A model generated the notes under the pieces. The model saw nothing but the letters and a program-made list of their open reading frames with translations. It had not been told where the DNA came from and made no database searches. Below, piece after piece: positions 1-46,235 of a stretch of DNA of 46,235 nucleotides. A program made the translations under genes and the position numbers. The first letter of the stretch is position 1, and each line of letters opens with the position of its first letter. The stretch comes from Ruminiclostridium sp. (GTDB taxonomy: Bacteria; Bacillota; Clostridia; Oscillospirales; Ruminococcaceae): NCBI GenBank assembly GCA_017395555.1, contig JAFPUE010000046.1:1-46235 (forward strand). The letters run 5' to 3'.

Positions 1-137
1 GCAGATTGCGCAGTCAGATTTTTCGTCAGATTGTATAGAAATTTCGCAGGCTTACTGACGTAAGTCAAGAAATTTCTGTGCAAGATGACGGAATAATATG
101 CAAGCAAGATGTGTGCGACTATTTGTGCGGTATTGCC
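1..137. repeat. MITE-like dispersed repeat, copy 1 (cut by window edge)
   Basis: This stretch is the reverse complement of most of the element at 4728-5022. Both share the block with AGAAATTTC and GAAATTTCT arms (39-79), the ATGACGGAATAATATGCAAG block and the terminal GTGCGGTATTGCC (125-137). It lacks two internal hairpin segments present in the 4728-5022 copy. The outer end lies before base 1, so total length is unknown. It carries no coding signal and sits upstream of the feo promoter. Confidence 0.8.
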
Positions 138-239
138 TATAGGATGTTTCAAATTCAAATTGTATTATACATCATTTTATGTGTTGTGTCAAGTGTTTTT
201 TGAGATTATTTCGCGTTTCCGTAAATATGCCGGCATATT

Positions 240-252
240 GGCAATACCGCAC
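240..252. repeat. Isolated copy of the MITE terminal sequence
   Basis: GGCAATACCGCAC here is an exact inverted match to 125-137 and to the left end of the element at 4728. No further element sequence follows, so this is probably a relic terminus. The 102 bases between 138 and 239 are AT-rich and hold nothing I recognise. Confidence 0.5.
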
Positions 253-261
253 AAAAAACGT

Positions 262-277
262 ATTAGCAAATGCTAAC
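262..277. promoter_or_regulatory. Palindromic operator candidate 1 upstream of feo
   Basis: ATTAG-N6-CTAAC, with the inner part reading TTAGC-AAAT-GCTAA. It shares its arms with the sites at 353-368 and 421-436 and lies about 40 bp upstream of the -35 box. An iron-responsive repressor of DtxR/IdeR type is the likeliest reader, by resemblance of the arms only. Confidence 0.5.
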
Positions 278-313
278 GCTTTGATATTTACTACAAATAT
301 TCCGCAAACGGGG

Positions 314-342
314 TTGACAATCCGAACGAGTTAGCATATAAT
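314..342 (+). promoter_or_regulatory. Consensus sigma-A promoter of the feo operon
   Basis: TTGACA (314-319) and TATAAT (337-342) are both perfect consensus hexamers separated by 17 bp. Transcription should start near 349, giving a leader of about 110 nt before feoA. A consensus promoter flanked by palindromes is what one expects for a strongly repressed iron uptake operon. Confidence 0.85.
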
Positions 343-352
343 AACTTATGGA

Positions 353-368
353 GTTAGAGCGAACTAAC
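353..368. promoter_or_regulatory. Palindromic operator candidate 2 at the feo start site
   Basis: GTTAG-AGCGAA-CTAAC is a perfect 5+5 palindrome placed at about +4 to +19 of the predicted transcript, where a bound repressor would block initiation. The promoter spacer also carries a GAGTTAGCA half-site (329-336). Confidence 0.6.
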
Positions 369-420
369 CGCAGAGACGACTGCCGGGATAGGTGATTGGT
401 TCCCGTAAATGCGCCCACAG

Positions 421-436
421 GTTAGCGCAGTCTAAC
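421..436. promoter_or_regulatory. Palindromic operator candidate 3 in the feo leader
   Basis: GTTAG-CGCAGT-CTAAC repeats the arms and 6-bp spacing of the 353-368 site 68 bp further downstream. It ends 13 bases before the GGAGG ribosome binding site, so it could also act as a small RNA hairpin. The recurring arms favour a protein-binding site. Confidence 0.5.
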
Positions 437-459
437 AAATCGTACAACCGGAGGTAATT

Positions 460-672
460 ATGATGCCGCTTACGATCGCAGAGAAGGACACCGAATACAC
501 GATAAAGAAAGTCGGCGGCTCGGCAGGGACAAGAGCTCATCTCGAAAATCTGGGCTTCGTTCCCGGAAGCCGTGTCACAGTCGTGAACACACTGAACGAG
601 AATATCATCGTGAATGTCAAGGACACAAGAATAGCGCTGAGCGGAGAGCTTGCGCGAAAAATAATGGTATAA
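460..672 (+). CDS. feoA: FeoA-family protein (first copy)
   Basis: A 70-residue protein with the SH3-like fold pattern of FeoA: an N-terminal strand, a central GTRAHLENLGFVPGSRV segment that matches the family core (helix, LG/MG, PG, V-V), and a C-terminal ALSGELARKIMV strand. FeoA proteins are small cytoplasmic partners of the ferrous iron transporter FeoB. GGAGG at 450-454 precedes two adjacent ATGs (460 and 463); the second has the better spacing, so the protein may begin one residue later. It is the first gene of the feo operon, and the next feoA follows after 13 bp. Two divergent FeoA proteins before one FeoB are common in Clostridia; their separate roles are not settled. Confidence 0.9.
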   Translation: MMPLTIAEKDTEYTIKKVGGSAGTRAHLENLGFVPGSRVTVVNTLNENIIVNVKDTRIALSGELARKIMV

Positions 673-685
673 AGGAGAGTACACC

Positions 686-922
686 ATGAACCTGAAGGAA
701 ACGGAAATAGGCAGTACCGTAACGATCGCGAAGATCGGCGGCGAGGGTGCAGTCAAGCGCCGCATAATGGATATGGGGCTGACAAAGGGGACCGTTGTGA
801 CGGTCCGTAAAGTCGCACCGCTCGGTGACCCGATAGAGCTTACCGTGCGCGGCTATGAGCTTTCGCTCCGCAAAGCGGATGCGGAAATGATAGAAGTAGT
901 AACGGGAGGAACGGGAAAATGA
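686..922 (+). CDS. feoA: FeoA-family protein (second copy)
   Basis: A 78-residue FeoA homologue. The core GEGAVKRRIMDMGLTKGTVV followed by a segment ending in DPIELTVRGYELSLRKADAEMI is the classic FeoA pattern and is closer to the family consensus than the first copy. AAAGGAG lies 8 bases before the ATG. Its last four bases (ATGA) overlap the feoB start, implying translational coupling. The expected role is cytoplasmic interaction with the FeoB G domain in ferrous iron import. Confidence 0.93.
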   Translation: MNLKETEIGSTVTIAKIGGEGAVKRRIMDMGLTKGTVVTVRKVAPLGDPIELTVRGYELSLRKADAEMIEVVTGGTGK

Positions 923-3378
923 GCATTAAAATAGCGCTTGCAGGCAACCCGAACTGCGGAAAGACCACACTGTTCAACGCGCTCACCGGCTCAAACCAGT
1001 TCGTCGGCAACTGGCCTGGTGTCACGGTAGAGAAGAAGGAGGGCAAGCTGAAAAAGCACGATGATGTGATAATCACCGATCTGCCCGGTATCTACTCGCT
1101 GTCGCCGTACACGCTGGAGGAAGTCGTTGCAAGAAATTACCTGATAAACGAACGTCCCGATGCTATCCTGAACATCATCGACGGCACCAACCTCGAAAGA
1201 AATCTGTACCTCACCACACAGCTCACCGAGCTTGGGATACCGGTTGTCGCCGCGGTAAACATGGTGGATATCCTCAAAAAGAACGGCGACACGATAAACC
1301 TTAAAAAGCTGTCGGAAGCGACAGGGTGTAAAGTCGTGCCGATCTCGGCGCTCAAGGGCGAGGGCGTGCAGGAAGCGGCGGAAGCCGCGATAAATGCCGC
1401 ACAGGGCGAAAAGACGATACCGCGCCACAGCTTTTCCGGCGAAGTCGAGCACGCACTCGCGCATATCGAAGAAGCCGTGCTGCACGATATGCCGGATGAA
1501 AAACAGCGCTGGTACGCAATAAAGCTGTTCGAGCGCGACGAAAAGGTAATCGAACAGCTCGCTGTCCCCGAAAGCACATTGAAGCATATCGAGAACGACA
1601 TACTTGCGGTTGAGCAGGAGCTCGACGACGACAGCGAATCTATCATCACGAATGAACGCTACGAGTATATTTCCCGCATAATCGGGGACTGCCAGCACAA
1701 GAAAAGCGCCGGCAAGCTCTCTGTTTCCGACAGGATCGACAAGATAGTCACAAACCGCGTGCTCGGCCTGCCGATATTCGCGGCGGTGATGTTCCTGATC
1801 TATTACATATCAATGGTAACTGTCGGTCTCGGAGCAACCGACTGGGCGAACGACGGGCTGTTCGGTGACGGTTATCATCTTTTCGCGATAGGCGACGGCG
1901 AGACTGCCGCGGCCGAGGAGGAATATGGAGATACCGACGCAATCATCGAGGGCGCGCTCGCGAAGGCGGAGGAACTCGGCATAGACACTTCCGAAGCAGA
2001 GGACGCGGACGCATACAGAGCGATCGCGGCTTCAATGGGCGATACGGAGTTCACATACGCCCTTGAAGACGAGGAAACTCTCGCGGTGGAGGAATTGACC
2101 GCGACTACGGCGGACTTCTACGAAGCTGTTGACCTTTACGAGAAATACGACGGCGGTGTCGATCCGGCAAACTACGGCATCTGGGTACCCGGAATCCCCG
2201 TTATAACAGAAGGCTGGCTCGGCGAGGACTGCCCCGAATGGCTCCACGGACTAATCATTGACGGTATAGTCGCGGGTGTCGGCTCGGTGCTCGGATTCGT
2301 ACCGCAGATGCTCGTGCTGTTCCTGCTGCTTGCTTTCGTTGAGGCCTGCGGCTATATGGCGAGAGTCGCGTTCGTACTTGACCGTATTTTCCGCCGCTTC
2401 GGTCTTTCGGGAAAATCCTTCATTCCGATACTTATCGGCACGGGCTGCGGAATACCCGGAATTATGGCATCGCGCACGATCGAAAACGAGCGTGACCGCA
2501 GAATGACGATAATGACCACGACATTCATTCCGTGCAGCGCGAAGCTCCCGTTCATTGCAATGATAGCGGGTGCGATATTCGGCGGCTCGCCGCTTATCTC
2601 GGTATCGGCGTTCTTCCTCGGAATGGCGGCGATCATCGTTTCGGGAATAATCCTGAAAAAGACGAAGATGTTCGCGGGCGAACCGGCTCCGTTTGTAATG
2701 GAGCTTCCCCCGTATCACCTGCCCACAGTCGGCAATGTGCTCCGTCCTATGTGGGAGCGCGGCTGGTCATTCATAAAGAAGGCGGGAACGATAATCCTGC
2801 TTTCCACCATAGTTATCTGGTTCACAACGTATTTCGGATTTGCGGAGGACGGCTTCAGGATGCTTGACAAGAGCGAGATCGGCTCTTCCCTGCTCGCCGC
2901 TGCCGGAAACGCGATCGCGTGGATATTCGCTCCGCTCGGCTTCGGCAACTGGCAGGCAGCCGTTGCTTCCATCACGGGTCTTGTGGCGAAGGAGAACATC
3001 GTCGGAACTCTCGGTATACTTTACGGCGGCGGAGAAGGAACGGTGTATCAGAATGTTGCCGCTGCATTCACGCCGGTTGCGGGATACGCTTTCCTTGCGT
3101 TCAATCTGCTGTGCGCACCGTGCTTTGCGGCAATAGGCGCGATCAAGCGTGAGATGAACAGCCCGAAGTGGACATGGTTTGCGATAGGCTATCAGTGCGG
3201 ATTTGCGTATGCCGTCGCATTTATCATCTATCAGATCGGCAGCCTGTTTTCCGGAACCGTCACGGCGCTGAATATCGTCGGTGCTGTCATTGCGTTGGCG
3301 CTGATAGTATTTGCGGGATTTATGCTGTTCAGACCGTACAAGGAATCCACAAGGCTGACGAAAAAAGTGACTGTATAA
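919..3378 (+). CDS. feoB: Ferrous iron transporter FeoB
   Basis: An 819-residue polytopic membrane GTPase importing Fe(II). The N-terminal G domain shows G1 GNPNCGKT (residues 9-16), G3 DLPG (54-57), G4 NMVD and G5 SALKGEG, followed by the helical GDI region. The membrane part starts near residue 280 and contains the two inverted gate motifs, including GTGCGIPGIMASR and FIPCSAKLPFI. It is about 50-100 residues longer than typical FeoBs. The extra length lies between the first membrane helix (to about 305) and the next conserved segment (from about 440), as an acidic insertion rich in Glu, Asp and Ala, probably extracytoplasmic. It overlaps the upstream feoA by 4 bp and is followed 12 bp later by the Cys-rich partner. 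Confidence 0.96.
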   Translation: MSIKIALAGNPNCGKTTLFNALTGSNQFVGNWPGVTVEKKEGKLKKHDDVIITDLPGIYSLSPYTLEEVVARNYLINERPDAILNIIDGTNLERNLYLTTQLTELGIPVVAAVNMVDILKKNGDTINLKKLSEATGCKVVPISALKGEGVQEAAEAAINAAQGEKTIPRHSFSGEVEHALAHIEEAVLHDMPDEKQRWYAIKLFERDEKVIEQLAVPESTLKHIENDILAVEQELDDDSESIITNERYEYISRIIGDCQHKKSAGKLSVSDRIDKIVTNRVLGLPIFAAVMFLIYYISMVTVGLGATDWANDGLFGDGYHLFAIGDGETAAAEEEYGDTDAIIEGALAKAEELGIDTSEAEDADAYRAIAASMGDTEFTYALEDEETLAVEELTATTADFYEAVDLYEKYDGGVDPANYGIWVPGIPVITEGWLGEDCPEWLHGLIIDGIVAGVGSVLGFVPQMLVLFLLLAFVEACGYMARVAFVLDRIFRRFGLSGKSFIPILIGTGCGIPGIMASRTIENERDRRMTIMTTTFIPCSAKLPFIAMIAGAIFGGSPLISVSAFFLGMAAIIVSGIILKKTKMFAGEPAPFVMELPPYHLPTVGNVLRPMWERGWSFIKKAGTIILLSTIVIWFTTYFGFAEDGFRMLDKSEIGSSLLAAAGNAIAWIFAPLGFGNWQAAVASITGLVAKENIVGTLGILYGGGEGTVYQNVAAAFTPVAGYAFLAFNLLCAPCFAAIGAIKREMNSPKWTWFAIGYQCGFAYAVAFIIYQIGSLFSGTVTALNIVGAVIALALIVFAGFMLFRPYKESTRLTKKVTV

Positions 3379-3390
3379 GGAGTGACAAAT

Positions 3391-3558
3391 ATGCCCTCAT
3401 GGATAATAGCTCTGATCGTTCTTACAGGTGCGGTTGCCGCAGCCGTGATCGGGCTTATCAAAGAGAAAAAGTCCGGGAAATGCTCATGCGGGCATGACTG
3501 CTCCGCGTGCAAGTGCTGCTGCGGTAAGAATACGTCCGCACAGCGAAATGGGCGCTGA
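3391..3558 (+). CDS. FeoB-associated Cys-rich membrane peptide
   Basis: A 55-residue ORF starting at the ATG at 3391 behind AAGGAG (3377-3382). It has one N-terminal transmembrane helix (residues 4-24, beginning WIIALIVL), a short basic stretch KEKKSGK, and a Cys-rich tail with CSCGHDCSACKCCCG (residues 31-45). This matches the small FeoB-associated Cys-rich membrane protein family found after feoB in Firmicutes, thought to help FeoB perhaps by binding metal or an Fe-S centre. It is the last gene of the operon, 12 bp after feoB and before a terminator. Confidence 0.85.
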   Translation: MPSWIIALIVLTGAVAAAVIGLIKEKKSGKCSCGHDCSACKCCCGKNTSAQRNGR

Positions 3559-3602
3559 ACCCGGCAGGCGCCTGCTGCAATATCCTGATTTTTGCTGATT
3601 TC

Positions 3603-3637
3603 AAAACCGCTTTGAGAGATCAAGGCGGTTTTATTTT
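3603..3637 (+). terminator. Rho-independent terminator of the feo operon
   Basis: AAAACCGC-T-TTGA pairs with TCAA-G-GCGGTTTT around a GAGA loop, and the 3' arm runs into TTTTATTTT. It lies 44 bp after the Cys-rich peptide gene. Confidence 0.88.
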
Positions 3638-3758
3638 GAGCAATATTCCGTTCACTTTTCTCGGTATTGTCTGTACAAGATCAAAAATCGTAACTTCGGG
3701 TCTCATCTTCCCCGACATTAAAACAATTTTTACTCTGTCAGCCAACAGAACCTTTGAC

Positions 3759-3880
3759 CCGCCGCGAATCGGCGGAGAAGGGACTTCTCCGTACAGCCTC
3801 CCGCCCGGCTGCTCTGAGGGCAGCAACCAAAACTATTCCACAGAAGAGAGTCACCGGTGACTCGAAGAGAGGCGGGCGAA
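3759..3880. repeat. Structured intergenic repeat-like element
   Basis: A noncoding stretch made of short hairpins: CCGCC/GGCGG (3759-3775), GGAGAAG/CTTCTCC (3774-3790), GCTGC/GCAGC around 3808-3824, and a perfect 16-bp palindrome GAGTCACCGGTGACTC (3848-3863). The outer GCCTCCCGCC (3796-3805) can pair with GGCGGGC (3871-3877). It resembles dispersed intergenic repeats of Ruminococcus-type genomes rather than a known riboswitch. Open frames on the minus strand across it show no protein-like features. The rest of 3638-3758 holds nothing I can name. Confidence 0.45.
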
Positions 3881-3923
3881 ATGGAACAAAAGTAAATGCT
3901 GTTGCCTTCCCCTGATTTTTTTC

Positions 3924-3952
3924 TTGACAAACGCGGCTCGCCGTGCTATAAT
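3924..3952 (+). promoter_or_regulatory. Consensus promoter of the fur-znu operon
   Basis: TTGACA (3924-3929), a 17-bp spacer, and TATAAT (3947-3952). A dyad GAATTT...AAATTC (3961-3985) follows at about +2 to +26 and could be the autoregulatory operator of the encoded Fur-family protein. The AT-rich composition fits Fur, Zur or PerR sites in general, but no specific box is recognised. Confidence 0.8.
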
Positions 3953-4003
3953 ATAAAAACGAATTTAAAAAGCAATTTCAAATTCATGATCGGGAGGTGC
4001 ATT

Positions 4004-4399
4004 ATGTCTGTATATAAAACCGTCAAACGGGAAAGTCTGATCGAATTTCTGCGTTCCCACAGCAAATATTCGTTCACAATAAAAGAGATAGTCGCGCAGA
4101 TGAGCAGCGGCGCGGACATAAAGAACCTGCCATCGGAAAGCACCGTTTACCGTCTCATGCGGGAAATGGAGCGCGAGGGTACCGTACACAGATACATTGA
4201 CCCGGAAAACAGAGAGTATGTGTACTGCCTCGCGGACACCGACGATATCCCCGTCAATATGCGCTGTAAGGTCTGCGGGAACGTCTATACCGTTGACAGC
4301 GATACCGGCCGCAGGATAAAAAGCGAGATCGTGAGCTGCGGCGCGTCTGTCCCGGAGGACAGCATAGAGCTTGTGGTGAAATGTAAGAATTGCAGATAA
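4004..4399 (+). CDS. Fur-family metal-responsive regulator (Zur-like by context)
   Basis: 131 residues from the ATG at 4004, which has GGGAGG seven bases upstream; a longer frame from 3896 runs through the promoter and is not credible. The N-terminal half is a winged helix with the Fur pattern (SLIEFLRSHSKYSFTIKEIV, then STVYRLMREMEREGTVHRY). The C-terminal half keeps two Cys pairs, CKVC and CKNC, which in Fur proteins bind structural zinc. The usual His-rich segment before the first pair (HHxHxxC) is missing: here the sequence reads DDIPVNMRCKVCG. The sensory site may therefore be altered. It heads the operon containing znuACB, which makes zinc the most likely signal. Confidence 0.88.
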   Translation: MSVYKTVKRESLIEFLRSHSKYSFTIKEIVAQMSSGADIKNLPSESTVYRLMREMEREGTVHRYIDPENREYVYCLADTDDIPVNMRCKVCGNVYTVDSDTGRRIKSEIVSCGASVPEDSIELVVKCKNCR

Positions 4400-4419
4400 A
4401 AACGAAAGGAGTGAGCGGA

Positions 4420-4722
4420 ATGAAATACAGCGGCAAAAGAGCGCTTTTGATAACGGCGGTCATTTTTATCTGTATCTCTGTGTTCTGCTCGTTCTTTTTT
4501 ATAGCGGAGCTTTCGGATCACAACTGCACGCACGACGACGGCTGCGAGGTATGCCGTGTTATCGCTGCCTGCATAAACATTGTCCGCGGTATGACGGCAA
4601 ATACGGCAGCTCTGTCGGTATCAACTGCCGCGATACTGCTGTATTTATGCGTCCTGCTTTCCGCACGGGCGTTTGTAAATAACGATACTCTCATATCTTT
4701 GAAAGTGGAGCTTCTGAATTGA
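4420..4722 (+). CDS. Small membrane protein with Cys/His motif in the zinc operon
   Basis: 100 residues from the ATG at 4420, preceded by AAAGGAG (4405-4411) and 20 bp after the regulator gene. There are two predicted membrane helices (about 8-28 and 62-82). The segment between them contains DHNCTHDDGCEVCRVIAAC, a Cys/His/Asp cluster able to bind a metal ion. Small proteins with this C-H-D-C-x-x-C layout occur beside zinc uptake genes in Clostridia, but no function is known to me. The predicted topology places the cluster outside the cell. Its stop codon lies immediately before the MITE insertion. Confidence 0.8.
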   Translation: MKYSGKRALLITAVIFICISVFCSFFFIAELSDHNCTHDDGCEVCRVIAACINIVRGMTANTAALSVSTAAILLYLCVLLSARAFVNNDTLISLKVELLN

Positions 4723-4727
4723 ATAAA

Positions 4728-5022
4728 GGCAATACCGCACAAATAGGCGCACACTATCTTTTCGTCGCTGCTTTTGTTGCCGCATCGTGCGGCAGTTTGG
4801 CAGCGACTGTAAGAGCATCATGCTCTTGCTTGCATATTATTCCGTCATCTTGCACAGAAATTTCTTGACTTACGTCAGTAAGCCTGCGAAATTTCTATAC
4901 AATCTGACGCACAAGCAGGAGGCTTGTGTATGCAGCCCGAACGCGGCACGATGCCGCGACACAAAGCTGCATAAAAAAATACTGACTGCGCAATCTGCGC
5001 ACGCTATTTATGCGGTATAGCC
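4728..5022. mobile_element. 295-bp MITE-like element with terminal inverted repeats and TAAA target duplication
   Basis: The left end GGCAATACCGCACAAATAG and the right end, read inversely as GGCTATACCGCATAAATAG, form imperfect terminal inverted repeats of about 26 bp. TAAA flanks both sides (4724-4727 and 5023-5026), as expected for a target site duplication. Inside are nested hairpins, for example CGTCGCTGC...GCAGCGACTG and GCCGCATCGTGCGGC on the left, and GCGGCACGATGCCGC on the right. There is no credible ORF, so it would need a transposase in trans. Relatives lie at 1-137, 20801-20900 and 27470-27557. It splits the fur-znu operon between the small membrane protein and znuA. Confidence 0.82.
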
Positions 5023-5115
5023 TAAAATTCTGTATCACAGACAACAGGGTATCTGAGAATATCCCTGCATGTTGATCATGTTCGGAAAATTATTCAATTA
5101 CGGAGGTTTTTTATT

Positions 5116-6228
5116 ATGTTCGGAAATAAATATACGGGTTTTATCACAACAAGCTTTATAGCGGCTGCACTGCTCCTTTCGGGCTGCAGCGCGTCGGCTG
5201 CCAATGTTACGGAGAGCGCGGATAATAACGCGGGTAAAGATAAGATAAATATAGTCTGCACAATTTTCCCGGAATACGACTGGGTGAAGCAGATAATGGG
5301 CGACAAAGCCGACAGCGCAAATATCACCTACCTGCTTGAAAGCGGTGTAGATCTGCATAACTTCCAGCCGTCTGCCGACGATATCATCAGCATATCCGGC
5401 TGCGATATGTTCCTTTATGTGGGCGGCGAGTCCGACGAATGGGTGGAGGACGCGCTCGCAGGTGCGGCTAACAAGAATATGAAAGTCATAAACCTTATGG
5501 AGCTCATGGGCGACAAGGCAAAACTTGAGGAGATAAAGGAAGGTATGCAGCACGATCATGATCATGACGAGGACCATGACCATGACGAGGACCATGACCA
5601 TGACGAGGATCATGACCATGACGAGGACCATGACCACGACGAAGATCATGACCACGACGAAGATCATGACCACGATCATGAAGAAGAGGAAGAATACGAC
5701 GAGCATGTATGGCTCTCGGTAAAAAACGCGAAGATCCTCTGCTCGGAGATCGCTTCCGATCTATGCGAGATAGATCCGGCAAACGCGGATACCTACAAGG
5801 CAAATCTCAGCGCCTACTCCGCAGAGCTCGACGCGCTTGACAGCGACTTCAAAGCGCTCGCGGACGCCGCTCCCGTAAAAACCGTGATATTCGGCGACAG
5901 GTTCCCGTTCCGCTATCTTGTGGATGACTACGGACTTGATTACTACGCGGCATTTGTGGGCTGCTCCGCCGAGACGGAAGCCAGCTTTGAGACTATCGTA
6001 TTCCTCACCGGCAAGACAGACGAGCTGGGCTGCAAGACGATATACACACTGGAGAAATCGGATAAGTCAATAGCGGAAACGATAATCGGCAATACAAAGA
6101 CAAAGGATCAGAAGATCGCCGAGCTGAACTCGCTCCAGTCGGTAAGCAGAGCGGATATAGACGGCGGCGCAACATACCTGTCACTTATGCGCAAAAACTA
6201 TGATGTACTTAAAGATACTCTGAAATAA
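5116..6228 (+). CDS. znuA: Zinc ABC transporter substrate-binding lipoprotein ZnuA
   Basis: A 370-residue cluster A-I metal-binding lipoprotein. The signal peptide ends in the lipobox LSGC (Cys24). Candidate zinc ligands are the His in DLHNFQPSADD and the His in DEHVWLSVKN; the third position reads GDRFPFRYL, a variant seen in Firmicutes homologues. Residues 146-197 are a low-complexity loop with about six near-perfect DHDHDE hexads followed by Glu residues, placed where family members carry the His-rich loop thought to collect zinc. The DNA there is an 18-bp tandem repeat (5551-5680) that could vary in copy number. CGGAGG precedes the ATG. The 393-bp gap to the previous gene is mostly MITE. 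Confidence 0.93.
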   Translation: MFGNKYTGFITTSFIAAALLLSGCSASAANVTESADNNAGKDKINIVCTIFPEYDWVKQIMGDKADSANITYLLESGVDLHNFQPSADDIISISGCDMFLYVGGESDEWVEDALAGAANKNMKVINLMELMGDKAKLEEIKEGMQHDHDHDEDHDHDEDHDHDEDHDHDEDHDHDEDHDHDEDHDHDHEEEEEYDEHVWLSVKNAKILCSEIASDLCEIDPANADTYKANLSAYSAELDALDSDFKALADAAPVKTVIFGDRFPFRYLVDDYGLDYYAAFVGCSAETEASFETIVFLTGKTDELGCKTIYTLEKSDKSIAETIIGNTKTKDQKIAELNSLQSVSRADIDGGATYLSLMRKNYDVLKDTLK

Positions 6229-6242
6229 AGGATCTGGTTGAA

Positions 6243-6980
6243 ATGGGCAATCTGCTTCATTGTAAGGATATAGTGCTCGGATATGAGGGAAAAGCCGTGG
6301 TAAGCGGGCTGAACTTCAACATATCCGAGGGAGACTACCTTTGCATACTCGGCGAGAACGGCTCCGGCAAGAGCACGCTTATAAAGGCGCTGCTCGGTCT
6401 GAACAAGCCGCTTTCGGGCATGATGATACAGCCGGCGGCAATGAAGGCGGGGGATATCGGATACCTCCCGCAGCAGACCGCCATACAGCGTGATTTTCCC
6501 GCGTCGGTGCGGGAGATCGTGCTGTCCGGCTGCCTGCCTAAATGCGGTCTTCGTCCTTATTATAACAAGGACGAAAAAAAGCTCGCCGAAGATACGATGA
6601 AGCGGCTCGGTATTACGGAGCTCGCGGGACGGTGTTACCGTGAGCTTTCCGGCGGACAGCAGCAGAGAGTGCTTATCGCAAGGGCGCTGTGCGCCGCACA
6701 GAAGGTACTGCTGCTTGACGAGCCTGTGACCGGGCTTGACCCGAAAGCACAGAACGAGCTTTACGAGCTTATCGCAGAGCTCAACAAAAGCGGGGTCACG
6801 ATAATAATGGTCTCGCACGATTTCGCCGCCGCAACACGCTATGCCTCGCACATTCTTCACATCGGTGCGCACTGCCAGCTTTTCTTCGGGGAAACGGCGG
6901 ATTATCTCGCGAGTGATGTCGGAAAGATATTTGCGGAGCGGGATACGCACGAAAGGACGGTGACGGAAGATGACAGGTGA
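6243..6980 (+). CDS. znuC: Zinc ABC transporter ATPase ZnuC
   Basis: A 245-residue ABC ATPase with Walker A GENGSGKST, signature LSGGQQQR, Walker B VLLLDEP and H-loop VSHDF. It starts 14 bp after znuA and its end overlaps the permease gene by 11 bp, so the three are translated as a unit. Expected to power zinc import through ZnuB at the inner face of the membrane. Confidence 0.95.
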   Translation: MGNLLHCKDIVLGYEGKAVVSGLNFNISEGDYLCILGENGSGKSTLIKALLGLNKPLSGMMIQPAAMKAGDIGYLPQQTAIQRDFPASVREIVLSGCLPKCGLRPYYNKDEKKLAEDTMKRLGITELAGRCYRELSGGQQQRVLIARALCAAQKVLLLDEPVTGLDPKAQNELYELIAELNKSGVTIIMVSHDFAAATRYASHILHIGAHCQLFFGETADYLASDVGKIFAERDTHERTVTEDDR

Positions 6981-7827
6981 TCTTGCCGCGAAGCTGCAGC
7001 TTTATTTCAGCTACCCGTTCGTGTGGTACGCGCTAATAGTCGGACTCCTGATAGCGCTGTGCTCTTCCCTGCTCGGCGTAACGCTCGTGCTGAAGCGTTT
7101 CTCATACATAGGCGACGGACTTTCTCATGTCGCGTTCGGAGCAATGGCAGTCGCGGGGCTTGTCGGACTTACAAACGATATGTATATTGTCCTGCCGATA
7201 ACGGTTATCTCGGCAATACTGCTATTACGGACAGGACAGAACGCGAAGATAAACGGAGATGCTGCTATCGCGATGATATCGGTGGGTGCGCTTGCCGTCG
7301 GATATATGCTGATGAATATTTTCCCGTCGTCGGCGAACATAACCGGCGATGTCTGCACCACGCTTTTCGGCTCAACGTCGATACTTACGCTCAAGGAAAC
7401 GGACGTTATCGTGTGCATAATAATGTCCGTTGTCGTTATAGCTTCGTTCCTGCTGTTCTATCACAAGATATTCGCCGTGACATTCGATGAGAATTTCATA
7501 AGGGCGGCGGGTGTGAAAGCGAACGTTTATAACCTGCTTATCGCTGTGATAACCGCATTTATCATCGTGCTTGCTATGAATCTCGTCGGTTCGCTGCTGA
7601 TATCCGCGCTGATAATATTCCCCGCGCTGTCGGCAATGCGCGTGTTCAAGAGCTTTCGCGGGGTAATAATATGCTCCGCGGTGATCTCCGTATTCTGCGC
7701 CGGAACGGGCATATTTACGTCAATACTGTGCGGAACGCCGGTAGGCTCTACTATCGTAGCCGCAGATATGATCGTGTTCTTTGTTTTCTGGGGACTGTCA
7801 GTGCTTGTAAGGAGGAAAACGCAATGA
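6970..7827 (+). CDS. znuB: Zinc ABC transporter permease ZnuB
   Basis: A 285-residue polytopic protein of the ABC-3 permease family, with about eight hydrophobic segments and the conserved early motif LVLKRFSYIGDGLSHVAFG. The later segment SLLISALIIFPALSAMRV is also typical. It overlaps znuC by 11 bp, and its stop overlaps the ATG of the following lipoprotein (ATGA). It forms the zinc channel with ZnuC and receives metal from ZnuA. Confidence 0.95.
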   Translation: MTGDLAAKLQLYFSYPFVWYALIVGLLIALCSSLLGVTLVLKRFSYIGDGLSHVAFGAMAVAGLVGLTNDMYIVLPITVISAILLLRTGQNAKINGDAAIAMISVGALAVGYMLMNIFPSSANITGDVCTTLFGSTSILTLKETDVIVCIIMSVVVIASFLLFYHKIFAVTFDENFIRAAGVKANVYNLLIAVITAFIIVLAMNLVGSLLISALIIFPALSAMRVFKSFRGVIICSAVISVFCAGTGIFTSILCGTPVGSTIVAADMIVFFVFWGLSVLVRRKTQ

Positions 7828-8411
7828 AAAAATATTTGAAGGTAACGGCACTTCTGCTGTCTGCGGTGATGCTTACGTCTTCGTGCAAGGACAATTCCGC
7901 AGCCGGCGAAAATGCGCTCATAGACGATATCATAAAAGAGATATCCGCGGAAAATGCGGCTGCACCGCAGACGGCGGCGAACACCTCCGAGCAGACAAAA
8001 CAGACCGAAAAAGAAACATCGGCTTCACCGAAAGCCACGGACAGCCTGCCCGAAATAAACGAGCCCGTCGATCTTGATATGACGCAGATGAGCGCGACGA
8101 TGATCTATTCGGTCATTTACGATATGATGATAAATCCCGGCGATTACTACGGCAAAAGCATGATCGTTGACGGGTATTTCGACACGATGTATTCCGACGA
8201 GTTCCAGACGCGGTATTACTTTGTAGTGGTGCCGGACGCGACAGCCTGCTGTGTGCAGGGACTTGAATTCAAGCTGCCCGACGAAAAGACATACCCGGAC
8301 GACTACCCCGAGGTACGGGACGATATACGGGTAAGGGGCGAGCTCGACTGCTACGAGGAAGCGGGTCAGACCTACGCCTATATCAAGGCGGATTATGTGT
8401 ACCGGATATAA
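7824..8411 (+). CDS. Lipoprotein of the znu operon, OB-fold-like domain, unknown function
   Basis: 195 residues from the ATG at 7824, which overlaps the znuB stop and has AGGAGG 9 bases upstream. The signal peptide ends at LTSSC (Cys21). A low-complexity Ala/Thr/Glu linker follows to about residue 75. The C-terminal 120 residues contain the NPGDYYGKSMIVDGYF pattern and DATACCVQGLEF, then RDDIRVRGEL; such alternating strands suggest a small beta-barrel of OB type. The paired cysteines could bind metal. Its operon position argues for a role in extracellular zinc handling, but I do not recognise a characterised family. Confidence 0.8.
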   Translation: MKKYLKVTALLLSAVMLTSSCKDNSAAGENALIDDIIKEISAENAAAPQTAANTSEQTKQTEKETSASPKATDSLPEINEPVDLDMTQMSATMIYSVIYDMMINPGDYYGKSMIVDGYFDTMYSDEFQTRYYFVVVPDATACCVQGLEFKLPDEKTYPDDYPEVRDDIRVRGELDCYEEAGQTYAYIKADYVYRI

Positions 8412-8429
8412 CATATAATATAACCGAAA

Positions 8430-8457
8430 ACGGGGCAGGTGATATCACCTGCCCCGT
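8430..8457. terminator. Perfect 28-bp palindrome, probable bidirectional terminator
   Basis: ACGGGGCAGGTGAT and its exact complement form an uninterrupted 28-base palindrome, 18 bp after the znu operon. It sits in the convergent gap facing the NRPS/PPTase operon. U-tracts are weak (CTGTCTGTC on the plus side), so efficiency in either direction is uncertain. Confidence 0.65.
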
Positions 8458-8475
8458 CTGTCTGTCAGCACCTCC

Positions 8476-8526
8476 GGCAGCAAGCTGCCACTTCCCCGTG
8501 TTCGGGGAGACACCCTTTAAAAAGGG
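8476..8526. repeat. Row of three short hairpins, dispersed-repeat-like
   Basis: GGCAGC/GCTGCC (8476-8489), CCCCG/CGGGG (8494-8507) and CCCTTT/AAAGGG (8513-8526) follow each other closely, then GGTTGGATCC. This resembles decayed intergenic repeats common in Clostridia genomes. The remainder of the 215-bp gap (8527-8626) shows nothing further. Confidence 0.4.
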
Positions 8527-8626
8527 GTTGGATCCCTGAACCTGATCCCGTAATACGGAAATTCGGCAGTCTGCGAATTATTTAAAAGTAACTTTAAAGT
8601 CAATAATGGTATCGGCTATGTAATGA

Positions 8627-9289
8627 TCATTGATCCCACTCCGTGAAGAATTCCACATTATCCGAGAAACGTTCATATTCCGAGCACACCGTAAGTGAAT
8701 AGCCGTCTATATCATCGTAAAGTGTGAAGTTCAGCTTTTCACAATCATATCCCCTGACCTGTGCCTTTAACGGTCCGACGGAAATAATATGCACTTCCTT
8801 CGGTTCGAGGGACAAGCCTGTGCCGGAATGCTTCATCAGACTTTCCTTTACAGTCCACAGATCGGTGCAGGCTATATCCCTGTCCTCCGAGAAAGAGGAT
8901 AAATGAGCCGTCTCACTTTCGGTAAAAACCGCTCGCATAAATTCATCGTCAAATTTATGATGCTCTTCGATATCGACACCGACAGGCTTGTCCGAGAACG
9001 CGCATACAGCGAAGCTGCCGGAATGTGAGATGTTGAAGAAGATGTCGCTTCGCCCTATGACGAACGGCTTTTCATTCCTGCCGTAGCCGAGCCGGAAGTC
9101 CGTTATGCCGAGCTTCATAAGCCCGTGACGCAGAAGTATCCCCGCGCCGACAGACAGCCGCTTGTCTTTTTCAAAGCGGAAACGGTCTGTCTTTAGCTGC
9201 CGTTCACTGTCCGTCTGCGCGTAATACCTGCGGAACAATTGTTCATTGCAGAGTTTATCGCTGTTCAGAGCATATAACACATTTTTCAT
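8627..9289 (-). CDS. 4'-phosphopantetheinyl transferase (Sfp type)
   Basis: 220 residues if translation starts at the ATG at 9289 (MKNVLYALNSD), 16 bases after the NRPS stop; an in-frame upstream ATG at 9337 would overlap the NRPS end and looks less likely. It has the diagnostic Sfp-family motifs: VGVDIEEH for Mg2+ and CoA binding, and WTVKESLMK. The enzyme moves phosphopantetheine from CoA to the carrier-domain serine. As last gene of the operon it almost certainly activates the three T domains of the adjacent NRPS. Confidence 0.92.
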   Translation of the reverse strand: MKNVLYALNSDKLCNEQLFRRYYAQTDSERQLKTDRFRFEKDKRLSVGAGILLRHGLMKLGITDFRLGYGRNEKPFVIGRSDIFFNISHSGSFAVCAFSDKPVGVDIEEHHKFDDEFMRAVFTESETAHLSSFSEDRDIACTDLWTVKESLMKHSGTGLSLEPKEVHIISVGPLKAQVRGYDCEKLNFTLYDDIDGYSLTVCSEYERFSDNVEFFTEWDQ

Positions 9290-9305
9290 GATATCGGTTT
9301 TCACT

Positions 9306-12300
9306 CTATATCTTGTCAAAGAAATCCAGCGACTCAACAGCCGTTATCACTTTTTCAAGATACGCGTCGTCAACGATCGGCCACTTGAAGTCAAGTCGAT
9401 ACAGCGCATTTGTCGTAAAGTAATTGTCGCTTTCCACCTGTACGTTCTTATCTTCGCCTTTTCCGTTATACGCTACCAGCGATGTGACAGCTTCGCTGAA
9501 AGAATCATTCCCGGAGGCTTCCTGCATGATACGGGCAAATTCCCCTTCCGTGACAATGTCTATCTTCATGCCGTGGCGTTTCAGTGCAAAGACGATATCC
9601 CCCATGGTTACGAAATGATTGTTGTTGATATGGAAGACGCTGAATCTGCTGTCCACGCCGGAAAGCGCAAGCACCGCACCTGCCGTAGCGTCTATCGGCG
9701 AGAACTCAACAGCACCCGCAAGCGCAGTCACCGGGCAGGCACCCAGATGATTGAATGCCGCAAGAGACCGCATAAATGCGTTGGTAAGCAGGTTTATCTG
9801 GAACTCGCCGTCCGAGTATCTTCCCATGAGATTTCCCGCTCTCAGTATGACGGCATCAAGTCCCTTCTCCGCTTTCGCTTCGAGTATCGCCCGCTCCGCC
9901 AAAAACTTGGTGCGCACATAGTCGTTGTCCACATACTGACCGATATACAGGTTGTTCTCGCAGAGCTTGACCGAATGTGCGGCATTCACCTCTCCGCCCA
10001 CGGAAAGCGTGGATATCTGCACAAGCCGCATACCGTTGCGCAGACACACTTCGATCAGGTTTTCAACGCCGTGATAATTAATACGATCCAGAATATCGTC
10101 CTTGACAAAATGCTTGACATTGGCGGCGCAGTTGATTATCGCGTCAGCCTTCACACCGTCAAGAGCCGTCAGGGATCTTTTATCCGTAATATCTCCTTCA
10201 ACGCAGAAGATACGGCTTCCGAACAGATCGACAAAAGGATTGTCGAAATAATACATGAGCAGTGATTTCAGCCTGTCCTCCGCGGTTTCATCTTCGCTGC
10301 TGCGTATGAGGCAGGTGATCTTACCCTGCGTCTCCTCGATGAACTTATGCAGCACATGGATACCGAGGAAGCCTGTGGCACCGGTCAGTATCACATCACC
10401 CACCGGCTTTGCGGAGATCTCGTCGATGTGCGCCATTGTATCCTGCGCTATGAGACGGTTGATATTGCTGTATTCGTAATCAGCCGCCTGCTTTGAGCGT
10501 TCCGATCTGCCGGCGCCTTCAATTACGGCAGCCAGCCGACGCGGTGAAGGATTGTCAAAGATATCCTTGTAAACAATGGGATAGCCTTTTCCCATTGCGT
10601 ATGTGAGCAGGTTCGCCGCGGAAATGGAGCTTCCTCCGATCTCGAAGAAATTGTCCGCTGCGCCGACTTTCTCAAGTCCGAGTATCTTCGCGTACTGTTC
10701 GCAAAGCTCCTTCTCCAGCGGTGTTGCGGGCTCCTCGAAATCGCCGCGCACATCCTGCCTTACCGGCAGCGGCAGCTTCTTTCTATTCACCTTCTGGTTC
10801 TGGTTGAGCGGTATGCTGTCGATCTGCATGAATGCTGCCGGGACCATATAATCCGGTTTTTTGCTGCGTATGAATGCGGCGAGCTCTGCCTGATCTATAA
10901 CCCTTTCCGACACCAGATACGCCGCCATGAATTTTCCGCCCGCCGGATCGTCAAACGCCTGTACAGTTGCATCCTTAATACCGTCATACTGCCGGATGAC
11001 GCTCTCCACCTCGCTGAGTTCTATCCTGAACCCGCGGATCTTGACCTGTCCGTCATTACGCCCGATAAAGTCTATCCTTCCGTCGGGCAGTCTGCGCACG
11101 ATGTCTCCCGTGCGGTAAACACGCTCGTATCCCGGCGCGTTGCAGAAGGGATTGGGAATGAACGACTTTGCCGTATTTTCCGGCAGGTTGAGATATCCGA
11201 GACCGACACCGTAACCCGCGATCCAGAGCTCTCCGAGTGCTCCCACCGGCAGCTCCGAGCCGTTCCTGTCAGCCACATAGAGTCTGTAATTGTCCAAAGG
11301 CTGCCCTATCGGTACGCGCAACGAGTTTTCTGTCACGGGACAGATCGTGGCGAATATCGTACATTCAGTCGGACCATAGCCGTTATAGAATGTGTAATTC
11401 GCTTTCGGTTCGAACGGAACCAGTTTTTCTCCTCCGGAAAGGAGATATCTGAGGCTGCTCTTCGGAATGGTAGTCGCGAACATTCGCGCCATCTGTGTTG
11501 TCATGAAAGAATGTGTTACACAGTTCTTTTCAAAATACGCGTTGACTTCCGGAAGATTAAGCCGCATTTCCTCGGGAACAATGCATAAGCAGGCACCCGT
11601 GGTCAGCGCCGTGTACATATCCATCATGCAGGCGTCGAACCCGAAGCTCGCATAAGCGGCGACTGTCGAATCCGCGGTCAGTTCAAAGTGATCCCTGTAC
11701 CACGCACAGAAGTTCACCAGATTTCTGTGGCACAGCATAACACCCTTCGGTCTTCCCGTCGTTCCCGACGTATAAAGCAGAATGAAAAGCGAGTCGGGTG
11801 TGAGCTGCGTATCCGCTGGCGTTTTATTTGGCAGCGCCGGGATATCTTGTGTATAAAGCACCTCGCCCTTAAAGCCGGGAATAACGTCCTTCAGACTTTC
11901 ATCCTCGATAAGCGCTTTCGCCCCGGAATCCTCTGTCATGAACGCAAGACGTTCTGCCGGATAACCGGGATCAAGCGGCTGATATGCCGCCCCTGTCTTA
12001 AGAACGCCGAGCGCTGTGACGGGCATATATTCGCTTCTCGGTATCAGAACGGAAACAACGTCTCCCTTTCCGATGCCTTTTTCCTGCAGGTACGCCGCAA
12101 TGTTGTCCGAAATTGAATCAAGCTCCGCGTAGGTCAGCACCCTGTCATTGTAGATAACGGCGCGTCCCGAAGGCACTGCTTTTGCCGCTCTTCTGAAAAG
12201 CGTGACAATATCGGTGTCCTCGATCTCCTTTTCGGTGCGGTTGAATTCATCGAGCTGCTGCCGTTCCTGTGCGCCGACGAGGGAAATATCCTCCATACGC

Positions 12301-15300
12301 AGGTCACTTATTAGCCCACCGAATACACGGGCAGTTGCTTCAAGCAGCGCCCTTATGCTCCACTCCTCATAATGCTTCGCGTCATAATCGCAGATGATCT
12401 CAAAGCCGTTATCTTTTTCAGCCACAAAGATCGTCAGCGCCGCTTTGAGGGCATTCAGCGAAAGCTGCACCGGCTCCGCGCTCTTTCCGCCGATATCGGT
12501 GTTTGAAAGCAGTCTGCCCTGATATACAAAGAGAATGTTTGCCTTGACATCGAACTGTCCGGAGATCTCGGCAAAGGAGAAGATATCGTTTGCCATACTG
12601 TCCGACAGCTGCTGTCCGATACGCTTCGCAAATTCTCTGCCCCGCTCGTCTGCGTCCGGGCGGCAGACCACCGGCAGCGTATGCACAAACATACCGACGC
12701 TGCCGATAAGGCGCGGATCGTTCCTTCCGTTGTAAACCGTTGTGAAGATGCTGTCCTCGCGGTACAGGAACTTCGACAGGGCAAAGCCGAACGCCGCGTT
12801 CCAAAGCCCGTTCAGCGTCACGCCGCCGTCTTTTATCGTTTCGGCAAGACTGCCGCTGTCAGGCACGGTCTGTATCGTCAGATGTCCGATATCCGAACCG
12901 GACTTTTCCCTGTCATATACGGGCAGGCAGTCGGTATCTGAACCGTCCAGCAGTCCGGTATAGTACGATCTTGCTTTTTCATAGTATGCGCCGCTGCGGA
13001 GCTTCTCTTCAAGCAGTGCAAATTCAAAGCCAGTGAAATGCTCCGTTTCCGGCGTTTCCCCGGCATAAGCCCGGTTCACATCATTCAGTATGATCTGTAT
13101 GGACTCTCCGTCAACCACGATATGATGACCGTCCATGAACAGATATCGGTCATCACCGTCATGAATGATCGCGGTACGGAAAAGGCTGTCTTTTGTAAGA
13201 TCAAACGGACGCACGAGCCCGTCAAAGCCGTTTTCAACGGAACCGATATCAACGTCGGACACCGTCTGACGGTCTGCATCTCTCCGCTCCGCCATGATCT
13301 GACCGTTCTCTCCGGGAGAAAGGCGCATTTTCAGATACGGATGCGCGTCCACAGCCGTGATCAACGCCTGTTTCAGCCTGTCGGTATCTATGTCCCTGTC
13401 GAGCTTCAACAGCACCGGCTCATTGTAGATAGTTGTATCCGGGTTTGCAAGGCACTCCACATAAACGCCCTGCTGAACGGTGGATATCGGATACTTCTCC
13501 TGCAGCCCGAAGTGCTCCTCCTCGCCGGCAGAGGCTATCCAATCCGCGATCCTGCGGATTGTTCCGTTCTCTTTCAGATCGGAGAGTTTGAAGCTCCTGT
13601 CAAATGTTTTGGAAATGAGCGCGCTGAAACGCATAGCCCCGATAGATGTCAGACCGGCAGCCGCGAGCTCCGTCGTCACGCCTATCTTCCTGCCCGGAAG
13701 CACCTCGCCGATCAGATCAACGAGCTTCTGCTCCGTTTCATTTTCCGGCAGATCAATGACCTCATCCGAAGGCAGCGGCATAGCCCTGAGCACCTTGCGG
13801 TCTATCTTCCCGTTCGGCGTCATCGGCATTTTATCAAGCTGTACATATACAGTCGGCACCATGTATTCCGTCAGGGTACCGGAAAGGTACGTGCGCAATG
13901 CCTTCCGGTCCGTCTCGCTGTCCGCCGTGAAATACAGCACCAGCTGATCTCCGATCACTTCCGCGGCTGTATGCAGGATACCTTCATACTGTCCTGCGGT
14001 ATTCTCTATCTCGCCAAGCTCGATACGGAAGCCGCGCAGCTTCACCTGAGTGTCGATACGGCCGAGGAATTCAAGCTCTCCGTCTTTGTTGTATTTTGCC
14101 AGATCACCGGTGCGGTACATTTTACCGCCGGGCTTTCCGGTGAAATCGCAGGTAATAAACTTCTCCTCTGTCAGCTCTTTTCTTTTCCAGTAGCCTTCCG
14201 CTACCTGCGGACCCGCAAGGCACAGTTCGCCCGCAGCACCCTGCGGCAGCAGTCTCCCGTCTGCGTCGCAGATCACAGACCATGTGTTCGGCACGGCACG
14301 CCCGATAGGGATATCCGTATCCTTCTCCTGATCCACAACATGATACGACGAGCAGACCGTGAACTCCGTGGGTCCGTAACCGTTGATGATCCTGATATCC
14401 GTCTTTGCGCAGGGCAGCATCTTTTCTCCGCCCATCATAATATACCGCAGCTCCATATCGGGATACTGGTTCACCATAGCCATACCGATCTGTGTGGACA
14501 TTGTCAGCGCCGTAATACGGTGCTCACGGAAATACTCGTTCATTCCCGCCATATCCTTGCGAAGCTCGTCCGAAAGAATATGTATCTCCCCTCCGGCGGC
14601 AAGCGGACAGATAAGGTCATCCAGCGAAGCGTCAAAGGCGAAGCTGGGATGTACTGCATGAACGCTGTTTTTGCTTAATTCAAGATCACATATCCTCCAT
14701 TCGGCGTACGCGCGGAGCGAACGATGGCTCTGCACTACCCCCTTGGGCTTTCCCGTAGAGCCGGAGGTATAGATCATATAGGCACGGTGCGCGGGTGTCG
14801 CCCTGTTGATGTTGTCCGCTTCCGGCACCTCCGCCAGAACCTGTGCGATAGTTTCCTCCGTCAGCACAGCCTGCGCCTCCGAGTCCTCCAGCATATAGGC
14901 TATTCTGTCCTCGGGGTATTCCGGATCTATCGGCACATACGCCGCCCCCGCTTTCTGTATGCCGATGATCGCCGCCGGAAATTCCTTTACGCGGTCTGTC
15001 TTCACGGCAACAAAACTGTTTTCCCTGACCCCGTGAGCTGTAAGATATGCGGCGATGCGATCGGATACTTTATCCAGCTCGCCGTAGGTATAGCTTCCCG
15101 TGCTGTCCGTTACCGCTGTCTTATCCGGTGTTTCACGGACATTTTTAATGAACAGATCGAGCCATGTTTCCGAGACATCATAATCAAGTGTCCTGCCGCG
15201 GGAAAGCTCAAGTATTTCATTTTCTTCCGCCGCGTCCAGAAGCTTCACTTCCGACATTTTTTCTTTCACGGTCAATCCGCGCAGGACATTTCCGAAGCAT

Positions 15301-18131
15301 TTCGCAAACCGCGCGATGTATTCTCCGCTGAACCGGTCCGCGTGATACTGGATATGCAGTATCAGCCTGCCGTCCGACGGATACAGCTCCGCCGTCAGCG
15401 CGCTTCCCGTCGCGACAAATGCAAGCTCCTCACGGGTCAGCTGCAGAGGGCTGTCTTTCGGCACCTCCATAAGATCCGTCTGCCAAGCGAACTGCGCGTC
15501 ACCGGTCACAGCCGTTTGTGCAGCAAGCTCCGCAAAGGAGAAGATGTCGTTTGCCATTGAGCCGAGCATCTGCTCTTTCAGCTCATCGAGGTATTCCGTG
15601 ACCGGACGGTTCTTTCCGGTACGGCAGAGCACCGGCAGAGTGGTGACGAACATGGAGACCGTGCGCTGTGTGCGGGGGTCTCTGCGTCCGTTATATATCG
15701 TGGAGAAAAGCGCTTCCTTCTTCGTCGTATAGGACGCGAGCACCATACCGAAAGCGGCTGTGGATATCACATTCTCCGATGTTTTCAGCTTTTCGCAAGC
15801 CGCGCTCAGTTCATTTGCGGACAGATCGAGCGTACAGCGCAGGTCTCCGTAAGTGCGCTCCTTAGCCTTAAGGTCACCCTGCGGAAGCGTGGTCTCCTCC
15901 GCTTCACCGAATTGGCTCAGATACCATTCCTTTGCGTGTTTCCATGCTTCACCCTGCCGCGCGGCATTCTCCGCCGCTGCTGCGTCAAAGGCTGTCCAGC
16001 TTTCGGCTTCGATGTCTTCGCCGAGGAATGCCCTTTGCAGCTGCGCTCCGATTATCTGCATGGATGTCCCGTCAAATACGATATGGTGGAAATCCATAAA
16101 CAGATATTTATGGCTTTCCGTTTCAAATATCCGCATACGGAAAAGGCGTTCGCGCATGATAAAGAACGGCTGCACCAGAGAAGCCCTGCGCTGTTCCCAT
16201 TCCGCCTCCGTTATACGTTCCACCTCGCACACCGGCTGTGCGGCGTACTCCGGAGAATACCGCATTGTGGGCTGCCCGTCCTCATCGGTCCCGATCGCGG
16301 CAAACAGACCCGGATGAGCGCGCAGAGTCCGGTCAACGGCACCGGCAAGCCGCCCGGTGTCCGTATCATCACCCAGACGAAACAGCATCGGGTTGTTATA
16401 GACCGCCTCGCCTTCGTGCATTTCACATTCAAGGAAGATACCAAGCTGTGACTGCGTCAGCGGGCAGGCACGGTTCAGGTTGTCCTCCTGCGGCTCGGGG
16501 AGCTCTCTTGTTTCCGCGAGGTATATCTCCGCTATCTTGTTCGGGGTACGTCCCCGGAATATCTGGCTTATGCTGAGCCCGGGAAGGCTGCATGCCCCCA
16601 CGACTTCCATTGAGGTAACGGAGCTTCCGCCCATGCGGTAGAAATCCTCTTCCGCGCTGAAACGCTCCATGCCCAGCACCGATGCCATTGCCTCACATAT
16701 CGCACGCGCCGTTTCGTTTTCCGGTGCGACATATTCCTTTTCTTTTTCCGCGGGCTTCGGAAGCAGACGACGGCTGATCTTGCCGGTAGCCGTGCGCGGC
16801 AGCTCGTCAAGGTGTATGAAGTGCGACGGTATCATGTAATACGGCAGCACATCACCGAGCTTTTTTCTCACTTCCTCAATGTCCGGCTCGACGGGATCGG
16901 CGTAATAAAGGCAGACGAACGCGTCCTCGCCCTCACCGAAGCCCCGTGCCACCACCTGCTGCAGACCCGTCACACGGCGCGCTGCCGCTTCGATCTCGGC
17001 GGGTTCAACACGGTTGCCGGATATCTTTATCATATCGTCGATACGCCCGATGACTTCATACTGTCCGTCCGGGCGCCTGCGTGCAAGGTCATGGGTACGG
17101 TATTCCCCGTTCATGAACGCCCTCGCGTTTTCTTCCGGGCGGTTGATATATCCGCGCACGAACGGGTTTTCAACGCACAGCTCACCCGTTTGCCCGTCGG
17201 GTACGGGATTTCCTTCTTCATCACGTAGGGTTATCTTCATATCCGTGAACGGTCTTCCGACAGGCGCGATCTCATTCGGGCTGTCAAGATATGCGGACGC
17301 AACGACGAAACCGGTCTCGCTCATATCGTAGCCGTTGATGACCTGTACCTCCGGGTCGCCGCTCCAGATGCCGTTTGCGGGTTCCGAGCCGACAAGAAAT
17401 TTTTTCAGCGTGGGTATCTTCCGGAACAGGCGATATACCGACGGCGCACAGAATAAGGAATCAACACCGCTTTCGGCAAACGCACTCCCCACCACCGACG
17501 GATCTTTCGCAATACTGTAGGGGACAACGCTGATCTTCATGCCTGTGTCCAGAAGAATGATAAATACGTGCACCGCGACAATAAAATTCAGCGGCGCGAT
17601 CAGGGCAAGATGATCTCCCGCTCCTAACTGACAATTCTCACCGTCCCACGTGCTTTTGGCTATCGTGTCCAGATTTCCGTATTCGTGCAGCACGCCCTTC
17701 GGTTTTCCGGTGGTGCCGGAGGTATAGACCGCAAAGGCCGCGTCATGGTCGCTCACTTCGGCAAAACCGTCCAAAGGCTCGCACCGGAGTATCTCCTCCC
17801 ATGCCGCGCTGTCTATGACGATTTTACACCCGCAGTCCTTCTGAATAAACGCGATACGCTCCGCGGGATACCCTTCCTCAAGTACGACAAAAGCAGCCCC
17901 GGCCTTCCATACGCCAAGCATGGCAATGAACGTCTCCGCTCCGCGCGGAAGCAGGATATTCACGAAATCCTCACGGCCTATCCCGTGATCCCGGAGATAC
18001 CGGTACACCTTGCCGGAGAGCATATCCAGTTCCCGCAGTGTGATCTTATTGTTTTCTCCCATTGCCGAAAGGCACACCATATCCGGGGTGTTTTTGATAC
18101 GTTCCTGAATTCTTCGGAATATCCTGTTCAT
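9306..18131 (-). CDS. Three-module nonribosomal peptide synthetase with terminal reductase (A-T-C-A-T-C-A-T-R)
   Basis: 2941 residues, starting at the ATG behind AGGAGG, 35 bp after the phosphatase gene. Domains in order: A1 (core YTSGTTGKPKG at 136), T1 (Ser504), C1 (HHIVFDG at 682), A2 (YTSGSTGKPKG at 1121), T2 (Ser1496, in GLTSIGA rather than the usual GG-x-S), C2 (HHIVVDG at 1669), A3 (YTSGTTGRPKG at 2120), T3 (Ser2502) and a C-terminal thioester reductase (GATGFLG at 2584; YVRTK at 2738). A1 lacks the aspartate that holds amino groups, suggesting a carboxylic acid starter. By-eye specificity codes are DADTMGGVC for A2 (no clear match) and DAMFLGGIF for A3 (aliphatic-like). The reductase should release an aldehyde or alcohol. 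No thioesterase, epimerase, MbtH or exporter is present. Confidence 0.96.
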   Translation of the reverse strand: MNRIFRRIQERIKNTPDMVCLSAMGENNKITLRELDMLSGKVYRYLRDHGIGREDFVNILLPRGAETFIAMLGVWKAGAAFVVLEEGYPAERIAFIQKDCGCKIVIDSAAWEEILRCEPLDGFAEVSDHDAAFAVYTSGTTGKPKGVLHEYGNLDTIAKSTWDGENCQLGAGDHLALIAPLNFIVAVHVFIILLDTGMKISVVPYSIAKDPSVVGSAFAESGVDSLFCAPSVYRLFRKIPTLKKFLVGSEPANGIWSGDPEVQVINGYDMSETGFVVASAYLDSPNEIAPVGRPFTDMKITLRDEEGNPVPDGQTGELCVENPFVRGYINRPEENARAFMNGEYRTHDLARRRPDGQYEVIGRIDDMIKISGNRVEPAEIEAAARRVTGLQQVVARGFGEGEDAFVCLYYADPVEPDIEEVRKKLGDVLPYYMIPSHFIHLDELPRTATGKISRRLLPKPAEKEKEYVAPENETARAICEAMASVLGMERFSAEEDFYRMGGSSVTSMEVVGACSLPGLSISQIFRGRTPNKIAEIYLAETRELPEPQEDNLNRACPLTQSQLGIFLECEMHEGEAVYNNPMLFRLGDDTDTGRLAGAVDRTLRAHPGLFAAIGTDEDGQPTMRYSPEYAAQPVCEVERITEAEWEQRRASLVQPFFIMRERLFRMRIFETESHKYLFMDFHHIVFDGTSMQIIGAQLQRAFLGEDIEAESWTAFDAAAAENAARQGEAWKHAKEWYLSQFGEAEETTLPQGDLKAKERTYGDLRCTLDLSANELSAACEKLKTSENVISTAAFGMVLASYTTKKEALFSTIYNGRRDPRTQRTVSMFVTTLPVLCRTGKNRPVTEYLDELKEQMLGSMANDIFSFAELAAQTAVTGDAQFAWQTDLMEVPKDSPLQLTREELAFVATGSALTAELYPSDGRLILHIQYHADRFSGEYIARFAKCFGNVLRGLTVKEKMSEVKLLDAAEENEILELSRGRTLDYDVSETWLDLFIKNVRETPDKTAVTDSTGSYTYGELDKVSDRIAAYLTAHGVRENSFVAVKTDRVKEFPAAIIGIQKAGAAYVPIDPEYPEDRIAYMLEDSEAQAVLTEETIAQVLAEVPEADNINRATPAHRAYMIYTSGSTGKPKGVVQSHRSLRAYAEWRICDLELSKNSVHAVHPSFAFDASLDDLICPLAAGGEIHILSDELRKDMAGMNEYFREHRITALTMSTQIGMAMVNQYPDMELRYIMMGGEKMLPCAKTDIRIINGYGPTEFTVCSSYHVVDQEKDTDIPIGRAVPNTWSVICDADGRLLPQGAAGELCLAGPQVAEGYWKRKELTEEKFITCDFTGKPGGKMYRTGDLAKYNKDGELEFLGRIDTQVKLRGFRIELGEIENTAGQYEGILHTAAEVIGDQLVLYFTADSETDRKALRTYLSGTLTEYMVPTVYVQLDKMPMTPNGKIDRKVLRAMPLPSDEVIDLPENETEQKLVDLIGEVLPGRKIGVTTELAAAGLTSIGAMRFSALISKTFDRSFKLSDLKENGTIRRIADWIASAGEEEHFGLQEKYPISTVQQGVYVECLANPDTTIYNEPVLLKLDRDIDTDRLKQALITAVDAHPYLKMRLSPGENGQIMAERRDADRQTVSDVDIGSVENGFDGLVRPFDLTKDSLFRTAIIHDGDDRYLFMDGHHIVVDGESIQIILNDVNRAYAGETPETEHFTGFEFALLEEKLRSGAYYEKARSYYTGLLDGSDTDCLPVYDREKSGSDIGHLTIQTVPDSGSLAETIKDGGVTLNGLWNAAFGFALSKFLYREDSIFTTVYNGRNDPRLIGSVGMFVHTLPVVCRPDADERGREFAKRIGQQLSDSMANDIFSFAEISGQFDVKANILFVYQGRLLSNTDIGGKSAEPVQLSLNALKAALTIFVAEKDNGFEIICDYDAKHYEEWSIRALLEATARVFGGLISDLRMEDISLVGAQERQQLDEFNRTEKEIEDTDIVTLFRRAAKAVPSGRAVIYNDRVLTYAELDSISDNIAAYLQEKGIGKGDVVSVLIPRSEYMPVTALGVLKTGAAYQPLDPGYPAERLAFMTEDSGAKALIEDESLKDVIPGFKGEVLYTQDIPALPNKTPADTQLTPDSLFILLYTSGTTGRPKGVMLCHRNLVNFCAWYRDHFELTADSTVAAYASFGFDACMMDMYTALTTGACLCIVPEEMRLNLPEVNAYFEKNCVTHSFMTTQMARMFATTIPKSSLRYLLSGGEKLVPFEPKANYTFYNGYGPTECTIFATICPVTENSLRVPIGQPLDNYRLYVADRNGSELPVGALGELWIAGYGVGLGYLNLPENTAKSFIPNPFCNAPGYERVYRTGDIVRRLPDGRIDFIGRNDGQVKIRGFRIELSEVESVIRQYDGIKDATVQAFDDPAGGKFMAAYLVSERVIDQAELAAFIRSKKPDYMVPAAFMQIDSIPLNQNQKVNRKKLPLPVRQDVRGDFEEPATPLEKELCEQYAKILGLEKVGAADNFFEIGGSSISAANLLTYAMGKGYPIVYKDIFDNPSPRRLAAVIEGAGRSERSKQAADYEYSNINRLIAQDTMAHIDEISAKPVGDVILTGATGFLGIHVLHKFIEETQGKITCLIRSSEDETAEDRLKSLLMYYFDNPFVDLFGSRIFCVEGDITDKRSLTALDGVKADAIINCAANVKHFVKDDILDRINYHGVENLIEVCLRNGMRLVQISTLSVGGEVNAAHSVKLCENNLYIGQYVDNDYVRTKFLAERAILEAKAEKGLDAVILRAGNLMGRYSDGEFQINLLTNAFMRSLAAFNHLGACPVTALAGAVEFSPIDATAGAVLALSGVDSRFSVFHINNNHFVTMGDIVFALKRHGMKIDIVTEGEFARIMQEASGNDSFSEAVTSLVAYNGKGEDKNVQVESDNYFTTNALYRLDFKWPIVDDAYLEKVITAVESLDFFDKI

Positions 18132-18166
18132 CTGCTTTTCCTCCTGTAATGTACGCGTCGGTTCCG

Positions 18167-20170
18167 TTATTTCTCCGGCATCTCCGCTTCAAAAACCATA
18201 GTCAGTATGTTATATCCGTCTATACGGCTGTAAACCATGTCGCTGCTTTTCATACGGGCAAGCATGATACCCATGCCGCCCCTGTCAAGCTCCTCAAACT
18301 GCGGCATTTCCCTTTCCGCCGTCACCGGGTCAAAGGCGGTGCCGTTGTCGGCAAAGGCTGCCAGCCACGTGTCCCCGATACATCTTCCCGCAAAGCGTAT
18401 CTCATCCGCACCGGAATAATTCACGATATTGGTGAAGATCTCCTCGCAGGCAAGCACGATATCTATTGCCCTGTCGTTTTCTCCGAGCGCGGAGATCGTG
18501 AGCTCCTTTACGGTCCCGAATGACCCAAGCTCGGGAGGAAGTGTCCGCCATGCGTCCGCACTGCCTTTGTACACAAGCGCAAGACAGGTGATGTCGTCAA
18601 ACTGTTCACCGCCCTCCGCGAACGCGTCCACCGATGCCAGCGTATCGCGTATCAGCGCAAGCGTATCATACGAACGGCTGTCCTCGCTGTATTCCGCCCG
18701 AACCATTTCACGGAGCCGTTCATCACCGTACGGATTTCTTCCGGTGTCAATGGCTTCCGTAACGCCGTCCGTGTACAGGAAAATACCGTCGCCGTCCCGC
18801 AGAACGATCTTCTGTTCATCTATCTGCGAGTTCTCAAACAGACCCAGCGCCACGCCGCTCATCACGTCCGGATAGAAAGGCTCACGGCTCAGTATCAGCG
18901 GCTTTTCATGCCCCGCGTTCGCAATGGTGACAATGCCGGTTTCCGTGTCGAGCATAAGCGCCGATACGGTAGCGAACATATTCTCGGGATTGGAAGCGCA
19001 AAGCTCCCTGTTCACGCGGTTGAGCGTGTCTGCGAGACCCCGTCCCGCCATTATGTTCTCCCGTATGCTGGCTTTTACGGTGGTCATAAACAGCGCCGCG
19101 GAAACACCTTTTCCCGAGCTGTCCCCGATCACGGCGCAGACCCGCCTGTCGTCCGGGCGTATCAGATCGTAGAAATCGCCGCCGACCTCACGGGCTGCCC
19201 GCATACATCCGTTGATCTCGAACCTGTCCCCTGTCACGGAGCACTCACGGGGGACTATACCGTCCTGTATTTTTCTCGCTACATCCAGCTGCGTCTGATT
19301 ATAGATACGTTCTTCCGTAAGCGCCTCAATATCGCTTACATAACGGCTGATGTCCTTCGTCATCGTACCGAAAATTTCCTCGATATCCGTGACCTCATCT
19401 TCATATAAGATCAGCCGCTTGTCCGGTGTCCCGGTTTCCTTTCTGTCCGCGGCAAAACGCCTCATACGCTGTGACAATGCAACTATCGGGCGCGTCACGG
19501 AATGACGGATAAGCAGCAGCGCGATGACGCAGGTCACGGCAATAATAGCAGCCCCGCTCAGCAGCACCTGCCACATATCATTCATGGCATCCGCATTTAT
19601 GCGCTCCATTCCGCAGTCCGCGCCTATCATGGCAACGATATTACCGTTCTCATCAAGCATCGGTACAATATGCATACATACCCAGCCGTACTCGTTGTCG
19701 ATCAGTTCATAGTCCTCGTCCTTTATCCTGTTCAGAACATTTATCTCGGCACGGTAAAGCGGCGTGGTCCTTGTCGTTCCGAATGCGTACTCTCTCTGCA
19801 TACGCTGATCGTCCTCGTCCGTGTTTGCCGCGCAGATGATGTATTGCCTGTATCCGTCCTCATTGATCGTATAAAGATACAGGTACCGGAGATTTGTACT
19901 GCGGCACAGGAATCGGAATATAGAATGCATTTCATCCCGGGTGTCCTCATCCGTATTCAGCTCTTCCATAATATTTTCCAGGCCGTATGATTCTATCATC
20001 TCCGACACAGAGTGGGCTGCCGCACCGGCAAACCGGTCACCCTGCTGAATTTCCTGATCGATCATATAGTCGTAAACAAAAAAATATGTGATCGACGATG
20101 CTATTATCATAGCGATCAGAAACAGTAAGGCTATGCGCGTAAGTATTGATGCTCTTATCTTCTTTTTCAT
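18167..20170 (-). CDS. Membrane sensor SpoIIE-type phosphatase with C-terminal RsbW-like ATPase domain
   Basis: 667 residues. A membrane helix (about 11-31), an extracytoplasmic sensor region (32-197, Cache-like by size and placement), a second helix (198-220) and a HAMP-like linker precede a PP2C/SpoIIE phosphatase (about 300-510) with GDFYDLI and GDSSGKGVSAALFM. The last 120 residues form a HATPase domain of the anti-sigma kinase type, with ACEEIFTNIVNYSGADEI, DNGTAFDP and GGMGIML. Proteins of this build dephosphorylate STAS antagonists, and the ATPase part can rephosphorylate them. The gene overlaps the STAS gene by 4 bp and precedes the NRPS by 35 bp. No sigma factor gene is adjacent, so the final target is unknown. 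Confidence 0.92.
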   Translation of the reverse strand: MKKKIRASILTRIALLFLIAMIIASSITYFFVYDYMIDQEIQQGDRFAGAAAHSVSEMIESYGLENIMEELNTDEDTRDEMHSIFRFLCRSTNLRYLYLYTINEDGYRQYIICAANTDEDDQRMQREYAFGTTRTTPLYRAEINVLNRIKDEDYELIDNEYGWVCMHIVPMLDENGNIVAMIGADCGMERINADAMNDMWQVLLSGAAIIAVTCVIALLLIRHSVTRPIVALSQRMRRFAADRKETGTPDKRLILYEDEVTDIEEIFGTMTKDISRYVSDIEALTEERIYNQTQLDVARKIQDGIVPRECSVTGDRFEINGCMRAAREVGGDFYDLIRPDDRRVCAVIGDSSGKGVSAALFMTTVKASIRENIMAGRGLADTLNRVNRELCASNPENMFATVSALMLDTETGIVTIANAGHEKPLILSREPFYPDVMSGVALGLFENSQIDEQKIVLRDGDGIFLYTDGVTEAIDTGRNPYGDERLREMVRAEYSEDSRSYDTLALIRDTLASVDAFAEGGEQFDDITCLALVYKGSADAWRTLPPELGSFGTVKELTISALGENDRAIDIVLACEEIFTNIVNYSGADEIRFAGRCIGDTWLAAFADNGTAFDPVTAEREMPQFEELDRGGMGIMLARMKSSDMVYSRIDGYNILTMVFEAEMPEK

Positions 20171-20457
20171 TCAAAATGAACGGTCTTGTCTATACCCGTC
20201 GTCTTAAATATATTCAGGATCCTCGGAGAAGCGCCCTTTACAGTCAGCGCTCCGTTCATCTTCTTGTACGCGAAGACTACCGCGCGCACGCCTGTTGAGG
20301 CAATATATTCCAGTCCGGAAAAATCGAACACCATGCTGTTTATGCCGTCCTCCGTTTTTTCCAGCTCCGCCAGCAGTTCGGGAGCTGCCTGCGTATCCAG
20401 CCAGCCCTCCAGCGCGAGCGTTACTTCGTTTCCATTCTGTATTTTTTTGATCGTCAC
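20167..20457 (-). CDS. STAS-domain protein (anti-sigma factor antagonist type)
   Basis: 96 residues, read from a GTG start at 20457 with AAGGGG eight bases upstream. It covers a single STAS domain with GLEYIASTGVRAVV; Ser54 or Thr55 aligns with the phosphorylated serine of SpoIIAA/RsbV proteins. It is the first gene of the NRPS operon, and its stop overlaps the phosphatase start (ATGA). It is the obvious substrate of that phosphatase and of its fused ATPase domain. Confidence 0.9.
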   Translation of the reverse strand: MTIKKIQNGNEVTLALEGWLDTQAAPELLAELEKTEDGINSMVFDFSGLEYIASTGVRAVVFAYKKMNGALTVKGASPRILNIFKTTGIDKTVHFE

Positions 20458-20574
20458 AACAATTACCCCTTTCTACGGATAATACATTCCCCGAAATGCC
20501 GCCGTGCCGTGCCTCCGATCGGTCATTCCGGACAGCGGATCACACATTCACAACGGGAAATCAGTCCAATATAT

Positions 20575-20603
20575 ATTTTATCATAAAACCACAAATATTG
20601 CAA
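20575..20603 (-). promoter_or_regulatory. Promoter of the STAS-phosphatase-NRPS-PPTase operon
   Basis: On the minus strand, TTGCAA (20603-20598), a 17-bp spacer and TAAAAT (20580-20575). The transcript would start near 20568 and carry a leader of about 110 nt before the STAS GTG. The -35 and -10 boxes deviate from consensus, in contrast to the perfect feo and fur promoters. No alternative-sigma motif is evident. The plus-strand gap 20604-20800 shows nothing recognisable. Confidence 0.6.
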
Positions 20604-20800
20604 TAGTATTGCAGTATTTTTTAGCAATTTCAGCAAATCCGGCATAGGCATACCGGGCATCAGTTTTCCGCGGGGTTTTCGATCTCAAGGTTGACGGAGA
20701 CCCGGAAATATGTATATATTTATTGAAATTATCGAACGGAACGGAAATTTAAGGATACGATGATTAAAGATCGTGCGTTGATTGCGTTGTAGATTTAGCT

Positions 20801-20900
20801 GGCAGATTGTACAAATTCTCCGCGGGCGTGCCGGCGCAAATCAAGGGGAATTTGTGCAGGATGACGGCTAAAGATGCAATGCAAGCGACGTGCAGGATTA
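20801..20900. repeat. Divergent copy 3 of the MITE-like repeat
   Basis: GCAGATTGTACAAATTCTCC, then CAAATCAAGGGGAATTTGTGC and AGGATGACGGCTAAAGATGC follow the same order as copy 1 (GATTGTATAGAAATTT, AAGTCAAGAAATTTCTGTGC, AAGATGACGGAATAATATGC). The paired AAATT blocks are kept although the sequence has drifted, which hints that the hairpin matters. The terminal GTGCGGTATTGCC is not recognisable here. Confidence 0.55.
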
Positions 20901-20934
20901 AATCAGCGGGATACTGCTTGTCCAGCTTGCGTAT

Positions 20935-21227
20935 ATGACGATAAAAAACTATCGGGAAAACAAAAACAAGCACTCATTATTCCCGATAGTAATAGTATTG
21001 CTGAAAGCGGCGGCGGTGCCTGCGCTACCCGTAATTCCGCTATCGGCGGTATCAATGTGTGCGTCTCCGCAGCTTCAAGTACAGCGATCAACGAGGCCGG
21101 AGGCAGTGTTGACTTCGGCTGTCCTGTTGACGCGGACCTTATGACCGACGGCGAGAATCCCTATGAGAATTTCTATGATCTCAGTCTGCTCAGTGAGAAG
21201 ATGAATGAGTATTTTGAAAACAGATAA
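20935..21227 (+). pseudogene. Broken or frameshifted ORF, unknown secreted-type protein
   Basis: Two overlapping frames look like pieces of one gene. The first, from the ATG at 20935, begins with a basic start and a hydrophobic run like a signal peptide (KHSLFPIVIVLLKAA). The other carries an acidic tail ending in NPYENFYDLSLLSEKMNEYF and stops at 21227. No RBS precedes the ATG, and a repeat lies directly upstream. A hairpin (ACTATCGGGAA/TTCCCGATAGT, 20948-20990) overlaps the start. The best reading is a decayed gene, though the tail could be a short intact ORF with an unrecognised start. The following 21228-21587 holds nothing identifiable. Confidence 0.35.
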
Positions 21228-21587
21228 TGCTGACAAGAGCAATATATTTATTTAGATAATACGTGATATATTCAAAAAAGTGGTGACAGCGGGGACATCG
21301 GTGACAGCTCATTCAGCGAGCGGATTCCCTCAAATGATTTGTCTCCACTTTCTATTTCTGTTTCACCGGATTATAAATGACAGGCAGCGAAAAAATACTT
21401 GATAATTTTTACGTCAAGGGGTTTGAGGAACCTTCTCCAGCAAACTAAGCTTTACGGAAGTGACGATTAGCGAAAACTGCCGAAAACGCTGATTTGTGTT
21501 CACATATCATATCAAGACCATTTCAGAATTATAAAAATCCGCAAATATGCTGCATAGACAGGCGTGAATAATCAGACATCATTTATG

Positions 21588-21616
21588 TTGACATTTTTAA
21601 TTTCCGGTGATATAAT
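21588..21616 (+). promoter_or_regulatory. Consensus promoter of the hairpin leader and lipoprotein gene
   Basis: TTGACA (21588-21593), a 17-bp spacer ending in TGA, and TATAAT (21611-21616). Transcription should begin near 21623, five bases before the first hairpin of the leader and about 290 nt ahead of the lipoprotein ATG. Confidence 0.85.
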
Positions 21617-21879
21617 TAATGTGTCCTCAACAACTGCCTTATGGCAGTTGTTGTTCCGAAATCCGCAATGCGGACTTCGGAGAGCCTTAAAAATACACTT
21701 TCAGCGTATTTTCAAGGCGGACACATTTCTTGATGTCAAGCTCATTCCGACCTACGGTCGGACAAAAGTGCAAGAAAAATTTGATTATTTTTGGATTTTC
21801 CTTGCACTTTTGCAACCACGAACAGGATTCAAGCTGCGCTATGAAGCCTGTTCGCGGTTGATGAGCAGACATTAATTAA
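21613..21879 (+). ncRNA. Candidate structured leader or small RNA: six consecutive hairpins inside an inverted repeat
   Basis: Six stems follow each other with little spacer: CAACAACTGCC/GGCAGTTGTTG with TTAT loop (21628-21653); CCGAA-x-TCCGC/GCGGA-x-TTCGG (21656-21680); GCCTT-x-AAAATAC/GTATTTT-x-AAGGC (21684-21718); TCCGACC/GGTCGGA (21746-21762); AAAAGTGCAAG/CTTGCACTTTT (21764-21811); CAACC-x-CGAACAGG/CCTGTTCG-x-GGTTG (21813-21860). The ends TAATTAATGT (21613-21622) and ACATTAATTA (21870-21879) are inverted repeats. The -10 box overlaps the left end, so the structure would be transcribed. It matches no RNA family I recognise. A mobile element made of hairpins is the alternative. Confidence 0.55.
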
Positions 21880-21913
21880 TAAAAAATATAATAATTACAA
21901 GGAGAAGAATGTA

Positions 21914-22381
21914 ATGAAAAAGAAAATCATTTCCGTTATACTCGCAGCTCTGATGATTGGCACCGCCGCATCCTGCGCAAACTCAAAGCCCGCCGAGACT
22001 GCCGCCGCAGCACCAGTTCCCGCCGAAACTGCACCGAGCATACTCGGACAGGAATCCGAGAAAGGAGATAAATTTACACTGTATCTTGGTCTCAACGATA
22101 AGGATACCTACGAGCAGAAGTACAGCCTTGAGGACTCCTATGAGAAAGCCAACCGCATTGTTGCAAAACACGCCGGCGGATTTACGCAGATGAGCGCAAA
22201 GGGCGGCTGGACCGACGAGAGCGAAGCAATGTTCTATGAAAACACTATTGTATATATAGTCTTCGATATCTCCGATGAAAACCTTTCCGCGATGCTTGAC
22301 GAGCTTATCAAGGAATTCAATCAGAGCACGGTGCTTGTAGAAAGAGAATCAAAGCAGCACATCTACTATCACGGAAAATAA
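21914..22381 (+). CDS. DUF3574-like lipoprotein
   Basis: 155 residues with a lipoprotein signal ending at AASC and an Ala/Pro linker to about residue 50. The mature domain has the order seen in DUF3574 proteins: DKFTLYLGLND, then GGFTQMSAKGGW, then ENTIVYIVFDISDE, then FNQSTVLVERE. The function of that family is unknown. AAGGAG lies 9 bases before the ATG. It is the only gene behind the six-hairpin leader, so that leader may control it. A strong hairpin terminator follows. Confidence 0.75.
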   Translation: MKKKIISVILAALMIGTAASCANSKPAETAAAAPVPAETAPSILGQESEKGDKFTLYLGLNDKDTYEQKYSLEDSYEKANRIVAKHAGGFTQMSAKGGWTDESEAMFYENTIVYIVFDISDENLSAMLDELIKEFNQSTVLVERESKQHIYYHGK

Positions 22382-22503
22382 GCACGGACAGGATTTTATC
22401 CGCTGTGACCGACCGGAAATATAGAGCAGTTTGTATGTATTGGCTTTGCTGTTTAAATAAGAAGACCAACAACAAATAATAACGTAAAATATAATAGTAA
22501 ATA

Positions 22504-22540
22504 AAAACAGAGAGCGGACATAAATGCCGTTCTCTGTTTT
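22504..22540. terminator. Bidirectional terminator
   Basis: AAAACAGAGA-G-CGG pairs with CCG-T-TCTCTGTTTT around ACATAAATG. Both arms end in T-runs on their own strand, so it can end the lipoprotein transcript and the converging acyl-CoA synthetase transcript. Confidence 0.85.
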
Positions 22541-22655
22541 GTTTATTGCCATTGTACCTCATCTGTTTCCAAAATTCAATAATATTTCGATTTCGGGAAA
22601 CAGAGATCAGATAATCTCAGCTGCCGCTGCATACTCCGCGACGAGTTCTTTACAA

Positions 22656-24329
22656 TTATTTTGAGTTTTCCTCATCGTTATGTCTTATCTGCGCGCGTTT
22701 GATCTTACCGCCGAGGGTTTTCGGAAGCTCGTCAACGTATTCGATAACGCGAGGATACTTGTAAGGCGCGGTCTCACGCTTAACGTGGTTCTGCAGCTCC
22801 TTTGTAAGCTCGGGCGAAGGAGTATATCCCTTTGCGAGAACTACGGTAGCCTTTACGATCTGACCTCTGATGGGATCGGGCGCGCCGGTTATAGCGGATT
22901 CGACAACAGCAGGGTGAGTGAGCAGTGCGCTTTCAACCTCGAACGGGCCGATACGGTATCCGGAGCATTTGATAACGTCATCATTCCTGCCCACGAACCA
23001 GTAGTAACCATGAGAATCACGCCACGCGACATCGCCTGTATCGTAGTTTGCGCCGCCGAGCACCGCCTTGGTCAGATCGGGATTCTTGTAGTATCCGCAG
23101 AAAAGTCCGGTGGGATGATGCTTGTCTATATCGCACGCCATGATGCTTCCCTCTTCACCGTCTTCGGTTTCCGTGCCGTCCGGACGCAGGAGGCGGATAT
23201 TATAGAGCGGAGAAGGCTTTCCGGTTGAACCCGGTTTGGGATCTATCCACGGGAAGTTTGCGATAAGTACGGAGCCCTCGGTCTGACCGAAGCCTTCACG
23301 CATTTTCTTGCCTGTAAGCTCATAGATACGGTTGAATACCTCGGGATTAAGCGGTTCGCCGGCATTGCAGAAGTTCTCGATAGTGGAAAGGTCATACTGA
23401 GTCATATCCTCCTGCAGCATGAAGCGGTACATGGTAGGCGGAGCACAGAAAGTGGTGAGCTTGTACTTGCTGATGACCGAGAGCATATCCTTTGCATCGA
23501 ATCGCCCGGTGAAGTCATAAACGAACTGTACGGCTCCGCATATCCACTGTCCGTAGATCTTGCCCCAGCCGAATTTAGCCCAGCCGGAATCCGAAATAGA
23601 CATATGGAGCTTGTTCTCCTGCACCTGATGCCAGTACTTTGCGGTAACAATGTGACCGAGAGGGTATGTGTAGTTATGGCACACCATTTTCGGCATTCCC
23701 GTAGAGCCGGAGGTGAAATATATCAGCATTATATCGGTAGCTTTTGTAGCCTGATCGTCGGTAGGACGCTCGAATGTATCGGGATACTTTGCGATCTCGT
23801 CCTCGAAGAAATCCCAGCCGTCACGGGGTTCGGCAACGGCTATTTTCTTGCGGAGAGTTTTTATTTCGGGCGCGGCACCGTCGATCTGAGTGCGGATATA
23901 CTCGTCATCACAGGCGATAATAGCGGATATTCCCGCCATATTCCCGCGGTAGGCGATATCATGAGTGGTAAAAAGAAGGTTGCCCGGAATAAGGATGACT
24001 CCCAGCTTATGCAGAGCCGTGGCTATTACCCAGTATTCCCAGCGGCGGCGGAGAATAAGCAGAACGACGTCGCCCTTTTTAAGTCCGAGGCTGCGGAAAT
24101 AGTGGCAGGTCCGGTTCGAGAGCCTGGATATATCCGTGAATGTGAAAGTGCGCTCCTGTTTGTCGTGGCTGAGCCATAGCATAGCCTTCTTGTCGGGTTC
24201 CTGCTTTGCCCATTCGTCAACGATGTCCCAGCCAAAATTGAAATCATCGGGGATGTTTACACGGTAGTTTTCTACGAAATCCTCGTAAGAATCAAATTCT
24301 ATACGAGGAAGATAGCGGTCTAAAAGCAT
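22656..24329 (-). CDS. AMP-forming acyl-CoA synthetase
   Basis: A 557-residue ANL-superfamily enzyme. It has the phosphate loop FTSGSTGMPKM, the GFGQTEG motif, YDTGDVAW, GRNDDVIKCSGYRIGPFEVE and the C-terminal catalytic Lys region LPKTLGGKIKR. Length and motif wording are closest to medium-chain or acetate-type CoA ligases that turn a carboxylate into acyl-CoA with ATP. Substrate cannot be read from sequence. It is cotranscribed with an XRE-cupin regulator 39 bp upstream. It is not part of the NRPS operon, although it might supply activated acids. Confidence 0.9.
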   Translation of the reverse strand: MLLDRYLPRIEFDSYEDFVENYRVNIPDDFNFGWDIVDEWAKQEPDKKAMLWLSHDKQERTFTFTDISRLSNRTCHYFRSLGLKKGDVVLLILRRRWEYWVIATALHKLGVILIPGNLLFTTHDIAYRGNMAGISAIIACDDEYIRTQIDGAAPEIKTLRKKIAVAEPRDGWDFFEDEIAKYPDTFERPTDDQATKATDIMLIYFTSGSTGMPKMVCHNYTYPLGHIVTAKYWHQVQENKLHMSISDSGWAKFGWGKIYGQWICGAVQFVYDFTGRFDAKDMLSVISKYKLTTFCAPPTMYRFMLQEDMTQYDLSTIENFCNAGEPLNPEVFNRIYELTGKKMREGFGQTEGSVLIANFPWIDPKPGSTGKPSPLYNIRLLRPDGTETEDGEEGSIMACDIDKHHPTGLFCGYYKNPDLTKAVLGGANYDTGDVAWRDSHGYYWFVGRNDDVIKCSGYRIGPFEVESALLTHPAVVESAITGAPDPIRGQIVKATVVLAKGYTPSPELTKELQNHVKRETAPYKYPRVIEYVDELPKTLGGKIKRAQIRHNDEENSK

Positions 24330-24368
24330 TTTAACAAATCTCTCCTTTTTTCATATAAGTTCGGCGGA

Positions 24369-24914
24369 TCATTCGGCGATCACAGTCAGGAACCTTGCCT
24401 TGGTATCACCATGGCAGCGCTGACCGTGAGGATATGAAGGATTGAAATATACAGAATCGCCCTCTTTGAGATTGATAACCGTGTCCTCGAAGATAATATC
24501 TATGCTTCCCCTGAGAACGAGGTTGAATTCCTGTCCCGAATGAGTAACAAGCTCAGCCGGTTCGTCGGAAGGCTCAAGAGTAACAAGGAGAGGCTGCATG
24601 ATCTTGTCCGCATAGCGGAAAGCCAGATCCTTGAAGCGATAGCCGGGGAAACGGCTGACCGTCTTTCCCTGTCCGCGCCGTACTACCTGATAAGTATCTA
24701 TACGGCTTGGTTCGCCGGTAATAAGTTCGTTGAAATCAACTTTGAATTTGGTAGCGATCTCATAGATGACGCTTATCGGAAAATCTCCGTCCAGCTCATA
24801 GCCGGCATATACATCGGCAGCAATACCGAGTTCATCTGCCAGCTGTTCCTGTGTGTAATCACACACTTCACGCAATTCGCGGACACGAGCAGCAATTTCT
24901 TTGATGCTTTCCAT
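24369..24914 (-). CDS. XRE-family regulator with C-terminal cupin domain
   Basis: 181 residues from the ATG at 24914, chosen because GGAGG lies eight bases before it; a start 12 codons earlier lacks an RBS. Residues 1-65 form an HTH (REVCDYTQEQLADELGIAADVYAGYE), and residues about 105-181 a cupin (SGQEFNLVLRGSIDIIFED ... YFNPSYPHGQRCHGD). Such proteins bind a small effector in the cupin and act as local regulators. Its place upstream of an acyl-CoA synthetase in one operon is a recurring arrangement in Clostridia. Confidence 0.9.
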   Translation of the reverse strand: MESIKEIAARVRELREVCDYTQEQLADELGIAADVYAGYELDGDFPISVIYEIATKFKVDFNELITGEPSRIDTYQVVRRGQGKTVSRFPGYRFKDLAFRYADKIMQPLLVTLEPSDEPAELVTHSGQEFNLVLRGSIDIIFEDTVINLKEGDSVYFNPSYPHGQRCHGDTKARFLTVIAE

Positions 24915-24956
24915 AATGTTACCTCCATTTAAGTTATTATATTGGTACAAATATAT

Positions 24957-24985
24957 ATTATATCACAAATCGACAAAATAAGCAA
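24957..24985 (-). promoter_or_regulatory. Promoter of the XRE-cupin / acyl-CoA synthetase operon
   Basis: Minus strand: TTGCTT (24985-24980), 17-bp spacer ending TTTGTGA, TATAAT (24962-24957). The TGTG before the -10 gives an extended -10 element, which also occurs in the promoters at 41144-41172 and 45751-45779. Confidence 0.7.
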
Positions 24986-24992
24986 GACAAAA

Positions 24993-25018
24993 ATACCCGA
25001 TTTCAAGAAAATCGGGTA
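24993..25018 (-). terminator. Terminator of the 25080-27335 transporter gene
   Basis: ATACCCGATTT pairs with AAATCGGGTAT. On the minus strand the stem is followed by TTTTTGTCTTG. It lies about 60 bp past the stop codon. Confidence 0.75.
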
Positions 25019-25079
25019 TAAAATATCAGTAAATTCCAAATCTTTGTTCTGTTTTTCATAGCACGATCCGGCTCAATAC

Positions 25080-27335
25080 TCATTTTGCAGCGCGTTTTCT
25101 CTTGTCAAAGCCTATCAGAACAACCTTCAGTATCAGCGATATCACCCACGCGAGAATGAAGTAAATAACCGCTGTTGCTATCAACGGGAAGAACGCCTCA
25201 TAAGTGCGGCTTCTGATAATGTCACTCATCTTCGTGAGATCCTGTATCGCGATATAGCCCACTATCGACGTGCTTTTCAGCAGCGAAACGATCTCCTGTT
25301 TATACACGGGTATGAACCGTACTGCCGCCTGCGGGAAGATGAACTTGAAAAATGCCTGATTTTCATTGTAGCCGAGGGCAAGCGCCGCTTCACGCTGTCC
25401 GCCGTCGATGCTCTCGATGCCCGAGCGCATGATCTCGGACGCATACGCGCCGAAATTCAGAGTGAAACCGATGATCGCTACCCATACCGCTTCAAGTCCC
25501 GACTTTCCGAGAATGACATAATACAGTATCATCAGCAGTACCACTACCGGCGTGCCTTGCAGGAGCTTGACATAGATGTTGCTTATAGCGTTCGCGAGCC
25601 TGCTTCCGGTGCGTCGGAACATACACACAAGGAAGGCAAGCACAGAGCCCATCAGAGCTGACATCACAGTTATAAAGCAGGTCGTGCCGATACCTTCAAG
25701 TATCAGCTTCCAGCGGTCTTCGCGGATGAAATTCTTCTCGAAGCTGGAAACTATGCTGTCGAGGAAGCCAACGCTTCCGGCGTTCTGCGGGCTTTCAGCG
25801 CCGACTGCCGCGGTCACAAATACAACAGTGCTTCCCGATTCCTTATCGGAGAAGTAGACGCTTTCCGCGCGCTCGGCTGTTACCGAGATATTTGCCGCGG
25901 CCATATCGTATTTTTCCGCGGAGATACCCGGTATTACTGCGGAGAATGTCATCGTATCGAAATCCGGTGTATAACCGTACTCGCGGCAGAACATTGCCAC
26001 AAGCTCGATCTCGTAGCCCGTGACCTCGCCGTTGTATGTGTACTCCCACGGCGGCGTCGTACCGTCGCACGCAATGCTCAGGACTCCATTCTCGCCCGTG
26101 AAGCCTGTCAAATCAACGGACTGTTCGATCTCACCCTCTGTCCACTTTTTAAGAAGCACGTCCATTGTACCGTCGGCTTTTATCTTCTTGAGAAACGCGT
26201 TTATCTTATCGCGCAAAACCGCACCGTTTTCCGTTTTCGGGAAAGCAAACGCATAGGCGGTATCTTCCGCGGCTTCTTTAAGCCAGAACAGGTCGGGGTT
26301 TTCCGCTATCATAGTCTCTGCCTGATCCGTTGCCATCAGATAGCCGTCTATCTTTCCCGATACTGCCGCAAGCGCAAGGTCGGATGACACATCAAAATAC
26401 ATATACTCCGCATCCGGAAATACCTTCTGTGCAACGGGTTCGTAGGCGCTGCCTGTAAGTATCCCTATCTTCTTGTCGCCGAAATATGAAAGAGGGGTGT
26501 TTTCGGTGACAGTGCTGTTTCCTTTTACAACAAAAGCAATATAGTTGGATGTATAACTGTCGGAGAAGTACACACTTTCCGCACGTTCCTCGGTAACGGT
26601 GATATTAGCTCCCGCAAAGTCGTAAGTAGAGGACGCAAGCGCGGGTATCAGCGCTCCGAAATCCATAATTTCTATTTCAAGACCATAACCGTATTTCTCG
26701 CAGAAGCTGTACGCCAGCTCAATATCGAGACCGACTTTTTTTCCGTCCGTTATATATGTATATGGCTCGTAAGTACCGGTCGTAGCCATTCTGAGAGTGC
26801 CGTTCCTGCCTGAAAGTTCAGGTATATCCATTGTATGTGAGCCGCCGGATGACAACCATTTGTTTAGAAGCGCTTCAAGAGTTCCGTCCGAGCTGATACC
26901 GGAAAGGAATTCATTGAACTCATCACGCAGTGCTCCTCCTTTATCGGTTTTCGGGAAAGCAAAAGCTACGTCTGTCTTTGCCGACGATCCGCTGAGTATC
27001 TTAAGCCCGGTATTTTCTTCAATAAGTCTCTCCGCCTGTACATCAGAGCTGGCAAAGCCGTCTATTTTGCCTGCGGATACAGCAGCGACCATATCGGAGG
27101 CTTTTTCAAAAAATGATATTTTTGTGTCAGGCATATTCTTTTCTATGAAGCTTTCGTAAACGCTTCCTATCATAACGCCGATGTTTTTGTCCTTCAGATC
27201 GTCAAGCGACATGTATTCGTGTTTTCCGGAAGCCTCATTCTCTGAAGACACTAGCGCAACCATTATCCCTCCCGCTATCAGAAGCATAATGACCGCTATG
27301 ATTATAAAATCGACTTTCTTTGTGTTCCTCCGCAT
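25080..27335 (-). CDS. Amino-acid-type ABC permease with half-offset concatenated substrate-binding domains (751 aa)
   Basis: An N-terminal membrane anchor (9-30) is followed by three receptor segments. Residues 42-163 match only the second half of a GlnH-like binding protein (SLDDLKDKNIGV ... AFAFPKT ... GTLEALLNKW). Residues 178-402 are a complete domain. Residues 417-510 match only the first half (VLSIACDGTTPPWEY ... YDMAAANISVTAERAESVYFSD). A HisM/GlnP-type permease domain (525-751) ends the protein, with GFTLNFGAYASEIMRSGIES and the ATPase-coupling loop EAALALGY. Two halves plus one whole equal two binding domains in a permuted order. No ATPase gene lies nearby. Expected role: import or sensing of an amino acid or similar solute. 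It is paralogous to 34963-38031. Confidence 0.93.
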   Translation of the reverse strand: MRRNTKKVDFIIIAVIMLLIAGGIMVALVSSENEASGKHEYMSLDDLKDKNIGVMIGSVYESFIEKNMPDTKISFFEKASDMVAAVSAGKIDGFASSDVQAERLIEENTGLKILSGSSAKTDVAFAFPKTDKGGALRDEFNEFLSGISSDGTLEALLNKWLSSGGSHTMDIPELSGRNGTLRMATTGTYEPYTYITDGKKVGLDIELAYSFCEKYGYGLEIEIMDFGALIPALASSTYDFAGANITVTEERAESVYFSDSYTSNYIAFVVKGNSTVTENTPLSYFGDKKIGILTGSAYEPVAQKVFPDAEYMYFDVSSDLALAAVSGKIDGYLMATDQAETMIAENPDLFWLKEAAEDTAYAFAFPKTENGAVLRDKINAFLKKIKADGTMDVLLKKWTEGEIEQSVDLTGFTGENGVLSIACDGTTPPWEYTYNGEVTGYEIELVAMFCREYGYTPDFDTMTFSAVIPGISAEKYDMAAANISVTAERAESVYFSDKESGSTVVFVTAAVGAESPQNAGSVGFLDSIVSSFEKNFIREDRWKLILEGIGTTCFITVMSALMGSVLAFLVCMFRRTGSRLANAISNIYVKLLQGTPVVVLLMILYYVILGKSGLEAVWVAIIGFTLNFGAYASEIMRSGIESIDGGQREAALALGYNENQAFFKFIFPQAAVRFIPVYKQEIVSLLKSTSIVGYIAIQDLTKMSDIIRSRTYEAFFPLIATAVIYFILAWVISLILKVVLIGFDKRKRAAK

Positions 27336-27429
27336 ATCATGTTCCTCCTGCCCTATGCGTTTTCAAAGGCAATTATTCCGATCACCGATAACGCTGAATT
27401 TTCATAAATATACGTATTTATCATTTTTT

Positions 27430-27458
27430 ATTATAGCACCAATATACTGAACAGTCAA
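27430..27458 (-). promoter_or_regulatory. Promoter of the 751-aa transporter gene (shared P1 sequence)
   Basis: Minus strand: TTGACT (27458-27453), 17-bp spacer, TATAAT (27435-27430) with TGC before the -10. Over 31 bases it differs at only four positions from the promoter at 33882-33910. The leader is about 90 nt. Confidence 0.8.
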
Positions 27459-27469
27459 TAATACTGGTG

Positions 27470-27557
27470 CAAGTCAAGGAAAATTTGGTCAATATGACAG
27501 AAAAGATGCAGGCAAGACAAATGCAAAAGCGTCAGCCGTGCTTTGTGCGGTATTGCC
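27470..27557. repeat. Degraded copy 4 of the MITE-like repeat
   Basis: GCAAGTCAAGGAAAATTT, ATGACAGAAAAGATGCAGGC and the exact terminal GTGCGGTATTGCC (27545-27557) follow the order of copy 1. It abuts the P1 promoter and lies in the divergent gap between the transporter gene and the next plus-strand gene. Confidence 0.6.
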
Positions 27558-27701
27558 TTTATACTGCCGCGGAAATCCTGCAAAAACAGTGAGTTTTCAA
27601 TATCCATTTACACAGCATCGGCTTTTCTGCATTCTCACAGTCGAAGTACAAATACATTATATCACAATATTCAGCATATTTCAAGATGATTGCGCGTTAT
27701 A

Positions 27702-27730
27702 TTGACTTTATCGGCACAATATGGTAAAAT
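27702..27730 (+). promoter_or_regulatory. Promoter of the gene at 27863
   Basis: TTGACT (27702-27707), 17-bp spacer, TAAAAT (27725-27730). Start near 27737 gives a leader of about 126 nt. Confidence 0.65.
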
Positions 27731-27862
27731 ATATTACAGATATGTTTGTAATCACGAAGGTCATTTCCATAACAGACCGCCGCGAATACTGCACAGAACA
27801 ATTCCGCAAAGCACAGGACAGCACAAATACTATCTCCGGGAGAGTATGGAGGAATATTAACT

Positions 27863-28519
27863 ATGAGCCTGCTTTTAGATGAGTACATTGTAAAATATAA
27901 TGAAAAGAGTATCGGATATTATTACATCTATGATGACAACTCGGTATCCTTCAGCCTTAATTGGGGAAGTCCGTGGGATATAGAGGAAGAATTGAAAGAA
28001 CTTGGTTTACATAAAGAATACAGAGGGAAAAAGCCCCCTGCAATTTTTCACAAAATGATAAACGACGAAAACCGTGTACCGGGAAGAAAGCGTATCATAT
28101 ACCGCAAAGGGCTTTTAACATTTGAACGGCAGCCAAAGGAAACGGATGAGCGATTCTCGGTATATCAGCGTTCCGCAGATGAGGGAGCGCCGGATTACTC
28201 TCCGCTGCCGCATGACGCACCTCATTACGAGGGCGAGAAAACTCCGGAGGGAATGCGGGAATGGTGTTCGTGGTACGCTTTTAACAAAATGGACGACGGC
28301 ACATATCAGGCAGAGCTCGATGAAGCGTGGTGGTGGGGCGGCGGACACAATGACGGCGGCACTATACGGCGTGAAATACCGGAGGAATGGTTTGATCTCC
28401 CTTATGATGATTTTCTGAAAGAATTAGTCAGGATCGTATCTGCCGCGCACTATGGATTTACCCCCGAACTGCTCAAAGAAAGAGCAGGATTAAAAGAATT
28501 TTTCGGATATGGAGAATAA
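27863..28519 (+). CDS. Protein of unknown function
   Basis: 218 residues behind GGAGG (27849-27853), with no signal peptide or membrane helix, so probably cytoplasmic. It is rich in Trp, Tyr and acidic residues, with a distinctive EAWWWGGGHNDGGTI stretch and CSWYAFNKMDD. The pattern recalls small soluble proteins of the immunity or SMI1-like kind only vaguely, and I do not assign a family. It is monocistronic, with its own promoter and a terminator at 28535. Its neighbours give no hint of function. Confidence 0.75.
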   Translation: MSLLLDEYIVKYNEKSIGYYYIYDDNSVSFSLNWGSPWDIEEELKELGLHKEYRGKKPPAIFHKMINDENRVPGRKRIIYRKGLLTFERQPKETDERFSVYQRSADEGAPDYSPLPHDAPHYEGEKTPEGMREWCSWYAFNKMDDGTYQAELDEAWWWGGGHNDGGTIRREIPEEWFDLPYDDFLKELVRIVSAAHYGFTPELLKERAGLKEFFGYGE

Positions 28520-28534
28520 ACAGCAGAACTTTAA

Positions 28535-28566
28535 GTCCTCGGCAGAAATGCCGGGGACCCTTTTTA
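28535..28566 (+). terminator. Rho-independent terminator
   Basis: GTCCTCGGCA pairs with TGCCGGGGAC around a GAAA tetraloop, followed by CCTTTTT. Confidence 0.85.
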
Positions 28567-28692
28567 TGCCACACTCTCCCTTTGACCGCAGCTGTATGAG
28601 ATCAGGCACGGCACTTATCCGGGAGTCCGGACAGAGGGACCCCTCCTGTCCATGCGCGCGAGCATTACCGTGCGCCGGTTTTAATTTTATTG

Positions 28693-28721
28693 TTGCATCT
28701 GCAATAAAAATGATGTATAAT
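28693..28721 (+). promoter_or_regulatory. Promoter of the ECF sigma / anti-sigma pair
   Basis: TTGCAT (28693-28698), 17-bp spacer, TATAAT (28716-28721). It looks like a housekeeping promoter; no separate ECF-type autoregulatory site was recognised. A hairpin (GGACAG...CTGTCC, 28629-28651) lies just upstream. Confidence 0.65.
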
Positions 28722-28819
28722 ATTGTTGATAATGCCGAATATTGTATTTTGAGGTATCGTTTGCCCTTTCTCAATTGTTTTATATTCAGAAAGCGCTTTC
28801 ACATAAGGAGAAGAACCAG

Positions 28820-29296
28820 ATGTCCGGAAATGAATTGAAACGGTATGTGGAGCTGTACCGCACCAGCGTCACGAATGCAGCTTTGTTTATCGTGAAGAAT
28901 CCCGCAGACGCGGAGGATATAGTGCAGGACGTTTTCCTGAAACTGTACATACACACCGGCGAGTTCAAAAATGACGAGCACGTCAGGGCGTGGCTGCTTC
29001 GCTGTGCGATAAACGGCAGTCTGAACCTTGTACGGTCAGGCTGGCATAAGAACTCTGTTTCTCTCGACAGCATAAAAGAACTGCCGGATAATAATCCCGA
29101 AACCGGCAGCGAGATAAGAAATGCGATGATGTCACTTGACCCGAAGCTGCGCGCCGTGTTGTATCTCCACTATTTTGAGGGATATACGGACGAAGAAACG
29201 GCGAAGATGACCGGCATAAGCACGGCGGCTGTAAAAGGGCGGCTCAGACGCGGGCGTGATAAGCTGCGGAACCTTATTGAAAATGAAAGGGGCTGA
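28820..29296 (+). CDS. ECF-type RNA polymerase sigma factor
   Basis: 158 residues from the ATG at 28820 (AAGGAG 9 bases upstream); longer in-frame starts lack an RBS. Region 2 reads ALFIVKNPADAEDIVQDVFLKLY and region 4 reads LRAVLYLHYFEGYTDEETAK then GISTAAVKGRLRRGRDKLR, both typical of ECF sigma factors. The next gene follows after 4 bp and encodes the likely anti-sigma partner. It directs RNA polymerase to a stress or envelope regulon. Confidence 0.93.
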   Translation: MSGNELKRYVELYRTSVTNAALFIVKNPADAEDIVQDVFLKLYIHTGEFKNDEHVRAWLLRCAINGSLNLVRSGWHKNSVSLDSIKELPDNNPETGSEIRNAMMSLDPKLRAVLYLHYFEGYTDEETAKMTGISTAAVKGRLRRGRDKLRNLIENERG

Positions 29297-29300
29297 TCGA

Positions 29301-31046
29301 ATGGAATACAAAAAAGCAATAAACGATACTATCAATGAATTGAAAGGCTCTTTTCGTCCCGCAGACGATGACGAACTCGTAAGGGCGGTGCAAGAAAGGG
29401 CTGAAAGAATGAACGATAAAAACGAAAATATAAGGCAAGGCAGTTTCATGGAGATATCTTCGGAATACGCCGAGCCGAAAAAGTCACACAAGGTACTCAA
29501 CGTGTTCTTGGGAATAGCAGGAACAGCCGCAGTGCTTGCAGGCGCGGTTTTCGGGCTTAACTGGCTGAATGAGCACGGCGGGCTGAAAGAGCGTGAAATC
29601 GAAACAAGCGCGGGAGCGGGCTATTCGTCAAATGCCGAAACGACTACCGCTGCCGCGAAAGGTTTTGACTACATTTTTCAGTCATACAGCAGTAACGGGA
29701 GCGGATATGTAAATATTGATCAGAGATACTGTGTCGGCGATGATCTCACCGTTCATCTGAAAGGATACAGGTTTGACGGAACACTGGCAAGGATATATTA
29801 CGATCTTATTTACAAAGATGAGATCGTTGACGGGCTTTCGTCCATGCCGATACGCCCAAAGGACAGCGACATCGGACACTTTGAAAACTGCCAATTTGGC
29901 GGCGGCGGAACACTGTTTTCATGCTTTGTGAATTACCGGTTTGATACACCCTCCGAGTCGGCAGAGGTAGAATTCGGCTATACCGATGACCCGCAGAGTG
30001 ATATTTTCTCGCTTACTATGTACAAGAGCACCGATATGATCGACGAGCCTGCCGTAACGACAGCAATTTATATGACGACTCCCCCTGTTGAAGCTACGAC
30101 AGTGACTGCTGTCATTCCCGACGGCTCCGACGCTGACGAAAAAACTACGTCGGGCGATGAAATGGAAAAGGCGCACGAAGCGGAGCTTAAAGAACTCAAT
30201 GATATGAAAGCATATTACGAACATGGGTTTGAAATATATGAGGCTGCAAAAAAGATGATAGCGCTTGAAATTGCGTCGCTGAATCAAAGAAAAGAAACGC
30301 TTATGTCGGAGCTTGCCGAGCTTCAGTCTCTCGGTAAAGATACAGGGACTCTCGAACAGGATATAAAGAGTGTAGAGGAAGATATCCGCAAGCAGGAGAT
30401 CGTGCTTGAATCATACAGCTCGGAAACCGAAAATATTTATGACAAGCTCGGTGCCGTAAAGCTTAAAATTATGAAGATCGAAGCCGAGATGAAAAATCAT
30501 ATATTCTATGAGATCGGCGACGATGAAACGGAAGATAGTGAAGAAACGACAGCAATGATGAATGCTCCGGATGAAACATCACGCACCGGCTATTACGAAG
30601 GCGAAGAAGCCCTCAACATCCTGAAACAGTACGCGGGCAATGATTACTGCTACCCGCTGGAGAACTGTACGAAAGACGTGATAAACTACCGCACGCACGA
30701 CGAATGGACAGGCGATACAAGCACAGACTATCGTTTCAATATTCCCGCCGAGGAGGGCGAGCCGATACTTGCGGTAACGGGCGGCACCGTGATCGAAACA
30801 AATTCGCGGAATGTCCCCGGACAGAGCGAGGGTATTTACATCACGATACAGGCTGCCGACGGACGAAAGTGGAGATACAGCCACCTGAGCGACTATTACG
30901 TCAGCGAGGGCGACACCGTTAAAGCCGGCGACAGAATAGCCGCAGTCGGAGCGACGGGCTGGTGTACGGGTCCGCTGGTGTGCATATCCTTCCCCGACAG
31001 CGAGGTAATTGACCCTGCGAATGATACAAATAACACTGCCGGATAA
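29301..31046 (+). CDS. Putative membrane anti-sigma factor with coiled coil and degenerate LytM (M23-like) domain
   Basis: 581 residues from the ATG at 29301. The cytoplasmic N-terminus (1-63) could hold the sigma factor. One membrane helix (65-88) leads to an extracytoplasmic beta-rich region (95-270), a Glu/Lys-rich coiled coil (about 288-400) and a C-terminal LytM/M23-type fold (about 447-567) with PILAVTGGTVIE and YVSEGDTVKAGDRIAAVGATG. The zinc ligands of active M23 peptidases are absent: TDYRF replaces the H-x-x-x-D site, and TGPLVCISF replaces TGPHLHF. It is therefore probably a peptidoglycan- or partner-binding sensor, not an enzyme. The coiled coil plus dead LytM layout recalls EnvC-like regulators. 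Confidence 0.85.
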   Translation: MEYKKAINDTINELKGSFRPADDDELVRAVQERAERMNDKNENIRQGSFMEISSEYAEPKKSHKVLNVFLGIAGTAAVLAGAVFGLNWLNEHGGLKEREIETSAGAGYSSNAETTTAAAKGFDYIFQSYSSNGSGYVNIDQRYCVGDDLTVHLKGYRFDGTLARIYYDLIYKDEIVDGLSSMPIRPKDSDIGHFENCQFGGGGTLFSCFVNYRFDTPSESAEVEFGYTDDPQSDIFSLTMYKSTDMIDEPAVTTAIYMTTPPVEATTVTAVIPDGSDADEKTTSGDEMEKAHEAELKELNDMKAYYEHGFEIYEAAKKMIALEIASLNQRKETLMSELAELQSLGKDTGTLEQDIKSVEEDIRKQEIVLESYSSETENIYDKLGAVKLKIMKIEAEMKNHIFYEIGDDETEDSEETTAMMNAPDETSRTGYYEGEEALNILKQYAGNDYCYPLENCTKDVINYRTHDEWTGDTSTDYRFNIPAEEGEPILAVTGGTVIETNSRNVPGQSEGIYITIQAADGRKWRYSHLSDYYVSEGDTVKAGDRIAAVGATGWCTGPLVCISFPDSEVIDPANDTNNTAG

Positions 31047-31083
31047 CATTACCCCGTATCGCCTATAATCAGACAAACACAAA

Positions 31084-31116
31084 AGCTCCCTATCGTAAAA
31101 TTTACGACAGGGAGCT
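31084..31116. terminator. Convergent terminator
   Basis: AGCTCCCT-A-TCGTAAA pairs with TTTACGA-C-AGGGAGCT. T-rich sequence follows on the minus strand (TTTTGTGTTTG), less so on the plus strand. The following 290 bp (31117-31406) are AT-rich, and I see no gene or clear element in them. Confidence 0.75.
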
Positions 31117-31406
31117 CTGTTATTACCCGCAGGATGCCTTAACCATGGTATTTGTTAAGCATTATGTTCTTATTGTTATCTTCCCGGTAACATTTGATTA
31201 ACATCTGCTTTATAACTTGTTTTTTTACAAAACTCAAAACATATTATCGTGCATTTCAACAGACAAGTAATATTGCATAAAACAAGCGCTTTATTATTGC
31301 AATACGCACAACGATCTGATGGAATAGTATGCAGCTGTTATTATTTCAGTTCATCGGTTCGGTGTAATTGCTTGTTTATGTCCATTCCACCATATAATCC
31401 GATCAA

Positions 31407-32381
31407 TTATTGTTCTTTCAGAAATCCCATAAGCCTGTCCTGAAAATCATGATAATACGGCTTTTCAATAAATACGACATGAGATCCGCCCTTTATCATT
31501 TCAAGCTTTGAGCCTTGCGGGAGCTGATCGGCTGCGGTGTTGACAAGCCCGTAATTCAGATATGGATCGCAGTCTCCGCAGATAACAAGCGTGGGTGCTT
31601 TCAGCTTTGTCAGGTCTATCAGCTTTTGTTCGGACGAAACACAAATGTCGCGGCGTCCGCCGTTCGGACTTTGCTCACCGTCATAATGCCAGCTGCTCGA
31701 ACATAGCATTTCTATCACTACCGGATCAGCTATCGAGTAGTCGAAATTTCCGTCGGCATCACGCTGAAAATCATCTGCGGCGTGCTCCCATGTGTTGTGA
31801 TGAAACGGCTCTGTGACATCATATTCTCCGATACCGCTGAGTATCGGCGCGTACAGCACGAGCTTGTTGATGTGCTCGGTATGATCTGCGGCGAAGCGGC
31901 TCACCGTCACAGTTCCCCAGCTCCAGCCGAGAATGTCGATCTTGTCCTGTCCCGATTCTTTGACAATTTTCTCAACTGCCGCGTTTATATCCTCGGCTGC
32001 ACATTCGGTATCGGCATAGAATCCGTCCTCAACTGCTTCCGACTGTCCGAAGCCCGAAATGTCGAGCCGCCACACCGAATAACCCTCACGCGCGAGCTTT
32101 CGCACAAGGCTGTAGTCCTCATAGTCAACGTCAAATTCGTGCGAAGAATAAGTCACACCGTGAACAAGAAGAATATTTCTATCCGTCTGTACAGTATCGC
32201 TTCTGACACAGTCAAGGTGAAGCGATATACCGTTTCGTTCAAGAGGATATTCCTCATAGCTGTATGACGCTGCCTGTGTGACGCTCTGTGTCTCTGCTGC
32301 GGCAGGCGGCGTTTCCGCTTTGCAGCCGGACACGGAGACCGCCATGATTACCGCCGCAATTACAGCATATATTTTCTTCAT
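31407..32381 (-). CDS. Alpha/beta-hydrolase lipoprotein
   Basis: 324 residues from the ATG at 32381 (AGGAGA upstream); a longer in-frame start lacks an RBS. The signal peptide ends at VSGC. The fold motifs are clear: LLVHGVTYSS for the oxyanion region, nucleophile GWSWGT, an acid in CGDCDPYL and the histidine in GGSHVVF. It is a cell-surface serine hydrolase of unknown substrate. It follows the STAS-kinase gene by 22 bp on the same strand, so the two are probably cotranscribed. Confidence 0.88.
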   Translation of the reverse strand: MKKIYAVIAAVIMAVSVSGCKAETPPAAAETQSVTQAASYSYEEYPLERNGISLHLDCVRSDTVQTDRNILLVHGVTYSSHEFDVDYEDYSLVRKLAREGYSVWRLDISGFGQSEAVEDGFYADTECAAEDINAAVEKIVKESGQDKIDILGWSWGTVTVSRFAADHTEHINKLVLYAPILSGIGEYDVTEPFHHNTWEHAADDFQRDADGNFDYSIADPVVIEMLCSSSWHYDGEQSPNGGRRDICVSSEQKLIDLTKLKAPTLVICGDCDPYLNYGLVNTAADQLPQGSKLEMIKGGSHVVFIEKPYYHDFQDRLMGFLKEQ

Positions 32382-32403
32382 TTTGCGATCTCTCCTGTTA
32401 CCC

Positions 32404-33579
32404 TCAGAAACAGATCGGCTCAAGCCCGTTGTCGTAATAATCGGATATCTGCTGTTTCATAGCCCGTAACGCTTCGGGAGTTATCAGACCCGGCACAAAA
32501 ATAACTGCGTACAAGCGTCTTACCGCGCTGATCCCGCGTATCTGGTATTCCGCTTTCTTTATCAGTGTTTCGTCATCGGTATCAAGATAAGCACGGATAA
32601 ATACGTTCCATATCCTGTTTATTTCTTCGGCAGTGAAATTACGCAGAACAGGGCTCTGAGCGATCGCAGCCTTATCATTGGCACGCTCAACGAACAGCGA
32701 GTACATACTCACCATATCGAATATCGGGTGACCGGCTCCCGCTGCAACAAGGTCAATAAACATAAGCTCGCCGTCTTTGAGCATGACGTTTCCGATGTGG
32801 CAGTCGCCGTGTGTGAACGTATCTCTGTCCGGGATATTCTCATATATCTCTCTTACCTTTCGCATTTCCTCCTCGTCAAGAATCGACGCGAGCATTGACA
32901 GCGAACGTAATGAAGCTGTTTTTGCAGGTACGAACTTTCCGGTATCGACTTTTATGCTGTGCATCTCTCTGACAGTCTTTGCGAACAGCTTTATGTAGTC
33001 TTCAAGGTGCGCTTTATCCTCCGTGATAACGCTTACGAGGTCTTTGGCATCAAGCATCTCATAAACGGTACCATAGCAGTCGCCTATCCTTACGATATCA
33101 TACGGGATAGCTGTGGGAACTCCGCTTAAAAACGCCTTTCGAGCCTTGTCATTCTCGGCGTTAATTATCATGTCAAAGTTTACATCCTTGTTGAATACTT
33201 TTATGACAGTTTCATCGTCGGCGCGGTAAACACTTCCCGTTGCTCCTTGTCCTATAAGCTTCATTCCGCTTACATCGACTTTGCGGTATGCTTTTTTAAC
33301 ATCAAACAGCTCGATAAATCCTGTTGTCTCGAAAATATCATAAACATCTCTCGAAACATTGATGACGGGGAGCTGCTTGTCTATGCTCTTTCGGAGCTTC
33401 ATCAGCACACGCAGTCCAGCGCTGGATATGTATTCGAGCTTTTCCGCGTCGATCACGATATCCGATGTTTTACCTTCAATTGCGTCGCAGATCTCCTTTT
33501 CGACTTGCGGGGCGTTGTTTGTGTCTATCCTGCCTTCAAGATAAAAAGTGGTTTTTCCTTCATTTTCAGTGATTCGCAT
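32404..33579 (-). CDS. STAS domain fused to an APH-fold kinase (paralogue 1)
   Basis: 391 residues. Residues 1-100 are a STAS domain with LEYISSAGLRVLMK, where Ser52/Ser53 aligns with the phosphorylated serine of anti-sigma antagonists. Residues 106-391 are a protein-kinase-like phosphotransferase of the aminoglycoside phosphotransferase/choline kinase group: glycine loop IGQGATGSVY (109-118), Lys127 in TVIKVF, catalytic THGDCHIGNV (His257, Asp259) and metal-binding FIDLVAAG. It is soluble. A plausible activity is phosphorylation of its own or another STAS domain, or of a small substrate. Its promoter nearly matches that of the 751-residue transporter. The second copy is at 38087-39274. Confidence 0.92.
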   Translation of the reverse strand: MRITENEGKTTFYLEGRIDTNNAPQVEKEICDAIEGKTSDIVIDAEKLEYISSAGLRVLMKLRKSIDKQLPVINVSRDVYDIFETTGFIELFDVKKAYRKVDVSGMKLIGQGATGSVYRADDETVIKVFNKDVNFDMIINAENDKARKAFLSGVPTAIPYDIVRIGDCYGTVYEMLDAKDLVSVITEDKAHLEDYIKLFAKTVREMHSIKVDTGKFVPAKTASLRSLSMLASILDEEEMRKVREIYENIPDRDTFTHGDCHIGNVMLKDGELMFIDLVAAGAGHPIFDMVSMYSLFVERANDKAAIAQSPVLRNFTAEEINRIWNVFIRAYLDTDDETLIKKAEYQIRGISAVRRLYAVIFVPGLITPEALRAMKQQISDYYDNGLEPICF

Positions 33580-33687
33580 AATGCTTCTCCTTTCAAATTC
33601 TGGGGTGGTTTATTGTTAATTGGTTATTATTAAGAAGATCGAAAGATCATCTTTATATGGTTATATTTCTTCTCCCTGTAAATACCT

Positions 33688-33722
33688 TAACGGCGGCAAG
33701 GTTATCACGAATGCCGCCGTTA
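33688..33722 (-). other. Hairpin in the long leader of the STAS-kinase 1 gene
   Basis: TAACGGCGGC and GCCGCCGTTA form a 10-bp stem with a 15-base loop. It lies in the approximately 295-nt leader between the promoter at 33882-33910 and the ATG at 33579. It lacks a T-tract on the minus strand, so it is not a plain terminator. It could be an attenuation or processing structure. Upstream of it, 33727-33875 reads as protein-like in one minus frame but has no start codon. Confidence 0.4.
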
Positions 33723-33881
33723 TGCTTTATATCAGCAGAAAGTTGTCTTCCTTGCACTCGGATTTTCCGACTGCGCCGGGCTTTGCGGTCATTACCCGTA
33801 AGTTTGTCGAGCCGAACGCATCGGTAACTTTATTGATCAGGGACGCTAAACATTCCGGAATAAACTCATTTATTGCTTTAT

Positions 33882-33910
33882 ATTATAGCACAAATTAACT
33901 AAACAGTCAA
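33882..33910 (-). promoter_or_regulatory. Promoter of STAS-kinase 1 and the lipoprotein hydrolase (shared P2 sequence)
   Basis: Minus strand: TTGACT (33910-33905), 17-bp spacer ending TTTGTGC, TATAAT (33887-33882). The 31 bases from two positions before the -35 to the end of the -10 match the promoter at 27430-27458 except at four positions, more than chance promoter similarity would give. Confidence 0.8.
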
Positions 33911-33985
33911 TATTTTTCAATAAAACACCGTAGTAATATTCATAAAAAATACAACGCTGTAAATATTACAAAACACTGTTAAGTA

Positions 33986-34014
33986 TTGCATTTTTATCTC
34001 GTTTGTGGTACAAT
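33986..34014 (+). promoter_or_regulatory. Promoter of the acetolactate decarboxylase gene
   Basis: TTGCAT (33986-33991), 17-bp spacer, TACAAT (34009-34014), with TGTGG before the -10. Confidence 0.65.
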
Positions 34015-34101
34015 ATCTCTGCTACATAATTCAACAGACAGGTTCATCTTCCAAATGACCCCGAACTACCTGCTCAATACGAAAGGAGTATATCAGCAAA
34101 T

Positions 34102-34845
34102 ATGGATTCAAAATACAATTCCAAAATGTTTCAGGTCTCGACACTGCAGGCGCTTGCACTGGGTTATTCGAGAGCGGTCATAAATGTCGCCGAGCTGATG
34201 CGGCACGGAGACATCGGACTTGGGACATTCGAGGATGTAAACGGAGAGATGATCGTCATTGACGGGCATTGTTACAGAGCCGATGAAAACGGAGATGTTA
34301 CCGAGGCAGACAGCGAGATCGGAGTGCCGTTCTCGTCTGTGACATTCTTCAATGAGGAAAGGCGCTGTGAGCTTGACCGAACAGACAGTATTGATACTCT
34401 CAAGGTGTTGCTCGATCTTCGGATAGAGGAACGTTTCGGGCTGAACAGTATGCACATAGTCCGCATAGACGGCAGCTTCAGAAAAGTCTGCGCAAGAAGC
34501 GAATCCGGCTACAGAGCGCACCACGTGACGCTGAAGGACGCATTGAGCGAGACTCAGAAGGATTTCTTCTTTGATGATATAAACGGCACTCTGGTCTGTG
34601 TTTATTACCCGGATTATATGGACGGCATAAACGCCTCCGGGTGGCATCTGCATTTCATCTCGGAGGACAGAAAAAAAGGCGGTCATGTTTTTGATGTTTC
34701 AATGGAAAGAGGAACGGCATATTTTGATGCGATCACCAATATTGAACTGACCTTACCGCACGGACCCGCTTTTGACACCTACGCCCTGAAAGGCGCTTCC
34801 AAGGACGAAATAAAGAGTGTTGAACAAGGCAAAAAGAACAAATAA
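34102..34845 (+). CDS. budA: Alpha-acetolactate decarboxylase
   Basis: 247 residues. The family pattern is clear: FQVSTLQALALGYSRAVI, ELMRHGDIGLGTFEDVNGEMIVIDG, then YRAHHVTL and GWHLHFISEDRKKGGHV, which supply the zinc-binding histidines and the active-site residues. The enzyme converts acetolactate to acetoin, diverting pyruvate-derived carbon or adjusting branched-chain amino acid precursors. AAAGGAG lies upstream of the ATG. It stands alone: acetolactate synthase is not in the window. Confidence 0.93.
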   Translation: MDSKYNSKMFQVSTLQALALGYSRAVINVAELMRHGDIGLGTFEDVNGEMIVIDGHCYRADENGDVTEADSEIGVPFSSVTFFNEERRCELDRTDSIDTLKVLLDLRIEERFGLNSMHIVRIDGSFRKVCARSESGYRAHHVTLKDALSETQKDFFFDDINGTLVCVYYPDYMDGINASGWHLHFISEDRKKGGHVFDVSMERGTAYFDAITNIELTLPHGPAFDTYALKGASKDEIKSVEQGKKNK

Positions 34846-34879
34846 TACAGCTCCGATCTTCATATTATCGAATAAAATT

Positions 34880-34907
34880 GCAGTCCGGCAAATTCCTGCC
34901 GGACTGC
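34880..34907. terminator. Bidirectional terminator between convergent genes
   Basis: GCAGTCCGGCA pairs with TGCCGGACTGC. TTTGCATTTTA follows on the plus strand and AATTTTATT on the minus strand, so it serves both the decarboxylase gene and the 34963-38031 gene. Confidence 0.85.
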
Positions 34908-34962
34908 TTTGCATTTTACTGTTATTCAATTGCTCCGCGAGCATGCTCAATCTTTATCATGC

Positions 34963-37900
34963 TCATTTTGCTGCGCCTTCTCTTCTATGTTTCCTGTCGA
35001 TCGCATTCATAATTATTTTCAATAACAACGAAATTATCCAAGCGAGAATGAAGTATATCATCGCCGTTGCTATAAGCGGGAAAAACGCTTCATAAGTACG
35101 GCTGCGGATGATATCGCTCATTTTCGTAAGGTCCTGTATCGCAATATATCCGACTATTGAGGTGCTTTTCAGCAGTGATACGATCTCCTGCTTATACACG
35201 GGTATGAACCGTACTGCTGCCTGCGGGAAAATGAATTTGAAGAACGCCTTATTCTCGCTGTAGCCGAGGGCGAGCGCAGCTTCACGCTGTCCGCCGTCGA
35301 TGCTCTCGATACCGGAACGCATTATCTCGGACGCATACGCGCCGAAATTGAGCGAGAAACCGATGACCGCCACCCACACCGCTTCAAGCCCGGACTTACC
35401 GAGTATAACATAGTAAAGTATCATCAGCAGTACGACTATCGGCGTGCCTTGCAGGAGCTTCACATAAATGTTCGATATCGCATTTGCAAGACGGCTTCCG
35501 GTGCGTCGGAACATACAGATCAGGAACGCGAGCGCCGTGCCAAACAATGCAGAAAGAGAAGTGATAAGGCAGGTAGTTCCGATGCCCTCGGTTATCAGCT
35601 TCCAGCGTTCTTCTCGGATAAAGTTTTTCTCGAAGCTGCTTGCTATACTTTCAAGGAAACCTGTTACATCCGACGCGGATTTGTCCTCATCATTTACGAT
35701 CGCATTTACTGTATCTTCCTTCCGTGCGGTGACAAATAATTCTATGTCGCTGTACGGGATCGAAAAATCGACGCTTTCTTTTCTTTCGTCGGTAATGACA
35801 AAGTCAGCCATTGCGAAGTCATAAATACCGCTGATCACACCGGGGATCAATCCTCCGCCGTCAACTATTTCAACCTTTATATCATAACCGTATTCACGGC
35901 AGAAGTGAACTGCTATATCCGGATCCGCCCCCGCAATGCTCCCGTTTGCGACAAACGTTATCGGCGGCTTATCACCTGTTGTTGCAAATACAAGCGTACC
36001 GTTTTCTCCGGCAAGCCCGCTCATGTCAACACTTTTCCCGTCAGACCCGCTGCTGCGCCAATATTCGTATATGCTTTCAATAGTGCCGTTTGCTTTGGCT
36101 TTTGTTATGAACTCATCGAACTGCTCTCTTATTTTGCCTGCCTCGGCTGTTTTGGCAAATATCGCTCCGACATCGAGCGTGTCCAGCGGCTCTTCAATAA
36201 AACCGATCCTGTCGTTTTCCGCCATAAGCCCGGCAAGCCCGTCACGCGACATCAGAAAATAATCTATCTTGTTTGCTGTAAGTGCTTCTGTCAGATCGGA
36301 ATAATTTTTAAATTCCAGTCTTTGAGAATCGGGCAGTTTTTCATTGATCAGCGCGTCATGCATCGAGCCTGTTATAACGCCTGCTGTTTTTCCGTTGAAG
36401 TCGGAAAGAGAAGCCTTTTCTTCGGTTTTCGGTGAAGAAACATCCTCTGTCCTGACCACAAAACGTATATTCGCCGAATAGAACGGCTCGGAAAAATCAG
36501 CGCTTTCCTCTCTCTCGGGGGTTTTCGAGAACGGTGATGCAAGCATATCATACTTGCCGCCGGCAAGCCCCGAAAGCATACCGTTGATATCGGTATCCTG
36601 AAAATTGAGCTTGTAGCCGTATTCCCGCGCAAAACGGTACGAAAGGTCGATCGCGAGACCCGAAAGCTCCCCGTTTACGATCATATTGAACGGCGGAGCA
36701 AAAGAACATGTGCCGACATTTACAGTACCGTTCTCACCTGTAAGTCCTGTCCTGTCGATCATCTGTTTGCTTGTATCCTCTCCGAGCCATATCTTATGAA
36801 GCTCCGCGAGAGTTCCGTCAGCCTCCATTCCGGCAAGCATATCGTTGAACTGTTTTAACAGCGTCTGAGATCTCGTCTCTGTCTTACCGAACACAAAGTA
36901 GTAGCTGTCGGTATCTACCTTCTCGTCAAGGTATGAGATCCCGCCGTTTCCGGTATGTGTGGCTATTGCAGTAGGTTCATCCGACATATAGCCGTCGATG
37001 CGATGCTCCAGCAGTGCAAGATTCAGATCGGAATATGTATTGAAATACAAGTATTCACCGTCCGGGAATTTCTCAAGAGTGATAGGTTCGAAGGAGCTTC
37101 CGGTCAGTATTCCTATCCGCTTATCCTTGAAATACGACAGAGGTGCAGCCGCAGCAGCAATGCTGTTTTGTGACACAATATCCTCTGATCTCACGGCGAG
37201 CACGATCCCCCCGTTATAGACAGGCTCGGAGAAATTTACCGACTCCCTGCGCTCCTCGGTCACGGTAAGCGAGGAGGCGCACATATCATACTTTCCCGAA
37301 ACAATACCCGGTATTCTTGCCGAAAAATCAACATCTTCAATATCCGGCGTATAGCCGTATCTGCGGCAGAACAATTCAACAAGCTCTATGGAATAACCGA
37401 TATTCTGATTATCCTTGATATACGAAAACGGTATGTCGGTAGAGGTGGTCACAACATTCAGCGTTCCGTTCTCACCCGAAAATCCGGTAAGATCCACAGT
37501 CTTTTTGCTCTCGTCAGCGCCGAACCATTTTGACTTCATTTCTTCAAGAGTGCCGTCAGCTTCCAGACTTTCAAGCATCTCGTTGAACTTATTTCTGATG
37601 TCATCAGCCCTGTCACTGTCCTTCGGAAATCCGAAAGCATAGTTATCGTGCGTTATCATTTCACTGAGATAACCTATCTGCGGCTGCTCGGAATTCATTA
37701 TCCTGAGCGTGGGCTCCTCGCCGAGAAACCCGTCGATCTTGCCCTCCGTGAGCGCTTCGCCTATATCTGAATAGCTGTTGAAATAAAGGTACTCGCTGTC
37801 CGGAAAATTCTCCATAGTGGGCGCTTCAAAATCAGTACCGGTTATTATTCCGAGCTTCTTGCCTATATAATCCACGGCTGTTACTTTTCCGTCGCCGTTT

Positions 37901-38031
37901 GTGTCCGCGGCGGCAGGATCCCCGGTCTGCGGTTCATTCTGAGACAGCAGCGCCAGCAGTATCCCACCCGCGAGCAGCAATATTAAGACCGCTATGATTA
38001 TGATATCAACTTTCTTTGTGTTCTTTCGCAT
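34963..38031 (-). CDS. Amino-acid-type ABC permease with half-offset concatenated substrate-binding domains (1022 aa)
   Basis: A larger paralogue of 25080-27335. After a membrane anchor (9-30) come a second-half segment (54-172), two complete binding domains (189-418 and 436-662), a first-half segment (679-772) and a permease domain (792-1022) nearly identical to that of the paralogue. Linkers repeat the phrase TGENGT. The halves at the two membrane-proximal ends could together form a third binding domain. Residues 43-54 (DTNGDGKVTAVD) match a single EF-hand/dockerin-type calcium loop. No partner ATPase is in the window. It is the last gene of an apparent operon with the phosphatases and STAS-kinase 2, 55 bp after the latter. 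Confidence 0.93.
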   Translation of the reverse strand: MRKNTKKVDIIIIAVLILLLAGGILLALLSQNEPQTGDPAAADTNGDGKVTAVDYIGKKLGIITGTDFEAPTMENFPDSEYLYFNSYSDIGEALTEGKIDGFLGEEPTLRIMNSEQPQIGYLSEMITHDNYAFGFPKDSDRADDIRNKFNEMLESLEADGTLEEMKSKWFGADESKKTVDLTGFSGENGTLNVVTTSTDIPFSYIKDNQNIGYSIELVELFCRRYGYTPDIEDVDFSARIPGIVSGKYDMCASSLTVTEERRESVNFSEPVYNGGIVLAVRSEDIVSQNSIAAAAAPLSYFKDKRIGILTGSSFEPITLEKFPDGEYLYFNTYSDLNLALLEHRIDGYMSDEPTAIATHTGNGGISYLDEKVDTDSYYFVFGKTETRSQTLLKQFNDMLAGMEADGTLAELHKIWLGEDTSKQMIDRTGLTGENGTVNVGTCSFAPPFNMIVNGELSGLAIDLSYRFAREYGYKLNFQDTDINGMLSGLAGGKYDMLASPFSKTPEREESADFSEPFYSANIRFVVRTEDVSSPKTEEKASLSDFNGKTAGVITGSMHDALINEKLPDSQRLEFKNYSDLTEALTANKIDYFLMSRDGLAGLMAENDRIGFIEEPLDTLDVGAIFAKTAEAGKIREQFDEFITKAKANGTIESIYEYWRSSGSDGKSVDMSGLAGENGTLVFATTGDKPPITFVANGSIAGADPDIAVHFCREYGYDIKVEIVDGGGLIPGVISGIYDFAMADFVITDERKESVDFSIPYSDIELFVTARKEDTVNAIVNDEDKSASDVTGFLESIASSFEKNFIREERWKLITEGIGTTCLITSLSALFGTALAFLICMFRRTGSRLANAISNIYVKLLQGTPIVVLLMILYYVILGKSGLEAVWVAVIGFSLNFGAYASEIMRSGIESIDGGQREAALALGYSENKAFFKFIFPQAAVRFIPVYKQEIVSLLKSTSIVGYIAIQDLTKMSDIIRSRTYEAFFPLIATAMIYFILAWIISLLLKIIMNAIDRKHRREGAAK

Positions 38032-38086
38032 ATCATGTTTCTCCTGTCCTATGCGGGTTCAGTAAATTCCTGATATGTTTTCTGTA

Positions 38087-39274
38087 TTACACCGGCATTG
38101 CAAACAGCTTGCAGAAATTGTCGGTATTCGGGAAAAGCTTCTCGCGAAGCATTGCTATCATTGCTTCCGCTCTTCCCGAGACATTATCTGAATCCATTCC
38201 GAGCGTTGTTGCCATACGCATAAGCGCGAACGCTCCGCACCTCTGCCCGAGGAACTCCAGCTTCTGCTTGTCTGTCGTACCATAGTATGTTGACAGAGTT
38301 ATTCCCCATATCTGCTTTGAAAGCTCGTAATCAAGACCGATCACCCACTTCGTTACATTCGGATCGTTCATACCCGCAATATACATTACAAGGAATGTGC
38401 CGCCGATATCGAAAAGCGAATTGCCGCGGCTTATATCCGCCATATCAATAAGTACCAGCTCACCGTCCGACTGCACCATAACATTGTTTGTGTGATAATC
38501 GCCGTGTACCATTCCGCTGCCGTCGGGAACTGAGTTTATCATCCTGACGAGCTGTTCGTTTTCCTCGTCGGTAAAGTATTTTCTCGCTTTTTCGGCTCTT
38601 TCGAGATATATCTGCCTGATGTCACCGTAGAGCTTCGGATCGGCTTCCGTGGAGTTGAGAGTTTTGAGAAGAGTTCCGAACTTTACAGCGTATTCCTGAA
38701 GTTTTTCGGGATGTTCCGTTACGAATTTGCTCACGGTCACGGCTCCTGCCATTTCAAACACAAGCCCGTAGCCCTCCTCCGTTTCGACAATGTCGTAAGC
38801 GATAGCGGACGGAACGCCGTGTACGAATGCGTTCTTTGCATATTCGCGTTCCTTTTCGATAAGCGAGAGCGGGCTGTGATCGTGATAAACCTTGATGATC
38901 GTTTCCTCGTCAAGCCGATACACTTTGCCGTGTCCGCCCTGACCGATAACCTCGCAGCCCGCGAGCGACACCTTACGCAGAGCCTTTTTCACATCGAACA
39001 GCTCTGTAAATCCGGTGGTGTCGAAAATTTCGTAAACATCGCGGGACACGTTGAACACGGTTACACGTTTATTCGTGGATTTCGCAACTTTCATAAGTAC
39101 GCGCAGTCCAGCGCTCGATATATATTCGAGCTTTTCCGCGTTAAAAGTCACCTGCTTTTCCTTGTCCTGTCCGATCGCGTCGAATATCTCCTTTTCGATC
39201 TGCGGAGCATTGTTTGTGTCTATTCTTCCTTCAAGATAAACGGTAAGGACGTTGTTTTCGATTGTTGTTTTCAT
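38087..39274 (-). CDS. STAS domain fused to an APH-fold kinase (paralogue 2)
   Basis: 395 residues, same layout as 32404-33579. The STAS part (1-100) is almost the same, with LEYISSAGLRVLMK and VSRDVYEIFDTTGFTELFDV. The kinase part has IGQGGHGKVYRL, a lysine in TIIKVY, catalytic VHGDYHTNNV and LIDMADISRG. The kinase halves have diverged much more than the STAS halves, suggesting a shared STAS partner but different kinase substrates or regulation. AGGAGG precedes the ATG. It sits between the PAP2 phosphatase gene (22 bp) and the 1022-residue transporter gene (55 bp). Confidence 0.92.
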   Translation of the reverse strand: MKTTIENNVLTVYLEGRIDTNNAPQIEKEIFDAIGQDKEKQVTFNAEKLEYISSAGLRVLMKVAKSTNKRVTVFNVSRDVYEIFDTTGFTELFDVKKALRKVSLAGCEVIGQGGHGKVYRLDEETIIKVYHDHSPLSLIEKEREYAKNAFVHGVPSAIAYDIVETEEGYGLVFEMAGAVTVSKFVTEHPEKLQEYAVKFGTLLKTLNSTEADPKLYGDIRQIYLERAEKARKYFTDEENEQLVRMINSVPDGSGMVHGDYHTNNVMVQSDGELVLIDMADISRGNSLFDIGGTFLVMYIAGMNDPNVTKWVIGLDYELSKQIWGITLSTYYGTTDKQKLEFLGQRCGAFALMRMATTLGMDSDNVSGRAEAMIAMLREKLFPNTDNFCKLFAMPV

Positions 39275-39296
39275 GATATATCCTCCTGAATAGTTT

Positions 39297-40241
39297 TTAT
39301 TGTATCGGTTTGTTTTCGGCAGGTTTTATATTTCTTGACGATATGCGAAGCTGCATGATCGTATATGCGAGCGAGAGCAAGGTAGCGATCATCGCACCCG
39401 CCGAAACATCACTCAGATAATGCGCTCCGAGTATCATTCTTGTGAGCATTATGATAAGGCCGAAAATAAAGCCTGTAAGAACCAGAAGGAACTGCTTGTT
39501 TTTGAGCCTCGGGAAAAGCCACGAAAGCGACGGCAGAATATACATTGCCGACATACTTAAAATACTGTGGCCGCTTGGAAATGACAAAAACTCATCGCCG
39601 TTTATCCCGTACAGCTCCGCATATCCTTCCGCACCCTCAAACTGTGTGTACCACGGAACAAAACCTATTCCTTCATATCCGAGAACGGCTGTACGATACC
39701 TCGGACGGTTGAAGGTAAATTTAATCCCCTGCATTGCAATAAACGCTAACAACAGTATGACCATAAGACCTATTATTCTTTGCACAAGCAGCTTGTCTTC
39801 CGTCTTCTTTGCGAAATGATAGCCCACAAAGAAAAGCGGGTACTCGAATATCACGCTGAGTACAGCGATCACCGGGTAATTTCTGTTTAAAAACGGGAAT
39901 ATGTATCCGAAACAATTCTTGTCAGCAAGGGCTCCGCCGCCGACAAATCCGACAAACAGCGCTATAAGTGTTAATACGATACATAGTATCACTTTCGCAG
40001 GCTTAGCGATCCCGGAATGGACAGAGCGCTCGTAAAGAACTCCGCAAAACAGGACCGGAACAGCAAAAAACGGGATAGTTCCCGTTGATGTTATCACAGC
40101 GGCAACTGTATTGTCCGGTGAAAACAAAGTCTTTGCTATATCCTCGTCAAGAAATGACCCCATGAAAAATAAAATTCCGAAAAACAACATCATTGCGATA
40201 TTAAACAATATCTGACTTAAATACTCTTTTTTAACCCTCAT
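39297..40241 (-). CDS. PAP2-family membrane phosphatase
   Basis: 314 residues with about seven membrane segments. The three phosphatase motifs are present: KFTFNRPRYR, FPSGHS and TRMILGAHYLSD. Enzymes of this group remove phosphate from lipid phosphates or undecaprenyl pyrophosphate at the outer membrane face. About 100 residues of extra N-terminal membrane region precede the core. Its start overlaps the previous gene's stop by 4 bp, so it is translationally coupled to the tyrosine-phosphatase-like enzyme. Confidence 0.9.
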   Translation of the reverse strand: MRVKKEYLSQILFNIAMMLFFGILFFMGSFLDEDIAKTLFSPDNTVAAVITSTGTIPFFAVPVLFCGVLYERSVHSGIAKPAKVILCIVLTLIALFVGFVGGGALADKNCFGYIFPFLNRNYPVIAVLSVIFEYPLFFVGYHFAKKTEDKLLVQRIIGLMVILLLAFIAMQGIKFTFNRPRYRTAVLGYEGIGFVPWYTQFEGAEGYAELYGINGDEFLSFPSGHSILSMSAMYILPSLSWLFPRLKNKQFLLVLTGFIFGLIIMLTRMILGAHYLSDVSAGAMIATLLSLAYTIMQLRISSRNIKPAENKPIQ

Positions 40242-41059
40242 TTTCTCGCCTCACATAAGTATTTTTCTTTCAATTCCTCGATCTCAGCTTTGCCAACATT
40301 CAGCTCATCACGCAGATACCCGCCGACACTTCCGTATTTGTCGTTAAGCGTATCCATCGCATTTGTCATATAGCTCTCGATCACCCCTCCGCACATAAAC
40401 AGCAAGGCTTCGAGTTTTTCCGGCGGCATAGGGTACGCCGAGAATTTACTGCGCACGGCTTCTGTCTGTGCGGCGTTGTATTCGTTAGTCAGCAGATAGT
40501 CGCTCACGATCGTCTCACGGCTCGCACCGAGTGCGGATAACAGCAGCATAGCTGCGCAGCCTGTTCTGTCCTTGCCGTCGGTGCAGTGCCACAGAACAGC
40601 TCCATTATCCTTGTCGAGCAAAATGCGGAAGAAATCTCGGTATGCGCGCTTTCCTCTCTCTCCGAGAAGAAAGCCGACATACATCTGCGGACTCAATACT
40701 CCCGATTGATATGACATTTCAAACAGCTTCATTCTGTCGCCGCCCGATCTCTGGTATTCCTCAAAAAGCACGGGATCATAAACGGGATAATCCTCAATTT
40801 CGATCACAGGTAAATGTATGTTCTTCACACCCTCTATCTCCGGATCGGGAGCGTTTTGCCGTTCATCACTCATGCGAAAGTCAACGACATCCCGGACGCG
40901 GTACTCCTCCCGCAGCTTTTTCAGCAACTCGGGAGACGCACCGGCGAGACTTCCGGTACGAAGCAGAACGCCCTTTTTTATGTACTTATCCCCGACGGCA
41001 TAGCCGCCGAGTTCGCGGGCGTTTGAAATACCCGCAAGGTCAATAGCTTGTTTTAACAT
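40238..41059 (-). CDS. Tyrosine-protein-phosphatase-like enzyme
   Basis: 273 residues from the ATG at 41059 (GGAGT eight bases upstream); a longer in-frame start lacks an RBS. The opening ISNARELGGYAVGDKYIKKGVLLRTGSL and the P-loop HCTDGKDRTG (Cys159, Arg165) are typical of the bacterial atypical tyrosine/phosphoinositide phosphatases (Y_phosphatase3 type). Substrate could be a phosphoprotein or a phosphoinositide. As the first gene of the operon with PAP2, STAS-kinase 2 and the transporter, it might reverse the kinase's product. Confidence 0.9.
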   Translation of the reverse strand: MLKQAIDLAGISNARELGGYAVGDKYIKKGVLLRTGSLAGASPELLKKLREEYRVRDVVDFRMSDERQNAPDPEIEGVKNIHLPVIEIEDYPVYDPVLFEEYQRSGGDRMKLFEMSYQSGVLSPQMYVGFLLGERGKRAYRDFFRILLDKDNGAVLWHCTDGKDRTGCAAMLLLSALGASRETIVSDYLLTNEYNAAQTEAVRSKFSAYPMPPEKLEALLFMCGGVIESYMTNAMDTLNDKYGSVGGYLRDELNVGKAEIEELKEKYLCEARK

Positions 41060-41143
41060 AGTATTACTCCAATCAGAAATCAATCGGCAGCGAAACTGCG
41101 GAACCAAATATAGGATAAGACAATTCCTTTATATTATTGTTAT

Positions 41144-41172
41144 ATTATATCACAAAATACTCATTCAATCAA
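41144..41172 (-). promoter_or_regulatory. Promoter of the phosphatase-PAP2-STAS kinase-transporter operon
   Basis: Minus strand: TTGATT (41172-41167), 17-bp spacer ending TTTTGTGA, TATAAT (41149-41144). It shares TTGA-x-TG and the TTTTGTG-x-TATAAT end with P1 and P2 but is less similar overall. The leader is about 80 nt. Confidence 0.75.
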
Positions 41173-41355
41173 CTGCCTATCGGGTCAGCTCTTTACAATA
41201 TTGCACAGATTTACAAGGAGATATTTGGCTATTTTTCACACATCTGTCCGCGCATCGCAGTAGTCCTCGGTTGTATCGAGCAGATCGGTGTATGGGTTCG
41301 CTTTATGTTTAAAACTACAAATCAGGCGATGCCCATAATCGTTATATAAGCAAAA

Positions 41356-41393
41356 CGAAAAATCCCTCAACCGACTTGGTTAAGGGGTTTTCG
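41356..41393 (-). terminator. Terminator-like hairpin after the arginase remnant
   Basis: CGAAAA-x-TCCCT-x-AACC pairs with GGTT-x-AGGG-x-TTTTCG. On the minus strand it is followed by TTTTGCTTAT, and it begins 11 bp after the last stop codon of the remnant, as if it once ended that gene. The 41173-41355 stretch contains one short plus-strand frame without supporting features. Confidence 0.6.
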
Positions 41394-41403
41394 TGGCTCA
41401 TGC

Positions 41404-41590
41404 TACCCAGATAACCCTGATCTTTCCATAGTGTTCGGCGGCAGCTGCAACAGATCCTGCGGCAATACTGTTATCACCGCCAAGTATGACAGGAAATGCG
41501 TTTTCTTAGCGTATTTCAAGAACTTTATCAAACAGTCTCTTATTCGATACATGTTTGATTTTCATTTCCGTGAAACAGGAAAGCCGACAT
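41404..41590 (-). pseudogene. Arginase/agmatinase-family gene remnant
   Basis: One minus frame reads KHVSNKRLFDKVLEIR, a stop codon, then ENAFPVILGGDNSIAAGSVA and AAAEHYGKIRVIWVA before another stop. The ILGGDNSIAAGS segment and the VIWV strand are the hallmark of ureohydrolases (GGDHSIA..., then V-x-W-x-DAH). The metal-binding His of GGDHS is Asn here. The in-frame stop, the missing DAH motif and the absence of the rest of the approximately 300-residue enzyme mark it as a decayed fragment. Confidence 0.75.
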
Positions 41591-41714
41591 AATGATATGA
41601 AAGACGATCTGCCCCGTGTATTTCTTTATTGACATAACCTTTCACCAACCTCAGATTATTGTTATTACTTCTGCAATTAAAAAATTGCTTTAGAGGTTCC
41701 CTTTATATAATACA

Positions 41715-41745
41715 TTCATTCCCCTGCCGGAGGCGGAGGAATGAA
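41715..41745 (-). terminator. Hairpin downstream of the CPBP protease gene
   Basis: TTCATTCC-CC-TGCC and GGC-GG-AGGAATGAA form an imperfect stem 29 bp past the protease stop codon. The minus strand continues TGTATTATAT, a weak T-tract, so termination is plausible but not certain. Confidence 0.5.
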
Positions 41746-41774
41746 CAAAAATCAAACTATTTATTGTAATATCA

Positions 41775-42860
41775 CTATGCCGTCGCTGCCATGCCTGACA
41801 TAAGCACCGTTATTATAGAGCCGAGCTCGAAGATCACCGCTATCCAGAAGGAAGGACAGCCGAACAGGAGCTTTACCGTATTTTCGGACTTTGCGGGAAG
41901 CTCAGAGTTAAGACCGGGCGCGATGATATCCGTTTTGTTGTTTATCCTTCCGTTCTTTTTGAAGAACAGTATAAGACACGGTGCGGCAATGACAAATTCT
42001 GCGACGAAGAATATAATGTATCCCGTATCACCCCATGCCTCCGCCGCAAAGCCAGCCGCGAATGCCATAAAGTTAGTAAGCATATGAGCGATGATATTAG
42101 GTATGATGCTTCCCGCTTTAAGCGCGATATAGCCGTGAATGATACCAATGATGAATGTATTGGGGAACTGCCCTAAATTCCCGTGTATGAGAGCAAACAT
42201 CAGCGACGAAACGATTATCGCGAACCACTTGCTTACCGGCGAGAGCGCGTTCAGCATGAATCCACGGAAAAACAGCTCTTCAAGCAGCGCCGCGAAAACG
42301 CAGGAATAGATCATGGCCATTATCTGACCGACAGGGTCACCGTTGCCAGCCATTGTTTTTGCCATTTCCGCGGACGAGCCGTTTGTCCCGGCAATCGTTC
42401 TTAAGAGCTGCGAAATGAGTACCGATACCGGCTGTACCGCAAGGATACCGACAACGCCGAGCGGGATCGCTTTCGCGCGGGTCTTTGTATTGAGACTGTC
42501 CCTGAATCGGAAAGTGCGGAGCATTTTATATCCGACGAATATCGCTGCCGCAAGAGCGAGTCCGGCTGCCGCAAGGTTGATGAATGTAGTCAGCACCGCT
42601 TGCTGCCCGACAGCCTCGCTCACAAGCGCTTTCAGCTCTTCCGCGGTAACACCGGGATTTTCCGCCTGCACACGCGATGCGGCTATAGCCTGTAAAACCA
42701 TGTTCACCCCGGCGGTCAACAGGTTTATAACGAGTATCTGGAACAGCATCGCTGTGGTGGTTACGCCGTATGAGCGCTTTAAGCGCCTGCGCTCTTCTTT
42801 TACCGGATCGGACACGGCGGCGGTATCGGTGCTCTGAACCGCCTTTTCAGCTTCTTTCAT
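41775..42860 (-). CDS. CPBP (CAAX-type) intramembrane metalloprotease
   Basis: A 361-residue membrane protein. The abortive-infection/CAAX protease core is present: EELFFRGF (Glu194, Glu195, Arg199), then FALIHGNLGQFPNTFIIG and IIPNIIAHMLTNF. In bacteria such proteins occur with peptide secretion, immunity or membrane-protein processing; no bacteriocin gene is evident here. Two further membrane helices sit at the C-terminus. GAGGAG precedes the ATG, and the gene lies 28 bp after the membrane protein gene upstream. Confidence 0.88.
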   Translation of the reverse strand: MKEAEKAVQSTDTAAVSDPVKEERRRLKRSYGVTTTAMLFQILVINLLTAGVNMVLQAIAASRVQAENPGVTAEELKALVSEAVGQQAVLTTFINLAAAGLALAAAIFVGYKMLRTFRFRDSLNTKTRAKAIPLGVVGILAVQPVSVLISQLLRTIAGTNGSSAEMAKTMAGNGDPVGQIMAMIYSCVFAALLEELFFRGFMLNALSPVSKWFAIIVSSLMFALIHGNLGQFPNTFIIGIIHGYIALKAGSIIPNIIAHMLTNFMAFAAGFAAEAWGDTGYIIFFVAEFVIAAPCLILFFKKNGRINNKTDIIAPGLNSELPAKSENTVKLLFGCPSFWIAVIFELGSIITVLMSGMAATA

Positions 42861-42888
42861 AGGTGATTCTCCTCAATTCTTAAAAATA

Positions 42889-43557
42889 TTATCTCTGCGG
42901 CTCGGCGCATCGTGCTTCGAGCATCTTCTTTCCCTTTGTGAGGTAAACAAGATAGATGATATATCCGATAAGGGATACGATCGCGGCAATGACCAGAAGA
43001 ATACCGCTGGTAAAAGAAGCTATTGTAGCAAGCACGATCTGTACGACCTCGATCACGAGAATAACATTGCCCATGGACACGACATCATCTCTGCCGAGAT
43101 CCTTGGCGAGTGTGCTTATACCCATTACCGTGAAGACATACACAGCGATAGTGGCAACATTCAGGAAGGTCTTAAGTACGCTTGCTATAGTGCCGAGGAA
43201 GGGTATCACTCCCGCGAGCCCGACGATAAGATTTGCGATAAGCAGAAGGACAGACATTATAAAAGCGTTTTTAAAATACTTTGGCTCATCCTCCGATGCC
43301 TTCTTAAGACCGATGATCATAAATATTACGGAAATGATGCTCAATACGGCAATTCCAAGCGAAAGGAGCACTACTCCGAGACCCGAAGCGACAGCACCGA
43401 CCGCACCCGCTTCTGAGCCTTCTGCCGCAGCAGCGGCACCTGTCAATGCTGTAACACCGAGCAATGCGACTATGATCGCAAGACCCGCACTGATGATCTG
43501 GAGGGCTTCGGCTGCTACGATCTTCTTCATTCCCTCATAAGCGTTTTTGTACTTCAT
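42889..43557 (-). CDS. Membrane protein of unknown function
   Basis: 222 residues with about five hydrophobic segments and a short Ala/Gly/Glu-rich loop near residues 40-55. The opening KNAYEGMKKIVAAEALQII and the repeated small-residue helices show no enzyme motif. It is cotranscribed with the CPBP protease and could be its partner or substrate. The 5' leader contains a hairpin (CGAAGG/CCTTCG, 43575-43593) next to the RBS GAAAGGTGG. Confidence 0.75.
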   Translation of the reverse strand: MKYKNAYEGMKKIVAAEALQIISAGLAIIVALLGVTALTGAAAAAEGSEAGAVGAVASGLGVVLLSLGIAVLSIISVIFMIIGLKKASEDEPKYFKNAFIMSVLLLIANLIVGLAGVIPFLGTIASVLKTFLNVATIAVYVFTVMGISTLAKDLGRDDVVSMGNVILVIEVVQIVLATIASFTSGILLVIAAIVSLIGYIIYLVYLTKGKKMLEARCAEPQR

Positions 43558-43661
43558 GTGTTTCCACCTTTCCGCGAAGGCTATAGACCTTCGACTTGCA
43601 TAGATTTAAATTATGTCAAACCATATCCCTATATGGTCAATGACCTGCGAATATCAATAAA

Positions 43662-44468
43662 TCATCGGGAATCGCTTTTCATGCGCGAGGCGTATGCTTC
43701 GCTCATGTTTGCCCACGAATACTGATTCATGTATTCTCCGCGGTACGAATTGACCGCGTCGGCATCACCGGCAAGAAATCTGTACATATCACAGTCGATA
43801 AGCTCCGGACGTATCCGCATGGTAGCCCGCTCAAGTACGAATATATCCTCCGCGCCGTGCTCCTTCAGCACATTTCTCAGGTTTCTTATCACATTGTCGA
43901 ACTGCTTTTGCATCGACCTGTCATACTCCCGGTTCTCATAAAGCGCCATAAACGCCTGCTGTCTTGAGACGCTTCTGCCGTGCTTTTCGATCAGATACGC
44001 CAGAAGCTCCTTTGATTTGGACTTGATGAATACCAATATCTCTCCGTCAACCCTGACCTCGAAATCACCGAATGTCTGCACCGTGATACGGGAATACATA
44101 TACAAAGGATGATTTACAAGCGCGTATTTTATCTCCGCCGCAAGCGTCTCCTTATCTATGGGCTTCATTATATATCCCGACGCGTGAAGCCTGAACGCCT
44201 CCACTGCGTACTCCGAATAAGCGGTCAGGAAGATTATGGAGGTATCGGGACTTTTATCCTTTATACGGACAGCAAGCTCTATCCCGTTCATATCGGGCAT
44301 ATTGATATCGAGCACCGCGATATCGACAGTGTTTTTGCCGATATATTCAAGCGCAGCTCCGCAATTTGTGAACCCCTTCGCTTCCGCTATACCATCGATC
44401 TCACCGCAAAGACTCACGGTCTGATCCAGCACCAGCGGCGCATCATCCACACACATTACATTTATCAT
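43662..44468 (-). CDS. Response regulator with winged-helix and BTAD-like (SARP-type) output
   Basis: 268 residues. The receiver domain (1-118) has the acidic pair CVDDA, phospho-acceptor Asp54 in AVLDINMPDMNG, and the switch residues FLTAY and KPI. After a linker, residues about 130-205 look like an OmpR/SARP-type winged helix (QTFGDFEVRVDG ... SKSKELLAYLIEKHG ... NVIRNLRNVLKEHG). The end YRGEYMNQYSWA resembles the start of a BTAD domain, here very short. It follows the kinase gene by 17 bp. Confidence 0.88.
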   Translation of the reverse strand: MINVMCVDDAPLVLDQTVSLCGEIDGIAEAKGFTNCGAALEYIGKNTVDIAVLDINMPDMNGIELAVRIKDKSPDTSIIFLTAYSEYAVEAFRLHASGYIMKPIDKETLAAEIKYALVNHPLYMYSRITVQTFGDFEVRVDGEILVFIKSKSKELLAYLIEKHGRSVSRQQAFMALYENREYDRSMQKQFDNVIRNLRNVLKEHGAEDIFVLERATMRIRPELIDCDMYRFLAGDADAVNSYRGEYMNQYSWANMSEAYASRMKSDSR

Positions 44469-44485
44469 AAAACATATCCTTTCGG

Positions 44486-45730
44486 TTACAACGGTATGCA
44501 GATAACGACCTCCGTTCCCTCATTCACGGCGCTGTGTACCGTTAAACTACCTCCGGTTATTTTTTCTATCCTTGCACGCACATTCCGCAGTCCGATATGT
44601 GTATCGTCCATATCGAAAGCCTTTTCGGCATCAAAGCCTTTTCCGTTATCCTTTATCACTATCTCATGGTGATCGTCCGTGCGCCTTGTGATAACGCTTA
44701 CAATACCTTTTTCCCGAATGCGTACCCCGTGGCTTATGGCGTTTTCCACCATAGGCTGAACGGTGAGCGAGGGAATAGAAAAATCCTTGTCCCGTATATC
44801 ATATTCAAGGCGCACATTCGGATACTGGAGCATCTCGATATCGGCATACACCTTTGTATATTCCAGTTCCTTCTCAAACGGAATGAGCATATCGCTGCGA
44901 AGAGTGTCTATGTTCTGCCGCAGATAAACTCCGAATTTCTGCACCGTCTCCCCGGCAAGGACGGGGTCTGTCCTGCACAGCGACTGTATCGCCGCAAGAG
45001 TATTGAAAAGGAAGTGAGGGCTCATCTGCGACATCATTATCCTTATACGCTGTTCGGCTTTAAGGTCGTTCTCATGCTCGCGGACGAACTGGAGATGCAG
45101 CCAGATGTAATAAAGAACACAGCTTGACGCGGACACCACCGTGAGCAGATCTATCCGATAGGTCTTGAGGATAAAAATATCGGTGATCGCTGCGGCTGTG
45201 ATGAGTATGACGACAACGAACGGAAAAACAGACAGCCTGTTCATAGTTTTACGGTAGTTCCTTACAGATGCGAAGATCAGCTGTATAAGCAGGATCACGC
45301 TTACCACGAAGCAGCTGTACCCGAGAGGACCCCGCATAAAATTGCCGCTTTCGCTGTAATAGAACGAAAGCTCCGAAAAAAATGCCGTGCAATAGACAGC
45401 CGCGTTCAAACCGACAAGTATCCACATCTTTTTGCTTTCTGTGAATATCTTTATAAACAGACTTATGATGACAGGTCTGATACTGTACCCGTAAACGCCG
45501 GAAACTATCCTTGCCGCGATCATGTTATTTTCGTCAAAATACGCGCCTGCCTGCTGCTGGATCACCAGCGTCAGTACAAGCACCGTATTGATCATCATTA
45601 TTCTCTTGCTCCGCTTATTTATAAACGGATCCATCACAAGAGCGAAGATCATTCCGGAAAGCTGGACAAGAAGCGCCACATTCAGCGCCGTCATTGTCTG
45701 CTCAAATACCGTGTTAGTCAAAAAAAGCAC
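44486..45730 (-). CDS. LytS-like sensor histidine kinase
   Basis: Up to 414 residues. The N-terminal half has six or so membrane helices without a recognised sensor domain. The catalytic half has the His_kinase box SQMSPHFLFNTLAAIQ (His239, counted from the GTG) and a HATPase with MVENAISHGVRI and DNGKGFDAEKAF. The GTG at 45730 lies directly against the AAAGGAAG ribosome site; a TTG three codons later (45721) has better spacing and is perhaps the true start. It pairs with the response regulator downstream. Confidence 0.9.
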   Translation of the reverse strand: MLFLTNTVFEQTMTALNVALLVQLSGMIFALVMDPFINKRSKRIMMINTVLVLTLVIQQQAGAYFDENNMIAARIVSGVYGYSIRPVIISLFIKIFTESKKMWILVGLNAAVYCTAFFSELSFYYSESGNFMRGPLGYSCFVVSVILLIQLIFASVRNYRKTMNRLSVFPFVVVILITAAAITDIFILKTYRIDLLTVVSASSCVLYYIWLHLQFVREHENDLKAEQRIRIMMSQMSPHFLFNTLAAIQSLCRTDPVLAGETVQKFGVYLRQNIDTLRSDMLIPFEKELEYTKVYADIEMLQYPNVRLEYDIRDKDFSIPSLTVQPMVENAISHGVRIREKGIVSVITRRTDDHHEIVIKDNGKGFDAEKAFDMDDTHIGLRNVRARIEKITGGSLTVHSAVNEGTEVVICIPL

Positions 45731-45750
45731 CTTCCTTTCGCGTATGATAA

Positions 45751-45779
45751 ATTATATCACACTACACGCCGGATTTCAA
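45751..45779 (-). promoter_or_regulatory. Promoter of the two-component operon
   Basis: Minus strand: TTGAAA (45779-45774), 17-bp spacer ending AGTGTGA, TATAAT (45756-45751), with an extended -10. The leader is only about 15-25 nt. Confidence 0.7.
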
Positions 45780-45842
45780 GCAGACCGCCTCGTTTCCGGC
45801 GCGTGCGTATGTGTATTGCAGGGAAGGTATGCGGCTCAGAGA

Positions 45843-46235
45843 TCAGAAAAGCCCGTCGATATACTTCGTCAGAGCTTCCCTGTCATAGAAATGCTCCATT
45901 TTGCTGATAACAAAGTCCGGTTCCGCGCCCTGATCTATGTCATAGAAGGAGCCGTTCCTGAGGAAGCTCAGACGCATGGAGCTCGAAACTCTGAACAGGC
46001 TTCCCGTGGCAGTGGACATAGGCATAACGGAGCAGGCACCGCCGCCGCTTCTCTGTCCGATAAGAGTTACATGGGGATCGTCCTTGAACACGGCAGGTAC
46101 AAGGTTTCCGCAGGAGAAGCTCACCTTTGATTCAAGGCAGTAAAGGTTGAGTCCCTTGCCCGCAAGAGTATCCTTGGAATCAAACTTGTGGTCGAAATTG
46201 GTGTCTATCTTGTAATCATGGGTAGCGAGAGCTCC
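45843..46235 (-). CDS. S41-family peptidase, C-terminal part (cut by window edge)
   Basis: The frame is open to the window edge and gives the last 130 residues. The segment KVSFSCGNLVPAVFKDDPHV followed by TLIGQRSGGGACSVMP fits the catalytic serine region and following strands of C-terminal processing-type (S41) peptidases. GSFYDIDQGAEPDFVI fits their C-terminal portion. The serine in FSCGN is the probable nucleophile. The N-terminus, any signal peptide and any PDZ domain lie outside the window. Confidence 0.75.
   Translation of the reverse strand, partial: GALATHDYKIDTNFDHKFDSKDTLAGKGLNLYCLESKVSFSCGNLVPAVFKDDPHVTLIGQRSGGGACSVMPMSTATGSLFRVSSSMRLSFLRNGSFYDIDQGAEPDFVISKMEHFYDREALTKYIDGLF

Follow-up and report, generated by a model that had tools for sequence, protein, structure and literature searches.

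In GlnPQ, two substrate-binding domains are placed in tandem ahead of the permease (SBD1-SBD2-permease), and the protein acts as a homodimer together with the GlnQ ATPase; its linkers measure 14 aa between the domains and 19 aa between domain and permease (PMC8025302). TpMglB-2 (Tp0684) is described as a natural circularly permuted glucose-binding protein, designated ‘Type Ic / Cluster Bc’, which still binds its ligand and changes conformation, and its authors report relatives from the Gram-positive gut flora, most of which they think are tethered (PMC4990184). Searches of one open-access library revealed no report of permuted amino-acid substrate-binding proteins (SBPs), and TpMglB-2 was the only natural permuted SBP recognised there.

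The window analysed here, a stretch of 46,235 nucleotides from Ruminiclostridium sp., harbors two ORFs, P0001 and P0002. Judging from sequence comparison, and with a probability of about 93%, P0001 carries two and P0002 three complete circularly permuted SBP_bac_3 domains, fused to the GlnPQ-like permease of an amino-acid-type importer.

Domain organization of P0001 and P0002

Both ORFs are free of internal stops. Pfam analysis showed matches to SBP_bac_3 (PF00497) in P0001 (1.6e-57) and P0002 (3.1e-86), both halves of the domain matching the family, and to BPD_transp_1 (PF00528; 5.8e-19 and 6.7e-20, respectively). The permease lies C-terminal to the receptors in both proteins and is of the GlnP type (PF00528 and TIGR01726 above cut-off). 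The SBP matches were to amino-acid-type proteins and not to the type I sugar-binding family. HMMs for the N-terminal half (h1) and the C-terminal half (h2) of the GlnH-type domain, seeded with the window's own halves and later widened, gave the order anchor-h2-h1-h2-h1-permease for P0001 and anchor-(h2-h1)x3-permease for P0002. The features are as follows.

25080..27335, minus strand: P0001, 751 aa; N-terminal anchor, two circularly permuted SBDs (predicted), permease (ORF, Pfam, HMM)
27231..27335, minus strand: P0001 N-terminal membrane anchor, aa 1-35 (hydrophobic stretch in sequence)
26847..27218, minus strand: P0001 unit 1 h2, aa 40-163 (HMM)
26514..26816, minus strand: P0001 unit 1 h1, aa 174-274 (HMM)
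26130..26504, minus strand: P0001 unit 2 h2, aa 278-402 (HMM)
25803..26102, minus strand: P0001 unit 2 h1, aa 412-511 (HMM)
25089..25775, minus strand: P0001 permease domain, aa 521-749 (PF00528 5.8e-19, HMM)
34963..38031, minus strand: P0002, 1022 aa; N-terminal anchor, three circularly permuted SBDs (predicted), permease (ORF, Pfam, HMM)
37933..38031, minus strand: P0002 N-terminal membrane anchor, aa 1-33 (hydrophobic stretch in sequence)
37870..37905, minus strand: P0002 linker ahead of unit 1, EF-hand/dockerin-like loop, aa 43-54 (pattern; Dockerin_1 below cut-off at E 8.5e-4)
37507..37887, minus strand: P0002 unit 1 h2, aa 49-175 (HMM)
37177..37479, minus strand: P0002 unit 1 h1, aa 185-285 (HMM)
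36769..37146, minus strand: P0002 unit 2 h2, aa 296-421 (HMM)
36436..36744, minus strand: P0002 unit 2 h1, aa 430-532 (HMM)
36049..36420, minus strand: P0002 unit 3 h2, aa 538-661 (HMM)
35710..36012, minus strand: P0002 unit 3 h1, aa 674-774 (HMM)
34972..35664, minus strand: P0002 permease domain, aa 790-1020 (PF00528 6.7e-20, HMM)

The half-offset order that a preliminary description had read in both proteins is borne out by the HMMs (2-1-2-1-P and 2-1-2-1-2-1-P). Its parsing into complete domains between loose end halves, which is how such proteins look when the canonical model is applied, is not the only possible one: the string can also be read as two (P0001) or three (P0002) complete h2-h1 units, and the comparisons below favour h2-h1, not the canonical h1-h2, as the order within one domain.

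Fused relatives

Relatives were collected as 70 loci from one scan of genome contigs and as further loci from overlapping samples of 297 genomes of the family, 394 of the order, 391 of the class and 398 of the phylum. The queries were P0001 or single-unit permuted proteins, and hence the missing canonical SBP-permease fusions among the relatives say nothing about how common such fusions are. The fused set comprised 130 distinct ORFs with a permease match and at least one half match, after removal of contained duplicates and with the window's two included. The arrangement (h2-h1)n-permease was found in 124 of these, with n = 1 in 31, n = 2 in 52, n = 3 in 32, n = 4 in eight and n = 5 in one; in five of these ORFs the 5' end is cut off, so that n is a minimum. 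The half adjoining the permease was h1, never h2, in 130/130. The order of halves in P0001 and P0002 is therefore not due to chance, and the search for homologues with the half-offset layout, which had been proposed along with that layout, identified relatives that share it. Among the six exceptions, L017, L033, L036 and L168 are 5'-cut at the locus end, the gene at L070 falls into two ORFs, and one h1 match is missing in L209. In a few fused ORFs (e.g., L085, L113, and L116), the first h2 is partial, from a stop, a frame break or the locus end.

An origin was named for 64 fused ORFs, i.e., 59 from Clostridia (27 Oscillospiraceae, seven Lachnospiraceae, two Eubacteriaceae, one Christensenellaceae, and 22 without family), four from Bacillota without class and one named Bacteroides. 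A search of plasmid records yielded only matches of <60% identity, named as amino-acid SBPs and permeases, none of which covered 80% of P0001. The window's genome is fragmented (137 contigs, 86.67% complete), as would suit an assembly artefact or mis-predicted genes, but the identical layout is present in many separate assemblies, including a scaffold of Lachnospiraceae bacterium AC3007 (L067), as well as in genomes of one or a few contigs (e.g., G747 and G020), leaving such an origin a probability close to nil.

Free-standing h2-h1 proteins

The h2-h1 arrangement was also found in 31 ORFs with no permease domain, 30 of them uncut by the locus end. A lipobox-like motif (loose pattern) precedes h2 in 29 of these 30, and a permease-domain ORF and an ABC-ATPase ORF are also present at all 30 loci; at L021 and L200, the locus permease is itself a fused one. 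The h2 matches in the free-standing proteins of L134-L136 and L138 are weak (23-43 bits). The window's own genome holds one free-standing h2-h1 ORF, on contig C39. Another SBP, in which the C-terminal Pfam part precedes the N-terminal part, was observed on C75 of the same genome.

Alignment of the free-standing protein L097 with solved canonical SBPs gave two swapped blocks in two alignments, residues 9-104 of AncQR corresponding to aa 174-268 and residues 108-232 to aa 37-156. At the level of sequence, such an exchange of blocks clearly marks circular permutation. When PDB sequences were searched with L097, the best stretch covered one half in 59 of the best 60 of 112 distinct matches, and both halves only in 6h30, which we take to be a GlnP tandem. 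The 460-aa chain of 6h30 matches L097 without a break (aa 38-265 of L097 to 102-327). Owing to the layout of 124/130 fused ORFs, the 31 fused ORFs with one unit and the 30 free-standing SBPs, h2-h1 can be regarded as a self-sufficient, circularly permuted binding domain.

Pairing of the halves

The pairing of halves was tested by evolutionary comparison of lengths, scores, covariation and the ligand site; loci collected late stand outside the length, covariation and charge counts. The h2-to-h1 joint was found to be near-fixed, with an HMM-extrapolated gap of 8.0 (SD 0.92, n = 268), and measured 8.5 (SD 1.6, n = 28) in free-standing permuted proteins. The h1-to-h2 gap of fused proteins was loose (3.2, SD 4.4, range -4 to 25, n = 144), unlike that of canonical SBPs (-3.6, SD 0.55, n = 35). 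Comparison of the spreads of the h2-to-h1, fused h1-to-h2 and canonical h1-to-h2 gaps gave Levene values of 4e-50 and 1e-10. The inner h1-h2 stretches, earlier taken for complete domains, thus vary in length as linkers do. The within-protein score residuals of h2 and h1 of the same unit correlated at +0.71 (n = 231), and at +0.75 in proteins with at least three units; the shifted pairing gave -0.46 and -0.33, respectively, centring alone being enough to make the shifted value negative.

Covariation was counted in 90 of the 93 multi-unit fused proteins, three being dropped for halves with ≥30% gaps, and the reference was a set of 91 proteins with a single unit each, comprising canonical SBPs, free-standing permuted ones and fused ones with n = 1. 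The strongest column pair of the reference was h2 104/h1 37, and h2 107/h1 40 was among its top four. Both recurred within units of the 90 multi-unit proteins (0.214 and 0.232) and were close to zero in the shifted pairing, while 7 of the 15 top single-unit column pairs failed to recur within units (value ≤0.02). Agreement of the whole map with the single-unit map was weak, at 0.108 within units and 0.035 in the shifted pairing, against a null maximum of 0.044 in 20 shuffles. The within-unit advantage in a paired test had p-values of 0.053, 0.009, 0.018 and 0.054 for the top 20, 50, 100 and 200 pairs, respectively.

As far as residue charges can tell, h2 107 and h1 40 resemble the partners of a salt bridge in which either side may carry the positive charge. 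Opposite charges were found in 148 and like charges in 7 of 231 within-unit pairs, as compared with 68 and 29 of 141 in the neighbour pairing. The corresponding opposite/same counts were 29/1 of 56 in single-unit permuted proteins and 22/2 of 35 in canonical ones. Kinship of the sequences inflates such counts, an effect reduced, not removed, by column-specific tests and by a non-redundant subset (52 of the 90 proteins), in which the opposite/same counts were 78/5 within units and 36/18 between neighbours.

These charges bear on the earlier proposal that the first h2 pairs with the last h1 beside the permease, with canonical h1-h2 domains in mid-chain. Such a closed chain is compatible with the order of halves, and both chain ends are joined to membrane parts. 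The closing pair, however, showed 31 opposite to 19 same charges of 90 (non-redundant 13/12), far from the within-unit 148/7 (Fisher test on the within-unit, neighbour and closing counts, 7e-11; non-redundant 7e-7), and among the 17 proteins with both polarities it would bring like charges together in 13 and opposite charges in one, three being uninformative. The looseness of the h1-to-h2 stretches also speaks against it, and h2-h1, self-sufficient in free-standing and single-unit proteins, has no need of closure. The proposal is hence contradicted and is regarded as very improbable.

Ligand site

The conserved h1 Arg is taken here to be the ligand-carboxylate residue and the h2 Asp (column 58) the ligand-amino residue; h2 column 58 and h1 column 72 presumably correspond to Asp157 and Thr70 of GlnH. 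The Arg is present in all five units of the window and in 231 of the 234 h1 halves of multi-unit proteins. In the canonical SBP_bac_3 lipoproteins, the same columns held Arg in 34/35 and Asp in 34/35. Column 58 in the window reads S and A in P0001 and E, D and S in P0002. From these residues, unit 2 of P0002 comes closest to a usual receptor for amino acids, and the other units may bind different ligands or act as spacers.

An acidic residue at h2 58 was found to go with T/S/N at h1 72 within units (OR 14.5, p 3e-17; non-redundant 11.5, 3e-9) and not in the shifted pairing (OR 0.78, p 0.45; non-redundant 0.49, p 0.12), these p-values being post hoc since column 72 was selected by a scan of the h1 columns in the very multi-unit proteins tested. 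The single-unit proteins, unused in that choice, provide an independent check and showed the same association (OR 18.8, p 2e-4). When only the closing pair was counted, the non-redundant OR was 0.34 (p 0.13), which again argues against closure.

Alternatively, a canonical tandem might have decayed or been truncated, its outer halves being what is left, without function, of full domains. Loss of outer halves from such a tandem is a plausible route, and the continuous match of 6h30 to L097 fits with it. However, the bit scores of the outer halves (136 and 126 in P0001, 163 and 114 in P0002) stand against 124-149 for the inner ones; the scores of h2 and h1 of one unit are correlated, the h1 Arg is kept almost throughout, and single-unit proteins would be left without any intact domain. 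Decay is thus considered exceedingly improbable, and complete permuted domains remain the preferred reading.

Unit duplication and origin of the permuted form

Duplication of whole units in the permuted frame, suggested earlier from the differing unit numbers of the two proteins, was observed among the relatives. L034 (n = 4) and L032 (n = 3) share 98% identity over 985 residues, and the extra 252 residues of L034 (62-313) have both ends just before an h2. In L205, units 3 and 4 are 98.7% identical and arose by a tandem duplication of 753 nt (760 positions compared, 18 mismatches), the edges of which fall in the h1-to-h2 and h1-to-permease linkers. These comparisons support gain and loss of units as whole linker-h2-h1 blocks with breakpoints at the linkers. 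What is duplicated as a block need not be what folds as a block. The window units share 30-45% pairwise identity per half, and hence were either duplicated long ago or acquired by exchange.

A canonical tandem holds an h2-h1 unit across its junction (cf. 6h30), and therefore the permuted form is likely to have come about by duplication of a canonical domain and subsequent loss of the outer halves. A tree of units (133 after redundancy filtering, quick method) showed eight changes between canonical and permuted forms, the starred branches alone forcing at least three; holding the canonical rows together lowered the log-likelihood by 57.7 and was not rejected (p-AU 0.09). A tentative extension, which we hold to be possible though rather doubtful, is that the domain boundary is movable. 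Since the junctions of a tandem in either form span a domain of the other form, canonical and permuted forms would interconvert through tandem fusions, and the permutation would have arisen more than once. Both tethers would then leave from the crossover between the halves and not from the old termini, allowing up to five receptors per permease (ten per homodimer), some re-purposed for other ligands.

ATPase partner and proposed mechanism

No ATPase gene was found beside P0001 or P0002 in the window. A C-terminal ATPase domain is fused in 18 of the 124 (h2-h1)n-permease ORFs. Of the 98 relatives that have no fused ATPase and ≥900 nt of sequence after the gene, 70 show an ATPase ORF on the same strand no more than 1.5 kb downstream. 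The window's own genome contains one full-length ATPase match that includes the C-terminal extension, a GlnQ-like protein of 364 aa (C73), 79% identical to the ATPase of L021; the next-best matches, C39 and C92, cover only the first ~250 residues. By inspection, none of the ORFs around the C73 gene was recognised as an SBP or permease. The C73 ATPase is probably a shared partner supplied in trans.

Each receptor would consist of the old C-terminal half (h2), a short near-fixed joint and the old N-terminal half (h1), and would close on its ligand in the manner of a Venus flytrap. The closed receptor would dock on the homodimeric permease, and the C73 ATPase would energise the importer in trans.

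Comparison with known systems

If this reading is true, a common receptor fold of amino-acid ABC importers occurs naturally with its halves permuted, in free lipoproteins as well as in fusions of one to five tandem domains. Such proteins would offer a natural test set for the effect of tether position and receptor number on docking and transport, as well as naturally permuted scaffolds for biosensors.

The canonical SBP_bac_3 lipoproteins (GlnH/ArtJ-like; 38 ORFs, including L007 of the window's own genome) have the same halves, the same Arg/Asp columns and the same charge pair and differ in the order of the halves. As in GlnPQ, SBP_bac_3 receptors are placed in tandem on a GlnP-type permease; each SBD of GlnPQ is canonical h1-h2, whereas the order here is h2-h1, with one to five units (PMC8025302). 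The likeness to TpMglB-2, so far as the order of halves and their covariation indicate, lies in termini moved to another loop with the two halves forming one domain (PMC4990184). TpMglB-2 is a free-standing lipoprotein of the type I sugar-binding fold permuted in the N lobe (PMC4990184), whereas the window family would have an amino-acid-type fold, is cut between the halves and occurs in permease-fused tandems as well.

Linker loops and permuted SBP

An EF-hand/dockerin-type loop was located in P0002, the 1022-aa fused transporter of the window, within the linker preceding unit 1.

37870-37905, minus strand: EF-hand/dockerin-type loop

The loop pattern gave 11 matches in 10 of the 124 fused proteins, P0002 among them, and all of them directly preceded an h2 (the C-terminal half of the GlnH-type domain), 10 before the first h2 and one between units; a search of free-standing SBP ORFs gave no match (0/69). 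A permuted Pfam order was also found in a lipoprotein-like SBP on contig C75 of the same genome, around which no permease or ATPase was recognized by eye (ORFs of at least 180 aa, 6.5 kb around).

L259, 2190-3077: lipoprotein-like SBP, 295 aa

C-terminal extension of the partner-type ATPases

The partner-type ATPases, i.e., the C73 gene product and the ATPases adjoining or fused to the relatives, carry an extra ∼120 aa at the C-terminus.

L257, 4376-5470: partner-type ATPase, contig C73 of the same genome

This extension weakly resembled HATPase_c_2 in 10 of the 19 members scanned (among 69 representatives) at E ≤ 1 (best, 2.7e-4), and its hhalign comparison with the window's own HATPase domain gave a probability of only 13. 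The extension could be a regulatory domain.

STAS, SpoIIE, and NRPS-like neighbors

9306-18131, minus strand: NRPS-like protein, 2941 aa
18167-20170, minus strand: SpoIIE phosphatase and HATPase_c_2 in a single protein
32404-33579 and 38087-39274, minus strand: two STAS-APH (phosphotransferase-like) fusion proteins

One STAS-APH protein is encoded on the same strand as P0002 and ends 55 bp upstream of it, and a model built from both STAS-APH proteins matched in 16 of the 124 loci (the window's counted), often some kb distant. The SpoIIE-HATPase_c_2 gene adjoins that of the NRPS-like protein, which contains AMP-binding, Condensation, and PP-binding domains with a reductase-like NAD_binding_4 at its C-terminal end. 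Together with the STAS proteins, the SpoIIE-HATPase_c_2 protein is reminiscent of the parts of a partner-switching system.
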